Assembly (NCBI RefSeq): GCF_004138485.1
Contig: NZ_RYEV01000006.1
Location: 124,001-188,000, forward strand
Length of the DNA: 64,000 bases
Reading direction: 5' to 3'
Source: Peristeroidobacter soli
Lineage (GTDB): Bacteria > Pseudomonadota > Gammaproteobacteria > Steroidobacterales > Steroidobacteraceae
In this document: piece after piece, positions 1-64,000 of the stretch
How the letters are laid out: every line of letters begins with the position of its first letter
How positions within the stretch are numbered: position 1 is the first letter of the stretch
Notes under the pieces: model-generated
What the model saw: only the letters and a program-made list of their open reading frames with translations
The model's database searches: none
What the model was told of the DNA's origin: nothing
Program-made: the position numbers and the translations under genes

Positions 1-1
1 A

Positions 2-178
2 GCGAATCTGAAGGCGGCCATCGCCGGCGAGACGCACGAGTACACCGACATGTACCCGGGCATGGCCAAGCAGGCTCGCGACGAGGGCTTCGAGGAAATC
101 GCCGACTGGTTCGAGACGCTGGCCAAGGCCGAGCGCTCGCACGCCAATCGCTTCCAGAAGGCGCTCGACACGCTGTAA
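2..178 (+). CDS. Rubrerythrin, C-terminal part (5' end outside window)
   Basis: The 58 visible codons read through to a TAA stop and carry the second half of a rubrerythrin-type ferritin-like four-helix bundle. Seen: [11 protein letters not shown] and, further on, [11 protein letters not shown], which match the Glu/His diiron ligand helices. Family knowledge: rubrerythrins reduce hydrogen peroxide in the cytoplasm using a diiron site. This fragment ends at the bundle, so a rubredoxin-like domain, if present, would have to be N-terminal. It lies just upstream of an Fe-S protein and a DUF3501 protein on the same strand, a grouping seen in many proteobacteria. The N-terminus is missing. Confidence 0.88.
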
Positions 179-325
179 TCATCCGCTCGCGCGCAGCGTG
201 CGCGCATGCGGTCCAATGAAAAGCCGGCCGGCAGGGAGATCTCTGCCGGCCGTTGGCTTTCGGGATCGCGCGTTTCATTCGTTTCATTTCTTTCACTCAG
301 TCCCAGCCATTCGCCAGGTAACTGC

Positions 326-1699
326 GTGTCCGAACAAAAAATAGCCCGCGAGGGCAGTCTCGAGGCGCCGACCCGGCATCCGATCGCGTGGCGGGATCCG
401 GACTACGGCAACGAAGCGTCGCTCTTCAAAGAACTGGAGCGCGTTTTCGACATCTGTCACGGCTGCCGCCGCTGCTTCAGCCTGTGCAACTCATTCCCAA
501 CGCTGTTCGACGCGGTCGATGCATCCTCGACTGGCGAAGTGGATGGCGTGGACAAGAAAGTCTATTGGGAGGTCGTCGACCATTGTTACCTCTGCGACAT
601 GTGCTACATGACCAAGTGTCCGTACGTGCCGCCGCATCCGTGGAACGTCGACTTCCCGCACTTGATGCTGCGAGCCAAGGCATACAAGTTCAACAACGCT
701 CCCGCGGGCGCGAAGCCGGTAACGACGCGGGACAAGATTCTCAGTTCCACCGATCTGGTCGGCAGCATCGCCGGCATTCCGGTCGTCGCCGAAGCGGTGA
801 ACGCGATCAACAAGACCGACCTCGGTCGCAAGATGCTGGATAAGACCCTCGGCGTGCATCCGAAAGCGCCGATACCGGAATATCACAGCAACACCTATCG
901 CAAGCGGCACGCGAGCCGGGAACATCCGACCTTCGACCCGAAACCCGCCGGCGATACTCGTGGCAAAGTGGTGCTGTTCGCGACCTGCTACGGCAATCGC
1001 AACGAGCCGCAGCTCGGCGAAGATCTCACCGCGATCTTCGAGCACAACGGCATCCCGGTGCGGATCGCGGGCCAGGAGAAGTGCTGTGGCATGCCGAAGC
1101 TGGAGCTGGGCGATCTGAAGGCCATCGAACGGCTGAAGAACGAGAACATTCCGGAACTGGCGAAACTGGTGGACCAGGGCTGGGATATCGTCACCCCGGT
1201 GCCTTCCTGCACGCTGATGTTCAAGCAGGAACTGCCGCTGATGTTTCCCGACGATCCGCAGGTCCTCAAGGTGCGCGACGCGATGTTCGATCCGTTCGAA
1301 TATCTGTGGGCGCGCTACAAGGAGAATCTGCTGAACACCGAGTTCCCGCACCGGCTGGGCAAGATCAGTTATCACGTGCCCTGTCACTTGCGCGTGCAGA
1401 ATCTGGGTTTGAAGACCAGGGATGTGCTGATGCTGGTGCCGCAGACGCAGGTCGATGCGATCGAACGCTGCTCGGGGCACAACGGCACCTATGGGGTGAA
1501 AAAGGAATACCGGGAGGTGTCGATGAAGATCGGCAAGCCGGTGATCCGCCGCGTCAACGACGCGGGCGCCGACTACTACTCCAGCGACTGTCCGATGGCC
1601 GGCCACCAGATCGAGTCCGGCCTCCCCGGTGCCGACACCGGCACGGCCGCGCCGCCAGTGCATCCCCTCACTCTATTGCGGAGGGCTTATGGGATCTGA
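326..1699 (+). CDS. (Fe-S)-binding protein, ferredoxin plus CCG (HdrB/GlpC-like) domains
   Basis: Predicted 457 aa, soluble electron carrier or oxidoreductase of unknown substrate. Numbered from a GTG at 326, the N-terminal ferredoxin part has two four-Cys clusters: Cys44/47/50/54 and Cys87/90/93/98, each followed by typical 4Fe-4S context. Two CCG-type segments follow: one with EKCCGMPKLE, and a second with YHVPCHLRVQ and a late ERCSGHNGTYG. This is the layout of heterodisulfide reductase B / anaerobic glycerol-3-phosphate dehydrogenase C relatives. The frame is open further upstream (an ATG at 206), but that extension is low-complexity and crosses the intergenic region after rubrerythrin, so GTG 326 is preferred; its RBS is weak. 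The stop overlaps the next gene by 11 bases, implying translational coupling. Physiological partner is not evident. Confidence 0.8.
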   Translation: MSEQKIAREGSLEAPTRHPIAWRDPDYGNEASLFKELERVFDICHGCRRCFSLCNSFPTLFDAVDASSTGEVDGVDKKVYWEVVDHCYLCDMCYMTKCPYVPPHPWNVDFPHLMLRAKAYKFNNAPAGAKPVTTRDKILSSTDLVGSIAGIPVVAEAVNAINKTDLGRKMLDKTLGVHPKAPIPEYHSNTYRKRHASREHPTFDPKPAGDTRGKVVLFATCYGNRNEPQLGEDLTAIFEHNGIPVRIAGQEKCCGMPKLELGDLKAIERLKNENIPELAKLVDQGWDIVTPVPSCTLMFKQELPLMFPDDPQVLKVRDAMFDPFEYLWARYKENLLNTEFPHRLGKISYHVPCHLRVQNLGLKTRDVLMLVPQTQVDAIERCSGHNGTYGVKKEYREVSMKIGKPVIRRVNDAGADYYSSDCPMAGHQIESGLPGADTGTAAPPVHPLTLLRRAYGI

Positions 1700-2291
1700 T
1701 TCCGTTCAGCGCGGGCAACTGGCTCGCGCGGATTTGATGAGCTTGGAGCAGTACTCCACGGCGCGGAAGGAATTTCGCACCAGGGTGCTCGACCACAAGC
1801 GCAATCGCTTGATTCCGATCGGGCCGAATGTGACTTGGGCGTTCGAGGACCGGCTCACCATTCAATATCAGGTGCAGGAGATGCTGCGAGTGGAGCGCAT
1901 CTTCGAAGCGGCGGGCATTCAGGATGAGCTCGATGCTTACAACCCGCTGATTCCGGACGGCTCGAACTGGAAAGTGACCTTTCTGATCGAGTTTCCGGAT
2001 CCGGAGGAGCGCAAGCTGCGCCTGGCCGCGCTGAAAGGCGTCGAAGATCGCTGCTGGGTTCAGGTGGAGGGGCAGGAGCGATCGTTCGCCATTGCCGACG
2101 AAGACCTGGAGCGCGAGAACGACGAGAAGACCTCGTCGGTGCACTTCCTGCGCTTCGAGCTCACGCCTGAGATGGCCTCCAAGGTCGAGTCAGGCGCGGC
2201 GGTGACGGTTGGCATCGATCATCCGAGCTACCGCTATGAAGTAAAGCTGTCGCAGCCGCAGCGGGATTCGTTGGCCAAAGACCTGGGCTGA
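1689..2291 (+). CDS. DUF3501 family protein
   Basis: Predicted 200 aa, no signal peptide or membrane segment. The start at 1689 has a clear GGAGG a few bases upstream, inside the end of the Fe-S gene, so the two are coupled. The sequence is soluble, mixed alpha/beta and rich in charged residues (for example GPNVTWAFEDRLT and EMLRVERIFEAAG). It matches my recollection of DUF3501 proteins, which are repeatedly found after rubrerythrin and the CCG-domain Fe-S protein. No catalytic motif is recognisable. By context it probably works with those two in peroxide stress or electron transfer. Function is otherwise unknown. Confidence 0.7.
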   Translation: MGSDSVQRGQLARADLMSLEQYSTARKEFRTRVLDHKRNRLIPIGPNVTWAFEDRLTIQYQVQEMLRVERIFEAAGIQDELDAYNPLIPDGSNWKVTFLIEFPDPEERKLRLAALKGVEDRCWVQVEGQERSFAIADEDLERENDEKTSSVHFLRFELTPEMASKVESGAAVTVGIDHPSYRYEVKLSQPQRDSLAKDLG

Positions 2292-2329
2292 CGGCGTCGG
2301 GGCCTGGCGAGGTTCGGGGGCGGTCCTGA

Positions 2330-4303
<1,974 letters not shown>

Positions 4304-4346
4304 GCTCGCGCGCCTCGCCATCATCTAACCCACATTTTCTGGATCT

Positions 4347-6590
4347 ATGCCTACTCAACCCCCTTTGAACTTCGAAGGCGTCGAGCAGCAACCGCTCCGT
4401 ACCTTCACCGAGAAGGCGTACCTCGACTATTCGATGTACGTCATCCTCGACCGCGCTCTGCCGCACATCGGCGACGGCTTGAAGCCGGTGCAACGGCGCA
4501 TCGTTTACGTCATGAGCGAGCAGGGCTCGTGGCAGGCCGCGAAACACAAGAAAGCCGCCCGCGCGATCGGCGACGTCATCGGTAAATATCATCCGCACGG
4601 CGACGCGGCGTGCTACGAAGCGATGGTGCTGATGGCGCAGCCGTTCTCGTACCGGTATCCGCTGGTCGACGGTCAAGGCAACTTCGGTCATCCCGACGAT
4701 CCGAAATCGTTCGCCGCCTATCGTTACACCGAAGCGCGTCTGACGAAGTATTCCGAGCTGCTGCTGTCCGAGCTGGGCCAGGGCACGGTGGAGTGGGTGC
4801 CGAACTTCGACGGCACGATGGAAGAGCCGAAGCTGTTGCCGGCGCGCGTGCCGAACATCCTGTTGAACGGCGCGACCGGTATCGCGGTCGGCATGGCGAC
4901 CGACATCCCGCCGCACAACCTGCGCGAAGTCGTCAGCGCCTGTATCAAGTTGCTCGAAGATCCGGACACGCCGCTGCGCGAGCTGATGAAGGACGTGAAG
5001 GGCCCGGACTTCCCGACCTACGGCGAGATCATTTCGCCCAAGGCCGACATCAAACAGATCTACGAGACCGGCAACGGCACGTTCCGTGCGCGCGCCACCT
5101 ACGAGCTGGAGGACGGCGAGATCGTCGTCACCTCGCTGCCGTATCAGGTGTCGGGCGCGAAGATTCAGGAGCAGGTGGCGGCGCAGATCAATAACAAAAA
5201 GCTGCCCATGGTCGAGAACATCAAGGACGAGTCCGACCACGAGAATCCGACCCGCATCGTGATCGTGCCCAAGAACAATCGGGTGGACCTGGTGCAGGTG
5301 ATGAATCACCTGTTCGCCACCACCGATCTGGAGCGCACCTATCGCGTCAACCTGAACATCATCGGTCTCGACGGCAAGCCGCGAGTGATGGGGCTGAAGG
5401 AGCTGCTGGAAGAGTGGCTCAAGTACCGCATCGACACCGTCACGCGCCGGCTGCAGTGGCGCCTCGACAAGGTGAAGGCGCGCATGCACATCTTGGAAGG
5501 CTTGCTGGTCGCCTTCCTGAACCTGGACGAAGTGATCCGGATCATTCGGCGCGAGGACGAGCCGAAGCCGGTCTTGATGAAGCGCTTCAAGATCACCGAG
5601 ATCCAGGCCGACGCGATTCTGGACACGCGTTTGCGTCACCTCGCCAGGCTGGAAGAAATGAAGATCCGCGGCGAGCAGGACGAGCTGGCGGCGGAACAGG
5701 ACCGTCTCGACAAGCTGCTCGGCAGCAAGGCCAAGCTGAAGAAGCTGGTGCGCGACGAGCTGGAGGCGGATGCGAAGGAATTCGGCGACGACCGTCGCAC
5801 CAAGATCGTCGAGCGCGCGGCCGCGGTCGCCATCGACGAGACCGAGCTGGTGACGACCGAGCCGACGACGGTGATTCTGTCCGAGCGTGGCTGGGTACGC
5901 GCGGCGAAGGGCCACGAAATCGATCCGACGTCGATTTCATACAAGACCGGCGACGCGTTCCTTGCCGCGGCGAAGGGCAAGAACACGCAGCAGGCCGTGT
6001 TCCTGGACAGCACGGGCCGCACGTACACATTGATCGCGCATTCGCTGCCGTCGGCGCGTGGTAACGGCGAGCCGCTGTCCGGCCGTCTCGATCCGCCGGA
6101 AGGCGCGACGTTCTCCGGCGTGCTCATCGGCGAGGCCGAAGAAAAGTGCGTGCTGGCTTCCGACGCAGGCTACGGCTTCATCGTGAATCTGGGCGAGCTG
6201 CACTCACGTAACAAAGCGGGCAAGGCCGTGCTCAAGGTGCCGGAGGGCAGCAAGTCGCTCGCGCCGGCGCTGGTGCCCGCCCATGAAAAGGCCCTGGTCT
6301 GCGCGACCAGCAGCGAAGGCAAGATGCTGGTGTTCCCGGTGAAGGATCTGCCCGAGTTGCCGAAGGGCAAGGGCAACAAGATCTTCGGCGTGTCGCCCAA
6401 GGGGGATGAGACGATGACCGCGATCGCCGTCATCACTCCGGAGCAGAATCTCGTGGTCCGCTCCGGCGATCGCAAGATGACCCTCAAGTACGCCGACCTC
6501 AAGGAATACAAGGGCGAGCGCGCTCAGCGCGGCGCCGTGTTGCCGCGAGGCTGGAGAAAGGTCGACAAGCTGGACGTCGAGCCTGCCTGA
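4347..6590 (+). CDS. parC: DNA topoisomerase IV subunit A
   Basis: Predicted 747 aa, usual ParC length. It is the DNA-cleaving subunit of topoisomerase IV. The breakage-reunion domain includes [11 protein letters not shown] (quinolone-determining region), and the catalytic tyrosine is Tyr127 in [11 protein letters not shown]. The C-terminal third is the beta-pinwheel DNA-wrapping domain. At the position matching E. coli ParC Ser80 the residue is Ala87, while the nearby Glu is kept; Ser here normally anchors the quinolone water-metal bridge. The gene ends 16 bases from the convergent AraC-type regulator, and a strong hairpin spans the junction. Confidence 0.96.
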
Positions 6591-6598
6591 TGCGAAAC

Positions 6599-6628
6599 GT
6601 CCGCGCTCAGCGTTGCTTGAGCGCGGAC
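6599..6628. terminator. Bidirectional hairpin between parC and the AraC-type gene
   Basis: An 11-base perfect inverted repeat, GTCCGCGCTCA (6599-6609) and TGAGCGCGGAC (6618-6628), has an 8-base loop. It sits directly after the parC stop and overlaps the last codons of the convergent regulator gene. There is no long T tract, so strength as an intrinsic terminator is uncertain. Confidence 0.55.
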
Positions 6629-7638
6629 CGCAAGGTCGCCGAGGGCGATTCGCCGAACAGCTTCTGATAGTTGATCGCGAATCGCCCGCCATGATGCATC
6701 CAGTAGCGATGCGCCACTTCGATCACCTGCACGCCCTCGCGCGCTCCCGCCAATAAGTCCTGACGAGCCTGCTCGAATCTTTTCTCCCGCAGCCAGCGCA
6801 TCGGCGTGCTGCTGCGAAATCGTTTGAATCCATAGTGCAGTGTCCGCGCCGGAACCCCCGCCGCCTTGACGATGTCGTCGAGCCGGATGTCGTCGGTCAG
6901 GTGCTGTTGCATGAAACGTTCGGCGCGATGGACGAAGCCCGGCACGATGCTGGACTTGCTGAGGTTGGCTACCTTGTCTGGGAACAGCATGGTTCGGAGC
7001 ATGGTGATGAAGGTGTTCTCCACGCCGGCGCGCACGTTCTCCGAACTCATCAGCGTTCCGCCGCGATTGAACTCGTTGCAGATGAAGCCGATGTAGTCGA
7101 GCAGGCTCTCGCTGGATTCATCGATGCTGGTCGGATCGAGCCCTTGCGCCAGTTTCTCGTTGCAGGTCGCGTCCGAGGTTTCGATGCGGTGGCGGGGAAT
7201 GCCGACCGCCAGGTGCGCGTCTTTCTCGTAGTGGGTGAATCGATAGCCGACGTGCGGGCTCATCAGCATCATGGTGCCGGCGCTGAGATCCCAGCTGCGC
7301 TCTCGGGAATGCATCTGCATCGTCCCGCGCAACGGGATGACCAGCACGAAATGACTGCGGCGAGGCTCGTTGACCAGCACGTCCAGCTCGCCGCCGTACG
7401 TGATCTGATTGAACGAGACCTGCGACAGCCGGCCGGCGCTGTGACGAAAGTCCAGCAGCTGCCGCTCGTGATGCAGGCGAATGTGATGGGGAAAGAAGAC
7501 GCGGCTGACGCTCGCCACCGCGGCTTGCGCGTCGATGGATTCGGTGCGCGACGACTTCCCCTCGGGCGATCCGGCCTGAGGCGCAATGAAGTAATCGTCG
7601 GCCGACATGCGGCTGAGAGTCGGAGAGAGTGACTGCAT
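6607..7638 (-). CDS. AraC-family transcriptional regulator
   Basis: Predicted 343 aa. The C-terminal ~100 residues form the double helix-turn-helix AraC DNA-binding domain: IRLDDIVKAAGVPARTLHYGF is the first recognition region, then FAINYQKLFGESPS. The N-terminal part resembles the AraC-binding-like (cupin) domain found in regulators of aromatic or steroid catabolism; it contains FFPHHIRLHHERQ and SHFVLVIPLRGTMQ. The ligand cannot be told from sequence. It lies downstream of the SnoaL-like and MFS genes on the same strand, so it may regulate the divergent receptor/F420 operon. ATG 7638 was chosen; an internal ATG at 7608 is an alternative. Confidence 0.85.
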   Translation of the reverse strand: MQSLSPTLSRMSADDYFIAPQAGSPEGKSSRTESIDAQAAVASVSRVFFPHHIRLHHERQLLDFRHSAGRLSQVSFNQITYGGELDVLVNEPRRSHFVLVIPLRGTMQMHSRERSWDLSAGTMMLMSPHVGYRFTHYEKDAHLAVGIPRHRIETSDATCNEKLAQGLDPTSIDESSESLLDYIGFICNEFNRGGTLMSSENVRAGVENTFITMLRTMLFPDKVANLSKSSIVPGFVHRAERFMQQHLTDDIRLDDIVKAAGVPARTLHYGFKRFRSSTPMRWLREKRFEQARQDLLAGAREGVQVIEVAHRYWMHHGGRFAINYQKLFGESPSATLRSALKQR

Positions 7639-7716
7639 GATCGCGCTACACCACTGCCGTAGTCATGGGGAGAAGTCCCCTTACGGATGAGTAGCGGATT
7701 CCTTGCGAAAACTGGC

Positions 7717-8148
7717 TCACATCGGCTCGAAAGCAACCTTTGCTCCGGGGCGCAGCACCTTCGCCAGCGCGAGAAAATCCCAGCAATCCAGGTTCAAGCG
7801 GATCTTGTCATCGACCAGTTCATAGCGCGACAGGCCGGTGAAGCGCGTTGCCCGGCCGGTGCAGTCGGCACCCTCGAAGTCACCGCGCCAGGTGCCGGTG
7901 ATGATCCATTCCGACGCCGCCTGATTGCCCGAGCCGAAGCGCACTGGAAACTGCAGGTAAAAATTCGGGAGCGTGGCGTAGACGTGACGGGCGAAGTCGC
8001 GCAGCCCCGCGTGACCGCGCGACGTCACGTTGAATGCCAGGTCGATGTAGGTGCAGTCGGGCGTGAACAGCGCGCACAGCGCGTCCAGATTCTGTGAGTT
8101 CCAGGCACTCGCCAGCGAATCGAACAGAACATCGACGGATTGTTTCAT
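7717..8148 (-). CDS. SnoaL/NTF2-like small protein
   Basis: Predicted 143 aa. It shows the NTF2-like (cone-shaped alpha+beta) pattern: LFDSLASAWNSQNLDALCALFTPD, then YIDLAFN, GHAGLRDF, and a beta-rich C-terminal half with WIITGTWRGDF. Families of this fold include SnoaL-like cyclases, ketosteroid isomerases and uncharacterised catabolic proteins; which activity applies cannot be decided here. The start ATG at 8148 overlaps the stop of the upstream MFS gene by four bases (ATGA), so the two are translationally coupled. A longer open frame upstream is just the MFS coding sequence read in another frame. Confidence 0.75.
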   Translation of the reverse strand: MKQSVDVLFDSLASAWNSQNLDALCALFTPDCTYIDLAFNVTSRGHAGLRDFARHVYATLPNFYLQFPVRFGSGNQAASEWIITGTWRGDFEGADCTGRATRFTGLSRYELVDDKIRLNLDCWDFLALAKVLRPGAKVAFEPM

Positions 8149-9362
8149 GAAAGTCTCGCGCTCGAAGCTTTGATCAGACGCAGTGGATTGCCGGCGGCCA
8201 GGTGTCGCCCGATCGCAATGAGGATCAGCGTCGCCGCGGGCAGAGTGGTCGCGGCGTAATAGAGCGACGTGATCGATGCCGTGCCTTTGATCAGCCCGAT
8301 CACATAGGTGCCGAGTCCGATGCCGACCATCTGTGCCGTGATCATCATCGAAGCGATCCACGCGACCTGCTGAGGAAATGCGCCGGCGGCATAGGCGACC
8401 AGCATCGGGAAATAGGCCGAACAGGCGAATCCCGCGAACGCGAAAGCGCCGATCGTGCCGGCCGCGCTGTCCGCGAGGGGCAACAGAAAAAACGCTGCGG
8501 CCATCAGAGGTGGCAGCGCCAGCAGGAACGTGAGCGGCGGCAGACGAATGACGATGAACGAAGCGAGCAGCCGGCCGCCGGTCAACGCGCCCCAGAAACA
8601 CGTGAGAGCAAGCGAGGCGGTCGCGGCATCCAGCCCGCGCTCCTCCTGGATGAACAGCATGGCCCAGTTGGAGAAGATGCCTTCGGCGACCGAATAGATC
8701 ACCGCGATGGCTGCGCAGATCCAGAACAGCGAGTGTCGTGCTGGTCGAACTTCAGTGGCGCCGGTTGCTGCCTCGCTCGCTGAGATGTGCGGGAAGTCGG
8801 CGAGCAGCGCCGTCAGCAAGACGATGAGCGTTGCCGCCGATAGCAACAGCACGCCGAGCAGCCAATTATCGTGTTGAGCGAAGGTCGACAGGTAGATCGG
8901 CGCGAGCATCATCCCGACACCCACGATCGTATGCAGTGCGGTGAGCGCCGTGTTGCTCACTGCTGGAAACAAAGCGACCGGGTACGCGTTGAGCGGCCCG
9001 CTGCCCAGACCGATGCCCAAGCCGATGCAGCCGGTCGTGATCATCAGCGCCGAGAGCGCGTGTTCAGGTGACAGCGTAACGCTGGCAGCCAACGCAAACT
9101 GCGCCACAAACAAACAGAGCAGCGCGATCGTCAGCAGACGTTTGGCGCCCAATACATTCGTCAGCATGCCGCCCGCCACGCCGCCGACAATGGCGCTCAG
9201 CAGTTGCGGAAGATAGATCGCGCCGTATTGCGCATCGCTGAAGCCGTGCAATTGTTTGAGCAGCGCGCTGCTCGCGGGCACGCCCACGAGCGTCATGCCC
9301 AATATCAATCCGCCGGCGTACACGCTGAACGCCGCGCCTGTTCCGTTGTAGGAATGATTCAT
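8145..9362 (-). CDS. MFS transporter
   Basis: Predicted 405 aa with about twelve hydrophobic segments, the first starting near residue 9 (FSVYAGGLILGMTLVG) and the last ending a few residues from the C-terminus. Glycine-rich GLGIGLGSGPLNAYPVALFP resembles the conserved MFS loop region. It is an inner-membrane transporter of unknown substrate. ATG 9362 is preferred over the ATG at 9377 because a GGG stretch lies just upstream. It is divergent from the TonB-dependent receptor and shares a 283-base intergenic region with it, which suggests transport of the same compound through both membranes. Confidence 0.85.
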   Translation of the reverse strand: MNHSYNGTGAAFSVYAGGLILGMTLVGVPASSALLKQLHGFSDAQYGAIYLPQLLSAIVGGVAGGMLTNVLGAKRLLTIALLCLFVAQFALAASVTLSPEHALSALMITTGCIGLGIGLGSGPLNAYPVALFPAVSNTALTALHTIVGVGMMLAPIYLSTFAQHDNWLLGVLLLSAATLIVLLTALLADFPHISASEAATGATEVRPARHSLFWICAAIAVIYSVAEGIFSNWAMLFIQEERGLDAATASLALTCFWGALTGGRLLASFIVIRLPPLTFLLALPPLMAAAFFLLPLADSAAGTIGAFAFAGFACSAYFPMLVAYAAGAFPQQVAWIASMMITAQMVGIGLGTYVIGLIKGTASITSLYYAATTLPAATLILIAIGRHLAAGNPLRLIKASSARLS

Positions 9363-9488
9363 TGCCCGAGAGTACATGGCGCGAGAGCGTCGAGCCGTGG
9401 TCGGTCCGGACGTTGCAAACAAAGTTGCGTGAAGTGGATGGCGGCTGAAAAGCCAAACGTGTCGCGACTCACACTGCGTCGGGTGGCT

Positions 9489-9528
9489 TGCAGAAAGCGT
9501 ACTGACTTGCCGGAACTGGCTTTCTGCA
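9489..9528. promoter_or_regulatory. Inverted repeat in the MFS/receptor divergent promoter region
   Basis: Perfect 10-base arms TGCAGAAAGC (9489-9498) and GCTTTCTGCA (9519-9528) are separated by 20 bases, giving 30 bases centre to centre, close to three helical turns. The repeat lies 127 bases before the minus-strand MFS start and about 120 bases before the receptor start, where a shared operator would be expected. The protein that binds it is not known; the nearby AraC-type regulator is a candidate. The remainder of 9363-9645 holds no gene I can support. Confidence 0.45.
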
Positions 9529-9648
9529 GGCGAGTGCGCGCAGGGAAGATGCATCTCGCCGGTCGTGCCAGTGCTGGGCAGGATGCCCGAATGTCGGGAG
9601 CGCAGGGACGCGCAGGACCGGCCACGATTATCAACGATGGAGCCAATG

Positions 9649-12042
9649 ATGACATTCGCTACAGTGGGCCGCTGCGCGGTTCATGGATGGATCGCGGCAG
9701 CCTGCGTGCCGATGGGAATGGGCTGCGGAGGTTCGGTCTGGGCGCAGGATGTGTCCGATACCGTACTGGAGGAGCTGACCGTCACTGCTCGCAAACGCGA
9801 GGAGAATGTTCAGACCACGCCGCTGTCGGTGAGCGCATTCGGTGAGCGCGCGCTGCAGGAACGGAATATTCAGTCGGCGGCCGATGTCACGGGCCACGTG
9901 CCGAACGTGCAGTTCGACAGCGTCGCGAGCGAGTCTGGCGGTGGCGCGGCGACACAGATCGCGATTCGCGGCATCGGTCAGACGGACTATGTGCTGACAG
10001 TCGAACCGGGCGTCGGCATCTATCTCGACGGCGTGTATGTGGGCAAGTCGATCGGCTCGCTGCTCGACACGGTCGATATCGAACGACTGGAAGTACTGCG
10101 CGGTCCGCAGGGAACGCTGTTCGGTAAGAACACGCTCGGCGGCGCGATTCAACTCGTGTCACGACGGCCCGGCACCGAGCCGGAGTTCTACAGTGAAGTG
10201 GTCACGGGGGCGTTCGACCGTTTCGACGTGAAGACCGGCATGTCGTCACCCGTCAATGACAGCCTGCGACTGCGCTTCACTGGCAGCTATCAGAGCCGCG
10301 ACGGTCATGTGAAGCGGGTGTCTCCCGTCACCGGTCGGGACACCGGCAAGCGACAAGGCAATAAAGATCAGCTGTCGGGTCGTCTGGTTGCCGAGATCGA
10401 TCTGGCGGACAACCTGCTCGCGACGGTTGCAATCGACGGCTCGCGCATCGATGAACAAGCCGCCGGTGCGATGGTGCTGAAGGCGGACGAGAACGGCGGC
10501 TTCTCTTCGCTGTACAACGCAGCGGTGCCCGGTGGCGTGTGCCTGCCCAGCGCCGGGGCGGCGCGCTTCACCAACCCGCTCTGTTACAACAGCCAGTACG
10601 ACCGCTCGTTGTCGTCGCGTGAGACCACGAACAACAACGATGCCGCGAACTTCTCGAAGGCCAATATCTGGGGCACGTCGCTGACGTTGGACTGGTCGCT
10701 CGATGCATTCAACGTGCGCTCGATCTCCGCCTACCGCCGGGTGAGCGTCGACATCCTGCAGGAGCTGACAGGATCGGCGTACTACGTCGACACCATCGGC
10801 CAAAGCATCGGCACGAAGCAGCTCAGTCAGGAGCTGCAGCTCACGGGCGATCTGCTCGATGACCGGTTACATCTCGTCGCGGGTGCCTACTACCTGCATG
10901 AAGAAGGCGAGCAGCGCTTCCCGGTGGACATCACGCTGGTGCAATTCCTCTCCGGTGGCGCCATCGAGAATGACAGCTACGCTGCCTTCAGTCAGGTGAC
11001 TTACGACCTGACCGATCAGCTGTCGTTGACCGGTGGCTTGCGCTATACGCACGAGGTGCGCGAGTTCAATCCAGGCCTGCAGGTGCTGCAAGGTTATAAC
11101 GGTGGCTCATCGACTCGCATTCCCGGGTTCGTGAACCCCGTCGCCGGCGCATTCGGCGCACCCGGCACGCCGCTGTTTCCCGCAGGCTGGTACGAGCGCA
11201 CGAGCGATTCAACCACGCCGATGGCGTCGCTCAACTATGTCTTCGCCAACGACGCGATGGCCTATGTCTCCTATGCAAAGGGCTTCAAGGGCGGCGGCTT
11301 CACGATGCGTTACTTCCCGCCCGTGTTGCCGGCGGCGGGCACCGATCCCGACGACATCGTTTCCTACGCGGGGCCGGAAACCGCGGTGACGTATGAAGCG
11401 GGCTTGAAGAGCGAATGGTTCCAGCGCCGGCTGCGCTTGAACGTTGCCGCCTTCCAGACGGACTACGACGACATTCAAGTCACTTACAACATCGATCCGG
11501 ATGGCGCCGGGCCGATCGGCAACTTCGTGCCGGTGCTGTCGAACGCCGCATCGGCGCAGATCCGGGGCATCGAGATCGAAGCCTCACTGGCCGCGACCGA
11601 TTGGTTACGCGTCGACTCGTCCGTCGGTTACGTCGATGCCGAGTACACCTACTTCTCGCCGCTGGCACGAGCGAACTATCCCGGGATCGAGTCCGCTGAG
11701 TTGCCGAACACGCCGGAATGGACCGCGAACATCGGCGGCACCGTGACCTTCATGGACAACGTCGCGGGTCGACTCGCGCTGCGTCTCGATTACAGCTATC
11801 GCAGCGAGCAGTTCAAGGAGTTCACCAACAGTCCGATTCTGAAGCAGGACGCGTACGGCGTGCTGAACGCGGCGCTCACCTATGTGACGCCGGGCGCACA
11901 GTGGCAAGTGTCGTTGGGCGGCACGAACCTCACTGATGAAGCGTACATGGTCAACGGCGTCGCCAATCCCGGCACGGGATTCTTCCAGGCGGCGGTGTCG
12001 CGACCGCGCGAGTGGTATCTCAGCCTGCGGTACGGTTTCTAA
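9649..12042 (+). CDS. TonB-dependent outer-membrane receptor
   Basis: Predicted about 797 aa. The signal peptide is the hydrophobic stretch before the probable cleavage in SVWAQ-DVSD. A TonB-box/plug region follows: EELTVTARKREENVQ, AIRGIGQTDY, then RLEVLRGPQGTLFGKNTLGGAI. The 22-strand barrel ends in the aromatic C-terminus SLRYGF. The start at 9649 has GGAG six bases upstream; ATGs at 9646 and 9637 are alternatives. Family knowledge: such receptors import bulky or scarce ligands by TonB energy; many of this subclass in catabolic proteobacteria take up terpenoids or steroids rather than iron. Its stop overlaps the next gene's start (TAATG), so it heads the F420 operon. Confidence 0.93.
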   Translation: MTFATVGRCAVHGWIAAACVPMGMGCGGSVWAQDVSDTVLEELTVTARKREENVQTTPLSVSAFGERALQERNIQSAADVTGHVPNVQFDSVASESGGGAATQIAIRGIGQTDYVLTVEPGVGIYLDGVYVGKSIGSLLDTVDIERLEVLRGPQGTLFGKNTLGGAIQLVSRRPGTEPEFYSEVVTGAFDRFDVKTGMSSPVNDSLRLRFTGSYQSRDGHVKRVSPVTGRDTGKRQGNKDQLSGRLVAEIDLADNLLATVAIDGSRIDEQAAGAMVLKADENGGFSSLYNAAVPGGVCLPSAGAARFTNPLCYNSQYDRSLSSRETTNNNDAANFSKANIWGTSLTLDWSLDAFNVRSISAYRRVSVDILQELTGSAYYVDTIGQSIGTKQLSQELQLTGDLLDDRLHLVAGAYYLHEEGEQRFPVDITLVQFLSGGAIENDSYAAFSQVTYDLTDQLSLTGGLRYTHEVREFNPGLQVLQGYNGGSSTRIPGFVNPVAGAFGAPGTPLFPAGWYERTSDSTTPMASLNYVFANDAMAYVSYAKGFKGGGFTMRYFPPVLPAAGTDPDDIVSYAGPETAVTYEAGLKSEWFQRRLRLNVAAFQTDYDDIQVTYNIDPDGAGPIGNFVPVLSNAASAQIRGIEIEASLAATDWLRVDSSVGYVDAEYTYFSPLARANYPGIESAELPNTPEWTANIGGTVTFMDNVAGRLALRLDYSYRSEQFKEFTNSPILKQDAYGVLNAALTYVTPGAQWQVSLGGTNLTDEAYMVNGVANPGTGFFQAAVSRPREWYLSLRYGF

Positions 12043-13040
12043 TGACGACGTTCAGCATGACCGTGACCGGCTCGCTGCCGATGCGGGAGTATGTTCCCAT
12101 CGCGCAGCAAGCCGAGCAGTATGGGTTCGATGAGATCCACGTTTCCGACGATCTCATCATGCGACCGGCGTGGCCCATCCTCACCTTGATGGCCACGCAT
12201 ACAGCGCGCGTGAAGTTGGGGCCCTTCATCGTCACGCCTCAGGTGGCGAATCCCGTGTATCACGCCGCGAACCTCGCGGCGCTCGATGAGCTCAGCAACG
12301 GGCGCATGGTGTGCGGGCTCGGGCGCGGCGGTTTCAATCAGATGCTCGGTGTCGCGAAGGCGGTGAAGCCCGTGCGCGCGCTGAAGGAAGCATATCTGCT
12401 GATGGAACACGTGCTGGCAGCGAAGACCGAGCCCTTCGACGGCGAGTTCTTCCAGGCGACCGCGGATCTGAAGTTCCAATTCCCGGCGCCCAGGCGCATC
12501 CCGATCTTCATCGGCACGTGGGGGCCGCAGATGGCGCGTATGGCAGGCGGCGTCGCGTCGGGCATCAAGGCGGATTGCATCGGCAGCGGCGCGTACTTGT
12601 CGAAGCTGCGAAACGAGATGCTCGCTGGCGCCATCGAAGCGGGCCGCGATCCGTCGAGTGTGAAGCTCATCGTCGGCCCGTTGTCGTCGATCGCGGATGA
12701 CCGGGCGGGCGCGGAAGATTGCATTCGCGGCATGCTCGCCCTGATTCAACCGTTCCTCGCGCCGATGACGACCGAGGCGGGTCTCGATCCAGAAGCGATC
12801 GACGCGGCATATCGCGCGTACGTCAGTGGCGACTTGGTCCGTGCAAAAGCACTCGTGCCGCAGAAGGCGATCAGAGCGTTCACGTTGACGGGAACGCCGC
12901 GGGATGTGATCGAGCAAGTCGAAGAGTTGATCGCGGCTGGTGCTGACCATGTGTCGTTCGGCACGCCTACCGGTCCCGATCCTGCGCGTGCCATGCATCT
13001 CGTCGGCACGCAGGTCCTGCCTCACTTCCGACGGAACTGA
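12042..13040 (+). CDS. LLM-class (Mer-like) F420-type oxidoreductase
   Basis: Predicted 332 aa, a luciferase-like (bacterial luciferase/methylene-H4MPT reductase) TIM barrel. Seen: FDEIHVSDDL near the N-terminus, VKLGPFIVTPQVANPV, the signature NGRMVCGLGRGGF, and RIPIFIGTWGPQMARMAGGVASGI. Enzymes of this superfamily use F420 or FMN; placement next to F420 biosynthesis genes favours F420. The substrate is unknown; operon linkage to a TonB receptor suggests reduction or oxidation of the imported molecule. The start overlaps the receptor stop by one base, and the next gene starts three bases after its stop. Confidence 0.85.
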   Translation: MTTFSMTVTGSLPMREYVPIAQQAEQYGFDEIHVSDDLIMRPAWPILTLMATHTARVKLGPFIVTPQVANPVYHAANLAALDELSNGRMVCGLGRGGFNQMLGVAKAVKPVRALKEAYLLMEHVLAAKTEPFDGEFFQATADLKFQFPAPRRIPIFIGTWGPQMARMAGGVASGIKADCIGSGAYLSKLRNEMLAGAIEAGRDPSSVKLIVGPLSSIADDRAGAEDCIRGMLALIQPFLAPMTTEAGLDPEAIDAAYRAYVSGDLVRAKALVPQKAIRAFTLTGTPRDVIEQVEELIAAGADHVSFGTPTGPDPARAMHLVGTQVLPHFRRN

Positions 13041-13043
13041 CCC

Positions 13044-13727
13044 GTGCACTCGTCGATACGTATCAAGACAATCGCTGTGCTCGGTGGCACCGGTCGCGAG
13101 GGCAGAGGGCTGGCGCTGCGTTGGGCGCGTGCGGGCTATCACGTCGTCATCGGTGGTAGGGACCTGGTGCGCGCAGAGACGACGGCAACGACTCTCCGCG
13201 AAAAACTGGATCCGATGACTCGAATCAGCGGTGCGCTCAATCTCTCGGCCGCTCAGCAAGCGGATGTGATCGTGCTCGCTGTGCCATTCGCCGCTCAGCT
13301 CGAAACCGCTCTGCAGGTACGCAGCGGGCTGGAGGGCAAGGTCTTGATCGATGTGACCGTGCCGCTGGTGCCACCGAAGGTTGAGGTTGCGCAACTGCCA
13401 GGCGGATCTGCAGTGGAGCGATTGCAGGCGGCGCTCGGGCCGGAGGTTGCGGTCGTGTCGGCGTTTCAGAATGTGTCGGCTCATCACCTTGCCGATCTGG
13501 ATCACGCGATCGACTGCGACGTGTTGATCTGCGCCGACGACGATCGAGCCGCACAGACTGCGGTGGAGCTGGCGGAGGCTGCCGGTCTGCAGGGCTGGCG
13601 CTGCGGTCCGCTCAAGAACTCGCTGGTGACGGAGGGTCTCACGTCTCTGCTGATCGCCATCAATCGTCGTTACAAAGTGCCCAGCGCCGGCATTCGAATC
13701 ACGGGCGTCCCGACAGGCGCGCATTGA
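13044..13727 (+). CDS. npdG: NADPH-dependent F420 reductase
   Basis: Predicted 227 aa, GTG start. The N-terminal Rossmann motif is IAVLGGTGREGRGLALRWARAG, followed by VVIGGRD, then ADVIVLAVPF and KVLIDVTVPL. The C-terminal half has the pattern seen in F420H2:NADP oxidoreductases, including VVSAFQNVSAHHLADL and the CGPLKNS stretch. It would exchange hydride between NADPH and oxidised F420, charging the cofactor for the upstream LLM enzyme. It is tightly packed in the operon; its stop overlaps cofC by one base (TGATG). Confidence 0.85.
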   Translation: MHSSIRIKTIAVLGGTGREGRGLALRWARAGYHVVIGGRDLVRAETTATTLREKLDPMTRISGALNLSAAQQADVIVLAVPFAAQLETALQVRSGLEGKVLIDVTVPLVPPKVEVAQLPGGSAVERLQAALGPEVAVVSAFQNVSAHHLADLDHAIDCDVLICADDDRAAQTAVELAEAAGLQGWRCGPLKNSLVTEGLTSLLIAINRRYKVPSAGIRITGVPTGAH

Positions 13728-14332
13728 TGGCGACGCAGGCGATCGTCGCGTTGAAACATCCGGATCGAGCGAAGTCGCGACTGTCGGCGCAGCTGACCGC
13801 GCAGTCGCGACGTGAGTTGTATTTTCGAATGGCCGGGCATGTGCTGAAAACGCTGCTTCGGACTGAGTCGATTGCGACGGTGGCGGTGGCGACGGCCAGT
13901 GACGAAGTGGCGCGTTTTGCGTCCGAGTTGGGTGCTGCGGCGATTGATCTCTACGTGGATCTCGGTACGCGCGCTGCGTATCAGCAGGCGATTGCGATCC
14001 ATCGGCCGGGAGGGGCGCTGTTGCTCATCAACGGCGATCTGCCTTTTCTGCAGCCGGAGGATGTTGAGCTGTTGTCGCGTGATCGAGATGACATCGTCAT
14101 TGCGCCAGATCGTCATGGTCGCGGCACGAATGCGCTTTGGTGTCGCACGCCGGGGATGATCGAGCCGCTGTTTGGCGAGGACAGCTTCAAGCGTCATTGT
14201 GTGGCCGCTCGAGCTACGGGGATCACGCCGCGTATCGTGAAGACACTGGGGCTGGGATTCGATGTCGATGATCCGCGGGATCTCGAATTGATCGGCCGCA
14301 GTGGTGTGGCTCGTCCGAGTTTGCACTCGTGA
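13727..14332 (+). CDS. cofC: 2-phospho-L-lactate guanylyltransferase (CofC type)
   Basis: Predicted 201 aa, a nucleotidyltransferase-fold protein. Seen: AIVALKHPDRAKSRLS at the N-terminus (nucleotide-binding loop), then LLINGDLPFLQ with the metal-binding Asp, IVIAPDRHGRGTNALW, and LGFDVDDPRDLELI. This matches CofC/FbiD, which guanylylates the three-carbon acid that becomes the F420 side chain. Bacterial versions can use phospholactate, phosphoenolpyruvate or 3-phosphoglycerate, and I cannot tell which from sequence alone. ATG 13727 overlaps the npdG stop by one base; an adjacent upstream TTG is less likely. The stop overlaps the start of the FO synthase gene by four bases (GTGA). Confidence 0.9.
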   Translation: MATQAIVALKHPDRAKSRLSAQLTAQSRRELYFRMAGHVLKTLLRTESIATVAVATASDEVARFASELGAAAIDLYVDLGTRAAYQQAIAIHRPGGALLLINGDLPFLQPEDVELLSRDRDDIVIAPDRHGRGTNALWCRTPGMIEPLFGEDSFKRHCVAARATGITPRIVKTLGLGFDVDDPRDLELIGRSGVARPSLHS

Positions 14333-16644
14333 GCCTGGCTGCAATCGGTGAGCGGGCGACGGCGGAGCAGGCGATGACACTGCTCGATGCCGACTGGCGC
14401 TCTCTCGCTCCCGCCGCGGCGGAGCGTCGAGATGCGGGGTGGGGCTCGCTCGTCACCTATTCGCGCAAGGTGTTCATTCCGCTGACACGATTGTGCCGGG
14501 ATGTTTGTCACTACTGCACGTTCGCCACGACGCCTCGCTCGTTGGCGCGGGCTTACTCGAGCACCGACGATGTCCTCGCGATTGCTCGCACAGGCGTGGA
14601 TGCGGGTTGCAAGGAAGCTTTGTTTACGCTCGGGGATCGGCCGGAGACGCGTTATTCGCATGCGCGTCGAGCGCTGGCGGAGCTGGGGCATGAATCGACG
14701 CTGTCTTATTTGAAAGAGGTTGCCGCGCGCGTCCGGGCAGAAACGGGGCTCTTGCCGCATCTGAATCCGGGCGTGATGGATGAGGCGGAGTTTCGGTCGT
14801 TGCGCCCTGTGGCGCCGTCGATGGGATTGATGCTGGAGTCCACCTCGACACGATTGTCACAACGCGGCGGGCCGCACTTCGGGTCGCCGGATAAGCTTCC
14901 CGAACGCCGACTGGCGAGTCTGCGCGCGGCGGGGGTTGCGAAGGTGCCGATGACGAGCGGCATCTTGATCGGGATTGGTGAGACGCGCGTTGAGCGTATC
15001 GAGTCGCTGCTGGCGTTGCGGTCGCTGCAGGATGAGTTCGGTCATCTGCAGGAAATCATCATCCAGAATTTCCGTGCCAAGCCCGGCACGCTGATGGCGG
15101 ATGCCCCCGAGCCTTCGATGGACGAATTGGCGTGGACGGTTGCGGTGGCGCGTTTGCTGTTCGGGCCGGGCATGAGCATCCAAGTGCCGCCGAATCTTTA
15201 CGCCGGCGATTTCACTGAGCTGGTGGATGTGGGCATCAATGACTGCGGCGGCATTTCGCCGGTGACGCCGGATCACGTGAACCCCGAGGCGCCGTGGCCG
15301 CACGTGGATCGGTTGGCTGAAAGGCTGGAGCGGCGCGGCTCGACTTTGGTCGAGCGATTGACTGTGTATCCGCGGTACATCGAGCGGCGAGATGAATGGA
15401 TCGATCCATCGCTGCACGCACCGGTGCTGCGCTGGAGCGATGGCGCGGGGCTGGCGCGGATCGGTACGTGGTCGCCGGGTTCAACACAGGTGCCAAGTGA
15501 GGAAGAGCGGCGGGAACTTGCAAGCACTTTCTCTCGCACCAGTTCGATCGTATCGACGGTGAATGTCTTGGCGCGCGGCGGGCGCGTAGGCGAGGCGGCG
15601 GTTGCTGAGTTGTTCACCGCGCGGGGCGCGGACTTTCTTTACCTTCAGACGGCGGCGGACGAGTTGCGTCGAGAGCAGGTGGGGGATGACGTGACGTACG
15701 TCGTCAATCGAAACATCAACTACACCAACATCTGTCTGTACCGCTGCACGTTCTGCGCGTTTTCGAAAGGGCGCTCGCACGAAGCGCTGCGAGGACCGGC
15801 GTATGTCATGGACATGGAGGAGATCGGTCGACGCGTCGACGAAGCGTGGCAGCGAGGAGCCACTGAAGTTTGCATGCAAGGTGGCATTCACCCCAGCTTC
15901 GACGGCAACACCTATCTCGAGATCTGCCGAACCGCGAAGCGAGTGCAGCCTGACATGCACGTGCATGCGTTCTCGCCGTTGGAAATCACGCATGGGGCGC
16001 GCACGCTCGACATCTCCGTGAGTGAGTTTCTAGCTGAACTGCGAAGTGTGGGATTGGGATCGCTGCCGGGAACGGCGGCGGAGATTTTAGATGATGACGT
16101 GCGGCGGGTGATTGCACCCGACAAGCCGGATACGCAGAGCTGGCTACAAGTGATGCGTACGGCGCACAGGCTCAATCTCCGAAGCACCGCGACCATCATG
16201 TTCGGTCACGTCGATGGCTATCTGCACTGGGCGCGCCATCTGCAGCGAGTGCTGGAGCTGCAGGCGGAAACAGGTGGCTTCACGGAGTTCGTGCCACTGC
16301 CATTCGTTCATAGGGAGGCACCGATGTACCTCAAAGGCCGCGCTCGTCGCGGCCCCACGTTGCGCGAAACCGTTCTCATGCATGCGGTTTCACGACTCGT
16401 GCTCGGGTCGAGCATTCGTAACATCCAGGTGTCGTGGGTGAAGATCGGGCCGGAGTGGGCGCAGCGTTGCTTGCAGGCGGGCGCGAACGACCTGGGCGGT
16501 ACGTTGATGAACGAGTCCATCAGCCGGGCCGCCGGCGCGGGTCATGGGCAGGAATTCGCCGCGGCACGAATGGCCGGGCTGACTGGAGAGATCGGGCGGC
16601 GAGCGATACAGCGGACGACGCTGTACCGGAACGTACCGGACTAG
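14329..16644 (+). CDS. fbiC: Bifunctional FO synthase (fused CofG-CofH)
   Basis: Predicted 771 aa, GTG start. It makes FO, the 5-deazaflavin chromophore of F420, from tyrosine and 5-amino-6-ribitylaminouracil. Two radical-SAM domains are visible. The N-terminal CofG-like half has Cys56/60/63 in CRDVCHYCTF; the C-terminal CofH-like half has Cys469/473/476 in CLYRCTFCAFSKG. Both are CxxxCxxC clusters. Archaea usually keep CofG and CofH as separate proteins; fusion is typical of actinobacterial FbiC, so this copy may have arrived by transfer. It is the last gene of the operon. CofD and CofE, needed to finish F420, are not in this window. Confidence 0.93.
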   Translation: MSLAAIGERATAEQAMTLLDADWRSLAPAAAERRDAGWGSLVTYSRKVFIPLTRLCRDVCHYCTFATTPRSLARAYSSTDDVLAIARTGVDAGCKEALFTLGDRPETRYSHARRALAELGHESTLSYLKEVAARVRAETGLLPHLNPGVMDEAEFRSLRPVAPSMGLMLESTSTRLSQRGGPHFGSPDKLPERRLASLRAAGVAKVPMTSGILIGIGETRVERIESLLALRSLQDEFGHLQEIIIQNFRAKPGTLMADAPEPSMDELAWTVAVARLLFGPGMSIQVPPNLYAGDFTELVDVGINDCGGISPVTPDHVNPEAPWPHVDRLAERLERRGSTLVERLTVYPRYIERRDEWIDPSLHAPVLRWSDGAGLARIGTWSPGSTQVPSEEERRELASTFSRTSSIVSTVNVLARGGRVGEAAVAELFTARGADFLYLQTAADELRREQVGDDVTYVVNRNINYTNICLYRCTFCAFSKGRSHEALRGPAYVMDMEEIGRRVDEAWQRGATEVCMQGGIHPSFDGNTYLEICRTAKRVQPDMHVHAFSPLEITHGARTLDISVSEFLAELRSVGLGSLPGTAAEILDDDVRRVIAPDKPDTQSWLQVMRTAHRLNLRSTATIMFGHVDGYLHWARHLQRVLELQAETGGFTEFVPLPFVHREAPMYLKGRARRGPTLRETVLMHAVSRLVLGSSIRNIQVSWVKIGPEWAQRCLQAGANDLGGTLMNESISRAAGAGHGQEFAAARMAGLTGEIGRRAIQRTTLYRNVPD

Positions 16645-16653
16645 CTGGCCGGG

Positions 16654-16715
16654 ACATGTCGAAATGTTAAAGTTTTTCGACATGTTCTCCGGACCTGTCG
16701 ATGGCATCGACAGGT
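16654..16715. terminator. Two tandem hairpins between fbiC and fimX
   Basis: Hairpin 1 has 11-base perfect arms, ACATGTCGAAA (16654-16664) and TTTCGACATGT (16675-16685). Hairpin 2 has 10-base perfect arms, ACCTGTCGAT (16693-16702) and ATCGACAGGT (16706-16715), with a 3-base loop. They fill the 78-base gap between convergent genes and share a TGTCGA core. They are probably bidirectional terminators, although neither has a classic T tract. Confidence 0.6.
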
Positions 16716-16722
16716 GGCCGTT

Positions 16723-18774
16723 TCAGCCCATCACCACCTGCTCCGGCTCATTCACGAAGTAACCTTGAATGAACTCGATGCCGAGCTGCCACAACACCGC
16801 CATCGTGTTCGCATCTTCGACCCGCTCGGCGATGGTCGCGACGTTGCGGCCCTTCGCCTGATCGACCAGCTCACGCACGCGCTGTTGCAGCCCCTGGTCG
16901 ACCGCCAGGCCTTGCATCAGGGTGCCGTCGACCTTGATGTAGTCGATGGGCAGGTGAGCGATCAGACGTTGCGGGTCGCGGCCGGTGCCGAAATGCTCGA
17001 TTGCAAACCGGAAGCCGATCTTGCGCAGGCCATTGGCCAGCTCGCTGGTGTCTCCCAGATATTCCGTGGCGATCTGTTCGCTGACCTGGAATGCGAGACG
17101 ACCCGGCTCGATACGAGACGATTTGAGCTGGTTCAACAGCCACTGCAGCAGCGACTTGTCGCGCACCGAATCTTTCGACAAGCGTACGAACAACTGTTTC
17201 ACCGGGCGGCTGGCGATGAAGGTCATGGACGCGCCGATCACCCAGCGGTCGATGTTCTTCATCAGGTCGTTGCGCTCGGCCGCGGCCATGAATTCAGCGG
17301 GCAGCAGTTCTTCGCCCTGCTCGTCGACCATGCGCACCAGCACGTCGAACATGCCCTTGTCTTCGCCGAGCAGGCTCGCGATGGGCTGCTGCATGAGGCG
17401 GAAGCGGTTTTCCATGAGCGCGGCGCGGATGCGCTTGACCCACAACTCATCGGCCGCTTCCATCTTCGTGGATTCTTCGCGGTGGTCGACGATGTTCACT
17501 CGTCCGCCACCCGCGGTCTCGGCGGTGCGGCGGGCGGACAGGGCGTCGACGATGGCGTTGCCGGCGTTGGGCTGGCGCGGGTCGATCAGGCCGATGCCGA
17601 CGCTGCACGTGCAGGAGATTTGTTTCTCGCTGAGCCGGAACACCTGCGTGCCCGCTTTGCGGATCAGGTTCGTCGCCCAAACTTCGATGTCACGCGCGGT
17701 GCCGCGTTCCATCAACAGCAGCAATGTGCCGTCGCCGAAGCGGCCGAACAGATCGGACGCCTGACGCGTCTCGCCGATCAAGCCGGCGAATTGGGCAATG
17801 AAATCTTCGAGCGCCAGCGGGCCGATGTCGTCGGTGATGGCCTCGAGCTTGTCGGGCTGAATCGCGACCAGCTCGCGCACGCCGGCCTTGATGGGTTGAG
17901 CCAGTGTCTTCTTCAGATGTTCGATGAAGAAGCGACGTTGCAGGGCGCCGGTGGTCGCATCACGCTCCAGCGCTTCGGTCAGTTGTTCGTTGAGATTGCC
18001 CGACTCGCGCTTGCGCGCGGCGAAACACAATCGCACGGCGGGCTCACCGTCGAACTCGGTGCGCGACAGCTCCATTTCCAGCGGCACGCTCGAACCATCG
18101 TTCAACAGCGCGTTCGCCTTGAGCGCGTGATTCGACCATTTGCCTTGCAGACACGCGACCAGCGCGCCCTTGAGCGCGGCGTGAGCGTCGGCGTCGAAGA
18201 CATCCATCAGCGGCGTGCCGACCAGCGCGTCCGCGTCGGTGAAGCCATACAAATCCAGCCAGGCCGGATTGGCGTCGACGATGATGCCTTCCTGCACGTG
18301 GGCGATGGCGTCGGCGGAGCCGGCCATGAAGGATTTCAGTTGATCTCGATATTCGCGCGCCGAGCTGATGGTGCTGTTGAGCGCGCGGGCCTGGCGGTTC
18401 GCTTCGAGCTCGCGGGCGACGACGCCGCGCAGGCGATTGGGATTCATCAACGTGACCACGTCGCGCGCGCCCTGTTGCATGGCGTTGGCGATGATCTCCT
18501 CATCGACCTGATCGCGCGCGAACAGCACCGGCACGTCGGCGCCGTACTGCTTGGCCACCGTCATCACCTTGGTCATGTCGGCCGGGTCCGGGCCGACGAA
18601 CGCCACCAGCATGTGCGCATTGATCTGCTGCAAGGCTTCGCCGAGGTCGGTCAGCTCCTTGATCCAGTTGCAGCGGACCGCCACGCCGGCATTGCGCAGG
18701 TTGCTGTTGATCGCCTCGACGTTGTCCTGGTGGCGGGTCAGGACAATCATCGGCACGGCGCTAGATTCGGCCAA
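16723..18774 (-). CDS. fimX: FimX-like protein: receiver-PAS-degenerate GGDEF-degenerate EAL
   Basis: Predicted 683 aa, close to FimX of Pseudomonas and Xanthomonas. Order: receiver-like domain (~1-125) lacking a clear phospho-Asp pocket, PAS (~145-270), GGDEF-like (~275-440) and EAL-like (~455-683). The GGDEF site reads RFGDGTLLLLM and the EAL signature reads FDVLVRMV, with Asp in place of the first Glu. Both catalytic sites therefore look dead, as in known FimX, which binds c-di-GMP through EAL and controls type IV pilus assembly at the pole. The start is TTG at 18774, supported by GGAG seven bases upstream. It lies 27 bases after epmB and is probably co-transcribed with it. Confidence 0.8.
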   Translation of the reverse strand: MAESSAVPMIVLTRHQDNVEAINSNLRNAGVAVRCNWIKELTDLGEALQQINAHMLVAFVGPDPADMTKVMTVAKQYGADVPVLFARDQVDEEIIANAMQQGARDVVTLMNPNRLRGVVARELEANRQARALNSTISSAREYRDQLKSFMAGSADAIAHVQEGIIVDANPAWLDLYGFTDADALVGTPLMDVFDADAHAALKGALVACLQGKWSNHALKANALLNDGSSVPLEMELSRTEFDGEPAVRLCFAARKRESGNLNEQLTEALERDATTGALQRRFFIEHLKKTLAQPIKAGVRELVAIQPDKLEAITDDIGPLALEDFIAQFAGLIGETRQASDLFGRFGDGTLLLLMERGTARDIEVWATNLIRKAGTQVFRLSEKQISCTCSVGIGLIDPRQPNAGNAIVDALSARRTAETAGGGRVNIVDHREESTKMEAADELWVKRIRAALMENRFRLMQQPIASLLGEDKGMFDVLVRMVDEQGEELLPAEFMAAAERNDLMKNIDRWVIGASMTFIASRPVKQLFVRLSKDSVRDKSLLQWLLNQLKSSRIEPGRLAFQVSEQIATEYLGDTSELANGLRKIGFRFAIEHFGTGRDPQRLIAHLPIDYIKVDGTLMQGLAVDQGLQQRVRELVDQAKGRNVATIAERVEDANTMAVLWQLGIEFIQGYFVNEPEQVVMG

Positions 18775-18801
18775 CGTTCTACTCCAACAAAACTTCGTTA
18801 C

Positions 18802-19851
18802 TCAACGACCCACGACCGCGGTCTTGGCGGGGGCGCCGGCGATCTCCCGGACCAGCTTCGGCACCAGGTAACCGGGCAGTCGGGCGGTCAGCTCCCGATG
18901 GAGCTCGAGCGCCCGCGCTTCGGGCAGGTCGAAATGGGCCGCGCCCCGCACTTTGTCTAATACATGGAGGTAATAAGGAAGGACGTGGGTCTCGAATAGC
19001 GCTTCACTTAATTCGGCCAGGGCGGCGACGCTGTCGTTGACCCCTTTGAGCAGCACCGACTGGTTCAGCAGTGTGACGCCGGCCGCCGACAGCTGCCGGC
19101 AGGCCCGGCGCACCGATTCGTCGATTTCCTGGGCATGGTTGGCGTGCATGACCACTACTTTCTGCAGCTGCACCCCCTGCAGCCAGTCGAGCAAGCCGCA
19201 ATCGATGCGCTCGGGGAGCACGATGGGATAGCGGGTGTGGACGCGCAGGCGGCGAATGTTGGGGATGGCCTGGAGCGCGTCGGTCAGCTGTTTGAGCCGT
19301 CGATCGCTCAGGCTCCACGGGTCGCCGCCACTCAGGATCACCTCGCTGATGCTCGGGTCGGCGCGCAGGTGCTCCAGGGCGCCGAGCCAGCCCTGTTGAA
19401 GCGCCGACTCCTCGCCATAGGGAAAATGCCGGCGAAAGCAGTACCGGCAATGAACCGCGCAGGCGCCCGTGGCCACGAGCAGCGCGCGGCCGTGGTACTT
19501 GTGCAATAAGCCCTGGGCGGCCCGTACGTCCATATCGCCGACCGGGTCGGTGACGAAGCCCTCGACTACCTGCGTTTCCGCGGCAACGGGCAAGACCTGG
19601 AGCAGCAGGGGATCGTTGGGATCGCCCTTGCGCATGCGAGCCACATAGCTTCGGGGCACTCGAAGGGCAAAGTCCTTGGCCGCGGCCACGGCCGGCAGCA
19701 CCAGGGCCGGATCGAGGTCGAGCAGGGTGCACAGCTCCCGGGGATCGGACACCGCGTCCGCCAGCAATTGCTGCCAGCCGGGGGCGGATGGGAGGGAAAC
19801 GGGGTCGAACTGGCTGGCCAACTGGTTTGCGTGGGAGGTTGCGGCTATCAT
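18802..19851 (-). CDS. epmB: EF-P beta-lysylation protein EpmB (lysine 2,3-aminomutase family)
   Basis: Predicted 349 aa. It converts L-alpha-lysine to (R)-beta-lysine for EF-P modification. The radical-SAM cluster is Cys131/135/138 in [10 protein letters not shown]. Further family marks are [11 protein letters not shown] and the PLP lysine region near the C-terminus. ATG 19851 was chosen because AGGG lies six bases upstream; a longer reading from 19896 adds 15 residues that run into the efp promoter region. It is divergent from efp, separated by 73 bases, an arrangement common in gammaproteobacteria. Confidence 0.93.
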
Positions 19852-19924
19852 CTGCGCCCTTTGCCGGGCCCCGCTGGATCCGCGGGACCGGTCCATTTTC
19901 GCAGACTTTAACCCTCGGTGCCCA

Positions 19925-20500
19925 ATGGCCAGTTACTCCACTAATGAATTCAAGTCGGGCGTCAAGATCTTGCTTGAAGGGACCCCGTATTCCATCGTCG
20001 AAAACGAGATGGTCAAACCCGGCAAGGGCCAGGCGTTCAATCGCGTCAAAGTGCGCAATCTGAAGAACGGCAAGGTGACCGAGCGCACGTTCAAGTCCGG
20101 CGACACGGCCGAGGCGGCCGACGTGGTCGAGACCGAGATGCAGTATCTGTACACCGACGGCGAGTTCTGGACCTTCATGAATCCGGAGTCGTTCGAGCAG
20201 TACACCGCCGGTAAGGAAGCGCTGGGCGACGGCGCGATCTGGTTGAAGGACGGCATGAACTGCACCGTCATGCTGTGGAACGGCGAGCCGCTCAACGTCA
20301 CGCCGCCGGCGCACGTCGAGCTCAAGGTCATCGAGACCGACCCGGGCCTGCGCGGTGACACCGCAACCGGCGGCGGCAAGCCCGCCAAGCTGGAAACCGG
20401 CGCCACGGTGCGCGTCCCGCTGTTCATCGACCAGGGTGAATACATCCGCGTCGACACCCGCACCGCCGAGTACATCGCTCGCGCGAAGGCGCCGGCGTAA
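19925..20500 (+). CDS. efp: Translation elongation factor P
   Basis: Predicted 191 aa (E. coli 188). It binds stalled ribosomes and rescues polyproline synthesis. The loop PGKGQ carries Lys34, the residue that EpmA and EpmB beta-lysylate; both enzymes are encoded in this window. Domain I ([12 protein letters not shown]...) is followed by OB-fold domains II and III, with [13 protein letters not shown] at the C-terminus. The start is fixed by homology to the usual N-terminus, although the frame is open further upstream. The neighbouring fimV, rich in Pro-containing linkers, is a plausible client. Confidence 0.97.
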
Positions 20501-20521
20501 GAAGACGATCTTTCTCGCACG

Positions 20522-20543
20522 CCGAGGTGGCATCCCACCTCGG
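20522..20543. terminator. Hairpin between efp and msrC
   Basis: Perfect 9-base arms CCGAGGTGG (20522-20530) and CCACCTCGG (20535-20543) enclose a 4-base loop, 22 bases after the efp stop and 22 bases before the convergent msrC stop. It probably serves both genes; no T tract follows. Confidence 0.55.
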
Positions 20544-20564
20544 TGTCATGCCGACCCGTTCGGC

Positions 20565-21044
20565 TTAGTTTGACAGCAGCGCGGTCACGAACTGCTCCAA
20601 TCCCTTCCTATCCTCTTCGTCGAAGCGCGCGACGTTGGGGCTGTCGAGGTCGAGCACGCCGATCACTTCGCCGTTCTTGATCATCGGCACCACGATTTCC
20701 GAATTCGATGCCGCGTCACAGGCGATGTGACCAGGAAACTCGTGCACGTCGCGCACGAGCTGAGTCTTGCGCTGAGCGGCGGCAGTTCCACACACGCCCT
20801 TGCCCATCGCAATACGCACGCACGCAGGTTTGCCCTGAAACGGGCCGACGACCAGCTCGCCGTCTTTGAGTAAATAAAAACCCGCCCAGTTCAAATCGGG
20901 CAGCGAGTGATATATCAGCGCGGCGCTGTTGGCGAGATTGGCGATCCAATCAGTTTCGCCCGTAAGCAAACCACGCAGCTCTTCGACTAGTTGCCGATAA
21001 AGCACTGACTTTGGTTGGGTTGGGTCGATGTGGCTTTCGTGCAT
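20565..21044 (-). CDS. msrC: Free methionine-(R)-sulfoxide reductase (GAF domain)
   Basis: Predicted 159 aa, single GAF domain. It reduces free Met-R-sulfoxide with thioredoxin. The three conserved cysteines are Cys75 (KPACVRI), Cys85 (GKGVCGTAAA) and Cys109 (GHIACDAASNSE), followed by EIVVPM, matching the E. coli fRMsr layout. The start ATG at 21044 gives the usual N-terminus. It is convergent with efp. Confidence 0.9.
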   Translation of the reverse strand: MHESHIDPTQPKSVLYRQLVEELRGLLTGETDWIANLANSAALIYHSLPDLNWAGFYLLKDGELVVGPFQGKPACVRIAMGKGVCGTAAAQRKTQLVRDVHEFPGHIACDAASNSEIVVPMIKNGEVIGVLDLDSPNVARFDEEDRKGLEQFVTALLSN

Positions 21045-21170
21045 GGTGCAACTCGAACATTACAAGTGTGGGCATTGTACTCCCCAGTGTGATTCTGCTT
21101 CTTCAGCATTACTCGCCGCGCGTGTACGCTGCGCACGGCTCAACTTGTAACAAACTTCAGCGGACGAACT

Positions 21171-23768
21171 ATGGAGCCGGGAGTCAGCCCCGAGCCTGCG
21201 CCCAGCGCGGCTCATGATCCCACCGTGGATCATCCAAACCCTGCAGGGACGATCCGGCGCGAACTGCCGCCTGGCGAAATTGTCGGCCGCTATCGCATCG
21301 TGCGCCTGCTCGGGCGCGGTGGCATGGGATCGGTATATTTCGCCGAACGTGCCGACGAGGAATATCAACAGTCGGTGGCGTTGAAGGTCGTCGAGTGGTG
21401 CCCTGCCGTCACGGATCTCGCCGGTCGCTTCCGCGCCGAGCGCCAGATTCTTGCTCGCCTGACGCACGAGAACATCGCGCGTCTGCTCGACGGCGGTCAG
21501 ATGTCGGATGGCACGCCGTACCTGGTGATGGAGCACATCGACGGCACGCGCATCGATCACTACTGCAAGCTCGGCCGGCTCGGTATCGAAGCCAGGCTCA
21601 AGTTGATGCAGCAAGTGTGCGCGAGCGTGCAGTACGCGCATCAGAACCTCGTGATCCATCGGGATCTGAAGCCGTCGAACATCCTGGTGACGGATCAGGG
21701 CGTGGTGAAGCTGCTGGACTTCGGTGTCGCCAAGCTGCTGAGCGCGGATCACGGCAGCGATCCTTCGTTGACGCAGCAGATCGATCGCGTGTTGACGCCG
21801 GATCATGCGAGCCCGGAGCAGTTGCTCGGCCAACCGGTCGGCACGACATCGGACATCTACGCGCTTGGCGTGCTGCTGTATGAGCTGCTGAGCGGCAAGC
21901 GTCCGTTCGAGTTCGCGAATCTGTCGCTGAGTGAGATCACTCGAATCGTCGGCCTCACCAGTCCCGCGCCACCGAGTGCGCGCATCCGCACTGAAACGGA
22001 TCGACGCGGACTCGCCAATGCGGTGCGCGGCGATCTCGATAACATCGTGCTCAAAGCGATGCATCGTGATCCGAACCGTCGGTATGCATCCGCAGCGGCG
22101 CTTTCGGCGGACATTCAGAACTATCTCGATGGCCGACCGGTGCAGGCGCGGCCGGATACCGTCACGTATCGCGCGCGCAAGTTCCTGCGTCGGAATGCGT
22201 GGGCGGTCGCGGGAGTGATGGCGTCGGTGGTGATGATCGTGACGCTCATCTCGTTCTATACCGTTCGGCTCTCCGAAGAACGCGACATCGCGCAACGCGA
22301 GCGCAAAGCCGCCGACACCGTTGCCGAGTTCATGATCGACGTGTTCCGTCGCGCCAATCCCAACGAGACACGCGGCGCCGAAGTCTCCGCGCGCGCTGCG
22401 CTCGACGCCGCAGCTGCTCGTATCGATCGAGACCTGAGCAACGAGCCGCGATTGCGTCTCGCGCTCATGCGCAAGATGGGGCAGTCATACAGCGGTTTGG
22501 GATTGATGCCCGAAGCGTTGAGCTTGATGGAGCGGCAAGTGAGTGTAGCCCGGTCGCTGTTCGGTGAGACGGACGTCGAGCTGGCGCGCGCGTTGGAAGC
22601 GCTCGGTCACGTGCATCACTCGATGTCCAAGTTCATTCTCGCCGAGCAGGTCTTCGGTGAAGCGGAGTTGATCCGCATTCGATTGGGATTGGAGCACGAC
22701 GCCGAATGGGTGCGCTTGCTCCACGCCATTGCGACCAACTTACGCGCGGAGCAGCGGTTCGAGGACGCGATCAAATATCACCTGCGAGCCGAGGAGGGCG
22801 CGAGGGCGCTGCCGGAATCGGAGCATGCAACGCTGGGCAACGTATTGCAGGGGTTTGCATTCACGTACGGTGAGTCCGGCGACTATGTCCATGCCGAACG
22901 CTATGCGCGTGAAGCATTGCCGTTGTTGGAAGGCGCGGTTTACGAAGGTCACGACCTGTACGGCAATGGCTTGAACACGCTGGGCAACATCCTGCGTCGC
23001 CAGTACAAGATCGCGGAGGCCGAGCCGTTGTTTCGTCGCTTCGTCGCGCGACAGACCGAGATGCTCGGCAAGAATCATTTCCTCGTTGCCCGCGCGCAGA
23101 ACAATCTTGCGACGCTGTTACGAGCGAAGGCCGATTACAAAGGCGCGGAGGAGGCGCTGCTCGAAGCATTGCGCATCTACGAGTCGGGCCGCGAGCCGGA
23201 TCAGTTGGACCTTGCCATCGCACATCACAATCTGGCCGGCGTGTATCGGGAAGCCGGCGACTTCGCGCACGCGCTCGAGCACGCCGATATAGCGATCGCG
23301 TGGAAGCGGGAAGCGGTCGGGCCCGGGAGCCCGCAGTTGGTGAGCTCATTGCTGGAGCGCGCCGGTGCCTTGCGCGAGTTGGGCAAGTTCGCCGATGCGC
23401 ACGTCGCGCTGGCGGAAGCGGAGACGATCGCGGCTCAGCGTTTCGATCGGAAGGATCGCCGTCATGTGATGGTCGCCATCGAGCGCGGTCGTTTGAATTT
23501 CGTCACCGGCAAGACGACGGAGGCGCAACGGGATTTCGAAGACGCCATCGCGAGCTTGCGCAAGCAGGACGAACCCGCGCGGCTCGCCGAGGCGCTGTGC
23601 AACCTGGCCGAGCTGCGTAGCGATGCCGGTGACATGTCGGGTGCGCGAACCCTGCTCGATGAAGCGGCGACATTGCGTCAGAAGATCATGCCGGCGACGC
23701 ATCCCGCGCTGGCGGCCGTGCAACGTCAGTTGAGTGCCCTCAAGGGAGTCGCGGCCACCGCTCCCTGA
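21171..23768 (+). CDS. Membrane Ser/Thr protein kinase with TPR-like C-terminal repeats
   Basis: Predicted 865 aa. The Hanks-type kinase domain (~40-310) is complete: glycine loop GRGGMGSVYFAE, Lys72, HRDLKPSN with Asp165 and Asn170, and DFG Asp183. A single membrane segment at about residues 343-363 (AVAGVMASVVMIVTLISFYTV) follows. The remaining ~480 residues are tetratricopeptide-like, with repeated units such as LGNVLQGFAFTYGESGDYVHAE and NNLATLLRAKADYKGAEEAL. The kinase would face the cytoplasm and the repeats the periplasm. Target and ligand are unknown; no obvious partner phosphatase is nearby. Confidence 0.9.
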   Translation: MEPGVSPEPAPSAAHDPTVDHPNPAGTIRRELPPGEIVGRYRIVRLLGRGGMGSVYFAERADEEYQQSVALKVVEWCPAVTDLAGRFRAERQILARLTHENIARLLDGGQMSDGTPYLVMEHIDGTRIDHYCKLGRLGIEARLKLMQQVCASVQYAHQNLVIHRDLKPSNILVTDQGVVKLLDFGVAKLLSADHGSDPSLTQQIDRVLTPDHASPEQLLGQPVGTTSDIYALGVLLYELLSGKRPFEFANLSLSEITRIVGLTSPAPPSARIRTETDRRGLANAVRGDLDNIVLKAMHRDPNRRYASAAALSADIQNYLDGRPVQARPDTVTYRARKFLRRNAWAVAGVMASVVMIVTLISFYTVRLSEERDIAQRERKAADTVAEFMIDVFRRANPNETRGAEVSARAALDAAAARIDRDLSNEPRLRLALMRKMGQSYSGLGLMPEALSLMERQVSVARSLFGETDVELARALEALGHVHHSMSKFILAEQVFGEAELIRIRLGLEHDAEWVRLLHAIATNLRAEQRFEDAIKYHLRAEEGARALPESEHATLGNVLQGFAFTYGESGDYVHAERYAREALPLLEGAVYEGHDLYGNGLNTLGNILRRQYKIAEAEPLFRRFVARQTEMLGKNHFLVARAQNNLATLLRAKADYKGAEEALLEALRIYESGREPDQLDLAIAHHNLAGVYREAGDFAHALEHADIAIAWKREAVGPGSPQLVSSLLERAGALRELGKFADAHVALAEAETIAAQRFDRKDRRHVMVAIERGRLNFVTGKTTEAQRDFEDAIASLRKQDEPARLAEALCNLAELRSDAGDMSGARTLLDEAATLRQKIMPATHPALAAVQRQLSALKGVAATAP

Positions 23769-23900
23769 TTCTGCGCCCTTGTCGAGGGCTGCGGCGAAGC
23801 GCATCTTTGGGCAATGATTCTGCGGCTTCGGATTACCGCCTCGCGCCGGTTGGCGACGACAATGCGTGCCGTGACGATCAGTTGAACCATCGAGGTCACC

Positions 23901-24884
<984 letters not shown>

Positions 24885-24928
24885 TCCGGCGTGGTGGCGA
24901 GGCATTCGCGGAGTTAGTGGGGCGCCGA

Positions 24929-25885
24929 TCAGGCGCGGTCGAACGGAAACGCGAGTACGGCGTCGATATGTTTGGCGCCGGTCGCGCACATCACGAGGCG
25001 GTCGAAGCCCAGCGCGACGCCGGAGCATTCCGGCAAGCCGTGGTCGAGCGCCGCCAGGAATCGTTCATCCATCGGCATGGGCGGCAATCCGCGTTCAGCG
25101 CGCCCGGCGAGATCGCGTTCGAACCGGGCGCGCTGTTCGGTGGCATTGGCCAACTCGTGGAAGCCATTGCACAGCTCGAGCCCGTCCAAATACGCCTCGA
25201 AGCGCGAGGCGACCGGCCCGCGAATTTGCGCAAGCGCGGCTTGTGAAGCAGGGTAGTCGTAGATGAACGTCAGTCGGTCATGACCGAGCTGCGGGCCGAC
25301 CAGGACGCCCATGATCAGGTCCAGGCACGCGTCGCGATCGTTTCTCACATCGCGCGGCACTTCGATGCCGGCACTCTCCAGCCGCGCGATCAGTACGGCG
25401 ATTGGATCGTCGAACGGATCAATGCCTGTATGCAGATGCACGGCTTCCCGATAGGTGAGTCGTTCGGAGCGATCGAACGCGCGTGAGGGCGGCAGCATCG
25501 CGCCGATCAACCGTTCGACGTCCGACATCAATGCGTGATGATCCATGCCGAGTCGGTACCACTCGATCATGGTGAATTCGGGATTGTGGGAGCGGCCACT
25601 CTCGCCGTCGCGATAGACCTTGCAGACCTGCCAGATGTCGCCGCAGCCGGCGGCCAGCAGACGCTTCATCGCGTACTCGGGCGAGGTGTGCAGGAAGGTT
25701 TGTCGACCGATGGTGGTCGCAGCGACGCTGGCCAGATGCACATCCGTCACGGCGGCCGAGCTGATGGTCGGCGTGTCGACTTCCAGCGCGCGAGTGGCGG
25801 TGAAATATTCGCGCGCGGCTCGCAGCATCGAGGCGCGAATCTCGAGCGTCGCGATGGGCGCCGTCGGGCGCCAGTCGTTACTCAT
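24929..25885 (-). CDS. epmA: EF-P beta-lysine ligase EpmA
   Basis: Predicted 318 aa, a stand-alone class II LysRS-like catalytic core without anticodon-binding domain. It attaches beta-lysine to EF-P Lys34. Seen: TSPEYAMKRLLAAG, YRDGESGRSHNPEFTMIEWYR-type motif 2, and motif 3 in ECSGVALGFDRLVM. The start ATG at 25885 overlaps the psd stop by four bases (ATGA), so it is coupled to psd. A longer upstream reading is the psd coding region in another frame. With efp and epmB at 18.8-20.5 kb, the modification pathway is nearly complete here; the hydroxylase EpmC is not in the window. Confidence 0.94.
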   Translation of the reverse strand: MSNDWRPTAPIATLEIRASMLRAAREYFTATRALEVDTPTISSAAVTDVHLASVAATTIGRQTFLHTSPEYAMKRLLAAGCGDIWQVCKVYRDGESGRSHNPEFTMIEWYRLGMDHHALMSDVERLIGAMLPPSRAFDRSERLTYREAVHLHTGIDPFDDPIAVLIARLESAGIEVPRDVRNDRDACLDLIMGVLVGPQLGHDRLTFIYDYPASQAALAQIRGPVASRFEAYLDGLELCNGFHELANATEQRARFERDLAGRAERGLPPMPMDERFLAALDHGLPECSGVALGFDRLVMCATGAKHIDAVLAFPFDRA

Positions 25886-26763
25886 TGCGAGACCCGCGCG
25901 ATCGGGCGGCCCAGCTGCACGGTCGAGTTCGGCAGCAACGACGCATCCCAGTGAATGCGGCCGCGCTCGAACAACAGCACCACGGTCGAGCCCATGTTGA
26001 AGCGGCCCAGCTCCTCGCCCTTGTCGAACCCTCGTCCCACGCCCTTGGCAATGATCTCCGGCTGCTTGCGACGGCGCGGCGGCGGATTCACTTCGCCACA
26101 ATGGACAGTCTCGATGCTGCCCACGTGCAGCGCGCCCACCAGAATGACGGCGACCCGTCCGATCGACGTGGTGAACTCACAAATCAAACGTTCATTGCGT
26201 GCAAACACTCGTGGCACGGCCCGTGCCGTCGACGCGTTCACGCTGAACAGCTCACCCGGCACATAGATGTTCTTCACCGCCGTGCCTGCGTACGGCATGT
26301 GAATGCGGTGATAGTTGTACGGCGCGAGATAGATGCACGCAAAGCTGCCGTTGCGATAGGTCGCGATGGACTCCTCATCGCCGGCCAGCAGTTCCTGCAG
26401 CGTGTAGTGCTGTCCTTTGGCCTGCAGGATCGACTCGTTCAACAGATCGCCGACCTGACTCACGGTGCCATCGACCGGGCTGACGACGAATTCCTGTTCG
26501 ATGGCGATCGGGCGAACGCCGGGCTTCAGCGCGCGCGTGAAGAAGTCATTGAACGTGCGATACGCAAACGGATCGGGCTGCGCCGCCTCGGCCATGTTGA
26601 TATCGAACAGGTTCAGGAAGATGCGCAGGAACGTGTTCTTGACGAACGGGGACGGGCTGCGCGTGATCGAGTAGATCACGCGCGACATCAAATGCTTTGG
26701 CAGGACGTACTGAAGCGCGGCGAACAGCCGGTCGCCGGTACTGACCTCGGGTACTTCGCTCAT
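25882..26763 (-). CDS. psd: Phosphatidylserine decarboxylase
   Basis: Predicted 293 aa. It makes phosphatidylethanolamine at the inner membrane. Seen: the conserved RTFNDFFTRALKPG, SPVDGTVSQVG, YLAPYNYHRIHMPYAG, and the self-cleavage site FNMGSTVVLLF near the C-terminus, where cleavage before Ser259 would create the pyruvoyl group. The motif is MGST rather than the common LGST; the Gly-Ser-Thr core is intact. The start overlaps the upstream sco stop by four bases, and its stop overlaps epmA, forming one minus-strand operon. Confidence 0.95.
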   Translation of the reverse strand: MSEVPEVSTGDRLFAALQYVLPKHLMSRVIYSITRSPSPFVKNTFLRIFLNLFDINMAEAAQPDPFAYRTFNDFFTRALKPGVRPIAIEQEFVVSPVDGTVSQVGDLLNESILQAKGQHYTLQELLAGDEESIATYRNGSFACIYLAPYNYHRIHMPYAGTAVKNIYVPGELFSVNASTARAVPRVFARNERLICEFTTSIGRVAVILVGALHVGSIETVHCGEVNPPPRRRKQPEIIAKGVGRGFDKGEELGRFNMGSTVVLLFERGRIHWDASLLPNSTVQLGRPIARVSQ

Positions 26764-27398
26764 GTGGACGGCGGATAGGCGGCCACGATGGCGCGATAGT
26801 CTTCGGCGATGATGGGGACTTCGTGTGGTGTCGAGGACAGGGCTCGCAGCGCGCCGTTCGGATCGACCAGGAAGATCGCAGCAGAGTGATCGACCGTGTA
26901 GTTGCCGCCCGGCTGCTCCGAGATCGCGACGGGCACGCCCATCTTCAGCGCGAACTCATGAATGGCATTCTGTTCGCCGGTGATGCCGGTGAACGTGGGG
27001 CTGAACGATTTCACGTACTGCGCCAGGCGCTCGGGCGTGTCGCGCTTGGGGTCGACCGAGACCAGCACGATGTGCGGTCGTTGTTCGGTCGGCATGTCGG
27101 CGAGCTTCTTCTCCACCTGCGCCAGCAGCGCGAGCGTCGTCGGGCACACATCCGGGCAGGACGTGAAGCCGAAGAACAGAATGCTCCAGTGGCCGCGCAG
27201 CTGTTCCTGGCCGAAGGGTTTGCCCTGCTCGTCGATGAACGCCATCGGGGGCAGCGGCCGGGCCGGATCGATCAGCGTGGCCTTGGCCAGGGTCGGGCCG
27301 CCGGAGCGATCCAGCAGTGCACGCGATAACAGCATGCCGGCCGCTATCGCTACAATACCGACCAACGCCGCGAGTCCTATCGTTTTTGCTCGATTCAT
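26760..27398 (-). CDS. SCO1/SenC family copper chaperone/thiol protein
   Basis: Predicted 212 aa. The N-terminal membrane anchor (residues ~7-25, IGLAALVGIVAIAAGMLL) is followed by a periplasmic thioredoxin-fold domain. Copper ligands: Cys81 and Cys85 in SCPDVCP and His171 in VDHSAA. Family knowledge: it helps assemble the CuA site of cytochrome c oxidase or acts as a thiol reductant. The start ATG at 27398 fixes the lipoprotein-free N-terminus; the open frame further upstream is antisense to prmB. Divergent from prmB with a 27-base gap. Confidence 0.9.
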   Translation of the reverse strand: MNRAKTIGLAALVGIVAIAAGMLLSRALLDRSGGPTLAKATLIDPARPLPPMAFIDEQGKPFGQEQLRGHWSILFFGFTSCPDVCPTTLALLAQVEKKLADMPTEQRPHIVLVSVDPKRDTPERLAQYVKSFSPTFTGITGEQNAIHEFALKMGVPVAISEQPGGNYTVDHSAAIFLVDPNGALRALSSTPHEVPIIAEDYRAIVAAYPPST

Positions 27399-27425
27399 TT
27401 GTCTCCTCGTGGCGCGAAGTATCGC

Positions 27426-28463
27426 ATGCCCGCCAAGAAATCCGCCTCCAGGAAGTCCACCGCCAAGCTGCGCGCCGTCCCCGGCCGCGCCGCCTCGACC
27501 AAGCCCAGCGCGAAGAAGTCCGGGACGCCAATTGCCGCGAAACGCGAGCGGGTGGCCGCGGTATCGCCGATCGCGGGCGCGCCCGAGCCTGTAACAGTGG
27601 CCCAGCTCATCAGCTTCGCCGCCGAGCGCTTCGCGCACGCCGAGCTCTGGTTCGGGCATGGCACCGACAACGCGGTCGACGAGGCCGCCGAGCTGGTGTT
27701 TTTCGCCGCCGGCCTGCGGCATGACGACGCCGACGAAGTGTACGGCCAGACGCTCAAAGCCGCGCAGCGGAGCAAGGCGCTGGGGTTGATTGAGCGGCGG
27801 ATTCGCGAGCGCATACCCGCGGCCTATCTCACGCATCGCATGTGGTTCGCGGGCCATGAGTTCTACGTCGACGATCGCGTGCTGGTGCCGCGCTCGCCGA
27901 TTGCCGAGCTGATCCGCGCGCGCTTTCGCCCGTGGATCGATCCCGCCAAGGTTCGCCGCATCGTCGATATCGGCACGGGCTCGGGCTGTATCGCGATTGC
28001 CAGCGCGCTGGCGTTTCCGAAAGCAAAGGTCGATGCGGCGGATCTGTCGCCCGACGCGTTGGCGGTGACGCGCAAGAACATCGAGCGTCATTCCGTTCAG
28101 GAGCGAGTGCGCGCCGTGAAGTCGGACGTGTTCGACGGATTGAAGGACGAGCGCTACGACGTGATCGTTTCCAATCCGCCCTACGTCGGCGACGAAGAGC
28201 TGGCGGGCCTGCCCGAGGAATATCGCCGCGAACCGGTGATGGGCCTGCACGGCGGCCCCGACGGCCTCGACATCGTGCACCGGATCATCGACCAAGCCGC
28301 CGCGCATCTGCAGCCCCACGGAATATTGATCGTCGAAGTAGGCAATTCCGAGGACGCGCTGGCCGCAGCCCGCCCCAAAATGCCGTTCACCTGGCTCGAA
28401 TTCGAGCACGGCGGCGGCGGGGTGTTCCTGCTGACCCGCGCGCAGCTACAAGAATCACGATAA
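27426..28463 (+). CDS. prmB: Ribosomal protein uL3 N5-glutamine methyltransferase
   Basis: Predicted 345 aa. It methylates a Gln of ribosomal protein L3. SAM-binding motif VDIGTGSGCIAIA and catalytic SNPPYVGDEE are present; FFAAGLRHDDADEV and AAYLTHRMWFAG are typical PrmB stretches. ATG 27426 is preferred over a TTG at 27399. The first ~45 residues are a Lys/Ala/Ser-rich basic extension beyond the usual ~310 aa, of unknown role. aroC lies downstream, the usual gammaproteobacterial order, with one small gene inserted. Confidence 0.92.
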   Translation: MPAKKSASRKSTAKLRAVPGRAASTKPSAKKSGTPIAAKRERVAAVSPIAGAPEPVTVAQLISFAAERFAHAELWFGHGTDNAVDEAAELVFFAAGLRHDDADEVYGQTLKAAQRSKALGLIERRIRERIPAAYLTHRMWFAGHEFYVDDRVLVPRSPIAELIRARFRPWIDPAKVRRIVDIGTGSGCIAIASALAFPKAKVDAADLSPDALAVTRKNIERHSVQERVRAVKSDVFDGLKDERYDVIVSNPPYVGDEELAGLPEEYRREPVMGLHGGPDGLDIVHRIIDQAAAHLQPHGILIVEVGNSEDALAAARPKMPFTWLEFEHGGGGVFLLTRAQLQESR

Positions 28464-28478
28464 CTGGATGGCAAGCTA

Positions 28479-29144
28479 ATGACCGGGATGTCGGACCCGA
28501 GCTTGGGTGAAGGGACGCAGCGATGGCCTCTCTGGCGCTGGATACTGCTGGTGGTGCTCGGGCTCGTCGCGGTTCAGTCGATCACCATCACGTTGCCCAT
28601 TCGCGGGCGCGTTCTCGATGAAGCGACCGGAAAACCAGTTGTGCGAGCGGCAGTGGTGGCCCTTTGGCAACTCGATGCTTACGGTTTTGAGCATACGCCT
28701 GCAGGGGCGGTAAGGATGGCCGAGGCGCTTACCGATGAGGATGGCGTGTTTCGGATTCCAATAGCAGTCATGATTCATCTGCCGCTGCTGCCTTTCTCGC
28801 CGCTGGCACGCTCGGACACGAGCATGCCGGAGCTCATATTTGTGGCTGACGGCTACTACCCGGAATCTGCGAGCAATGTAAGGTCGTGGATCAGCGAGCG
28901 GGAACCCGCATCCGGGTTCTTGTCCCTGCGCACTTCATCTCTTGAGAGAGCGGAGCATCGCCTGACGCCAGTTAACTCAGAGCGTGCACGAGCTCAGCGC
29001 CGAAACTATGTGGGCGATTTGGGCTGGGTGAGTAGCGCAATCCAGATGGCCGCGGGCACTTGCGCCAAGCGCCTGTTCTGCAAGGGCGACCGTCTCGTAC
29101 ACACGTGGAACGCGCTCGAGCGCGGCGGGTTGTGCATGCGATAG
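28479..29144 (+). CDS. Hypothetical membrane-anchored protein with Ig-like/carboxypeptidase-regulatory-like domain
   Basis: Predicted 221 aa. The N-terminal hydrophobic segment WILLVVLGLVAVQSITITL (about 20-38) is followed by IRGRVLDEATGKPVVRAAVVALW, a pattern seen in carboxypeptidase regulatory-like beta-sandwich domains, and by TDEDGVFRIPI. The rest, including ADGYYPES and a charged tail, is not recognised. It would be anchored with the domain in the periplasm. Starts at 28479 or 28488. It lies 15 bases after prmB and 98 bases before aroC, breaking the common prmB-aroC pairing. No function is assigned. Confidence 0.6.
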   Translation: MTGMSDPSLGEGTQRWPLWRWILLVVLGLVAVQSITITLPIRGRVLDEATGKPVVRAAVVALWQLDAYGFEHTPAGAVRMAEALTDEDGVFRIPIAVMIHLPLLPFSPLARSDTSMPELIFVADGYYPESASNVRSWISEREPASGFLSLRTSSLERAEHRLTPVNSERARAQRRNYVGDLGWVSSAIQMAAGTCAKRLFCKGDRLVHTWNALERGGLCMR

Positions 29145-29242
29145 CGCCAGATTCGGGCCAGTCCACAGCGCGGTCGATGCCAATAAGTGGTTAGAATCCC
29201 TCGTTCTTTGACCACACTCGGTCTTCAGCCAGTCGCAGCGAC

Positions 29243-30361
29243 ATGTCCGGCAACACCTTAGGCAAGCTCTTTACCGTCACCACCTTTGGCGAAAGCCACG
29301 GGCCCGCGCTCGGTTGCATCGTCGACGGCTGTCCGCCGGGGTTGGAGATATCGGAGGCGGACATTCAGCCGGAGCTGGAGCGGCGCCGCACCGGGACTTC
29401 GCGGCATACCAGTCAGCGCAAGGAGCCGGATCAGGTGAGGATCCTGTCCGGAGTGTTCGAGGGCCGGACCACGGGCACGCCCATCGGCCTCTTGATCGAG
29501 AACACGGATCAGCGCTCGCGCGACTACGACAAGATCAAAGATCGGTTCCGGCCGGGGCACGCCGACTACACGTACGACCAGAAATACGGCTTCCGTGACT
29601 ATCGCGGCGGCGGGCGTTCCTCGGCTCGCGAGACGGTGATGCGCGTCGCGGCGGGTGCCATTGCTCGTAAATATCTGCGTGAGCGCCTCGGTGTGAGCAT
29701 TCAGGGATACCTCGCGCAGCTCGGTCCGCTGGTGCTCGAGCCGAAGTCGTTGAGCACGGTTTACGACAACCCGTTCTTCAGTCCCGACCCGTCGCGGCTC
29801 GAGGAACTGGAGGAGTACATGATCAATCTGCGCCGCGAAGGCGATTCCGTCGGCGCGCGGGTGAACGTGATTGCGAGCGGTGTGCCGGCGGGGCTCGGCG
29901 AGCCGGTATTTGATCGCCTGGACGCGGACATCGCCTTTGCGATGATGAGTATCAACGCCGTGAAGGGCGTCGAGATTGGCGCGGGCTTCGCGAGCGTGAG
30001 CCAGAAGGGCAGCGAGCATCGCGACGAGATCACGCCGCAGGGCTTTCTCTCCAACAACGCTGGCGGCGTGTTAGGCGGCATCTCCTCGGGGCAGGATGTC
30101 GTGGTGAGCATCGCGCTCAAGCCCACGTCCAGCATCATCATTCCGGGGCGATCGATCGACCTGGACGGCAACCCGGTCGAGGTGGTCACCACGGGGCGGC
30201 ACGACCCCTGTGTAGGACTGCGCGCCACGCCGATCGCCGAGGCTATGCTGGCGCTGGTGCTGATGGATCACTACCTCCGGAACCGCGGCCAAAATGCTGA
30301 CGTAAATGTCGACCGAGTGGGCAAATTCGCGCTCAAGACGCTGCTTCCGGGCGGTGATTGA
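29243..30361 (+). CDS. aroC: Chorismate synthase
   Basis: Predicted 372 aa. It catalyses the last shikimate step, EPSP to chorismate, using reduced FMN. Seen: the N-terminal signature [47 protein letters not shown], and the C-terminal [23 protein letters not shown] region. Length and motifs are full. The start ATG 29243 is fixed by the conserved N-terminus. Confidence 0.97.
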
Positions 30362-30453
30362 GGTAGTGTGCGCGACCCGATTTACTGAACTTAATACAGG
30401 CCCTTCAGCATGGGGCTGAGCGGCCGCTTTGGTGAGCAACTGAGTCTGGAGTC

Positions 30454-31476
<1,023 letters not shown>

Positions 31477-31651
31477 GCTATAGTTGCGCGCCTAAAGTCA
31501 GGAAGCACATGAACTTTTCATGGAGTTTCCAGGCGAGCGCGCTGGTTCATCTGTAGCAAGGGCGCTTGCCATAAGGTCGTTGCATAACGCCTTAGGGGCA
31601 AGCTCCCCCACATCGCTAAAGGATGCTTCGGGACACGTACCGGGAGAGCTG

Positions 31652-34600
31652 ATGAGAAGACACCTGCCGCGCCTGCTGCTGACGGGCGCACTGCTGTCCC
31701 CTGTGACGCTGTACGCGCTGGGTCTGGGGGAAATTCGCCTGAATTCCGCCCTGAATCAGCCTTTCAACGCGGAAATCGAGCTGCTGTCGCCGACCCCGGA
31801 GGAGCTGGGCAGCCTCAAGGTTGCGCTTGCCAGCAACGACGTGTTCTCGCGTTACGGCATCGATCGGCCGGCGTACCTGAGCAACTTCGACTTCGCGGTC
31901 AGTCGTAACCGCGAGGGCAAGGCGACCATCAGGGTTACCTCGAACCGGTCGGTGACCGAGCCGTATGTGACGTTGCTGGTCGAGGCCACCTGGGCCCGCG
32001 GGCGCCTGGTCCGCGAGTACACCGTGCTGCTCGATCCGCCGGTGTTCATGCCGTCGCAGAACGAAGCGCCCGCGCCGGTCACGACCCCGCAGTCGGCAAC
32101 GACCGCGGAAGGTCGCATCGAGCGCCGTCCGACGCCTGCTCCTGAACCCGCTCCGGCTCCTGTTCCCGCTCCGCGCGCCACCGCGCCGGCGCCGGCGCCG
32201 GCTCCTGAGCGCACGCCTGAGCCCGTGGCTCAGAGCCCGGCGCCGAACAACGAACAGCTGATCATTGCTTCGCCGGGCAGCGAGTACACCGTTCAGCGTA
32301 ACGACACGTTGTCGAGGATCGCGTCCGCCGCGAACCCCGGCAACCGTCGCGTCAACAACCGCACCATGATCGCGTTGTTCCGCGCGAACCCGCAGGCGTT
32401 CAGCGGCAACAACATCAATCGTCTGCGCGCTGGCAGCGTGCTGCGCATTCCTGATCTGGCCGAGATCGAAGCGATCTCCAACGACGAAGCCTCCGCGGAA
32501 GTGGCACGTCAGGCAGCGGAGTGGTCGGGCGGCGTAGTCGCCGACACCACGCCGGAAGCCGACCGCCTCCGCTTGGTGACGCCGCAGGAAACGCCGACTC
32601 CGCCGACGCCCGCTCCGGCTCCGCAGACGCAGGCTCAAACGCCGAAGCCGTCCACGTCCGCCGCGCCGGGCACACCGACCCCGCCGGATCGTCGTCTCGA
32701 AGTCCAGAACCCCGGCCTGGCGCAGGCTCAACGAAACATCGAGCCGACGCCTGCCGAGCAGCCGCCGGTCGAGCAGACCCCGCCGACGGAAGCTCAGGCA
32801 CCGACGCCGAGCGAACCGGCTGCGGAACCCGAACAGCAGCCGGCTCCCGCGGCTGAACCGGCTCCGCAGGCTCCGCGAGCCCAGACGCCGCCGCCGGCGG
32901 TCGCTGAGCCGTCGCTGATCGACCGCATCACTGATTATTGGTGGGCGGTCGTGGGCCTCGGCCTCGCCGTGGTCGTCGGTGTGTTGTTCATGCGCCGTCG
33001 TCGCGAGAGCGAGGACGATTCGCTCGATTCGCTGTCGGCACCGCTGGCGTTCGATCCGCCGGCCGAACGTCCGGCTCGCGCGCTCGCGCCGTCGAGCAAG
33101 GGCGGCCGTGCCGATGCGTTCCTCGTGGAAGGCGAGGATGACGCCGGTCTGGTGAAGACCAACCTCGACACCGATCTGGACGATGGTCTGGATTTCGATC
33201 AGCCCGCTCCGACTACGCGTCGCGAGCCGGCCCGTGGCTTCGAACCCGCGGCAGCCGCGGCTTCGGCCGCTGCGCGCGCCGTCGAAGACACGATGAGCAG
33301 CGAGTCGGCGGTCCGCTTCGATCAGCAGGACGCGCTGGCCGAGGCCGATTTCCACATGGCGTACGGTCTGTACGACCAGGCCGCGGATCTGGTGAAGATC
33401 GCCATCGATCGCGAGCCGTCGCGCCGCGACCTGAAGCTGAAGCTGCTCGAGATCTACTTCGTCTGGGGCAACAAGGATCTGTTCCTCGACACCGCGCGCG
33501 ATCTGTACGAGACGCGTGACGATGCCGCGCCGGGCGAGTGGGACAAGGTCCTGATCATGGGCAAGCAGATCGCCCCCGAGAACGACATGTTCCAGGGCGA
33601 AGGCAGTCATGTCGGCCTGGTCGACGTGAACCTCGAAGGCGGCGAAAACCGCGTCGACGTCGACCTGTTCGCCGAGCCCTCGGGCGAAGAGCGCCAGGGC
33701 CTCGATCTGGAATTCGCCAGCGGCGAGCACCGCGGCCCGAACGACGCGACCCAGGTCGCGAGCGATCTGGACTTCCTGCTCGATGAGCCGAATGACGACG
33801 ACACGCAGGAACAGCGCACGCGTGAAATCGACGCGCTGGCCCGCACGCAGGAAACGCCGACCATCGAATCGCCGATGATCGACCGCACCGCCTCGACGGT
33901 GCGCGAGAAGATCGACAACGCGCTGTTCAGCAAGGGCACCAACACCGGCGATACCGCCGAGCTGTCGATCGACGACCTCGGCCTCGACGCCGACTCGCTC
34001 GATCAGGGCCGCGCGCTGGAAGACACGCATTCGCTCGACAAGGACACGATCGAAGACGTGCGGCCGTTGCGCGACGACGAAATGACCCAGCTCGCGCCGT
34101 CGCTGAGCAGCTTCGATCGCACGATGGAAGCGCCGCGCGTCGCGGAGCGTTTCGATGGCGACATCGAGAGCACCGGCACGATTTATATCGATCAGGTCGA
34201 CCTGACCGGCGGCGGCGACACGGCCGAGCATCCGCGTCCGGACGTGGACTCGACCGCGTCGATGAAGAGCCCGCTGGCGATGACCGACATCGACCTGGAT
34301 CTGGACGATCTGAGCGATGCGCGCCCGAACTCGGACACCGTGCGCCACCCGCGCAAGGACGAGGACATTTTCTCGGGCGACGTGTTCGGCAGCGAAGATC
34401 GCACGCAGGAAGTGCCGCGCGGTGGCGGTCTCGATCTCGACGTGGGCGAGCCGCTGGCCTCGCACGAGGATCGCGAGCCGACGCAGCGTCACGCGATGGC
34501 GACCGAGATGGAGCTGTCCGAGCTCGAGCCGGTCACCATGAGCGAGGTCGGCACCAAGCTCGACCTGGCCCGCGCCTACATGGACATGGGCGATCCGGAC

Positions 34601-34690
34601 GGTGCCCGCAGCATCCTCGACGAGGTGCTGTCGGAGGGCAATCCGAGCCAGAAGCAGGAAGCTCAGCGGCTCATGGATTCGATTCGTTAA
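31652..34690 (+). CDS. fimV: FimV-type type IV pilus assembly/polarity protein
   Basis: Predicted 1012 aa. Signal peptide (about 1-22), FimV N-terminal domain (GEIRLNSALNQPFNAEIELLSP-type), a Pro/Ala/Glu-rich linker, a peptidoglycan-binding LysM domain at ~212-270 (YTVQRNDTLSRIA), a second Pro-rich linker, one membrane segment at ~430-447, then a very acidic cytoplasmic region (>500 aa). The tail has a TPR-like C-terminal FimV domain, VTMSEVGTKLDLARAYMD, GDPDGARSILDEVL. It scaffolds polar type IV pili. ATG 31652 has GGGAG upstream. Position between asd and truA supports the name. Polyproline stretches make it a likely EF-P client. Confidence 0.93.
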   Translation: MRRHLPRLLLTGALLSPVTLYALGLGEIRLNSALNQPFNAEIELLSPTPEELGSLKVALASNDVFSRYGIDRPAYLSNFDFAVSRNREGKATIRVTSNRSVTEPYVTLLVEATWARGRLVREYTVLLDPPVFMPSQNEAPAPVTTPQSATTAEGRIERRPTPAPEPAPAPVPAPRATAPAPAPAPERTPEPVAQSPAPNNEQLIIASPGSEYTVQRNDTLSRIASAANPGNRRVNNRTMIALFRANPQAFSGNNINRLRAGSVLRIPDLAEIEAISNDEASAEVARQAAEWSGGVVADTTPEADRLRLVTPQETPTPPTPAPAPQTQAQTPKPSTSAAPGTPTPPDRRLEVQNPGLAQAQRNIEPTPAEQPPVEQTPPTEAQAPTPSEPAAEPEQQPAPAAEPAPQAPRAQTPPPAVAEPSLIDRITDYWWAVVGLGLAVVVGVLFMRRRRESEDDSLDSLSAPLAFDPPAERPARALAPSSKGGRADAFLVEGEDDAGLVKTNLDTDLDDGLDFDQPAPTTRREPARGFEPAAAAASAAARAVEDTMSSESAVRFDQQDALAEADFHMAYGLYDQAADLVKIAIDREPSRRDLKLKLLEIYFVWGNKDLFLDTARDLYETRDDAAPGEWDKVLIMGKQIAPENDMFQGEGSHVGLVDVNLEGGENRVDVDLFAEPSGEERQGLDLEFASGEHRGPNDATQVASDLDFLLDEPNDDDTQEQRTREIDALARTQETPTIESPMIDRTASTVREKIDNALFSKGTNTGDTAELSIDDLGLDADSLDQGRALEDTHSLDKDTIEDVRPLRDDEMTQLAPSLSSFDRTMEAPRVAERFDGDIESTGTIYIDQVDLTGGGDTAEHPRPDVDSTASMKSPLAMTDIDLDLDDLSDARPNSDTVRHPRKDEDIFSGDVFGSEDRTQEVPRGGGLDLDVGEPLASHEDREPTQRHAMATEMELSELEPVTMSEVGTKLDLARAYMDMGDPDGARSILDEVLSEGNPSQKQEAQRLMDSIR

Positions 34691-34701
34691 TCGGAACTCA
34701 G

Positions 34702-34730
34702 GCGCCGGCCCCCGCTCGTGGGGTCGGTGC
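34702..34730. terminator. GC-rich hairpin after fimV
   Basis: Arms GCGCCGGCCCC (34702-34712) and GGGGTCGGTGC (34720-34730) pair with two mismatches around a 7-base loop, 11 bases past the fimV stop and about 60 before truA. It may terminate or attenuate readthrough; there is no T tract. Confidence 0.4.
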
Positions 34731-34790
34731 AAGATTCGTTATCCTTGCTCTCCCTGGCCGCCGCCCTCGCGGCCGACATTACTCGCTTGA

Positions 34791-35582
34791 ATGCCCCGAA
34801 TCGCGCTCGGTATTGAATACGACGGCAGCGGCTTTGCCGGCTGGCAGTCGCAGCTTCACGCCACTGGCGTCCAGTCCGTGGTGGAGAAGGGCCTGTCCGT
34901 CGTTGCCGATCATCCGGTGGAAGTCGTGGCGGCTGGCCGCACCGACGCCGGCGTGCACGCGGCCATGCAAGTCGTTCACTTCGATACCACCGCAGAACGC
35001 ACCGAGCGTTCCTGGCTGCTTGGCTCCGTGTCCAACATGCCGAAGGAAGTCAGCGTTCTGTGGTCGCGCGAGGTGCCGGAGGGGTTCCACGCGCGCTTCT
35101 CAGCCATTGCGCGCCGCTATAGATATGTGATCCTGAATCGCGTGCCGCGCCCGGCCCTGAACGCCCACCGCACAGCCTGGGTCCGCGAGCATCTGGACGA
35201 GCAGCGCATGAATGAAGCTGCCCAGCATCTGGTGGGGCTGCACGACTTTTCATCGTTTCGCGCCGCGCAGTGTCAGGCGCGGACCCCCATCCGTGACCTG
35301 CACGAAATCTCAGTGACGCGGCATGGAGAGCTGGTCATCCTGACGGTCTGCGCGAACGCCTTCCTGCATCATATGGTGAGGAATATCGCTGGCGTGCTGA
35401 TCGCGATCGGTACCGGCGAGCGGCCGGTGGACTGGACCGCGCAGGTGTTGAGCTACAAGGATCGGAAGCTGGGCGGCGTAACCGCCGTGCCGGGCGGGCT
35501 GTACTTCGCGGGCGTCCGCTATGCCGCGGCCTTGAAACTGCCCAGCGAGCCGGAATTCACTGTTTTGGCTTACGGAAGCTAG
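34791..35582 (+). CDS. truA: tRNA pseudouridine(38-40) synthase
   Basis: Predicted 263 aa. It makes pseudouridine in the anticodon arm of many tRNAs. Seen: GIEYDGSGFAGWQSQ at the N-terminus, the catalytic Asp52 in AAGRTDAGVHA, and FLHHMVRNIAGVLIAIG near the C-terminus. Length is normal. In Pseudomonas trpF usually follows; here accD comes next directly. Confidence 0.96.
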   Translation: MPRIALGIEYDGSGFAGWQSQLHATGVQSVVEKGLSVVADHPVEVVAAGRTDAGVHAAMQVVHFDTTAERTERSWLLGSVSNMPKEVSVLWSREVPEGFHARFSAIARRYRYVILNRVPRPALNAHRTAWVREHLDEQRMNEAAQHLVGLHDFSSFRAAQCQARTPIRDLHEISVTRHGELVILTVCANAFLHHMVRNIAGVLIAIGTGERPVDWTAQVLSYKDRKLGGVTAVPGGLYFAGVRYAAALKLPSEPEFTVLAYGS

Positions 35583-35750
35583 GCGCCTTCAAATTCCCTG
35601 GCCTCGGCCGGTTCACCGCTGCCGTTGGATGCTTCGACAAACGAAGTTGCCGACTTGGAGGGTTGGCAGTCGATCGGCGAGTTCTCCGGCAACTTGCCCG
35701 CAGGTTCGGGACCAAGTATAGATGCACCCCTCTCAATTCAGGCTGTCACC

Positions 35751-36626
35751 ATGACCTGGTTCGAAAAGATCATGCCTTCGCGGATCAAGACCGAGCGCCG
35801 CACGCGCTCCGTCCCCGAAGGCCTGTGGATGAAGTGCTCGGCCTGCGACGCGGTCCTGTACCGCGCCGAGCTGGAGCGCAATCTCCACGTGTGTCCGAAG
35901 TGCGGTCATCACATGCGCATCGGCGCGCGCGACCGCCTGGAAGCGTTCCTCGATCCGGAAGGGCAGGTGGAGCTGGCCGACAACATCGGGCCGGAAGACC
36001 CGCTCAAATTCCGCGACACCAAGAAATATCGCGACCGCCTGCAGGCCGCGCAGAAGACCACGCAGGAAAAGGATGCGTTGATCGTCATGACCGGCACGCT
36101 GATGGGCGAGCCCGTAGTGTCGTGCGCGTTCGAGTTCTCGTTCCTCGGCGGTTCGATGGGTTCCGCGGTGGGCGAGCGCTTCACGCGCGCGGCCGAGCAT
36201 GCCCTCGAGCATCGCAAGCCGCTCATTTGTTTCTCCGCGAGCGGCGGCGCTCGCATGCAGGAAGCGCTGTTGTCGCTGCTGCAAATGGCGAAGACCAGCT
36301 CCGCGCTCGCTCGCCTCGCACAGGCCCGTATTCCGTACATCTCAGTGCTGACCGATCCGACCACCGGTGGCGTGTCCGCCAGTCTGGCGATGCTCGGCGA
36401 CGTGAATATCGGCGAGCCCAAGGCGCTGATCGGCTTCGCCGGCGCGCGCGTCATTCAACAGACGGTGCGCGAGACGTTGCCCGAGGGCTTCCAGCGCAGT
36501 GAGTTTCTGCTGGAAAAGGGCGCGCTGGACATGATCGTCGACCGCCGCGACATGCGCGAGCGCATCGCTGGGCTGCTGACGATCTTCACGCACAAGCCGG
36601 CGCCGCAGCCGAAGGTCGCGGCTTAA
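35751..36626 (+). CDS. accD: Acetyl-CoA carboxylase carboxyltransferase subunit beta
   Basis: Predicted 291 aa. With AccA it transfers CO2 from biotin to acetyl-CoA for fatty acid synthesis. The zinc ribbon is Cys29/32/48/51 (CSAC...CPKC). Conserved CT-fold stretches include [33 protein letters not shown] and [19 protein letters not shown] 35751 gives the standard N-terminus [10 protein letters not shown]; the frame is open 126 bases further upstream, but that part looks like leader. The leader 35583-35750 contains no other gene. Confidence 0.97.
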
Positions 36627-36681
36627 CCGACACATGCCACTGCGGCACGGACTACGCGCCGCTGAAGTCGCATCGACCTGC

Positions 36682-36696
36682 GGCGCCTTCGGCGCC
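36682..36696 (+). terminator. Short GC hairpin after accD
   Basis: GGCGCC-TTC-GGCGCC (36682-36696) forms a compact stem closed by a CTTCGG-type tetraloop, 56 bases after the accD stop and directly before the tandem repeats leading to folC. Confidence 0.4.
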
Positions 36697-36842
36697 CAGG
36701 TCCTGGCTCTCGCTAACGCGGTGACAGGTTCCTATCGAGTTTTCTCGCCGCAGGTCCTGGCTCTCGCTAACACGGGTGACAGGTTCCTATAGAATTTCTC
36801 GCCGCAGATCATGGCTGCCGTTAGCACAGTGACAGTTTCCTT
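36697..36842 (+). repeat. Tandem imperfect 54-base repeats directly before folC
   Basis: Two near-identical units of 54 bases (36697-36750 and 36751-36804) each begin CAGGTCCTGGCTCTCGCTAA and contain GTGACAGGTTCCTAT and TTTCTCGCCG. A third, diverged and truncated unit (36805-36842) runs to the base before the folC ATG at 36843, ending GTGACAGTTTCC. The units differ at few positions between 1 and 2. No Rho-independent terminator shape is evident in the unit itself. Role unknown: duplicated promoter/leader, or polymerase-slippage expansion. Confidence 0.85.
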
Positions 36843-38117
36843 ATGAGATCTCTGGCCGACTGGTTGCGCTGGCAGGAAACGCTGCACCCGAGCGCCATCG
36901 ACCTCGGGCTGGACCGCATGCGTCGCACGCTGGAGCGGCTGAACTGGCGGCAACCGTCGTGCCCCGTCGTCACCGTCGCGGGCACGAACGGCAAGGGCTC
37001 GACCGTCGCGCTCACCTCACAAATTCTTCGTGCTGCCGGTTACCGCGTCGGCACGTTCACCTCGCCGCATCTGATTCGTTACAACGAGCGCATCGTCATC
37101 GACGGGCGCGAGGTGTCCGACGCGTCGCTGGTCGCGGCGTTCGAGCGCATCGAAGCGGCCCGCGGCGACGACACGCTCACGTTCTTCGAGTTCAACACCA
37201 TCGCCGCGCTGCTGGTGTTCGACACCGCGGGTGTCGATGCGATCGTGCTCGAAGTTGGGCTCGGTGGACGTCTCGACAGCGTCAACGCCGTCGATGCCGA
37301 TGTGGCGATCGTCAGCTCGATCGCCCTCGATCACACCGACTGGCTCGGCCCCGATGTCGAAACCATCGGTCGCGAGAAGGCCGGCATCTTCCGCGCGGGC
37401 AAGCCTGCAATTTTCGGCTCGCGCGACATGCCTGCGTCCATCGGCGAGGTCGCTCAGCAGTTGGGCACGCCGCTATACCGACTCGGTGAGGAGTTCGACT
37501 GGCAGCGCGACGGCGAGCGCTGGTCCTGGCGCGGACGGAACACGAACTACAACAGCCTCCCACGGCCCGCGCTTCACGGCGAACTGCAGTTCGATAATGC
37601 CTCGGCCGTGCTGTGCGCATTGGAATGCCTGTCATCTCGACTGCCGGTGACGCGCGACGCCATCGAGGCGGGACTGCGGAATGTGACACTGCCCGGACGC
37701 TTTCAGGTCGTGCACCGGACTGAACCCGTGGCGGTCGATTGGATTCTCGATGTCGCGCACAATCCCGCCGCGGCTCAGGCGCTCGCCGGACAGCTCGCAT
37801 CGCGCCCCACGGGCGGACGAACCCTCGCCGTGTGCGGAATCCTCGGCGACAAGGACATCGAAGGCATCGCGACCGCTCTGCGTAACTCGTTCGACAGCTG
37901 GATCATCGTGGGCGTGCCGAGCGCCCGCGCCGTGCCCGTCGACGCTCTGTCGGAAAGACTGGCCAAGACGGGCGCGCACATAGCGAAGACTGCCGCGACA
38001 GTCGCGGACGGCTGCGAAGCCGCGCGGACGATGGCGCGCGCCGGCGATCGTATCGTCGTGTTTGGCTCGTTTCTGACGGTCGGGCCGGCGCTCGAATGGC
38101 TGCAAGCAGGAAACTGA
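36843..38117 (+). CDS. folC: Bifunctional dihydrofolate synthase/folylpolyglutamate synthase
   Basis: Predicted 424 aa. It adds glutamate to dihydropteroate and to folates. ATP-binding P-loop VTVAGTNGKGSTVAL, then FTSPHLIRYNERI, SSIALDHTDWLG, and DVAHNPAAAQAL in the Mur-ligase C-terminal domain. The ATG at 36843 sits directly after a tandem-repeat tract, with little Shine-Dalgarno, so translation may be weak or dependent on upstream context. It follows accD, as in Pseudomonas. Confidence 0.95.
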   Translation: MRSLADWLRWQETLHPSAIDLGLDRMRRTLERLNWRQPSCPVVTVAGTNGKGSTVALTSQILRAAGYRVGTFTSPHLIRYNERIVIDGREVSDASLVAAFERIEAARGDDTLTFFEFNTIAALLVFDTAGVDAIVLEVGLGGRLDSVNAVDADVAIVSSIALDHTDWLGPDVETIGREKAGIFRAGKPAIFGSRDMPASIGEVAQQLGTPLYRLGEEFDWQRDGERWSWRGRNTNYNSLPRPALHGELQFDNASAVLCALECLSSRLPVTRDAIEAGLRNVTLPGRFQVVHRTEPVAVDWILDVAHNPAAAQALAGQLASRPTGGRTLAVCGILGDKDIEGIATALRNSFDSWIIVGVPSARAVPVDALSERLAKTGAHIAKTAATVADGCEAARTMARAGDRIVVFGSFLTVGPALEWLQAGN

Positions 38118-38173
38118 GTTCCAGTCGTTAAGTCGCGTGTCGTTCGCGCGCCGCGCCTTTTATACTTCGCGCC

Positions 38174-38935
38174 GTGGAACGCCCTGTTAAAGAACGCCTG
38201 ATTGGCGCGGCTGTGTTGATGGCCGCGGCCATCATCCTGATTCCCGAGATGCTTTCGGGACCCAGCCGCGAATCCGCGGAGAAACAGGCGCAGACGGCTG
38301 ACACCGGTGAGGGCAGCGGCGAGGCTGCGATCAAGACCTACACCATCGATCTGAACAAGGCGCCCGGCTCCGCGCCGCCGACTCCAGTCGAGCAGCAGAC
38401 CGACAATCGCGCGCCACCGCCGGAAGAAATGCCGCCGCCGGAGACGTCAGCGCCACCGGCCGAGCAGCCCTCTGCGGCGACTCAGGTTTCCCCTGAACCG
38501 AAAGCCCCCACACCGGCGCCGGTCGAAACTCCGAAGCCGGAGCCGCGCAGTGAACCCACGCGCCAGGTCGCCGCGCAGCCGGCGCGCGCAGAGGCGCCGC
38601 CGAAGCCTGCGCCGAAACCTGAATCGAAGCCCGAATCGGCCAAATCCGAGCCGCGAGCGGTTGCTTCCGCGCCATCCGCCCCCAAATCCGCGGTTCCCAC
38701 GGGCAAAGGCTGGGCTGTGCAATTGGCAAGTTATGCCAGCGAGGCGACGGCGGAACGGGTCATGAACGAATGGCGCGGTAAAGGTCAGAGCGCTTTCGTG
38801 ATGCCGGTGACCGCTGGTGGCAAGACGCTATACCGCGTCCGTATTGGTCCCACCAAGGATCGCGCGGGTGCCGAAGCCGTGCTGAAGGTCGTGAAGGCCT
38901 CCATCCCCAGCGCCGCCGTGGTGGCGCATCCGTGA
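38174..38935 (+). CDS. SPOR-domain cell-division protein (DedD-like)
   Basis: Predicted 253 aa, GTG start. A membrane segment (about residues 8-26, LIGAAVLMAAAIILIPEML) is followed by a long Pro/Ala/Glu linker and a C-terminal SPOR domain (GKGWAVQLASYASEATAERVMNEW ... YRVRIGPTKDRAGAEAVL), which binds denuded septal peptidoglycan. It fits DedD by position between folC and cvpA. It is inner-membrane anchored with the SPOR domain in the periplasm. Confidence 0.88.
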   Translation: MERPVKERLIGAAVLMAAAIILIPEMLSGPSRESAEKQAQTADTGEGSGEAAIKTYTIDLNKAPGSAPPTPVEQQTDNRAPPPEEMPPPETSAPPAEQPSAATQVSPEPKAPTPAPVETPKPEPRSEPTRQVAAQPARAEAPPKPAPKPESKPESAKSEPRAVASAPSAPKSAVPTGKGWAVQLASYASEATAERVMNEWRGKGQSAFVMPVTAGGKTLYRVRIGPTKDRAGAEAVLKVVKASIPSAAVVAHP

Positions 38936-39018
38936 GCGGTTCCGTTGTTTCCAAACCGAGCCGCGCTGATAGAATTCGCGCGCCCCAGGTCGCGAGGCCG
39001 TAAATCGTTGTTGCGCTT

Positions 39019-39543
39019 ATGAATGGTGCTGACTACCTGATTCTCGGCGTCTTGGTTCTTTCGATGGTGTTGGGGTTCATCCGTGGATTCGTCCGAGAAG
39101 CCATTGGCGTCATCGCCTGGCTGGGCGGACTGTGGCTCGCCTGGCGTTATGCTCACGTGGTGGAGCCGCTGCTGGCCGGCCGAGTCGGTGATCCTCCGGT
39201 AAGCACCTGGGCCGCGCGCACGCTGATCGTGCTGGCGGTGTTGATCGTCGGCTGGATCGTTGCGGGCATCCTCAGTTACATGCTCCGCCACTCGGGACTC
39301 AGCATCATGGTGGACCGCCTGCTCGGGCTGGTCACCGGTTTCGTGCGCGGCGCGGTGATCGTCGCGGTGTTCGTGTTGTTGGGGCAGTTCGTGCAGCTCA
39401 CCTCAACTCACTGGTGGAAGGGCTCACGGCTGATCCCATATGCCTCGGAAGCGGCGGGTTGGCTGCAGTCGTTTGCGGAGACCGGCATGAGCGTGCTCGA
39501 GAAGCAGGCGGCCGAATCCGCGTTGAGCAAAGCAGGAGTCTGA
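39019..39543 (+). CDS. cvpA: Colicin V production/CvpA family membrane protein
   Basis: Predicted 174 aa with about four membrane segments (for example [19 protein letters not shown] and [20 protein letters not shown]). Family knowledge: CvpA proteins affect colicin V export, envelope integrity and bile tolerance; mechanism is poorly known. Its position immediately before purF, two bases apart, is the classic gammaproteobacterial arrangement. Confidence 0.93.
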
Positions 39544-39545
39544 GC

Positions 39546-41051
39546 ATGTGTGGCATCGTTGGCATCGTCGGACACAGTCCGGTCAATCAACAGATCTACG
39601 ACGCGCTCACGGTCTTGCAGCACCGTGGCCAGGATGCCGCCGGCATCATGACGTACCAGGACGGCGAGCTGTTCATGCGCAAGAAGACCGGCTTGGTGCG
39701 CGACGTCTTCCAGGAAAATCACATGCTGAAGCTGAAGGGCAACGTCGGCATCGGCCACGTGCGCTATCCCACGGCCGGCTGTGACAGCGCCTCCGAAGCG
39801 CAACCCTTCTTCGTAAATTCGCCGTACGGTATTTGCCTCGGCCACAACGGCAATCTCACCAACACCGCCGAGCTCGCCGAAGTGCTGACGCGTGAAGATC
39901 TGCGTCACCTGAACACCACCTCCGATTCCGAAGTCCTGCTCAACGTGCTGGCGAGCGAGCTGTCCCGCGTGCGGACGCCGCGTGCGTCGGCTGCGGATAT
40001 CTTCTCCGCGCTGAGCGCCGTTTATCGCCGCGTGCGTGGCGGCTTCGCGGTCGTCACGATGATCGTCGGTCACGGCCTGCTCGGCTTCCGCGATCCGCAC
40101 GGCATTCGTCCTCTGGTGCTCGGTAAGCGCGAGTCGGCGCAAGGCTCCGAGTACATGCTGGCGTCCGAGAGCGTGGCGCTCGACATGCTCGGTTTCACGC
40201 TGGAGCGCGATGTGAATCCGGGCGAAGCAGTGTTCATCGACGAGCACGGTCGCCTGTACTCGCAGCAGTGCGCGCCGGCCGCGAAACATACGCCGTGCAT
40301 TTTCGAGTATGTCTATTTCGCGCGCCCCGACTCGAAGATGGACAACATTTCCGTGCACAAGGCGCGGCTGCGCATGGGCGATCTGCTCGCCGAGAAGATC
40401 AAGCGCGTGTGGGCGGATCATGACATCGACGTGGTCATTCCGATTCCCGATACGAGCCGCACGGCGGCTGTGCAGGTCGCGCAGCTGCTCGGCGTGAAGT
40501 ACCGCGAAGGGTTTGTGAAGAACCGCTACATCGGCCGCACGTTCATCATGCCGGGCCAGGAACAGCGCAAGAAATCGGTGCGCTCCAAGCTGAATGTCAT
40601 CGACCTCGAGTTTCGCGGCAAGAACGTCCTGCTGATCGACGATTCCATCGTGCGTGGCACGACCTCCGCGCAGATCATCGATCTGGCTCGCGAAGCCGGT
40701 GCTCGCCGCGTGTATTTCGCGTCGGCCGCGCCGCCGGTGCGCCACGCCAACGTGTACGGCATCGACATGCCGACGGCCTCCGAGCTGGTCGCCAGCAACA
40801 AGACCGAAGAGGAAGTCGCCAAGTCCATCGGCGCGGATAAGCTGATCTATCAGGATCTCGACGACCTGGTCCGCGCGTGCCTGCATCACGACTCACAGAT
40901 CGAACAGTTCGACACCTCCTGCTTCTCGGGCGAGTACGTCACGGGCGACATCACGCCGGCGTATCTGCAGCGCCTGGAAGAGGAACGTTCGGATCAGGCC
41001 AAGGCGAAGCGTCGTCAGTCGCCGTCGCTGAAAGCCATCCGCGCGGTGTGA
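39546..41051 (+). CDS. purF: Amidophosphoribosyltransferase
   Basis: Predicted 501 aa. It commits PRPP to purine synthesis. The N-terminal nucleophile Cys2 starts the glutaminase domain ([21 protein letters not shown]). The PRPP-binding domain shows [21 protein letters not shown] 39546 is fixed because processing must expose Cys2; the open frame upstream is cvpA in another frame. A receiver-kinase gene follows after 30 bases. Confidence 0.97.
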
Positions 41052-41081
41052 TTGACATGGCCGGCACTGTGAGCTGACGCC

Positions 41082-42380
41082 ATGGCTCTGCCTGCCGGCC
41101 CCGCTTCCCGTCCGCTCGCCGCGGTGTCCGCCACCGTGGCGCCGCGCATCCTGATCATTACCGATCACATGGAGCTGGCGCGGGCTCTCGAACATCACAT
41201 CTCCATCGTCTGGTCGGACGCCGAGTGCCGGATTCACGCACCGATGATTTCCGGTCGTCTGCATTCCGCATTCGCCGCTGTCGGATACGACGCTGTACTG
41301 CTCGATGATCGCAGCGAGCGCGGCCGCGGCGAGGAGTGGCTGGAGAATCTCCTGCATCGTGCCAGCTTCCCACCGATCGTCTATCTCGCCCCCGGCGACG
41401 ATCCCGCGCTGGCCGCCCGCGCCGTGCAGCGTGGCGCTATCGAGTGCGTCGTCCGTGAGCGCATCGACCATCGACGCCTGGCGAATTCATTGCGCGATGC
41501 CGTTCAGCGTCGGCGTCAGGAATTGGCCCTGTGGCGCACCAGCGCGCAGGCGCTGCAGCTGTCACGCTTCGGACCGGTCACCATTCTAGGCCATCGTTTC
41601 ATTCGCGAGCTCGCCATCGGCGGCACGTCGATGGTGTATCTCGCCGAGAGTGAGCGCGCGGGCGATCTGGTCGTGTTGAAGGTGCTGCGAGATGCGCCGG
41701 AGACGGGCGATCAGCACATGCAGTTCTCGCGCTTCCTGCAGGAATACGAGCTGATCTCGAAGATCCGTCATCCCAACGTCGTGCGCATCTTCGACCTGGG
41801 CATATCCGACGATCACGCCTACATCGCCATGGAATATTTCCAACGCGGCGATTTGCGCAGCCGGATCAGCAAGGGCATCGAGCCGCCGCAGGCGCTGCAG
41901 TATCTGGTGCAGATGGCGGCGGCGTTGCAGGTGGTGCACGAAGTTGGCGTGCTGCATCGGGATTTGAAGCCGGGCAATATCATGGAGCGCGCCGATGGCT
42001 CGCTCGCGATCATCGACTTCGGCCTGGCCAAGCACACCGAGGTCGATGTGGATATGACGAATGCCGGCGAAATTTTCGGTACTCCGTATTACATGAGCCC
42101 GGAGCAGGGGCACGGCCAGTCGCTCGATGAGCGCAGCGATTTGTATAGTCTGGGTGTGGTTTTCTACGAGATGCTGACCGGCAAGAAACCGTTCCTCGCG
42201 CCGACGCCCATGGGCGTCATTTATCTCCACGGCAACGCGCCGCGGCCGGAGTTGAGTACGGAGTTGGGTGTGTATCAGCCGTTGCTGAGCAAGTTGATAG
42301 CGATCGAGCCGGCGGATCGATTTACATCCGCGCGTGAGTTGGTCGCCGCTGCGATGAAGCTCGAGGCGGCGCACGCATGA
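41082..42380 (+). CDS. Receiver-like domain fused to Ser/Thr protein kinase
   Basis: Predicted 432 aa, soluble. Residues ~20-145 resemble a response-regulator receiver (PRILIITDHMELARALEHH, YDAVLLDDRSE with candidate phospho-Asp75/76, then IVYLAPGDDPALAARAVQRGAI); one acidic residue and the usual C-terminal Lys of the pocket appear lost. Residues ~165-425 form a Hanks kinase: glycine loop AIGGTSMVYLAE, Lys200, HRDLKPGN with Asp294/Asn299, Asp312 of DFG, and the GTPYYMSPEQ activation segment. No membrane segment. It overlaps miaE by four bases (ATGA). Signal and target are unknown. Confidence 0.88.
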   Translation: MALPAGPASRPLAAVSATVAPRILIITDHMELARALEHHISIVWSDAECRIHAPMISGRLHSAFAAVGYDAVLLDDRSERGRGEEWLENLLHRASFPPIVYLAPGDDPALAARAVQRGAIECVVRERIDHRRLANSLRDAVQRRRQELALWRTSAQALQLSRFGPVTILGHRFIRELAIGGTSMVYLAESERAGDLVVLKVLRDAPETGDQHMQFSRFLQEYELISKIRHPNVVRIFDLGISDDHAYIAMEYFQRGDLRSRISKGIEPPQALQYLVQMAAALQVVHEVGVLHRDLKPGNIMERADGSLAIIDFGLAKHTEVDVDMTNAGEIFGTPYYMSPEQGHGQSLDERSDLYSLGVVFYEMLTGKKPFLAPTPMGVIYLHGNAPRPELSTELGVYQPLLSKLIAIEPADRFTSARELVAAAMKLEAAHA

Positions 42381-43081
42381 ACGCTGCAACTAGGGACAAC
42401 GAGATTGTGACTTCGCACGGTGACATCGTTACGCCCGACGCGGCCGCTCGCGTCGACGCTGGCGCGTCCGGCACTGCCGCGCCGTCGCGCTATGCCGGCG
42501 TGCTGCTCGCCGCGACGCCCGCGCGTTGGTTCGAGGTTGCTTGCGAGCGCTGGCGCGAGCTACTGGTCGATCACGCCAACTGCGAGAAGAAGGCTGCGTC
42601 CACTGCGCTGAGCCTGATCTTCTCTTATCCCGAAGACATGGCGCTGACCGACAAGATGTCTCGTCTCGCCCGCGAGGAGCTGCGTCACTTCGAGCAAGTG
42701 CAGAAGCTCATGCAGGAGCTGAACGTTCCCTTCACTCGCATGCAGCCGTCCCGGTACGGGGAGGGTTTGCGACGCGCGGTCAATCGCTCTGAACCGGCGA
42801 GGGTATTGGATTTGATGCTGTGTGGCGCCCTCATCGAAGCCCGCTCCTGCGAACGCTTCGAAGGCCTCGGCCCGCTGCTGACCGAGCCGCTACGCGGCTT
42901 CTACATCGGCCTCGCCGTATCGGAGGCGAGGCATCAAAGTTTGTATCTGCGCCTGGCCGAGCAGCGAGCCGGTGACATCGACTGGCGCGCTCGATTGCAG
43001 CAGCTCGCCGCGATCGAAGCCGAATTGGCCACGAGCCCCGACCCGCAATTCCGCTTCCACTCCGGCGCACCCGCGCTCTGA
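42377..43081 (+). CDS. miaE: tRNA-(ms2io6A37) hydroxylase
   Basis: Predicted 234 aa, ferritin-like diiron protein that hydroxylates ms2i6A37 in tRNA using O2. Seen: DHANCEKKAAST with a Glu ligand, EELRHFEQVQKLM (Glu-x-x-His), and SEARHQSLYLRL in the C-terminal half. The N-terminal ~35 residues before RYAGVLLAATP are a variable extension. It is coupled to the upstream kinase gene by a four-base overlap. Confidence 0.92.
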   Translation: MNAATRDNEIVTSHGDIVTPDAAARVDAGASGTAAPSRYAGVLLAATPARWFEVACERWRELLVDHANCEKKAASTALSLIFSYPEDMALTDKMSRLAREELRHFEQVQKLMQELNVPFTRMQPSRYGEGLRRAVNRSEPARVLDLMLCGALIEARSCERFEGLGPLLTEPLRGFYIGLAVSEARHQSLYLRLAEQRAGDIDWRARLQQLAAIEAELATSPDPQFRFHSGAPAL

Positions 43082-43086
43082 CGAGC

Positions 43087-43830
43087 TCAGCGCCGCAATC
43101 CCGCCAACTCAAACCCGCGCTCATCCCATCTGAGCACGCTGCCTTGTTCGTACCAATCGCCTAACACGATCCGTTTGAAAACCTGGTCGCCGACGGACAC
43201 GTCATGAACCGCCGGTCGATGCGTATGACCATGCACGATCGCATCCGCATGCTCCTGCTCGAACGTTCGCCACACGGCGCCTTGATTCACATCCATGATC
43301 TGCGGCGCGGTCCGGTCTTTGGACTCGATATGCTTCTTGCTGCCGGCCCTCATCCGGGCAGCGAGCTTCTGCCGCCGCCCCAGCGACAGGCGTCGCAGAA
43401 CGAATTGCACGAAGGGATTGCGGACGATGCGTCGTAACCGCTGATAATCCGGATCGTCGATACACAGCGTATCGCCATGCATGAGCAGCACGCGCTGGCC
43501 ATATAGCTCGATCAAGGTTCCATCCGGCAACAGCTTCACGCCGGTTTCCTTCGCGAACCGCCGCCCGATCAAAAAGTCACGATTGCCGTGAATGAAGTAA
43601 ACCGGCACGCCGCTGCTTGTCAGCGACTTCAATGCATCGATCACACGCCGCTTGTCCGCATCCGGGTCGTCATCCCCGATCCAGGCTTCAAACAGATCGC
43701 CGAGGATGTAGAGCCCGGCGGACTGCCGGGCCTCGCGGTCGAGGAACTCGAGAAATTGCGCCGTGATATCGGGGCGCTCGCCGTCCAGGTGCAGGTCGGA
43801 AATGAACAGCGTCGGCCGGCCCTCGCTCAT
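43087..43830 (-). CDS. lpxH: UDP-2,3-diacylglucosamine diphosphatase
   Basis: Predicted 247 aa, calcineurin-like metallophosphoesterase at the inner-membrane face, making lipid X for lipid A. Seen: LFISDLHLDGERP, LGDLFEAWIGDDDPD, FIHGNRDFLIGRRF, LLMHGDTLC and VHGHTHRPAVHD, the five metal-site motifs. It is coupled to the upstream peptidyl-prolyl isomerase (ATGA overlap) and convergent with miaE. Confidence 0.95.
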   Translation of the reverse strand: MSEGRPTLFISDLHLDGERPDITAQFLEFLDREARQSAGLYILGDLFEAWIGDDDPDADKRRVIDALKSLTSSGVPVYFIHGNRDFLIGRRFAKETGVKLLPDGTLIELYGQRVLLMHGDTLCIDDPDYQRLRRIVRNPFVQFVLRRLSLGRRQKLAARMRAGSKKHIESKDRTAPQIMDVNQGAVWRTFEQEHADAIVHGHTHRPAVHDVSVGDQVFKRIVLGDWYEQGSVLRWDERGFELAGLRR

Positions 43831-44408
43831 TGCAACACTTCGACCCGCTTGATCACGATGGGCTGCATCGGCGCGTCGTGATCGAACGGACCGACATTGC
43901 CGGTGGCCACCGCGCCAATGTCATCGACCACGTTCATGCCCTCGATCACGCGACCGAACACGGTGTACCCCCAACGGCTGGGTTGCGGATCGAGCGCGGC
44001 GTTGTCCGCCAGGTTCACATAGAACTGCGCCGTGCCGCTGTGAGGCTCGCCGGTTCGCGCGAGGCCCACCGTGCCGCGACGGTTCGACAGGCCGTTGCCG
44101 GATTCATTGGGCGTGGCGGGGCGGGTGGGCTTTTCGACGTATTTGGTGTCGAAGCCGCCGCCCTGGACCACGAAGTTGCCGATCACGCGATGGAACACGG
44201 TGTCGGTGTAGAAGCCGGCCTTCGCGTATTCGAGAAACGAGGCGACGGTCAGCGGCGCGCGCTGTGGGTCCAGCTCAACGGTGAAACTGCCCAGGGACGT
44301 GTCCACCCGAACGCGGGGCGCCGACGACTGGGCCGAGACCAGCGACACGACACCGAGCACCAGGGCCGCCGACAGGGCGAGGAGGCGAGCGAATCCGGGA
44401 ATGCGCAT
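43827..44408 (-). CDS. Periplasmic peptidyl-prolyl cis-trans isomerase (cyclophilin)
   Basis: Predicted 193 aa. The signal peptide is residues ~1-24 (LLALSAALVLGVVSLVSAQ). The cyclophilin domain contains FYTDTVFHRVIGNFVVQGGGFD, TVGLARTGEPHSGTAQFYVNL and FGRVIEGMNVVDDIG, as in PpiA. ATG 44408 places the hydrophobic core at the N-terminus; an ATG at 44447 would add 13 residues. It is divergent from gltX by 139 bases. Confidence 0.92.
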   Translation of the reverse strand: MRIPGFARLLALSAALVLGVVSLVSAQSSAPRVRVDTSLGSFTVELDPQRAPLTVASFLEYAKAGFYTDTVFHRVIGNFVVQGGGFDTKYVEKPTRPATPNESGNGLSNRRGTVGLARTGEPHSGTAQFYVNLADNAALDPQPSRWGYTVFGRVIEGMNVVDDIGAVATGNVGPFDHDAPMQPIVIKRVEVLQ

Positions 44409-44547
44409 GAGTGACCGCCGTAGGAATAAGGCCGGCGATCTTATCAAAAGGGCTGCCGACCGCCCGCCAACCGGTCTGCCCCCGGTCTTACAGCGCCGAC
44501 CGCCCCGGCCGTATAGAATGCACGGCTACACGGACGCAAGCCCTTCA

Positions 44548-45990
44548 ATGTCCTCAGATTCGATGCCGCCAGAAGCCGCCGCCCCGCTCGTTACGCGCTT
44601 TGCCCCCAGCCCCACCGGGTACCTGCATTTGGGCAACGCGCGCACCGCGCTGCTCAGTTTCCTCGCCGCCCGCAAGGGCGGCGGGCGCTTCATCCTGCGT
44701 GTCGAGGACACCGACGAGGAGCGCTCCAACGACGATTTCATGACCGCCCTGTTCGCGGACCTGAAATGGCTGGGTATCGATTGGGACGAAGGCCCGGACA
44801 TCGGCGGCCCGCACAGGATCTACCGCCAGCAGCAGCGCCGCGCCATTTATGAAGAGTGGCTGGCGCGCCTGGACTCGGCGGGGCTGACCTATCCCTGCTT
44901 CTGCACGCCCGCCGAGCTGAACATTTCTCGCAAGCGCCAGCTCGCCGCCGGTCAGCCGCCGCGCTATGCCGGCACCTGCCGGAATCTCACGACGGAAGAG
45001 CGCGCCGACCGACTGGTTCGCGGCCTGCCCGCGGCTCTGCGATTCCGCGTGCCGGAGGGGCAGGTCGTGTCGTTCGTGGATGTGGTTCACGGCGAGCAGC
45101 GTTTCAACAGCAGCGACATCGGCGATTTCATCATCCGTCGCACCGACGGCAGCACCGCGTTCTTTTTCTCGAATGCGGTGGACGATGCGTTGATGGGCGT
45201 GACACTGGTCCTGCGTGGCGACGACCACATGACGAACACGCCGCGTCAGATCCTGATTCTGCAGGCGCTGGGGCTGCGAATTCCTCAGTACGCGCACGTG
45301 GCGCTGCTGCTCGGCATGGACGGCGCGCCGCTGTCCAAGCGTCATGGCGATACGAGTTTGCGAGACCTGCGCGAGCGCGGTTATTTGCCGGGCGCGTTGC
45401 GCAATCATTTGGTGCGACTCGGTCACTCTTGCGTCAGCGATGGCTGGCTGGACGACGCCGCTCTGATCGCGGAGTTCGACTTGAATCGCCTGGGCCGCGC
45501 CGCCGCCAAGTTCGACGAAGCGCAGCTGCGTCACTGGCAGAAAGAAGCCGTCGCGCATCTGTCGACGGACCAGTTCGTGAAATGGATCGCTGCCGGGCTG
45601 CCGGCCGGTCTCGATCCGCAGCAGCAGGTGCAGTTCGTCAACGTCGTGCGCGCGAATATCGAGCTGCCGTCCGATGCGAAGGCCTGGGCGAAGGTCGTGT
45701 TCGGCAAGCTCGATGAGTTCGAGCCTGCGGCGCTCGCGGCGATTCGCGAGGCGGGCGAGGGCTTTTTCACCGAGGCACTGAAAGTCATCGGTCACCCGGG
45801 CTCGGAATTCAAACAGGCCGTGAAGGCGCTGGGGCAGGCCGCGGGCAAGAAAGGCCCGGCGTTGTTCATGCCTCTGCGCGCCGCGCTGACCGGCTTTACC
45901 CACGGGCCGGAACTGGCGCCCATGCTCGCGTTGCTGCCATTCGCCGAGGTGCAGGCGCGGCTCGAGCATGCCCGCCGGCTCGCGGTCTGA
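44548..45990 (+). CDS. gltX: Glutamyl-tRNA synthetase
   Basis: Predicted 480 aa, class I aminoacyl-tRNA synthetase. HIGH-type motif in APSPTGYLHLGNARTAL; KMSKS-type motif in PLSKRHGDTS; the catalytic-domain stretch DDHMTNTPRQILILQALG. ATG 44548 gives the standard N-terminus just before TRFAPSPTG. The shorter C-terminal anticodon domain is typical of proteobacterial GltX. cysS begins 12 bases after the stop. Confidence 0.95.
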   Translation: MSSDSMPPEAAAPLVTRFAPSPTGYLHLGNARTALLSFLAARKGGGRFILRVEDTDEERSNDDFMTALFADLKWLGIDWDEGPDIGGPHRIYRQQQRRAIYEEWLARLDSAGLTYPCFCTPAELNISRKRQLAAGQPPRYAGTCRNLTTEERADRLVRGLPAALRFRVPEGQVVSFVDVVHGEQRFNSSDIGDFIIRRTDGSTAFFFSNAVDDALMGVTLVLRGDDHMTNTPRQILILQALGLRIPQYAHVALLLGMDGAPLSKRHGDTSLRDLRERGYLPGALRNHLVRLGHSCVSDGWLDDAALIAEFDLNRLGRAAAKFDEAQLRHWQKEAVAHLSTDQFVKWIAAGLPAGLDPQQQVQFVNVVRANIELPSDAKAWAKVVFGKLDEFEPAALAAIREAGEGFFTEALKVIGHPGSEFKQAVKALGQAAGKKGPALFMPLRAALTGFTHGPELAPMLALLPFAEVQARLEHARRLAV

Positions 45991-46002
45991 CACAATCGGT
46001 TT

Positions 46003-47397
46003 ATGCAGATATTCAATTCACTGACCGGTCGCAAGGAAGCGTTCCGCTCGTTGCAGGACGGCGTGGTCCGCATGTATGTGTGCGGCGATACGGTTTATGA
46101 CTTCTGCCACATCGGTCATGCGCGCTCGAAAGTCGCGTTCGACGTGGTCCGTCGATACCTCGAGTACCGAGGTAACAAAGTGGTGTTCGTCCGAAACATC
46201 ACGGACATCGACGACAAGATCATCCATCGGGCCAACGAGAACGGCGAGTCCATCCACTCGCTGACCGAGCGCTTCATCAAATTCATGCACGAGGACTACG
46301 ACCGCCTCGGCATCCTGCGCCCGACCCACGAGCCCAAGGCCACCGAGCACATTGCCGGCATCATCAAGATGACCCGGCAGCTCATCGACAAGGGCTACGC
46401 CTACGTCGCGAGCAATGGCGACGTGTTGTACTCGGTGTCGAAGTTCGCGCCGTACGGCAAACTGTCGGGCCGGAATCTGGAAGACATGCGTGCCGGTGCG
46501 CGTGTGGCGGTCGATGAGGCGAAGCACGACCCTGCGGACTTCGTGCTGTGGAAGCGGGCGAAGCCGGGCGAGCCATTCTGGCCCTCGCCTTGGGGGGATG
46601 GCCGGCCGGGCTGGCACATCGAATGCTCCGCGATGTCGCTCGATCTGCTCGGCTCGCGCTTCGACATCCACGGCGGCGGCATGGACCTGAAGTTCCCGCA
46701 CCACGAGAACGAAATCGCGCAGTCGTGCGCGGCGACGGACGATACATTCGCGCAGGTCTGGATGCACAACGGCTTCGTGAATGTCGACGACGAGAAGATG
46801 TCGAAGTCGCTGAACAATTTCTTCCGGATTCGAGATGTGCTCGATTCGGGGAAGCTGCGCGACCCGGAAGTGCTGCGGTTCTTCCTCGTGTCGAGTCAGT
46901 ACCGCGGGCCGATCAATTATTCGCTCGTTCAGATCGAGCAGGCGGATGCGGCGTTGGGGCGGCTCTACACGGCGCTTCGTGATGTGACGCCGTCGAGCAG
47001 CTTCGAGCCTGGCGAGGCGACGCGGCGGTTCGAAGCGGCGATGGATGATGACTTCAACACGCCGGATGCGATCGCTGCACTACAAACATTGGCGACCGAG
47101 ATCAATCGCGCGAAGAGCGCAGGCGACACCGCTGCCGCGGGCGCCCTGGCGGCGGAGCTCAAGAAGCTTGCGGATGTGCTGGGGCTGTTGAAGCTTTCGC
47201 CCGAGGCGTTCTTGCAGAAGGGAGTTGGCGCTTCGTCGCTGAGCGATGCGGATATCGAGCGGCTCATCGGTGAGCGTAAAGCGGCGCGCGCCGGGCGTAA
47301 TTTCAAAGAGGCGGATCGGGTCCGGCAACAATTGTCGGATGCTGGCATCGTTCTCGAAGACAAGCCGGACGGCACGACGACCTGGCGTCGGAGCTGA
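46003..47397 (+). CDS. cysS: Cysteinyl-tRNA synthetase
   Basis: Predicted 464 aa. HIGH motif in [16 protein letters not shown]; the zinc ligands include Cys27 ([11 protein letters not shown]) and [15 protein letters not shown] at residues ~265-269 ([11 protein letters not shown]). GDT replaces the more common GPT after Cys27. It is almost certainly co-transcribed with gltX. Confidence 0.96.
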
Positions 47398-47420
47398 GGC
47401 GCCTGCGAGCGGCGCTGCAG

Positions 47421-47438
47421 GCAGGATGCCCATCCTGC
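47421..47438. repeat. Small palindromic hairpin after cysS
   Basis: GCAGGATG-CC-CATCCTGC is a near-perfect inverted repeat in the 104-base gap between cysS and the MOSC fusion gene. It may be a terminator or a REP-like element; only this copy was noticed here. Confidence 0.4.
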
Positions 47439-47501
47439 GGTTGAGACGCTCCTGGCTTCGTGCTGTCATGGATGGATGGCCGATGCTGGAGATTGACAGC
47501 C

Positions 47502-49253
47502 ATGGCTCGATTGTTGTCGGTGAATGTCGGCCTGCCGCGCGATATCCAGTGGCAGGGGCGGACCGTGCACACGGGCATCTGGAAGCAAGCCGTGCCGGGA
47601 CGCTGCCAGGCCCGTCGCTTGAATCTCGACGGCGATGGTCAAGGCGACCTGGCTGGGCACGGGGGCGAGCAGCGCGCCGTCTTCGTGTATCAAATCGAAT
47701 CCTATCGTCACTGGCAGGAACGGCTGCTCAGGTCCGACTTCGTCTACGGACAATTCGGTGAGAACTTTACGGTCGAAGGATTGGCCGACGACCAGGTCTG
47801 CATCGGCGACCGCTACCAGATCGGCGGGGCGTTGTTCGAGGTCACCCAGCCTCGCGTCACTTGTTATCGCGTCGGCATTCGCTTGAACGAGCCGCGCATG
47901 CCTGCCCTGCTCACATCGAGCAACAAGCCCGGATTCTATTGCCGTGTTCTGCGCGAAGGCGACGTTGGCGCGGGCGATGGGATCGTCAAAGTGGGCGAAG
48001 CGAACGAGCGCATGACGGTCGCCGAGATCAACGCGCTTCTCTACTCCCCAGGCCACGCACGCGAATCGCTGGAGCGAGCGCTGCGGATCGAGGCGCTCTC
48101 GCCCGGGTGGCGCTCGTCGTTCGAAGCATTACTGAGGAACCCACGCAACGGTAACGCGGGGCTCGCGCCCGAAGCGGCGGCGCATCCAGCGGCACCGGGC
48201 TTTCGTTCTCTGAGGGTCACCGCCATCGATCAAGAGTCGACGGATGTGATCTCGCTGAGCCTGCAGAGCACGACCGATCAGCCGCTGGTGCCGGCGATGC
48301 CGGGTCAATACGTGGTCGTTCGTCTGCCACTGGCTCAGGGCGGCGCGCCGCTGTTTCGCAGTTATTCGCTCTCGGGGCCGCAGTCGACGCAGCGTTACCG
48401 AATCAGTGTGAAGATCGAGCCGAACGGCCGCGCTGGCGCGTATCTGCAGCAGCAGCTGCGGTTGCACGACACAGTCGATGTCAGTTCGCCCCGAGGTAGC
48501 TTCGTTCTGCAGTCGGGAGAGCGGCCGGTTGTGCTGCTCAGCGCGGGGATCGGGGCGACGCCGGTGCTGGCGATGTTGTCCGCCATGTCGGCCGCGCAAG
48601 CGAAGAGACGAGTCTGGTGGCTGCATTCGGCGCGCGATGGCGCGCACGATCCGTTCGCTGCCGAAGTTCGCCGTCTGATGCTCACGCTTGGTCAGGGGCG
48701 CAGTTATGTTTGTTATAGCCGACCCGGTGCCAACGATCGGCTCGGTCAAGACTTCGACGGGGCCGGTCGCCTCTCCCGCGCCACGCTGGACGCCGTCGGT
48801 TTGCCCCGCGATGCCGATGTTTATTTGTGCGGGCCGAATCCGTTCATGGCCGACATGAAAGAAATACTCGCGACCCTGGGATTCTCCCCGAGTCAGGTGC
48901 ATGTCGAGATTTTCAACGGCAGTGAATCGATGATGCCGGGCGTGGTCGGTTCGGCGCCGCGCGTGCCGCACCGGCCTGCGAACGATACTGAGACGGGGGC
49001 GTTGGTTTCATTCGCACGCAGTGGCATCGCCGCCCATTGGAATCCCTCGGCGTATCGAAGCATTCTCGAACTGGCGGAGGCGTGCGACGTTCCGGTACGT
49101 TGGTCTTGCCGGGCCGGGGTATGCCACAGCTGCGAGAGCGGTTTGGTTTCGGGGTCCGTCTCCTATGCACCTGATCCCCTGGACGCGCCCGCCGCGGGCA
49201 ACCTCCTGGTCTGTTGCTCGCAGCCCACAGGCGAGGTGGTCGTCGACCTCTAA
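47502..49253 (+). CDS. Fusion: MOSC domain, FAD/NAD reductase and 2Fe-2S ferredoxin
   Basis: Predicted 583 aa. Residues ~1-200: MOSC domain as in YiiM (LAGHGGEQRAVFVYQIESYRHW, QFGENFTVEGL, VTQPRVTCYRVG with the sulfur-carrying Cys). Residues ~230-470: ferredoxin reductase (MPGQYVVVRLPL, FRSYSLSGPQ FAD motif, LLSAGIGATPVLAML NAD motif, YLCGPNPFM). C-terminus: plant-type 2Fe-2S ferredoxin, Cys536/541/544 and Cys571. It is probably a molybdenum-cofactor-dependent reduction of N-hydroxylated or similar compounds in one chain, but no Moco enzyme is nearby. ATG 47502 fits the MOSC N-terminus. Confidence 0.88.
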   Translation: MARLLSVNVGLPRDIQWQGRTVHTGIWKQAVPGRCQARRLNLDGDGQGDLAGHGGEQRAVFVYQIESYRHWQERLLRSDFVYGQFGENFTVEGLADDQVCIGDRYQIGGALFEVTQPRVTCYRVGIRLNEPRMPALLTSSNKPGFYCRVLREGDVGAGDGIVKVGEANERMTVAEINALLYSPGHARESLERALRIEALSPGWRSSFEALLRNPRNGNAGLAPEAAAHPAAPGFRSLRVTAIDQESTDVISLSLQSTTDQPLVPAMPGQYVVVRLPLAQGGAPLFRSYSLSGPQSTQRYRISVKIEPNGRAGAYLQQQLRLHDTVDVSSPRGSFVLQSGERPVVLLSAGIGATPVLAMLSAMSAAQAKRRVWWLHSARDGAHDPFAAEVRRLMLTLGQGRSYVCYSRPGANDRLGQDFDGAGRLSRATLDAVGLPRDADVYLCGPNPFMADMKEILATLGFSPSQVHVEIFNGSESMMPGVVGSAPRVPHRPANDTETGALVSFARSGIAAHWNPSAYRSILELAEACDVPVRWSCRAGVCHSCESGLVSGSVSYAPDPLDAPAAGNLLVCCSQPTGEVVVDL

Positions 49254-49262
49254 AAATTCCCC

Positions 49263-49290
49263 CTTGAAGCCCTCCCACCCGTCCCTAGAT
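49263..49290 (+). promoter_or_regulatory. Probable sigma-32 (heat-shock) promoter
   Basis: CTTGAA (49263-49268) matches the sigma-32 -35 element, and CCCTAGAT (49283-49290) resembles the -10 CCCCATNT with a 14-base spacer. It lies about 70 bases before the ibpA-type start and directly after the MOSC fusion stop, so the heat-shock gene has its own promoter. Confidence 0.6.
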
Positions 49291-49298
49291 AGGGCTTA

Positions 49299-49359
49299 GC
49301 GGTCGCTGAAATCTTCGGGACCGCCGGATGTTTCCATTTCGCTCATCGAGGATATGGCC
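49299..49359 (+). promoter_or_regulatory. ROSE-like RNA thermometer in the hsp20 leader
   Basis: The leader has a first stem GCGGTC/GACCGC (49299-49304 and 49319-49324) and then TTTCGCTCATCGAGGAT (49337-49353). In the second element the anti-Shine-Dalgarno TCGCT (a U[U/C]GCU match) can pair with the GAGGA that serves the ATG at 49360, closed by an ATC loop. This is the layout of ROSE elements that block small heat-shock protein translation at low temperature. Folding energy was not calculated. Confidence 0.55.
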
Positions 49360-49836
49360 ATGAGAACTGCATTTGATTTCTCCCCCTTGTTCCGTTCCAC
49401 CGTCGGTTTCGACCGCATCTTCGATCTGCTGGACAACGCCCAGCGCGTTTCCACGATCGACAATTGGCCCCCGTACGACATCGTCAAGACCGGCGAGGAT
49501 CAGTATCGCGTCACGCTCGCCGTGGCGGGTTTCGGTGAGAGCGAGTTGAATATCACCCAGGACCGCAACCTGTTGCTGGTCAGCGGTGAGAAGGCCGCCG
49601 CCGAGGACTCTCAGTATCTGCATCGTGGCATCGCCGGACGTTCGTTCCAGCGCCGCTTCGAGCTCGCGGATCACGTGCGTGTCGCCGGTGCCAATCTCGC
49701 CAATGGCCTGCTGACCATCGACCTGAAGCGTGAGATCCCGGAGGCGATGAAGCCCCGCCGGATCGACATCAAGGCCGATCTCAGCCTGCCGCAGGCCGCT
49801 GCGCCGAAGATCGAGTCGGGCGTCAAAGCCGCCTGA
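49360..49836 (+). CDS. Hsp20/IbpA-type small heat-shock protein
   Basis: Predicted 158 aa, alpha-crystallin domain holdase. N-terminus MRTAFDFSPLFRSTVGFDRIF closely resembles IbpA/IbpB. The crystallin core includes YDIVKTGEDQYRVTLAVAGF and GLLTIDLKREIPE. ATG 49360 is preferred because the GAGGA at 49348-49352 sits seven bases before it; the ATG at 49354 is only one base after that site. Probable sigma-32 control plus RNA thermometer. Confidence 0.93.
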   Translation: MRTAFDFSPLFRSTVGFDRIFDLLDNAQRVSTIDNWPPYDIVKTGEDQYRVTLAVAGFGESELNITQDRNLLLVSGEKAAAEDSQYLHRGIAGRSFQRRFELADHVRVAGANLANGLLTIDLKREIPEAMKPRRIDIKADLSLPQAAAPKIESGVKAA

Positions 49837-49845
49837 GCTCGCGCC

Positions 49846-50646
49846 TTAGCTGGCAAGTAATGCCGGAACGCCGGGGCGGTGCTGCCGCCTCGGCGCCTGG
49901 CGTTTTTCTTCCGCCAGGCAATCGTCGAACGCCGAGCTCATGTACTGATAGCTCTTCACGATCGCCGATCTCACATTCGCAATTTCCCGCGCCTGCGGCT
50001 GATGGCCCAGCAGCGTTGCGATGATCTCCAGCGCTTCCCACGGATGCGTGTCGTCGTAGTGCGCGTGGACGCGCAGCCATTTCATCGCTTGCTTGCGCAC
50101 GTCGTTCGCAAAGCCGTTCTCGTACGTCGACGAGCTGCATACGAACGCCGCCCATTCCCCGGTGGTCCCTTCGATCGCAAAGTTCGTCGCCGCCATCGCG
50201 ACGGCCAGCGGGTCGCGCTCGCAGGTGTGCCAGCACCAGTGACTCAACGCATCCGCTGAATTGGAGCGCCACCCCGAGAGCAGAGCGTCGCGGCTCAGTC
50301 CGTGACCCTGTGACCAATCGATCCAATATTCGACATGATTCTGTTCCACTCGAATATTCCGGATCAGATATTTCCGCGCCATCGTATGCCCCGCGCCCAG
50401 CCCGTACTGAACCTTGAGCAGGTTCATCGCCATGTACTGCGGGAACTGTTCGATGACCGGCCAGAAACTGGCCAGAAAACAGCGCATCGCCGCCGGCGAC
50501 AGCACCCCCGCGTGCATCTGCTGAAAGATCTCGTGGGCGACGACCGTGTGTCGCGCGTCATCGCATTCCGCAACGATGTCCTGAAGCCACTCCGGATAAC
50601 TCTCCAGTGCCATCAATGCGCCGGTTCTAACAAACTGACTTTCCAT
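49846..50646 (-). CDS. TenA/heme-oxygenase-fold (iron-containing redox enzyme-like) protein
   Basis: Predicted 266 aa, all-helical, TenA/PqqC-like fold. Seen: EIFQQMHAGVLSPAAMRCFLASFWP, RNIRVEQNHVEYWIDW and HYDDTHPWEALEI, with Glu/His positions suitable for a diiron or heme site. Function is not known; such proteins include thiaminase, PQQ synthase and fatty-acid decarboxylase-like members. ATG 50646 has a strong AAGGAG upstream. Divergent from the Rieske-tailed oxidoreductase. Confidence 0.7.
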   Translation of the reverse strand: MESQFVRTGALMALESYPEWLQDIVAECDDARHTVVAHEIFQQMHAGVLSPAAMRCFLASFWPVIEQFPQYMAMNLLKVQYGLGAGHTMARKYLIRNIRVEQNHVEYWIDWSQGHGLSRDALLSGWRSNSADALSHWCWHTCERDPLAVAMAATNFAIEGTTGEWAAFVCSSSTYENGFANDVRKQAMKWLRVHAHYDDTHPWEALEIIATLLGHQPQAREIANVRSAIVKSYQYMSSAFDDCLAEEKRQAPRRQHRPGVPALLAS

Positions 50647-50703
50647 GTCGACACGCTCCTTGATGTCATCTCCATGACCGGAGCATGAGTGCCGCTCGTC
50701 CAT

Positions 50704-50734
50704 CCGTGCGTGCGACGACATCGCACACGCACGG
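50704..50734. repeat. GC-rich inverted repeat in the divergent intergenic region
   Basis: Perfect 9-base arms CCGTGCGTG (50704-50712) and CACGCACGG (50726-50734) flank a 13-base loop. The repeat lies about 60 bases upstream of the minus-strand TenA-like gene. It could be an operator or a leader hairpin. The remainder of 50647-50899 shows no gene I can support. Confidence 0.4.
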
Positions 50735-50899
50735 CGCGAGTGTACGTTGCGCATTGATTTGTCTTGCAGTTGCATCGATCGAAGCAATGCACACTACAGC
50801 GGTGACAGAGTTTGGATGTTGTACGTGAGGCAATATTGCACGGAGGTGTGTCCGGCCGGCGTCGTCGGAACTTGCCGAAAAACCATACGTTGCTCATCC

Positions 50900-52432
50900 A
50901 TGCCATCGACATCGACCAACGAAGCACTCTGGATGAACACCTCGCTGCCGGAGTTTCCGGCCCTGCAGCGGGACATCGACGTCGACGTACTCGTCGTCGG
51001 CGCCGGGCTCACTGGTATCACCACGGCGTATCTGCTGGGACAGGAGGGCGTGCGGGTCGCATTGATCGATCGCGAAAAAGTTGCCAGTGCGGACACGGCA
51101 CGCACGACGGCGCACCTCACCTATGTGACTGACGAACGCCTACATCATTTGGTAAGTAAATTTGGCGCGGATGCCGCGCGTAAATTCTGGGAAGGCGGCC
51201 AGGTCGCCATCGACACGATCGAGCGCATCGCCGAGGAGACCGGGAACGATGCGGATTTCGTTCGCGCGCCGGGCTACCTCCATGCGCGCGTCGGCGAGGC
51301 GCTCGATCCCAAGATGGTTGAGTCTTTGCGCAAGGACGCCGAGCTGGCGCGGTCATTCGGCTTCGAGGCCACCTTCACCGAGATCGCGCCCTACAGCAAC
51401 ATGCCCGCCGTGCAATTCGCACAGCAAGCGAAGTTTCATCCTCGCAAATATCTCAAGGGATTGCTGACCGTCATCCAGCAGCAAGACGGCCTGGTGTTCG
51501 AGAACACCTCGTTCGAGTCGGTGGACGACGGCGACCCGATGACGGTGCATGCCAACGGCCGCAAGGTCCGCTGCAAGTATCTGGTCATCGCCACTCACAA
51601 TCCGTTGATGGGCAAGAAGGGGGCGCTGACCGCCGGCCTGTTTCAAACAAAGCTGGCGCTCTACACCAGCTACGTGCTCGGCGCCCGCCTGCCTGAGAAT
51701 GCTGTACCGGAAGGACTGTATTGGGACACGAACGATCCGTACGAATACCTGCGGGTCGATCAGCGCGACGGCCATCAATACGCCATCTTCGGTGGCGAGG
51801 ACGTCAAGACCGGCCAGGAAGACGATTGCGAGCGGGTATTCGAAAGACTCACGCGGCGGCTGCGCCAGGTGCTTCCGCAGGCGCAGATCGAACGACGCTG
51901 GCTGGGTCAGGTTGTGGAAACAGATGATGGCATGCCGTTCATCGGCGAGAACGAGCAGCGCGAATTCATCGCGACCGGCTTTTGCGGCAACGGCTTCACG
52001 CTCGGCACGTTGAGCGCGCTCATGGCGCGGGACCGGTTCCTGGGCCGTGACAACCCGTGGTTCAGTCTGCTGGCCGTGAATCGCTCGCCCTTCCACGGCG
52101 GCGCATGGCGCTACGTGCAAGAGAACGTCGATTTCCCCTATTATTTCGTGCGCGATCGGCTGCGCCGGCCCGAGCTCGAGGCCCCCGACCAGGTGGCCAG
52201 GGGCGAGGGGCGGATTGTCAGCCATCAGGGCAAGAAGGTCGCGGCCTATCGCGACGAGTCCGGCAACCTGACCTTGTTGGCGCCTCAATGCACGCATCTG
52301 AAATGTCTGGTGAAGTGGAACAGTGCCGACCGCACTTGGGATTGTCCTTGCCATGGCTCGCGCTTCCGCTCGACGGGCGAAGTGCTGGGTGGGCCGGCGG
52401 AACAACCCTTGAAGCGGCTCCATGAGCAGTAG
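50900..52432 (+). CDS. FAD-dependent oxidoreductase with C-terminal Rieske domain
   Basis: Predicted 510 aa. N-terminal FAD motif VLVVGAGLTGITTAYLLGQEGVRVALIDR (DAO-type, ~30-60). The C-terminus is a Rieske 2Fe-2S domain: Cys464-x-His466 and Cys482-x-x-His485, with Cys469 and Cys484 as the possible disulfide. Such enzymes are widespread but of unclear substrate. ATG 50900 begins the N-terminal DAO-like region. It overlaps the next gene by 11 bases, so the two are co-translated. Confidence 0.88.
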   Translation: MPSTSTNEALWMNTSLPEFPALQRDIDVDVLVVGAGLTGITTAYLLGQEGVRVALIDREKVASADTARTTAHLTYVTDERLHHLVSKFGADAARKFWEGGQVAIDTIERIAEETGNDADFVRAPGYLHARVGEALDPKMVESLRKDAELARSFGFEATFTEIAPYSNMPAVQFAQQAKFHPRKYLKGLLTVIQQQDGLVFENTSFESVDDGDPMTVHANGRKVRCKYLVIATHNPLMGKKGALTAGLFQTKLALYTSYVLGARLPENAVPEGLYWDTNDPYEYLRVDQRDGHQYAIFGGEDVKTGQEDDCERVFERLTRRLRQVLPQAQIERRWLGQVVETDDGMPFIGENEQREFIATGFCGNGFTLGTLSALMARDRFLGRDNPWFSLLAVNRSPFHGGAWRYVQENVDFPYYFVRDRLRRPELEAPDQVARGEGRIVSHQGKKVAAYRDESGNLTLLAPQCTHLKCLVKWNSADRTWDCPCHGSRFRSTGEVLGGPAEQPLKRLHEQ

Positions 52433-53741
52433 AGCGGGCGACGAATACGACGTCATCGTCGTGGGTGCCGGTGCGGCCGGGCTGGCGGCAGCGGCGCATC
52501 TGAGCCGGAATGGCAAATCCGTTTGTATTCTCGAGGCGCGCGATCGCATTGGCGGTCGCATCCTCTCCGTTCGCCCGCGCGGCGCGGCGATGCCGCTGGA
52601 ATTGGGGGCGGAGTTCATTCACGGCGAGTCGCCGACGATCTTCGAGCAGTTGCGCCTGGCTGGTGATCTAGCCGTCGACGCCGCGCAAACGCGGTACCGA
52701 GTGCCGCAGCCCGGGCACATGAAGCGCAGCGAAGACTTGTTCGAGACCATGAAGGAGCGGCTGCAAAGCATTCCCAAGCCGCGTGCGGATCTGCCGTTCG
52801 CCGACTTTCTGCAGAAACATCAAAAGCGCTTGTCGCCGACGGTGCGGGCGTTCGCGACCATGCTGGTCGAGGGCTTCGATGCAGCCGATCCGGCGCGGGC
52901 CAGTGCCATCGAAATATTGAAAGAATGGGGTGGCGGAAGCGCGGCGGATGCACCGACGTTTCGACCGCAGCGAGGTTATGGCGCGTTGATGGATTCGCTG
53001 GCGGGAAGTATCGATCCCGCGAAGAGCTGTCTGCAGCTGGAATGCGCGGTGAATGAGGTTCGTTGGCGCAAGGGCGAAGTCATCGTCGGGTTCACCCGGC
53101 ACGGCGAGCCGGGGTCAGTGCGAGCGGCGCAGGCGATCGTTACCTTGCCGCTGTCGGTGATGCAGTTGCCCGCGCTGACGCCGGGGAGCGTGTTGTTTTC
53201 GCCGGCGTTGCCGAAGAAACAGTTGCCATTGTCGCGGTTATTGATGGGGCCGGTGGTGAAGTTGGTGCTGTGTTTCTCCCGGCCATTCTGGTCGGAGATC
53301 GACGATGGGATGCATCGTGACGTGGCGTTCTTCCATGCGACCGGGGCGCCGTTTCCGACGTTCTGGACGACGCTGCCCGTGCGCGCGCCGGTGCTCACTG
53401 CCTGGACGGGCGGGCCGAATGCGGCGAAGCTGGTTACGCGCAGCACGGATGAAGTGTTGAGGCCGGCATTGGCGAGTGTTACGGAGATATTCGGTAAGCG
53501 TCGCGATTATCGGAAGATGCTCGAGGCGGTGTATTGGCACGACTGGCAGAGCGATCCTTACTCATGTGGCGCGTACAGTTATGCGGGCGTGGGCGGCGGC
53601 CCGGCCAGGAAACAACTGGCGAAGTCGGTGGAGCAGACGTTGTTTTTTGCCGGCGAGGCGTTGGATGAACTGGAGTCCTCCAGCGTGGGCGGGGCGCTCA
53701 ATACCGGGCAGCGGGCGGCGAAGGAGTTACTGCAGGGCTGA
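52422..53741 (+). CDS. Flavin-containing monoamine oxidase-like protein
   Basis: Predicted 439 aa. FAD Rossmann motif VIVVGAGAAGLAAAAHL, then ARDRIGGRILSV and a C-terminal FAD-binding GEALDELESSSVGGALNTGQRAA. This is the MAO/LSD-like amine oxidase fold. The substrate is unknown; many relatives oxidise polyamines, carotenoids or amino acids. It is coupled to the Rieske-FAD gene by an 11-base overlap. Confidence 0.85.
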   Translation: MSSRAGDEYDVIVVGAGAAGLAAAAHLSRNGKSVCILEARDRIGGRILSVRPRGAAMPLELGAEFIHGESPTIFEQLRLAGDLAVDAAQTRYRVPQPGHMKRSEDLFETMKERLQSIPKPRADLPFADFLQKHQKRLSPTVRAFATMLVEGFDAADPARASAIEILKEWGGGSAADAPTFRPQRGYGALMDSLAGSIDPAKSCLQLECAVNEVRWRKGEVIVGFTRHGEPGSVRAAQAIVTLPLSVMQLPALTPGSVLFSPALPKKQLPLSRLLMGPVVKLVLCFSRPFWSEIDDGMHRDVAFFHATGAPFPTFWTTLPVRAPVLTAWTGGPNAAKLVTRSTDEVLRPALASVTEIFGKRRDYRKMLEAVYWHDWQSDPYSCGAYSYAGVGGGPARKQLAKSVEQTLFFAGEALDELESSSVGGALNTGQRAAKELLQG

Positions 53742-53848
53742 TAACGCAGCAACATGGTTTATTGAATCGCGCCGCGCCGGTTCGATCCCAGCCCCGATCG
53801 GCGCTCGCCGTCCGTTCCGAACCGGCGAAAAAGCGGTGGTTGCGTTAT
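53741..53848. repeat. Nested inverted repeats between the amine oxidase and ROK genes
   Basis: Outer 8-base arms ATAACGCA (53741-53748) and TGCGTTAT (53841-53848) enclose inner 9-base arms GCCGGTTCG (53776-53784) and CGAACCGGC (53818-53826). The structure fills the convergent gap (53742-53856) and might fold as a large terminator. Loop lengths are long, so function is uncertain. Confidence 0.45.
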
Positions 53849-53856
53849 TTGCCGTC

Positions 53857-54951
53857 CTAAGCTTCATCCTCCTCGTCCTCGCTGCGCCGGTTGGTAAACC
53901 TCGCATTTCCCAATCCGGTGCCGATCGTGAGCACGCCCCAATGCTCATAGTCCCTCATGCTCGGCACTTCACTGAGCCCCTGCACGACCGCGTCGTTATG
54001 CATCACGATCACCGTTTCGTGATCGCCGATCTTGGGAATGGCGGCGACCAGTTTCTCGGGCAGATTGAAGCTCTTGTGTTCCCAGTCGCCCGGCAGGTTC
54101 TGTCCGCCGCGCTCGATCGAGCCGTCCGGGCGAATCACGCCCGGGCAGCCGATGCCGATGAACGGCGCGAGATTCGCGCCATCTTTCTCGGCGCGCTTGA
54201 TCAACCCGACCAGCATGTCGATGAGCCGCTGCACGGCGTCCTCGCGCTCCGGCTCATCCTCGCGATGCCGCCACAGCTCGAAGTGTCCGACCTCGGCCTG
54301 GGAAAGGTCGGCGTTCTTCTTGCGTCGAAGGTTCACGATGCCGGCGCGGATGTTGGTGCCGCCGATGTCGACGGCGAGGATGCTGTCGTGTCCCGACAGG
54401 ATCCAGGACGGCACCAGTTGAATGCAACCGATCAAGCCCGCGTGATCGGAGTGACTGCGGATCGGTTTGATATCCAGGTCGATGCCGTCCGCCTTGAGCA
54501 GCACCGAGGTGCGGCCGATCGCCAGCTCGCCGATACGACTGGTGCGCAGGCCGCCGCCGACCACGATAGCTTCGGTGTCCTTCCAATCCTTGAGCTTCAG
54601 AAAACGGCGAATGACCTGCGCGAACTCCTGCGCGAATTCTTCGATCGCGCCATGAATCACACCGGCGGCCTCGGCGTCGCCTTCGGTGAGCATCTTGTCC
54701 AGTTCTTTCTTGCTGATCTGCTCGCTCGGCTCATCGCCCAGCGGGTCGTCGCCAGCACGGCTCACGCGATCGCGCCAGTCATCGAGGATGGCCTGGAAGG
54801 CGCGGCGGCTGGCGCGGTCGCCCAGGAAGCCGTCGGGGCTGCGCGTCTCCGCGTTGTACGCGTCCACGGTCACCATGCTCAGCACCTTGCCACCATGAGC
54901 GAGCAGGGGCGAGGGCGTGTCGTCGGTTTTCTTCGCGGTTTTCTTGGCCAT
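53857..54951 (-). CDS. ROK-family sugar kinase, apparently circularly permuted
   Basis: Predicted 364 aa. In ordinary ROK proteins the order is DxGGT near the N-terminus, then ND, GTGxG, and a C-terminal VxGGG. Here VVGGGLRTSRIGE is at ~131-143, ahead of VDIGGTNIRAGIVNL at ~194-208, GCPGVIRPDG at ~269, catalytic Asp320 in MHND and GTGLGN at ~344-349, after which the protein ends. No CxCGxxGCxE zinc motif is seen. Phosphate-transfer pieces are all present, so sugar phosphorylation is plausible, substrate unknown. Convergent with the amine oxidase. Confidence 0.75.
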   Translation of the reverse strand: MAKKTAKKTDDTPSPLLAHGGKVLSMVTVDAYNAETRSPDGFLGDRASRRAFQAILDDWRDRVSRAGDDPLGDEPSEQISKKELDKMLTEGDAEAAGVIHGAIEEFAQEFAQVIRRFLKLKDWKDTEAIVVGGGLRTSRIGELAIGRTSVLLKADGIDLDIKPIRSHSDHAGLIGCIQLVPSWILSGHDSILAVDIGGTNIRAGIVNLRRKKNADLSQAEVGHFELWRHREDEPEREDAVQRLIDMLVGLIKRAEKDGANLAPFIGIGCPGVIRPDGSIERGGQNLPGDWEHKSFNLPEKLVAAIPKIGDHETVIVMHNDAVVQGLSEVPSMRDYEHWGVLTIGTGLGNARFTNRRSEDEEDEA

Positions 54952-55018
54952 CCAGTAATACTCGAACCACCTCGTGTAAAAACACGCGGCACGGCATTAC
55001 GTTCCGTCGAAGTTGCTA

Positions 55019-56125
55019 CTACACGCCGATTCGCGTGCCTTGATCCGGCAGGTTGCTGAGCTTGGTGGCCAGTTCGAAGCGCAGCCCCTCCGGCGCGTAG
55101 CACATGCTGACCTTGCCGCCAAAGTCTTCGGCCAGTACTTGTTCGATGAGCCGGCTGCCAAAACCGCGTCGCTCCGGCGGCGAGACGCGGGGCCCGCCGG
55201 TTTCGAGCCAATGCAGGCGCAGGCATTTGTCGCCATCGATTGGCTCGAGGTTCCATCGGACGGTGACTTCGCCACCGGCCGCGGACAGCGCGCCATATTT
55301 CATCGAGTTGGTGGCGAGCTCGTGAATCGCCATGCTCAGCGACAGCGCCTGGCGCGCGGACAGATTGACGGGCGGCCCCTGTGCGCATATTTCACCCGGC
55401 GCCATGCTGTGGGGAATCAGTGCGCCTTCGATGATCGCGGCCATCGGCGCGCTGATCCAGCTCGACTGCGTGAGCACCATGTGCGCCTGGCCCAGCGCCT
55501 TGAGCCGACGACCGAAAGTGATGCGCGCCTCGTCGAGCGAACTGGCGGCGCGAAATGTTTGATCGCAAATCGAGTTGACGATGGCGAGCGTGTTCTGGAT
55601 GCGATGAGCCAGTTCCGCGTTGATCAGTTTTTCCTGTTGTTGCGCCTGCACCTTGGGCGTCGTTTCGATCACCGTGTCCAGCATGCCGGCAATGCGTCCA
55701 TCGTCGTCGCGAATCGGGCTGTAGCAGAACGTGAAATAGGCCTGCTCGGGTCGATCGTGACGTTCGACGATCAAAGGATAGTCCTCGATGAACGTCGGCT
55801 CGCCCGCATAGGCACGCACCACCAGCGGTTCGAGCATGTGCCACGCTTCCGCCCATACCTCCTGAAACGATCGGCCGATGGCCAGCGGCTTTTTGCCCAG
55901 GATGGGTAGAAATGCGTCGTTGTGAATCGAGATGCGCTGTGGACCCCACAACAGGCATTGCGGAAACGCCGAATCCAGGATCGCGCCCACCATGGTCCGC
56001 AGCGAATGCGACCAGCCACTGATCGGTCCGAGCGGATTGTTGGCCCAGTCGAGGCGACGTACCGCTTGTCCGCAAGCGCTGTGACCCAGGAATAGATGCA
56101 GGGCATCCGTCGTCGTCATGCGCAC
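55019..56125 (-). CDS. HWE-family sensor histidine kinase with PAS domain
   Basis: Predicted 368 aa, no membrane segment. N-terminal PAS-like sensor region (~25-160), then the HWE kinase: phospho-accepting His174 in AELAHRIQNTLAIV, ATP-binding HELATNSMKYGALS and RGFGSRLIEQVL. HWE kinases often act in general stress or light signalling through a separate response regulator; none is adjacent here. ATG at 56125 or 56119. The signal is unknown. Confidence 0.85.
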   Translation of the reverse strand: MRMTTTDALHLFLGHSACGQAVRRLDWANNPLGPISGWSHSLRTMVGAILDSAFPQCLLWGPQRISIHNDAFLPILGKKPLAIGRSFQEVWAEAWHMLEPLVVRAYAGEPTFIEDYPLIVERHDRPEQAYFTFCYSPIRDDDGRIAGMLDTVIETTPKVQAQQQEKLINAELAHRIQNTLAIVNSICDQTFRAASSLDEARITFGRRLKALGQAHMVLTQSSWISAPMAAIIEGALIPHSMAPGEICAQGPPVNLSARQALSLSMAIHELATNSMKYGALSAAGGEVTVRWNLEPIDGDKCLRLHWLETGGPRVSPPERRGFGSRLIEQVLAEDFGGKVSMCYAPEGLRFELATKLSNLPDQGTRIGV

Positions 56126-56300
56126 CGTCCTGAGAACGCGAGAGGAGGTGTCGTTTGGAATAGAGCGGTGCTCTTGCGCCCTGAATTCCGAGCCGCGGGC
56201 TTTTGTTCCCCTTCTTGCCGTTTAACCGTCACGAACCGTCAAATGACTGACCTGGTCCGGCGATGGTCCCGAGCGCGCCACAAGTCACCGCCGGGGTTCA

Positions 56301-57455
56301 TCATGAGGCAAGGACCCGATCGATGAGAGCGTCCGGCAATTGCCACGCGCGCAGTGTATTTACGTCGACTGAGGTACTTTCCTGGATCGTCGTCGGGGTG
56401 CGCGAGAAGCGGGGCGCCGGCGCGGGTTGAACGATTCCGGAATGAGTGACGAAGGTGCCTCGGGCGACGTTATGCGGGTGATCGATGGCTTCGCTCATGG
56501 GCAGCACCGGCGCGAAGCACGCATCGCTGTTCTCCAGCAGCGCGCACCAATGGGCCTGCGGCTGGCTCTGAAAGATTTTCTCGAAGCGCGCACGCATTTC
56601 CGGCCAGCAGGCCGGGTTCCAATGATCGGGATAATCGCTGATCGGAATGCTCAGCTTGTTGAGTAGCACAGCGAAGAACTGAATCTCCAGCGCGCCCACG
56701 CAAATCCATTTGTCATCGGCACAGCGATAGGTGTCGTAGAAGGGCGCGCCCCCGTCGAGCAGATTCGCATGTCGCTGCTCGAGCCAATTGCCGCCCGCGC
56801 GCATCGCGAACATCATGCTCATCAGCGACGCGGCACCGTCCGTCATCGCGCAGTCGACAACTTGCCCGACGCCGGTACTCCGCGCATTCAACAAAGCTGC
56901 GAGTACACCCATCGCGAGATACAACGCGCCGCCTCCGAAGTCACCGACCAGATTCAGCGGCGGCGTCGGTTTCTCCGCGCTACCGACCGAATGCAGCGCG
57001 CCGGACAGCGCGATATAGTTGATGTCGTGGCCAGCGGTGTGCGCGTTCGGCCCGTATTGTCCCCAGCCCGTCATGCGTCCATAAACCAGCTTGGGATTTT
57101 CCTGCAGCAGCACGTCCGGCCCGAGGCCGAGCTTTTCCAGGACACCGGGACGGAAACCTTCGATCAGCACGTCGGCGTTTTTCGCCAAGGCGCGGCAGAT
57201 TTCGACACCGACGCTTTGTTTCAAATCCACGGTCAGCACGCTGCGGCCGCGGTCGAGAATCGCGTCGAACGGTTGAGCCGGTGCGTTGGGACGCGAGATG
57301 CGAATGACTTGGGCGCCGAGATCGGAGAGCAGCATGCCGCAGAAGGGCGCTGGGCCCAGGCCTGCGAATTCCAGCACGCGCACGCCATGCAACGGACCGT
57401 TTGCAGTTGCGCGCGTGATCGCTGCGGACGATTTCATTGGTTCGGTCGAATTCAT
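56301..57455 (-). CDS. CaiB/BaiF CoA-transferase family, alpha-methylacyl-CoA racemase-like
   Basis: Predicted 384 aa. The N-terminus GVRVLEFAGLGPAPFCGMLLSDLGAQVIRI is typical of the family. His143 (GHDINY) and Asp172 (GDFGGG) match the catalytic pair of AMACR (His126/Asp156 in M. tuberculosis MCR). It would epimerise 2-methylacyl-CoA so that branched steroid or isoprenoid side chains enter beta-oxidation. An internal ATG at 57437 is an alternative start. Divergent from the TetR-type regulator. Confidence 0.85.
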   Translation of the reverse strand: MNSTEPMKSSAAITRATANGPLHGVRVLEFAGLGPAPFCGMLLSDLGAQVIRISRPNAPAQPFDAILDRGRSVLTVDLKQSVGVEICRALAKNADVLIEGFRPGVLEKLGLGPDVLLQENPKLVYGRMTGWGQYGPNAHTAGHDINYIALSGALHSVGSAEKPTPPLNLVGDFGGGALYLAMGVLAALLNARSTGVGQVVDCAMTDGAASLMSMMFAMRAGGNWLEQRHANLLDGGAPFYDTYRCADDKWICVGALEIQFFAVLLNKLSIPISDYPDHWNPACWPEMRARFEKIFQSQPQAHWCALLENSDACFAPVLPMSEAIDHPHNVARGTFVTHSGIVQPAPAPRFSRTPTTIQESTSVDVNTLRAWQLPDALIDRVLAS

Positions 57456-57598
57456 CGGGCACCGTCGGAGACAATGCCGAAAATTCTAGTCCAGAGCGTG
57501 GCATCGCGTACAACTTCAGCGCGCTTGCAGGAGCGCGCGGCGCCGGGTTTCGCGCCAAGGTTGATTTCTACAGTCCGCCATCGACTAACATAAGCCCA

Positions 57599-57612
57599 AT
57601 CAATCATTTGAT
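57599..57612. promoter_or_regulatory. Candidate operator upstream of the TetR gene
   Basis: A short inverted repeat ATCAA-TCAT-TTGAT lies 13 bases before the TetR start, in the divergent region between AMACR and the TetR regulator. Arms are only five bases, so it is a weak candidate for autoregulation. Confidence 0.25.
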
Positions 57613-57624
57613 CTGAAAACGACC

Positions 57625-58299
57625 ATGGCAGAGCGATCCACCAACGTGGCCCGGCGTCCGCGTCGGAAACGCGATCCCGAAGCGACCCGCGAGGCGATTC
57701 TGGCAGCGGCGCGCGGCGTGCTCGCCCAGGACGGCAAGGAAGGCTTGAGCGTGGCGCAAGTGGCGCAGCTCGCGGGCGTCAATCGGGGCACCGCGTATCA
57801 ACATTTCCAGACCCGCGAACAGCTCATCGAAGCGACCGCCGCCTGGGTCGCGGAGAAGCTGAATCAGGCCGCCTTCGGCGATCCGGCGACCACACACGAC
57901 ACGTCGGTCGATGCCCTGGTGGAAAAAGTCATGGGCGGGCTGTCCGAGTTCGCGATGGAGAATCCCGAGCTCGGCCGCGTCTGGCTGTACGAGCTGCTGA
58001 GCTCGGCGCGTCCCTCCGGCGATCAGTTCTGGCGCCAGTACAAGGAGCAGATGGAGCGCTTCACGCACACCGATTTCGCCCGTCCCGGCATCGACGTGGA
58101 AGTGCATTCGGTGGTGATGCTGGCCGGCACCTTCCTGTGGCCGGTATGGGTTCGCGCCCATGCCCGGACCGCCAAGGAGCGCAAGGAAATGACCGAGCGC
58201 TTCACCCGGGAGATGCTGCGCCTGTCCCTACAAGGCACGCTGCGCCCGGAAAAATTCCCCGAGCTGGACGCCAAGGTCGGCGGCAAAAAGCGCAAGTAA
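57625..58299 (+). CDS. TetR-family transcriptional regulator
   Basis: Predicted 224 aa. The N-terminal helix-turn-helix is ATREAILAAARGVLAQDG followed by SVAQVAQLAGVNRGTAYQHFQTREQLIEA. The C-terminal ligand domain is generic TetR. By position it probably represses the AMACR, enoyl-CoA hydratase and acyl-CoA genes; the effector is unknown but may be an acyl-CoA. The first residues RRPRRKRD are basic. Confidence 0.88.
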   Translation: MAERSTNVARRPRRKRDPEATREAILAAARGVLAQDGKEGLSVAQVAQLAGVNRGTAYQHFQTREQLIEATAAWVAEKLNQAAFGDPATTHDTSVDALVEKVMGGLSEFAMENPELGRVWLYELLSSARPSGDQFWRQYKEQMERFTHTDFARPGIDVEVHSVVMLAGTFLWPVWVRAHARTAKERKEMTERFTREMLRLSLQGTLRPEKFPELDAKVGGKKRK

Positions 58300-58443
58300 T
58301 ACGATTTGAGGCGTCAGCGACCCTGGCGCCACACGTCAGTCCCATACCTCCGATTGCATAATCAATAGCACTCGACTTGCAGCGTCGCCCTCATCTGGCT
58401 ACGGCCGGCCAGAGAAACGCAAACTGTCCGCAGTGCCCTTTCT

Positions 58444-59244
58444 TCAAAGTTTGGTGTTGTCCGTGCAGAACACCGGGCGACGCTTCTCCTGCATGGCCTT
58501 GACCGCCTCACGGTGATCGGCGGAGCGCGCCGTCACCGACTCGTAAGCAATGCCAGCATCCATGACCGCGGTCGCGACCCGTTTCAACTCGAGATTCATC
58601 AACACTTTGGTCCAGCGAATGGCCTGCATGGAGCCGTGCTTCATGCGGTTGCAGAAGGCTGTGACCGCGTCGTCCAGTTGAGAGGGAGTGACGCAGTGGT
58701 TGATGAGACCGATCTCCGCCGCGTGCTTCGCCGTCAGCGGCTCGCCGGTCAACAGATATTCCTTCGCGCGGCCCAGGCCGATCCGCTGCGCCCAGATCGC
58801 CGCGCCACCGTCGCCGGCCACCAGGCCGACGCACACGTGCGGGTCGCCGATCTTCGCGCCATCGTGAGCAATGACTACATCGCAAAGTAACGCGAGCGTC
58901 GCGCCGAGCCCGATGGCATGGCCGTTCATTCGACACACCAGCGGCTTGTCCAGGTCCAGCATGGCGAACACGATGCGTTTGGCGATGCGTGCCTCGTGAT
59001 CGAACAGCTCGGGCCTGGCGGCATTGCGCGCCAGATGTTCGATGTCGCCGCCGGCGCAGAAGGCGCGGCCGGCGCCGGTCAGCACGACAATATCGGAATC
59101 CGTGTCGGTCGCCGCGAAGTTGAACGCGTCCGCCAGCTCGTCATGCATCTGCAGGTTGACGGCATTCAGCACGTCGGGACGATTCAGGGTAATGGTCAGC
59201 ACTCGATCCTTGTGTGTCAGTGTCAAAGTGCTATAGCTGCGCAC
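58444..59244 (-). CDS. Enoyl-CoA hydratase/isomerase
   Basis: Predicted 266 aa, crotonase fold. Seen: ITLNRPDVLNAVNLQMHDEL, the oxyanion-hole segment AFCAGGDIEHLARNA and CDVVIAHDGAKIGDPHVCVGLVAGDG. The Glu pair of classical hydratases is not clearly present, so isomerase or another crotonase activity is possible. It lies in the acyl-CoA catabolic cluster. Confidence 0.88.
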   Translation of the reverse strand: MRSYSTLTLTHKDRVLTITLNRPDVLNAVNLQMHDELADAFNFAATDTDSDIVVLTGAGRAFCAGGDIEHLARNAARPELFDHEARIAKRIVFAMLDLDKPLVCRMNGHAIGLGATLALLCDVVIAHDGAKIGDPHVCVGLVAGDGGAAIWAQRIGLGRAKEYLLTGEPLTAKHAAEIGLINHCVTPSQLDDAVTAFCNRMKHGSMQAIRWTKVLMNLELKRVATAVMDAGIAYESVTARSADHREAVKAMQEKRRPVFCTDNTKL

Positions 59245-59271
59245 AGTCGGTCACCCCTTGTCTGGATCGAA

Positions 59272-59597
59272 TCAGAATCTCGCCCGGATCGAAACGCCCG
59301 CGGTCGCCGGAGCACCCCAACCGCGCCGATGCCGGTCGCGTTGGCCTGGGCCATGCTGCGGTACCCCTCGTCGGTTACGTTATCACCGTACACGGCGAAG
59401 GTGTACCGGTTCGATGGATCGGTCCATTCCGCGCGCAGCGAGAGCAACTGCTAGCCGTCCTGGGCAAACCGCACGCCGATACTGCCGCTGAAGTCCGGCG
59501 AATTCTGCATCCTGAAGCCGCTCGAATCGTTCGGCACGTTCACGAACAAGCCATAGCCGAAGCCGCACAGCACGGGGTGCAGCGGATGAAGCGGATC
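59272..59597 (-). pseudogene. Remnant of a TonB-dependent receptor C-terminus
   Basis: Read on the minus strand, the region gives NVPNDSSGFRMQNSPDFSGSI, then FAQDG, an in-frame TAG stop at 59451-59453, LLSLRAEWTDPSNRYTFAVYG, DNVTDEGYRS, and ATGIGAV. A one-base shift near 59315-59320 then leads to GAPATAGVSIRARF and a TGA at 59272-59274. This matches the end of a TonB-dependent receptor, but with a nonsense codon, a frameshift and an apparent internal deletion between SGSIGVRF and FAQDG. No upstream barrel or plug remains. The rest of 59245-59663 shows no functional gene. Confidence 0.7.
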
Positions 59598-59663
59598 AGA
59601 ATGTAAGCATCTACGCGGTGGTTCCGTCACTCCCCGACAGAGCGTTGAATCTGATCGTGAAGA

Positions 59664-60809
59664 TCAGCGCGGGCCCTTCGGCAAGCCGAGCACGCGCTCC
59701 GCAATGATGTTTCGTTGAATTTCGGCGGTGCCGCCAGCGATCGTTTCCGAGAACGCGTCCAGATAGTCGTGACCCCAGCCGTGCATGCCGGCGACTTCCG
59801 GCGCTTCGATGCCGTAGAGATCGATGGCCGCCGCCGTTACGCGTTGTGAGAACTCGGCGAAGCTCAACCGGATCATCGAACCGCTCGCGTCGGGGACGCC
59901 GTTCTCTGAGTCGAGCGCGAATCGATACGTCATGGCGCGGATCGATTGGCCCTCGGCTCTCAGGCGACCCAAGCGCAGACGCAGCTCCGATCGATGCGCG
60001 GGGCAAGCAGCGAGCAGGTGCTCCACTTTGATCGTGAGGCCGATCAACAGCGCCAGGCCCGCGGTGCCACGTTCGAAGCTGAGCGTCGACATCGCAGTGG
60101 CCCAACCATTGTTCACGCCACCAACGACGTTAGCAAGCGGCACGCGCACCGAGTCGTAGAACACTTCGCAGTACTTGTGCGGGCCCGCCATCGTGCGAAT
60201 CGGACGTACAGTGATGCCGGGGAGATTCATGGGGCAGATCACCCAAGTCAGTGCCGCTGAAGTCCTGGCGCTCGGATCGGTGCGGATCAACAGTTCCTGC
60301 CAGTCGGCGATGTCGGCGAAGCTCGACCAGATCTTGTGACCGTCGATGATCAGCGAGTCGCCCTCGACCCGGCCGCGCGTGCGCACGCTCGCCAGATCCG
60401 AGCCGGCGCCGGGTTCGGAAAAGCCCTGGCACCAGAGGACTTCGCCCGCAAGAATCTTCGGCAGATGGAACGCTTTCTGCTCCGGGCTGCCGCAGGCGAT
60501 CAACGTCGGGCCCGCGTGATTCAGGGCGACGAACGAGGCGTTGAGCGGCGAGGGCGCGCTGGCGCGTGCGTACTCTTCGAACCACACGATCTGTTCGAGC
60601 ACCGACAATCCACGTCCGCCGACGTCCTTGGGCCAGGCGAGGCCGGCCCAGCCGCCTTGGGCCTGCTTGCGCTGCCAGGCGAGAACGTAGTCGCGCGATT
60701 CGGGACCGTCTTCAGGCGACGGCTGGTGAGGAACATTCGCTTCGAGCCAGGTGCGGGCCTCGCGTCGAAACGCGCCGATAGAGTCCTCGTTCGCGGAGTG
60801 CGTGCCCAT
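59664..60809 (-). CDS. Acyl-CoA dehydrogenase (large subunit-like)
   Basis: Predicted 381 aa. FAD/acyl-CoA motifs include WCQGFSEPGAGSDLASVRTR, GHKIWSSFAD, and the C-terminal TIAGGTAEIQRNIIAERVLGLP. The usual YEGT Glu is replaced by AGGT, a form seen in FadE-type dehydrogenases of steroid and branched chains, whose base lies elsewhere. The start is three bases from the stop of the acyl-CoA ligase, so they form one transcript. It may pair with the shorter homologue at 62618. Confidence 0.9.
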   Translation of the reverse strand: MGTHSANEDSIGAFRREARTWLEANVPHQPSPEDGPESRDYVLAWQRKQAQGGWAGLAWPKDVGGRGLSVLEQIVWFEEYARASAPSPLNASFVALNHAGPTLIACGSPEQKAFHLPKILAGEVLWCQGFSEPGAGSDLASVRTRGRVEGDSLIIDGHKIWSSFADIADWQELLIRTDPSARTSAALTWVICPMNLPGITVRPIRTMAGPHKYCEVFYDSVRVPLANVVGGVNNGWATAMSTLSFERGTAGLALLIGLTIKVEHLLAACPAHRSELRLRLGRLRAEGQSIRAMTYRFALDSENGVPDASGSMIRLSFAEFSQRVTAAAIDLYGIEAPEVAGMHGWGHDYLDAFSETIAGGTAEIQRNIIAERVLGLPKGPR

Positions 60810-60812
60810 CGT

Positions 60813-62450
60813 TCAATGGCTCTGCGCGAGCGTCGCGCGAATCTGATGTTTCAGGACTTTGCCGGCGTCGTTCTTGGGCAGCGCGTCCCAGAGGACCACT
60901 TGCTCGGGAAACTTGAACTTGGCGACGAGCTGCGCGTCCAGAAATTCTCCGAGGCTGGCGACCGTCGGCCCTGCCGTTCCCTTCGGTACGATCACTGCGC
61001 AGGCACGTTCGCCGGTGCGCGCGTCGGGCAGCCCGACGATGGCGACTTCCGCGATCTGCGGATGACCGATCAGGATGTCTTCCACTTCCTTGGGGGAAAT
61101 GTTTTCGCCATTGCGAATGATGATGTCCTTGGCGCGACCCGTGACGACCAGATAATCCCCGTCCACCCACCGGCCGAGATCGCCGGTGCGGAAGTAGCCC
61201 TCGGCGTCGAAGGTGTCGTTCTCGTCCTCGGTATGCAGATAGCCGACCAGCATCTGCGGGCCGCGAGCATAGATCTCACCCTGGCCCGATGGTGCGGACG
61301 AATGATCGATGAGCTTGATCTGCGCGAAGCCCGCGCGACCGTCGGTGTCGGCGGCGTGCGCGACGTCGTTGCGATCGATCGAGCCAACCGTCGTCACAGG
61401 CACTTCTGACGAGCCATACACGCGCGAGACGATGGCACGTTCGAAATATTCCGACGCGTTCCGAATCAGCGCAGGTGGCACCGAAGCGCCACCGCAGATA
61501 AACACTTTCAAGCTGGGCACGCGAGTGCCTGCGCGTCGCGCTGCGGCGAGTATTTGTTCCAGGAACGGCGTTGCGCCGGCCATGTGGGTGCAGCCTTCGC
61601 GATCCATGAGCCGCACGGCCTCGTCGGCGTCCCAGCGCTCCATCAACACCGCCGTGGTACCGAGCAGCAGCGGGCCTTCGAATACATAGATCGAGCCGCC
61701 GATGTGACCGATGGGCGAGGGCACCAGAAACTTGTCACCCGGCGCCGCCAGCCAATGCTTGCGAAGCTGCTGAATCAGCGCATGCAACGTGTTGTGAGTG
61801 TGCATGACGCCTTTCGGCCGGCCGGTGGTACCCGAGGTGTAAAGGATCATTCGAACCGAGTCCGGATCGGGCGTCGGCAGCGATGCTGTCGACGCTGCCT
61901 GCTCGCGAAGCAACGACTCGTACGCGATGTGTCCGGCGGGCTCACCTCGTAACACGACGACATCGGGGGGCGATTCGATCTGGGCAGTCACTCGAGTCAA
62001 CATGGTGGCGCATTCCTGCTGGCGGAAGCGCGCGGGCACGAAGATGATCCGGGTGCCGACATCCTTCAGGATGAATTGCAGCTCGCGATCGCGCAACGAT
62101 GGCAGGATGGGATTCACGACCATGCCAGCCAGCGTCGCGGCGAGGTAGATGGTGGCGGCTTCGTGCCAGTTCGGCAGCATGAAGGAAATCACGCTGCCCG
62201 TCGGTGCTCGCGCCAGCATCGCATGCGCGAGTGCCGTCGCCTCGGCATGCAGCGTTTCACAATCGACGTGACGCTCGCCGTCGATCAGCAGGATTCGCTT
62301 TGGGGTTTGCCGGGCGGCTCGCTGAAGCGCGTCGGCGAGGGTCTCGCGGACCCATTGGCCGCGTGCATATGCCTGCGATGCCCGTTCATCGTCCCACCGG
62401 ATCGACCGTCCGGCGACCAGTTTTCGCTGTGTGCTCAAATCTCTCGGCAT
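60813..62450 (-). CDS. AMP-dependent acyl-CoA ligase
   Basis: Predicted 545 aa, ANL-family adenylate-forming enzyme. P-loop-like ILYTSGTTGRPKGVMHTHN, adenylation motif VSRVYGSSEVPVTT, hinge GDYLVVTGRAKDIIIRNGENISPKEVEDIL, and catalytic Lys in KNDAGKVLKHQI. It would activate a fatty, steroid-side-chain or cyclic carboxylic acid to its CoA ester. The exact acid is unknown. Divergent from the second acyl-CoA dehydrogenase by 167 bases that hold no other gene. Confidence 0.9.
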   Translation of the reverse strand: MPRDLSTQRKLVAGRSIRWDDERASQAYARGQWVRETLADALQRAARQTPKRILLIDGERHVDCETLHAEATALAHAMLARAPTGSVISFMLPNWHEAATIYLAATLAGMVVNPILPSLRDRELQFILKDVGTRIIFVPARFRQQECATMLTRVTAQIESPPDVVVLRGEPAGHIAYESLLREQAASTASLPTPDPDSVRMILYTSGTTGRPKGVMHTHNTLHALIQQLRKHWLAAPGDKFLVPSPIGHIGGSIYVFEGPLLLGTTAVLMERWDADEAVRLMDREGCTHMAGATPFLEQILAAARRAGTRVPSLKVFICGGASVPPALIRNASEYFERAIVSRVYGSSEVPVTTVGSIDRNDVAHAADTDGRAGFAQIKLIDHSSAPSGQGEIYARGPQMLVGYLHTEDENDTFDAEGYFRTGDLGRWVDGDYLVVTGRAKDIIIRNGENISPKEVEDILIGHPQIAEVAIVGLPDARTGERACAVIVPKGTAGPTVASLGEFLDAQLVAKFKFPEQVVLWDALPKNDAGKVLKHQIRATLAQSH

Positions 62451-62617
62451 CGTTGCGGCCTTTCGGAGCTTGCAATCCTACCGACCGCGGTGTCGGAGGG
62501 TCTTGATTACTAGCGACATTCGCGCAGCGCGCGGAGCCATGGGGGTGTCGTACAGCGTCAAGCCGCTGCTCACGCCCGATCCTTAAAATGCCTCAATCTC
62601 CACGATGAGGCAGTTAC

Positions 62618-63568
62618 TTGCAGGCCCAGACCCGCTATCACCCCGATGCCGAGCAACTGGCGCTGGCGGGCACGATCGAGGAATCGCTCGACAGCCTGGT
62701 GCCGGTGGCCCGATTGCATGCGGCGCTCGAAGAAAGTGCCGATGCCTGGTCCAGCCTTCGGGACCTCGGTGTGTTCGGTATCAGTGTGGATGAAGCGCGC
62801 GGTGGTAGCGGGCTCGGTGCGGTTGAAGAAGCGCTGATCGTCATGGGCCTGGGCCGACGCCTGGTATCGCCCGCGGTGCTCGCGACGATTGGTGCGGGAC
62901 CGGCCTTGGTCGCCAGTGGAAATGCCGACAAGAACGTTGCGGCCGCGTATCGCTCCAACGGGCGCACGGTCGTTGTGGACGAGTCGCAGACCAGCCTCGT
63001 CCTGGTGCGCGAGGGCGATAGCGCGACTCTGTACAACAGCTCGCCGGGCCGAAGCATCGATCGTCGCTTGTGGCTCGCGGGACTCAGCGAAATCGACACC
63101 CCCAGTGAGCCATTGGCCAGGCTCGATGCGCATGACGTTCTACGACTGCGTTTGATCGATGCCGCTGCGCTCGCCGGAATCGCCGCTGCCGTGCTCGACA
63201 TGGCAGTCGCCTACGCTGGCATTCGCGAACAATTCGGCCGACCGATCGGCACGTTCCAGGCCATCAAGCACCATTGTTCCAACATGGCAATGGCTGCGCG
63301 TTGCGCGCGTGATCAAACGAACTTTGCCGCGGTCGCTCTCGACGACGACCGCGACGATGCCGCCCTCCAGGTCGAATGCGCACTGCTCGTGGCCGGGCAG
63401 GCGGCGCTCGACAACACGGGCAAGAACATTCAGATCCACGGCGGCATCGGCTTCAGCGACGAGGCCGATCCGCATCTGTTCCTGAAGCGAGCCCAGTTGC
63501 AGCTCGCAATCGCCGGCGGCCTGGAAGCGACCAACGCCCGCATCGCCAACCTGCCGTCGAAGTGGTAG
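62618..63568 (+). CDS. Short acyl-CoA dehydrogenase-like protein (small-subunit type)
   Basis: Predicted 316 aa. TTG start at 62618, supported by GAGG seven bases upstream. Acyl-CoA dehydrogenase marks include IREQFGRPIGTFQAIKHH and QIHGGIGFSDEADPHLFLKRA, but the region where other family members have YEGT reads IAGGLEA, without the catalytic Glu. The protein is shorter than the 381-aa homologue. Heteromeric dehydrogenases of steroid catabolism pair a catalytic and a non-catalytic chain, so these two may form one enzyme; this is inference. Confidence 0.85.
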   Translation: MQAQTRYHPDAEQLALAGTIEESLDSLVPVARLHAALEESADAWSSLRDLGVFGISVDEARGGSGLGAVEEALIVMGLGRRLVSPAVLATIGAGPALVASGNADKNVAAAYRSNGRTVVVDESQTSLVLVREGDSATLYNSSPGRSIDRRLWLAGLSEIDTPSEPLARLDAHDVLRLRLIDAAALAGIAAAVLDMAVAYAGIREQFGRPIGTFQAIKHHCSNMAMAARCARDQTNFAAVALDDDRDDAALQVECALLVAGQAALDNTGKNIQIHGGIGFSDEADPHLFLKRAQLQLAIAGGLEATNARIANLPSKW

Positions 63569-63602
63569 CGTCCTCGCTTGCAACTTGCAGGCGGAGCTCG
63601 AT

Positions 63603-64000
63603 ATGAATCTTTCCGGCAGGAAGATCGTCATCACCGGCGCGTTCGGCGCGCTCGGGACCAAGGTGTCGGCGGCTGTTCGCGCGGCTGGTGCGAGCGTGGC
63701 TTGCATCGATCACTCGCCGACGGCGAGAGCGCCGGATTCGTTGAACAACTGCGTGGTGATCGGCGGCGTCGACCTGACATTGCCTGATGCAGCGGCTGCG
63801 GCCCTGCAGGCTGCCGCCAAACAGATGGGCGGGCTCGACGGCCTGGTCAATATCGCCGGCGGCTTCCGCTGGGAGAAGGTCGAGGGCGGCGGCATCGCCA
63901 CCTGGGATCAGCTGTACAACCTCAACCTGCGCACTGCCGTGAACGCGGTGCAGGCCGCGTTGCCGTTGATCGGCACTGAGCACGGACGAATCGTCAATGT
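63603..64000 (+). CDS. Short-chain dehydrogenase/reductase (3' end outside window)
   Basis: 132 complete codons are visible. Cofactor motif VITGAFGALGTKVSAAVRAAG and LVNIAGGFRW (NAG motif) mark an SDR; the Tyr-x-x-x-Lys catalytic pair would lie past the window edge. Starts at 63603. It follows the acyl-CoA dehydrogenase by 34 bases and is probably in the same transcript, as a beta-oxidation 3-hydroxyacyl dehydrogenase or related reductase. Confidence 0.85.
   Translation, partial: MNLSGRKIVITGAFGALGTKVSAAVRAAGASVACIDHSPTARAPDSLNNCVVIGGVDLTLPDAAAAALQAAAKQMGGLDGLVNIAGGFRWEKVEGGGIATWDQLYNLNLRTAVNAVQAALPLIGTEHGRIVN

Follow-up and report, generated by a model that had tools for sequence, protein, structure and literature searches.

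The role of the cofactor F420 outside Actinobacteria was treated as open in a 2021 review, according to which neither an F420H2-dependent reductase nor an F420-reducing dehydrogenase of non-actinobacterial F420-making bacteria had yet been the subject of experiments (PMC8498797). Since then at least one such enzyme has been solved, that of Thermomicrobium (9hav), which is among the fold matches of the oxidoreductase described here. One of the closest described systems is Mer, the F420-dependent methylene-H4MPT reductase, whose named active-site residues are Glu6 (the proton donor), Asp96, Gln178 and Phe233 (M. jannaschii numbering; PMC11094777). Another is the 3PG-F420 pathway of Mycetohabitans, in which Ser162 is given as diagnostic of a 3-PG CofC (PMC8764529). 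The usual arrangement of the biosynthetic genes is npdG-cofE-cofD-cofC-cofGH on one strand, which we found in 42 of the best 80 genome loci of 581 confirmed CofGH relatives; cofE and cofD lie in the same locus in 59 of these 80, and in 9 neither is found despite more than 5 kb on both sides. Among 20 family loci picked by hand from the same 80, nine have cofE and cofD nearby and six have neither, again with more than 5 kb on both sides. All these gene-order counts come from tblastn with the proteins of the genome studied here, so that distant copies can be missed. Split F420 genes are thus a minority state overall, yet not rare in the family. The locus described below has the same enzymes, including a fused CofGH and NpdG as F420 reductase, but its cofE and cofD lie on another contig and its operon is led by genes for a TonB receptor and a luciferase-like (LLM) oxidoreductase. 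Among the titles listed in a survey of openly accessible literature, none is on an F420 island or on a split, exchanged F420 pathway.

In the window, that is the whole stretch of 64,000 nucleotides of Peristeroidobacter soli that was analysed, the F420 operon runs on the plus strand and begins with a TonB-dependent outer-membrane receptor (9646..12042, ATG at 9646; PF00593, 2.1e-48, and PF07715, 8.9e-19). It is followed by the LLM oxidoreductase, F420-type with a Mer-like fold (12042..13040, ATG start; Pfam Bac_luciferase, PF00296, 2.2e-47), npdG/fno for the NADPH:F420 oxidoreductase (13044..13727, GTG start; TIGR01915, 197.5 bits, cut-off 149.8), the guanylyltransferase gene cofC (13724..14332, TTG start; TIGR03552 (F420_cofC), 141 bits, cut-off 105) and cofGH, a fused FO synthase with two radical-SAM domains (14329..16644, GTG start; NF006687, 1107 bits, cut-off 1018). 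Both halves of CofGH are recognized by their own models (TIGR03550, 487 bits; TIGR03551, 534 bits), and two CxxxCxxC motifs lie at residues 56 and 469. The genes are tightly packed: the stop of the receptor gene and the ATG of the LLM gene have one base in common (TAATG), three bases separate LLM and npdG, and npdG/cofC and cofC/cofGH overlap by four bases each. Since npdG, cofC and cofGH all clear curated NCBIfam equivalog cut-offs, the F420 genes are no chance reading. NpdG has its closest PDB matches in the F420:NADP oxidoreductases 5n2i and 1jax, in agreement with its assignment as NpdG/Fno. An earlier, sequence-only reading had placed LLM, npdG, cofC and a fused cofGH at 12042-16644 with these spacings, and here it was right; it missed that the TonB receptor is the first gene and that an insertion of about 10 kb surrounds the operon.

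A second gene group diverges from the operon at about 9360-9650 and runs leftward on the minus strand. It encodes an MFS transporter (8145..9554; PF07690, 1.1e-18), which probably starts at the ATG at 9360-9362 rather than at 9554, a protein of the SnoaL/ketosteroid-isomerase fold (7717..8157; PF07366, 1.2e-19, and fold search) and an AndR-like AraC-family regulator (6607..7638; PF14525, 1.8e-22, PF12833, 1.7e-13; NF041686 at 133.9 bits, under the cut-off of 350). The model of the SnoaL-fold protein has a pLDDT of 76.7, is built on no more than two sequences and resembles the SnoaL2 fold as much as that of ketosteroid isomerase. We do not commit ourselves to steroids as the substrate of the island. 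Promoter and terminator scans gave no more hits than shuffled sequence (2 against a mean of 2.2 and 5 against a mean of 6.3).

The sequence-only reading had also observed that CofD and CofE are not beside the operon and had suggested a genome search for their genes. The observation is true, and the search of this genome (9.37 Mb, 17 contigs, completeness 100, contamination 4.03) gave one match each, adjacent on contig C1 and above the cut-offs: cofD at C1:1245763-1246569 (TIGR01819, 267.6 bits against 257.45, a margin of 10 bits) and cofE at C1:1246647-1247303 (TIGR01916, 266.8 bits against 180.65). This cofED locus lies on the minus strand and consists of an enoyl-CoA hydratase (ECH) gene, cofE, cofD, a small frame and three further genes, encoding a pyridine-nucleotide-disulphide reductase with a Reductase_C domain, a citrate synthase and an MmgE/PrpD protein. 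The small frame we take to be ferredoxin-like, judging from its cysteines, with no profile match behind the label. CofGH has a single match in the genome. FO synthase with its CofG and CofH domains, CofC/FbiD, CofD/FbiA and CofE are all present, and the F420 pathway is accordingly predicted to be complete but split over two contigs. Contamination, listed at 4.03%, is argued against because both contigs are collinear with same-genus genomes. Because cofE and cofD are present, both above NCBIfam cut-offs, F420 and not FO alone is the predicted product. Of the two outcomes considered earlier, F420 or a halt at FO, the first is thereby favored. That the cell stops at FO would fit with cofD and cofE lying apart from cofGH, outside the window, but it is very improbable given that both genes are present, adjacent, above their cut-offs and conserved in two sister species; we rejected FO as sole product on the strength of these finds.

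A related question is the side chain of the cofactor. The pathway might end in dehydro-F420 or 3PG-F420 instead of classical F420, an outcome that is compatible with our explanation of the locus and to which we give a small but appreciable probability. CofE has 252 residues and matches PF01996 only; a C-terminal nitroreductase domain of the FbiB type is missing, and the fused model PRK13294 matches CofE only at profile positions 14-243 of 449. With such a stand-alone CofE, a PEP-derived dehydro-F420 would need another reductase. In addition, the nearest solved structure of CofC is 7p97, the 3-PG enzyme of Mycetohabitans, and this likeness prompted us to consider 3PG-F420 as product. Unlike the Mycetohabitans enzyme, however, the CofC described here has Gly151 aligned with Ser162, not the Ser or Thr that marks 3-PG activation, and over 94 CofC rows, among which are the window copy and several that overlap because they come from one locus, this position holds 88 Gly, 6 Asp and neither Ser nor Thr. 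The Gly at the diagnostic position disfavors 3PG-F420.

The genome holds two PF00296 matches, of which the window LLM is the sole F420-type LLM found and the other is of the MsnO8 type. The LLM enzyme reaches 162-174 bits with the Mer (F420) models but only 20-30 bits with those whose names state FMN dependence, and the first six of its 19 solved relatives by sequence are Mer. Its structure model (22-row alignment, pLDDT 92.8) has Mer in the first eight Foldseek rows (TM 0.87-0.92), followed by F420-dependent dehydrogenases; ranks 1-18 are F420 enzymes, and FMN enzymes start at rank 19 with the first luciferase. By profile and by fold its nearest relatives are therefore F420 enzymes, and in this broad sense it belongs to the F420-dependent LLM proteins. 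A profile comparison had been suggested by the sequence-only reading, and the preference for Mer models, together with an NpdG above the TIGR01915 cut-off, bears out its F420 assignment; that the cell uses F420 with the LLM enzyme, as it also held, stands for the type of enzyme, whereas the use itself is a prediction from sequence. The enzyme might instead be an FMN-using flavin monooxygenase and a mere neighbor in a cell that makes F420. The fold is common to FMN and F420 enzymes, both kinds occur in the fold search, and the LLM enzyme, although above the Pfam cut-off, reaches no NCBIfam equivalog cut-off among the matches listed (25 of 26). Against this, the gap between Mer and FMN-named models, the first 18 fold matches and the presence of NpdG, the F420 reductase, in the same operon make such an FMN enzyme improbable.

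Mer is the best match of the LLM enzyme in sequence and fold, but both Mer equivalog cut-offs are missed (173.5 vs 276 and 162.1 vs 348.7 bits), and two of the four named active-site residues differ: Mer Glu6 corresponds to Thr7 and Mer Asp96 to Gly97, the latter inside the sequence alignment to Mer and the former by an ungapped six-residue extension of it. Relatives carry Asp and Ser at the Glu6 site. We thus ruled out Mer function; from alignment and model, the enzyme should transfer hydride with F420, but hardly to methylene-H4MPT. At E 1e-30 the LLM protein is found in one of 200 sampled family genomes, namely this one. Two of 368 other class genomes have relatives with 45-46% identity (E 1e-40), and none was found in 397 other phylum genomes (E 1e-50), both sets being samples of larger groups. 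Both class genomes with a relative also carry CofGH, a count of two that stands without a class background. One of the relatives (locus L165, from another family) adjoins a 38% relative of the SnoaL-fold protein of the island, and no other observation hints as strongly as this pairing at a common route for the LLM enzyme and the SnoaL-fold protein.

The two gene groups of the window form an inserted island of about 10.1 kb (~6589/6591..16715) with eight genes, in the order AraC, SnoaL-like, MFS, TonB receptor, LLM, npdG, cofC and cofGH. Its borders were taken from blastn (E 1e-8) of the window DNA against same-genus loci around the right-flank gene, which encodes a PAS-GGDEF-EAL protein (16723..18774, minus strand; Pfam). 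The left flank is a parC-like topoisomerase subunit gene (4347..6590, plus strand); the names parE and parC are given to the left-flank genes by sequence likeness and not by a profile match. Both flanks lie outside the island and are genus-conserved: the parC-like protein is 95% identical in G115 and G106, 93% in G074, 92% in G129 and 75% in G028, and the GGDEF-EAL protein occurs in all 14 same-genus genomes, this one counted (94% G115, 93% G106, 92% G129, 90% G074). In all five same-genus loci that could be read at both flanks (G115, G106, G129, G074 and G028) the island is missing and the GGDEF-EAL gene comes next after the parC-like one; these loci (L152-L155 and L161) have no blastn match from window position 6581-6596 to 16716-16725. 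A sixth locus (L159 of G085) is uninformative, having no parC match beside the GGDEF-EAL gene. The gap between the flanking genes is 48 bp in G074, 49 bp in G028 and 553 bp in G129; in G106 it is 2046 bp and holds another gene-like frame of 624 residues, and in G115 it is about 52 bp including 30 N and hence not clean. An empty site is thus found in relatives, short and clean in two of the five, as expected for a genomic island. Other marks of such islands are missing. The G+C content (0.626) is that of the flanks (0.627 and 0.629), no mobility gene is among the eight genes, no tRNA is in the window, and the two borders share neither a direct repeat of at least 9 bases nor an inverted repeat of at least 10. 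A plasmid donor was not found: 63 plasmid records carry a CofGH and 20 an LLM, but none of these reaches 60% identity, and the best LLM has 31%. The insertion site, with convergent genes on its two sides, may be one that tolerates insertions.

The two halves of the pathway appear to have different histories. The ECH-cofE-cofD region is collinear with G115 and G106 over about 13-14 kb, with 84-85% DNA identity in long pieces, and the proteins of the cofED operon are 84-92% identical to those of both genomes (CofE 91-92%). The genes flanking the island encode proteins 87-96% identical to their G106 and G115 counterparts; counted together, thirteen shared proteins (nine flanking ones, ECH, CofE, CofD and part of FdR) are 84-96% identical. 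CofGH of the window, in contrast, is 65% and CofC 39-40% identical to the G106 and G115 copies, while CofGH of G106, G115, G085 and L004 are mutually 76-81% identical. L004 comes from a MAG that bears the name Hydrocarboniphaga; over two DNA pieces it matches the cofGH locus of the same-genus genome G085 with 79 and 86% identity. In G106, cofGH-cofC is flanked by two stretches whose counterparts in this genome lie at L171:3471-4739 and 7939-10762, and the intervening 3.2 kb here hold no cofGH or cofC remnant and other, unrelated frames, one of them MFS-like by eye. G115 has its cofC-cofGH about 8 kb from the same anchor. Elsewhere in the genus, G028 has cofGH, cofED and npdG/cofC at three separate places, and G129 and G074 gave no match to CofE (E 1e-15) or CofGH (E 1e-60). 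The simplest account of this distribution would be that the resident cofC-cofGH near the anchor was lost or replaced in the lineage studied here and that an incoming copy arrived at parC.

Alternatively, the native cofC-cofGH could have moved to the parC site beside newly gained genes and then diverged fast, with no transfer from outside. In the CofGH tree, the window copy is sister to the G085/L004/G106/G115 cluster (99% SH-aLRT) on a long branch (0.41), and its joining G106 and G115 stays acceptable under the AU test (p 0.306, lnL difference 26.5); proof of transfer by phylogeny is thus not reached. Together with the native G+C content, these results are in line with relocation. The identities of 39-40% for CofC and 65% for CofGH, compared with 84-96% for the shared neighbors including CofE and CofD, speak against it. 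So does the accompanying gene content, since a search at E 1e-30 gave no LLM in the 199 other family genomes of the sample and npdG is above cut-off in two of the 14 genus genomes, this one and G028, and not in G106, G115 or G085. At least LLM and npdG hence appear acquired, and we regard relocation as unlikely. The reading that we prefer, and consider probable, is that a catabolic island, carrying half of an F420 pathway itself, displaced the resident cofC-cofGH and operates together with the resident cofE-cofD, where replacement by transfer may have been one event.

LLM enzymes also accompany cofC-cofGH in related genomes. G115 has an F420-type LLM by this pair, which is above the TIGR03619 cut-off, and relatives of it occur in G085 and L004. 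These proteins are 62-80% identical to one another, but they are of another family with other neighbors, and the window LLM has only short local matches to them (26-34%). One LLM of either kind is present in each of G115, G085, L004 and G028, and none at the cofGH-cofC locus of G106, so that a rule by which every cofC-cofGH pair of the genus has an adjoining LLM fails. The G106 locus likewise counts against each cassette carrying a client enzyme. PF04075 (F420H2-dependent quinone reductases) has no match here, nor in any of 14 control genomes, so that this negative does not show absence.

How might the island work? It would be a regulated uptake-and-catabolism unit of about 10 kb, inserted between parC and the GGDEF-EAL gene. 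The TonB receptor would bring in a compound, and the MFS protein would add inner-membrane transport. CofGH would make the deazaflavin FO and CofC the activated three-carbon linker, and resident CofD and CofE, from the separate operon common to the sister species, would finish F420. NpdG could then reduce F420 with NADPH, and the LLM enzyme would apply F420H2/F420 to the imported compound or its product, with the SnoaL-fold protein as a candidate for a further catalytic step and the AraC protein for control. The island copy of cofC-cofGH would in this way take the place of the pair that two sister species keep elsewhere.

The sequence-only reading had seen the interest of the locus in the sparseness of F420 in proteobacteria. 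This did not hold up, because CofGH is found in 64 of 200 sampled family genomes, this one included (E 1e-60), and Gammaproteobacteria is the label of 38 of the 113 rows in the CofGH tree. With F420 genes common in the family, we no longer took rarity for the main point. Taken singly, the enzymes are unremarkable and belong to known families; unusual are the split, apparently swapped arrangement and the little-known LLM lineage. Going further, F420 synthesis in the genus could be modular and client-driven: cofE-cofD, in a CoA-catabolic operon, would be fixed in each lineage, whereas cofC-cofGH would be swapped as a cassette, in most cases along with its own F420-dependent LLM client and with genes for uptake or catabolism. 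In the genome studied here, such a cassette would have displaced the resident one; the resulting pathway would be a composite, and a new LLM lineage the only client of the LLM kind that can be recognized. This generalization is tentative, and we hold it for possible rather than probable. A cofactor made only when its client is expressed could, as a guess, explain the trace F420 levels that the 2021 review reports for two Alphaproteobacteria (PMC8498797).

The organism offers a simple case, with one F420-type LLM, one npdG above cut-off and one cofGH in a single operon with an uptake receptor. Because LLM, npdG and cofGH share this operon and the LLM is not found in the sister species, what F420 does in a bacterium of this kind is testable by deletion of one operon. 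The arrangement suggests that a cofactor pathway can be assembled from one half that was resident and another that was acquired, and cofD and cofE missing beside cofGH should not be taken to mean that a cell makes FO only.

In the P. soli genome, cofE and cofD are located on a separate contig, C1, within a CoA-type catabolic operon (cofE-cofD locus L003, 4194-11140), and this region shares about 85% DNA identity with the same-genus genomes G106 and G115. The operon around both genes comprises an enoyl-CoA hydratase, a ferredoxin-like frame, a reductase, citrate synthase and MmgE/PrpD. In G028, a same-genus genome of 3.5 Mb in a single contig, the F420 genes are split over three far-apart sites (L117, L160, L162): one has cofGH and a luciferase-like oxidoreductase (LLM), another cofE-cofD, and a third npdG together with a CofC match.

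The parC/GGDEF-EAL gap, site of the F420 gene island in the window, may be an insertion hot spot. The G106 gap (L153, 6244-8291) holds a 2-kb insert unlike that of the window, with a single 624-residue frame; that of G129 (L154, 4862-5416) measures 553 bp and is repeated in appearance.

At the 3-PG-diagnostic position of CofC (Gly151 in the window enzyme), Asp replaces Gly in loci L019, L051, L055, L066, L068 and L083.

A catabolic cluster of CoA-transferase III, enoyl-CoA hydratase, acyl-CoA dehydrogenase and AMP-binding genes (window 56301-62450) is partially collinear with the G106 region carrying cofGH-cofC. Elsewhere, cofC-cofGH lies near a different LLM, namely in G115 (L116, 6336-11251), G085 (L114, 8282-13308) and a Hydrocarboniphaga MAG (L004, 2236-11185). 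These three LLMs share 62-80% mutual identity, the one in G115 being of the TIGR03619 type, and their surroundings look like catabolic clusters.
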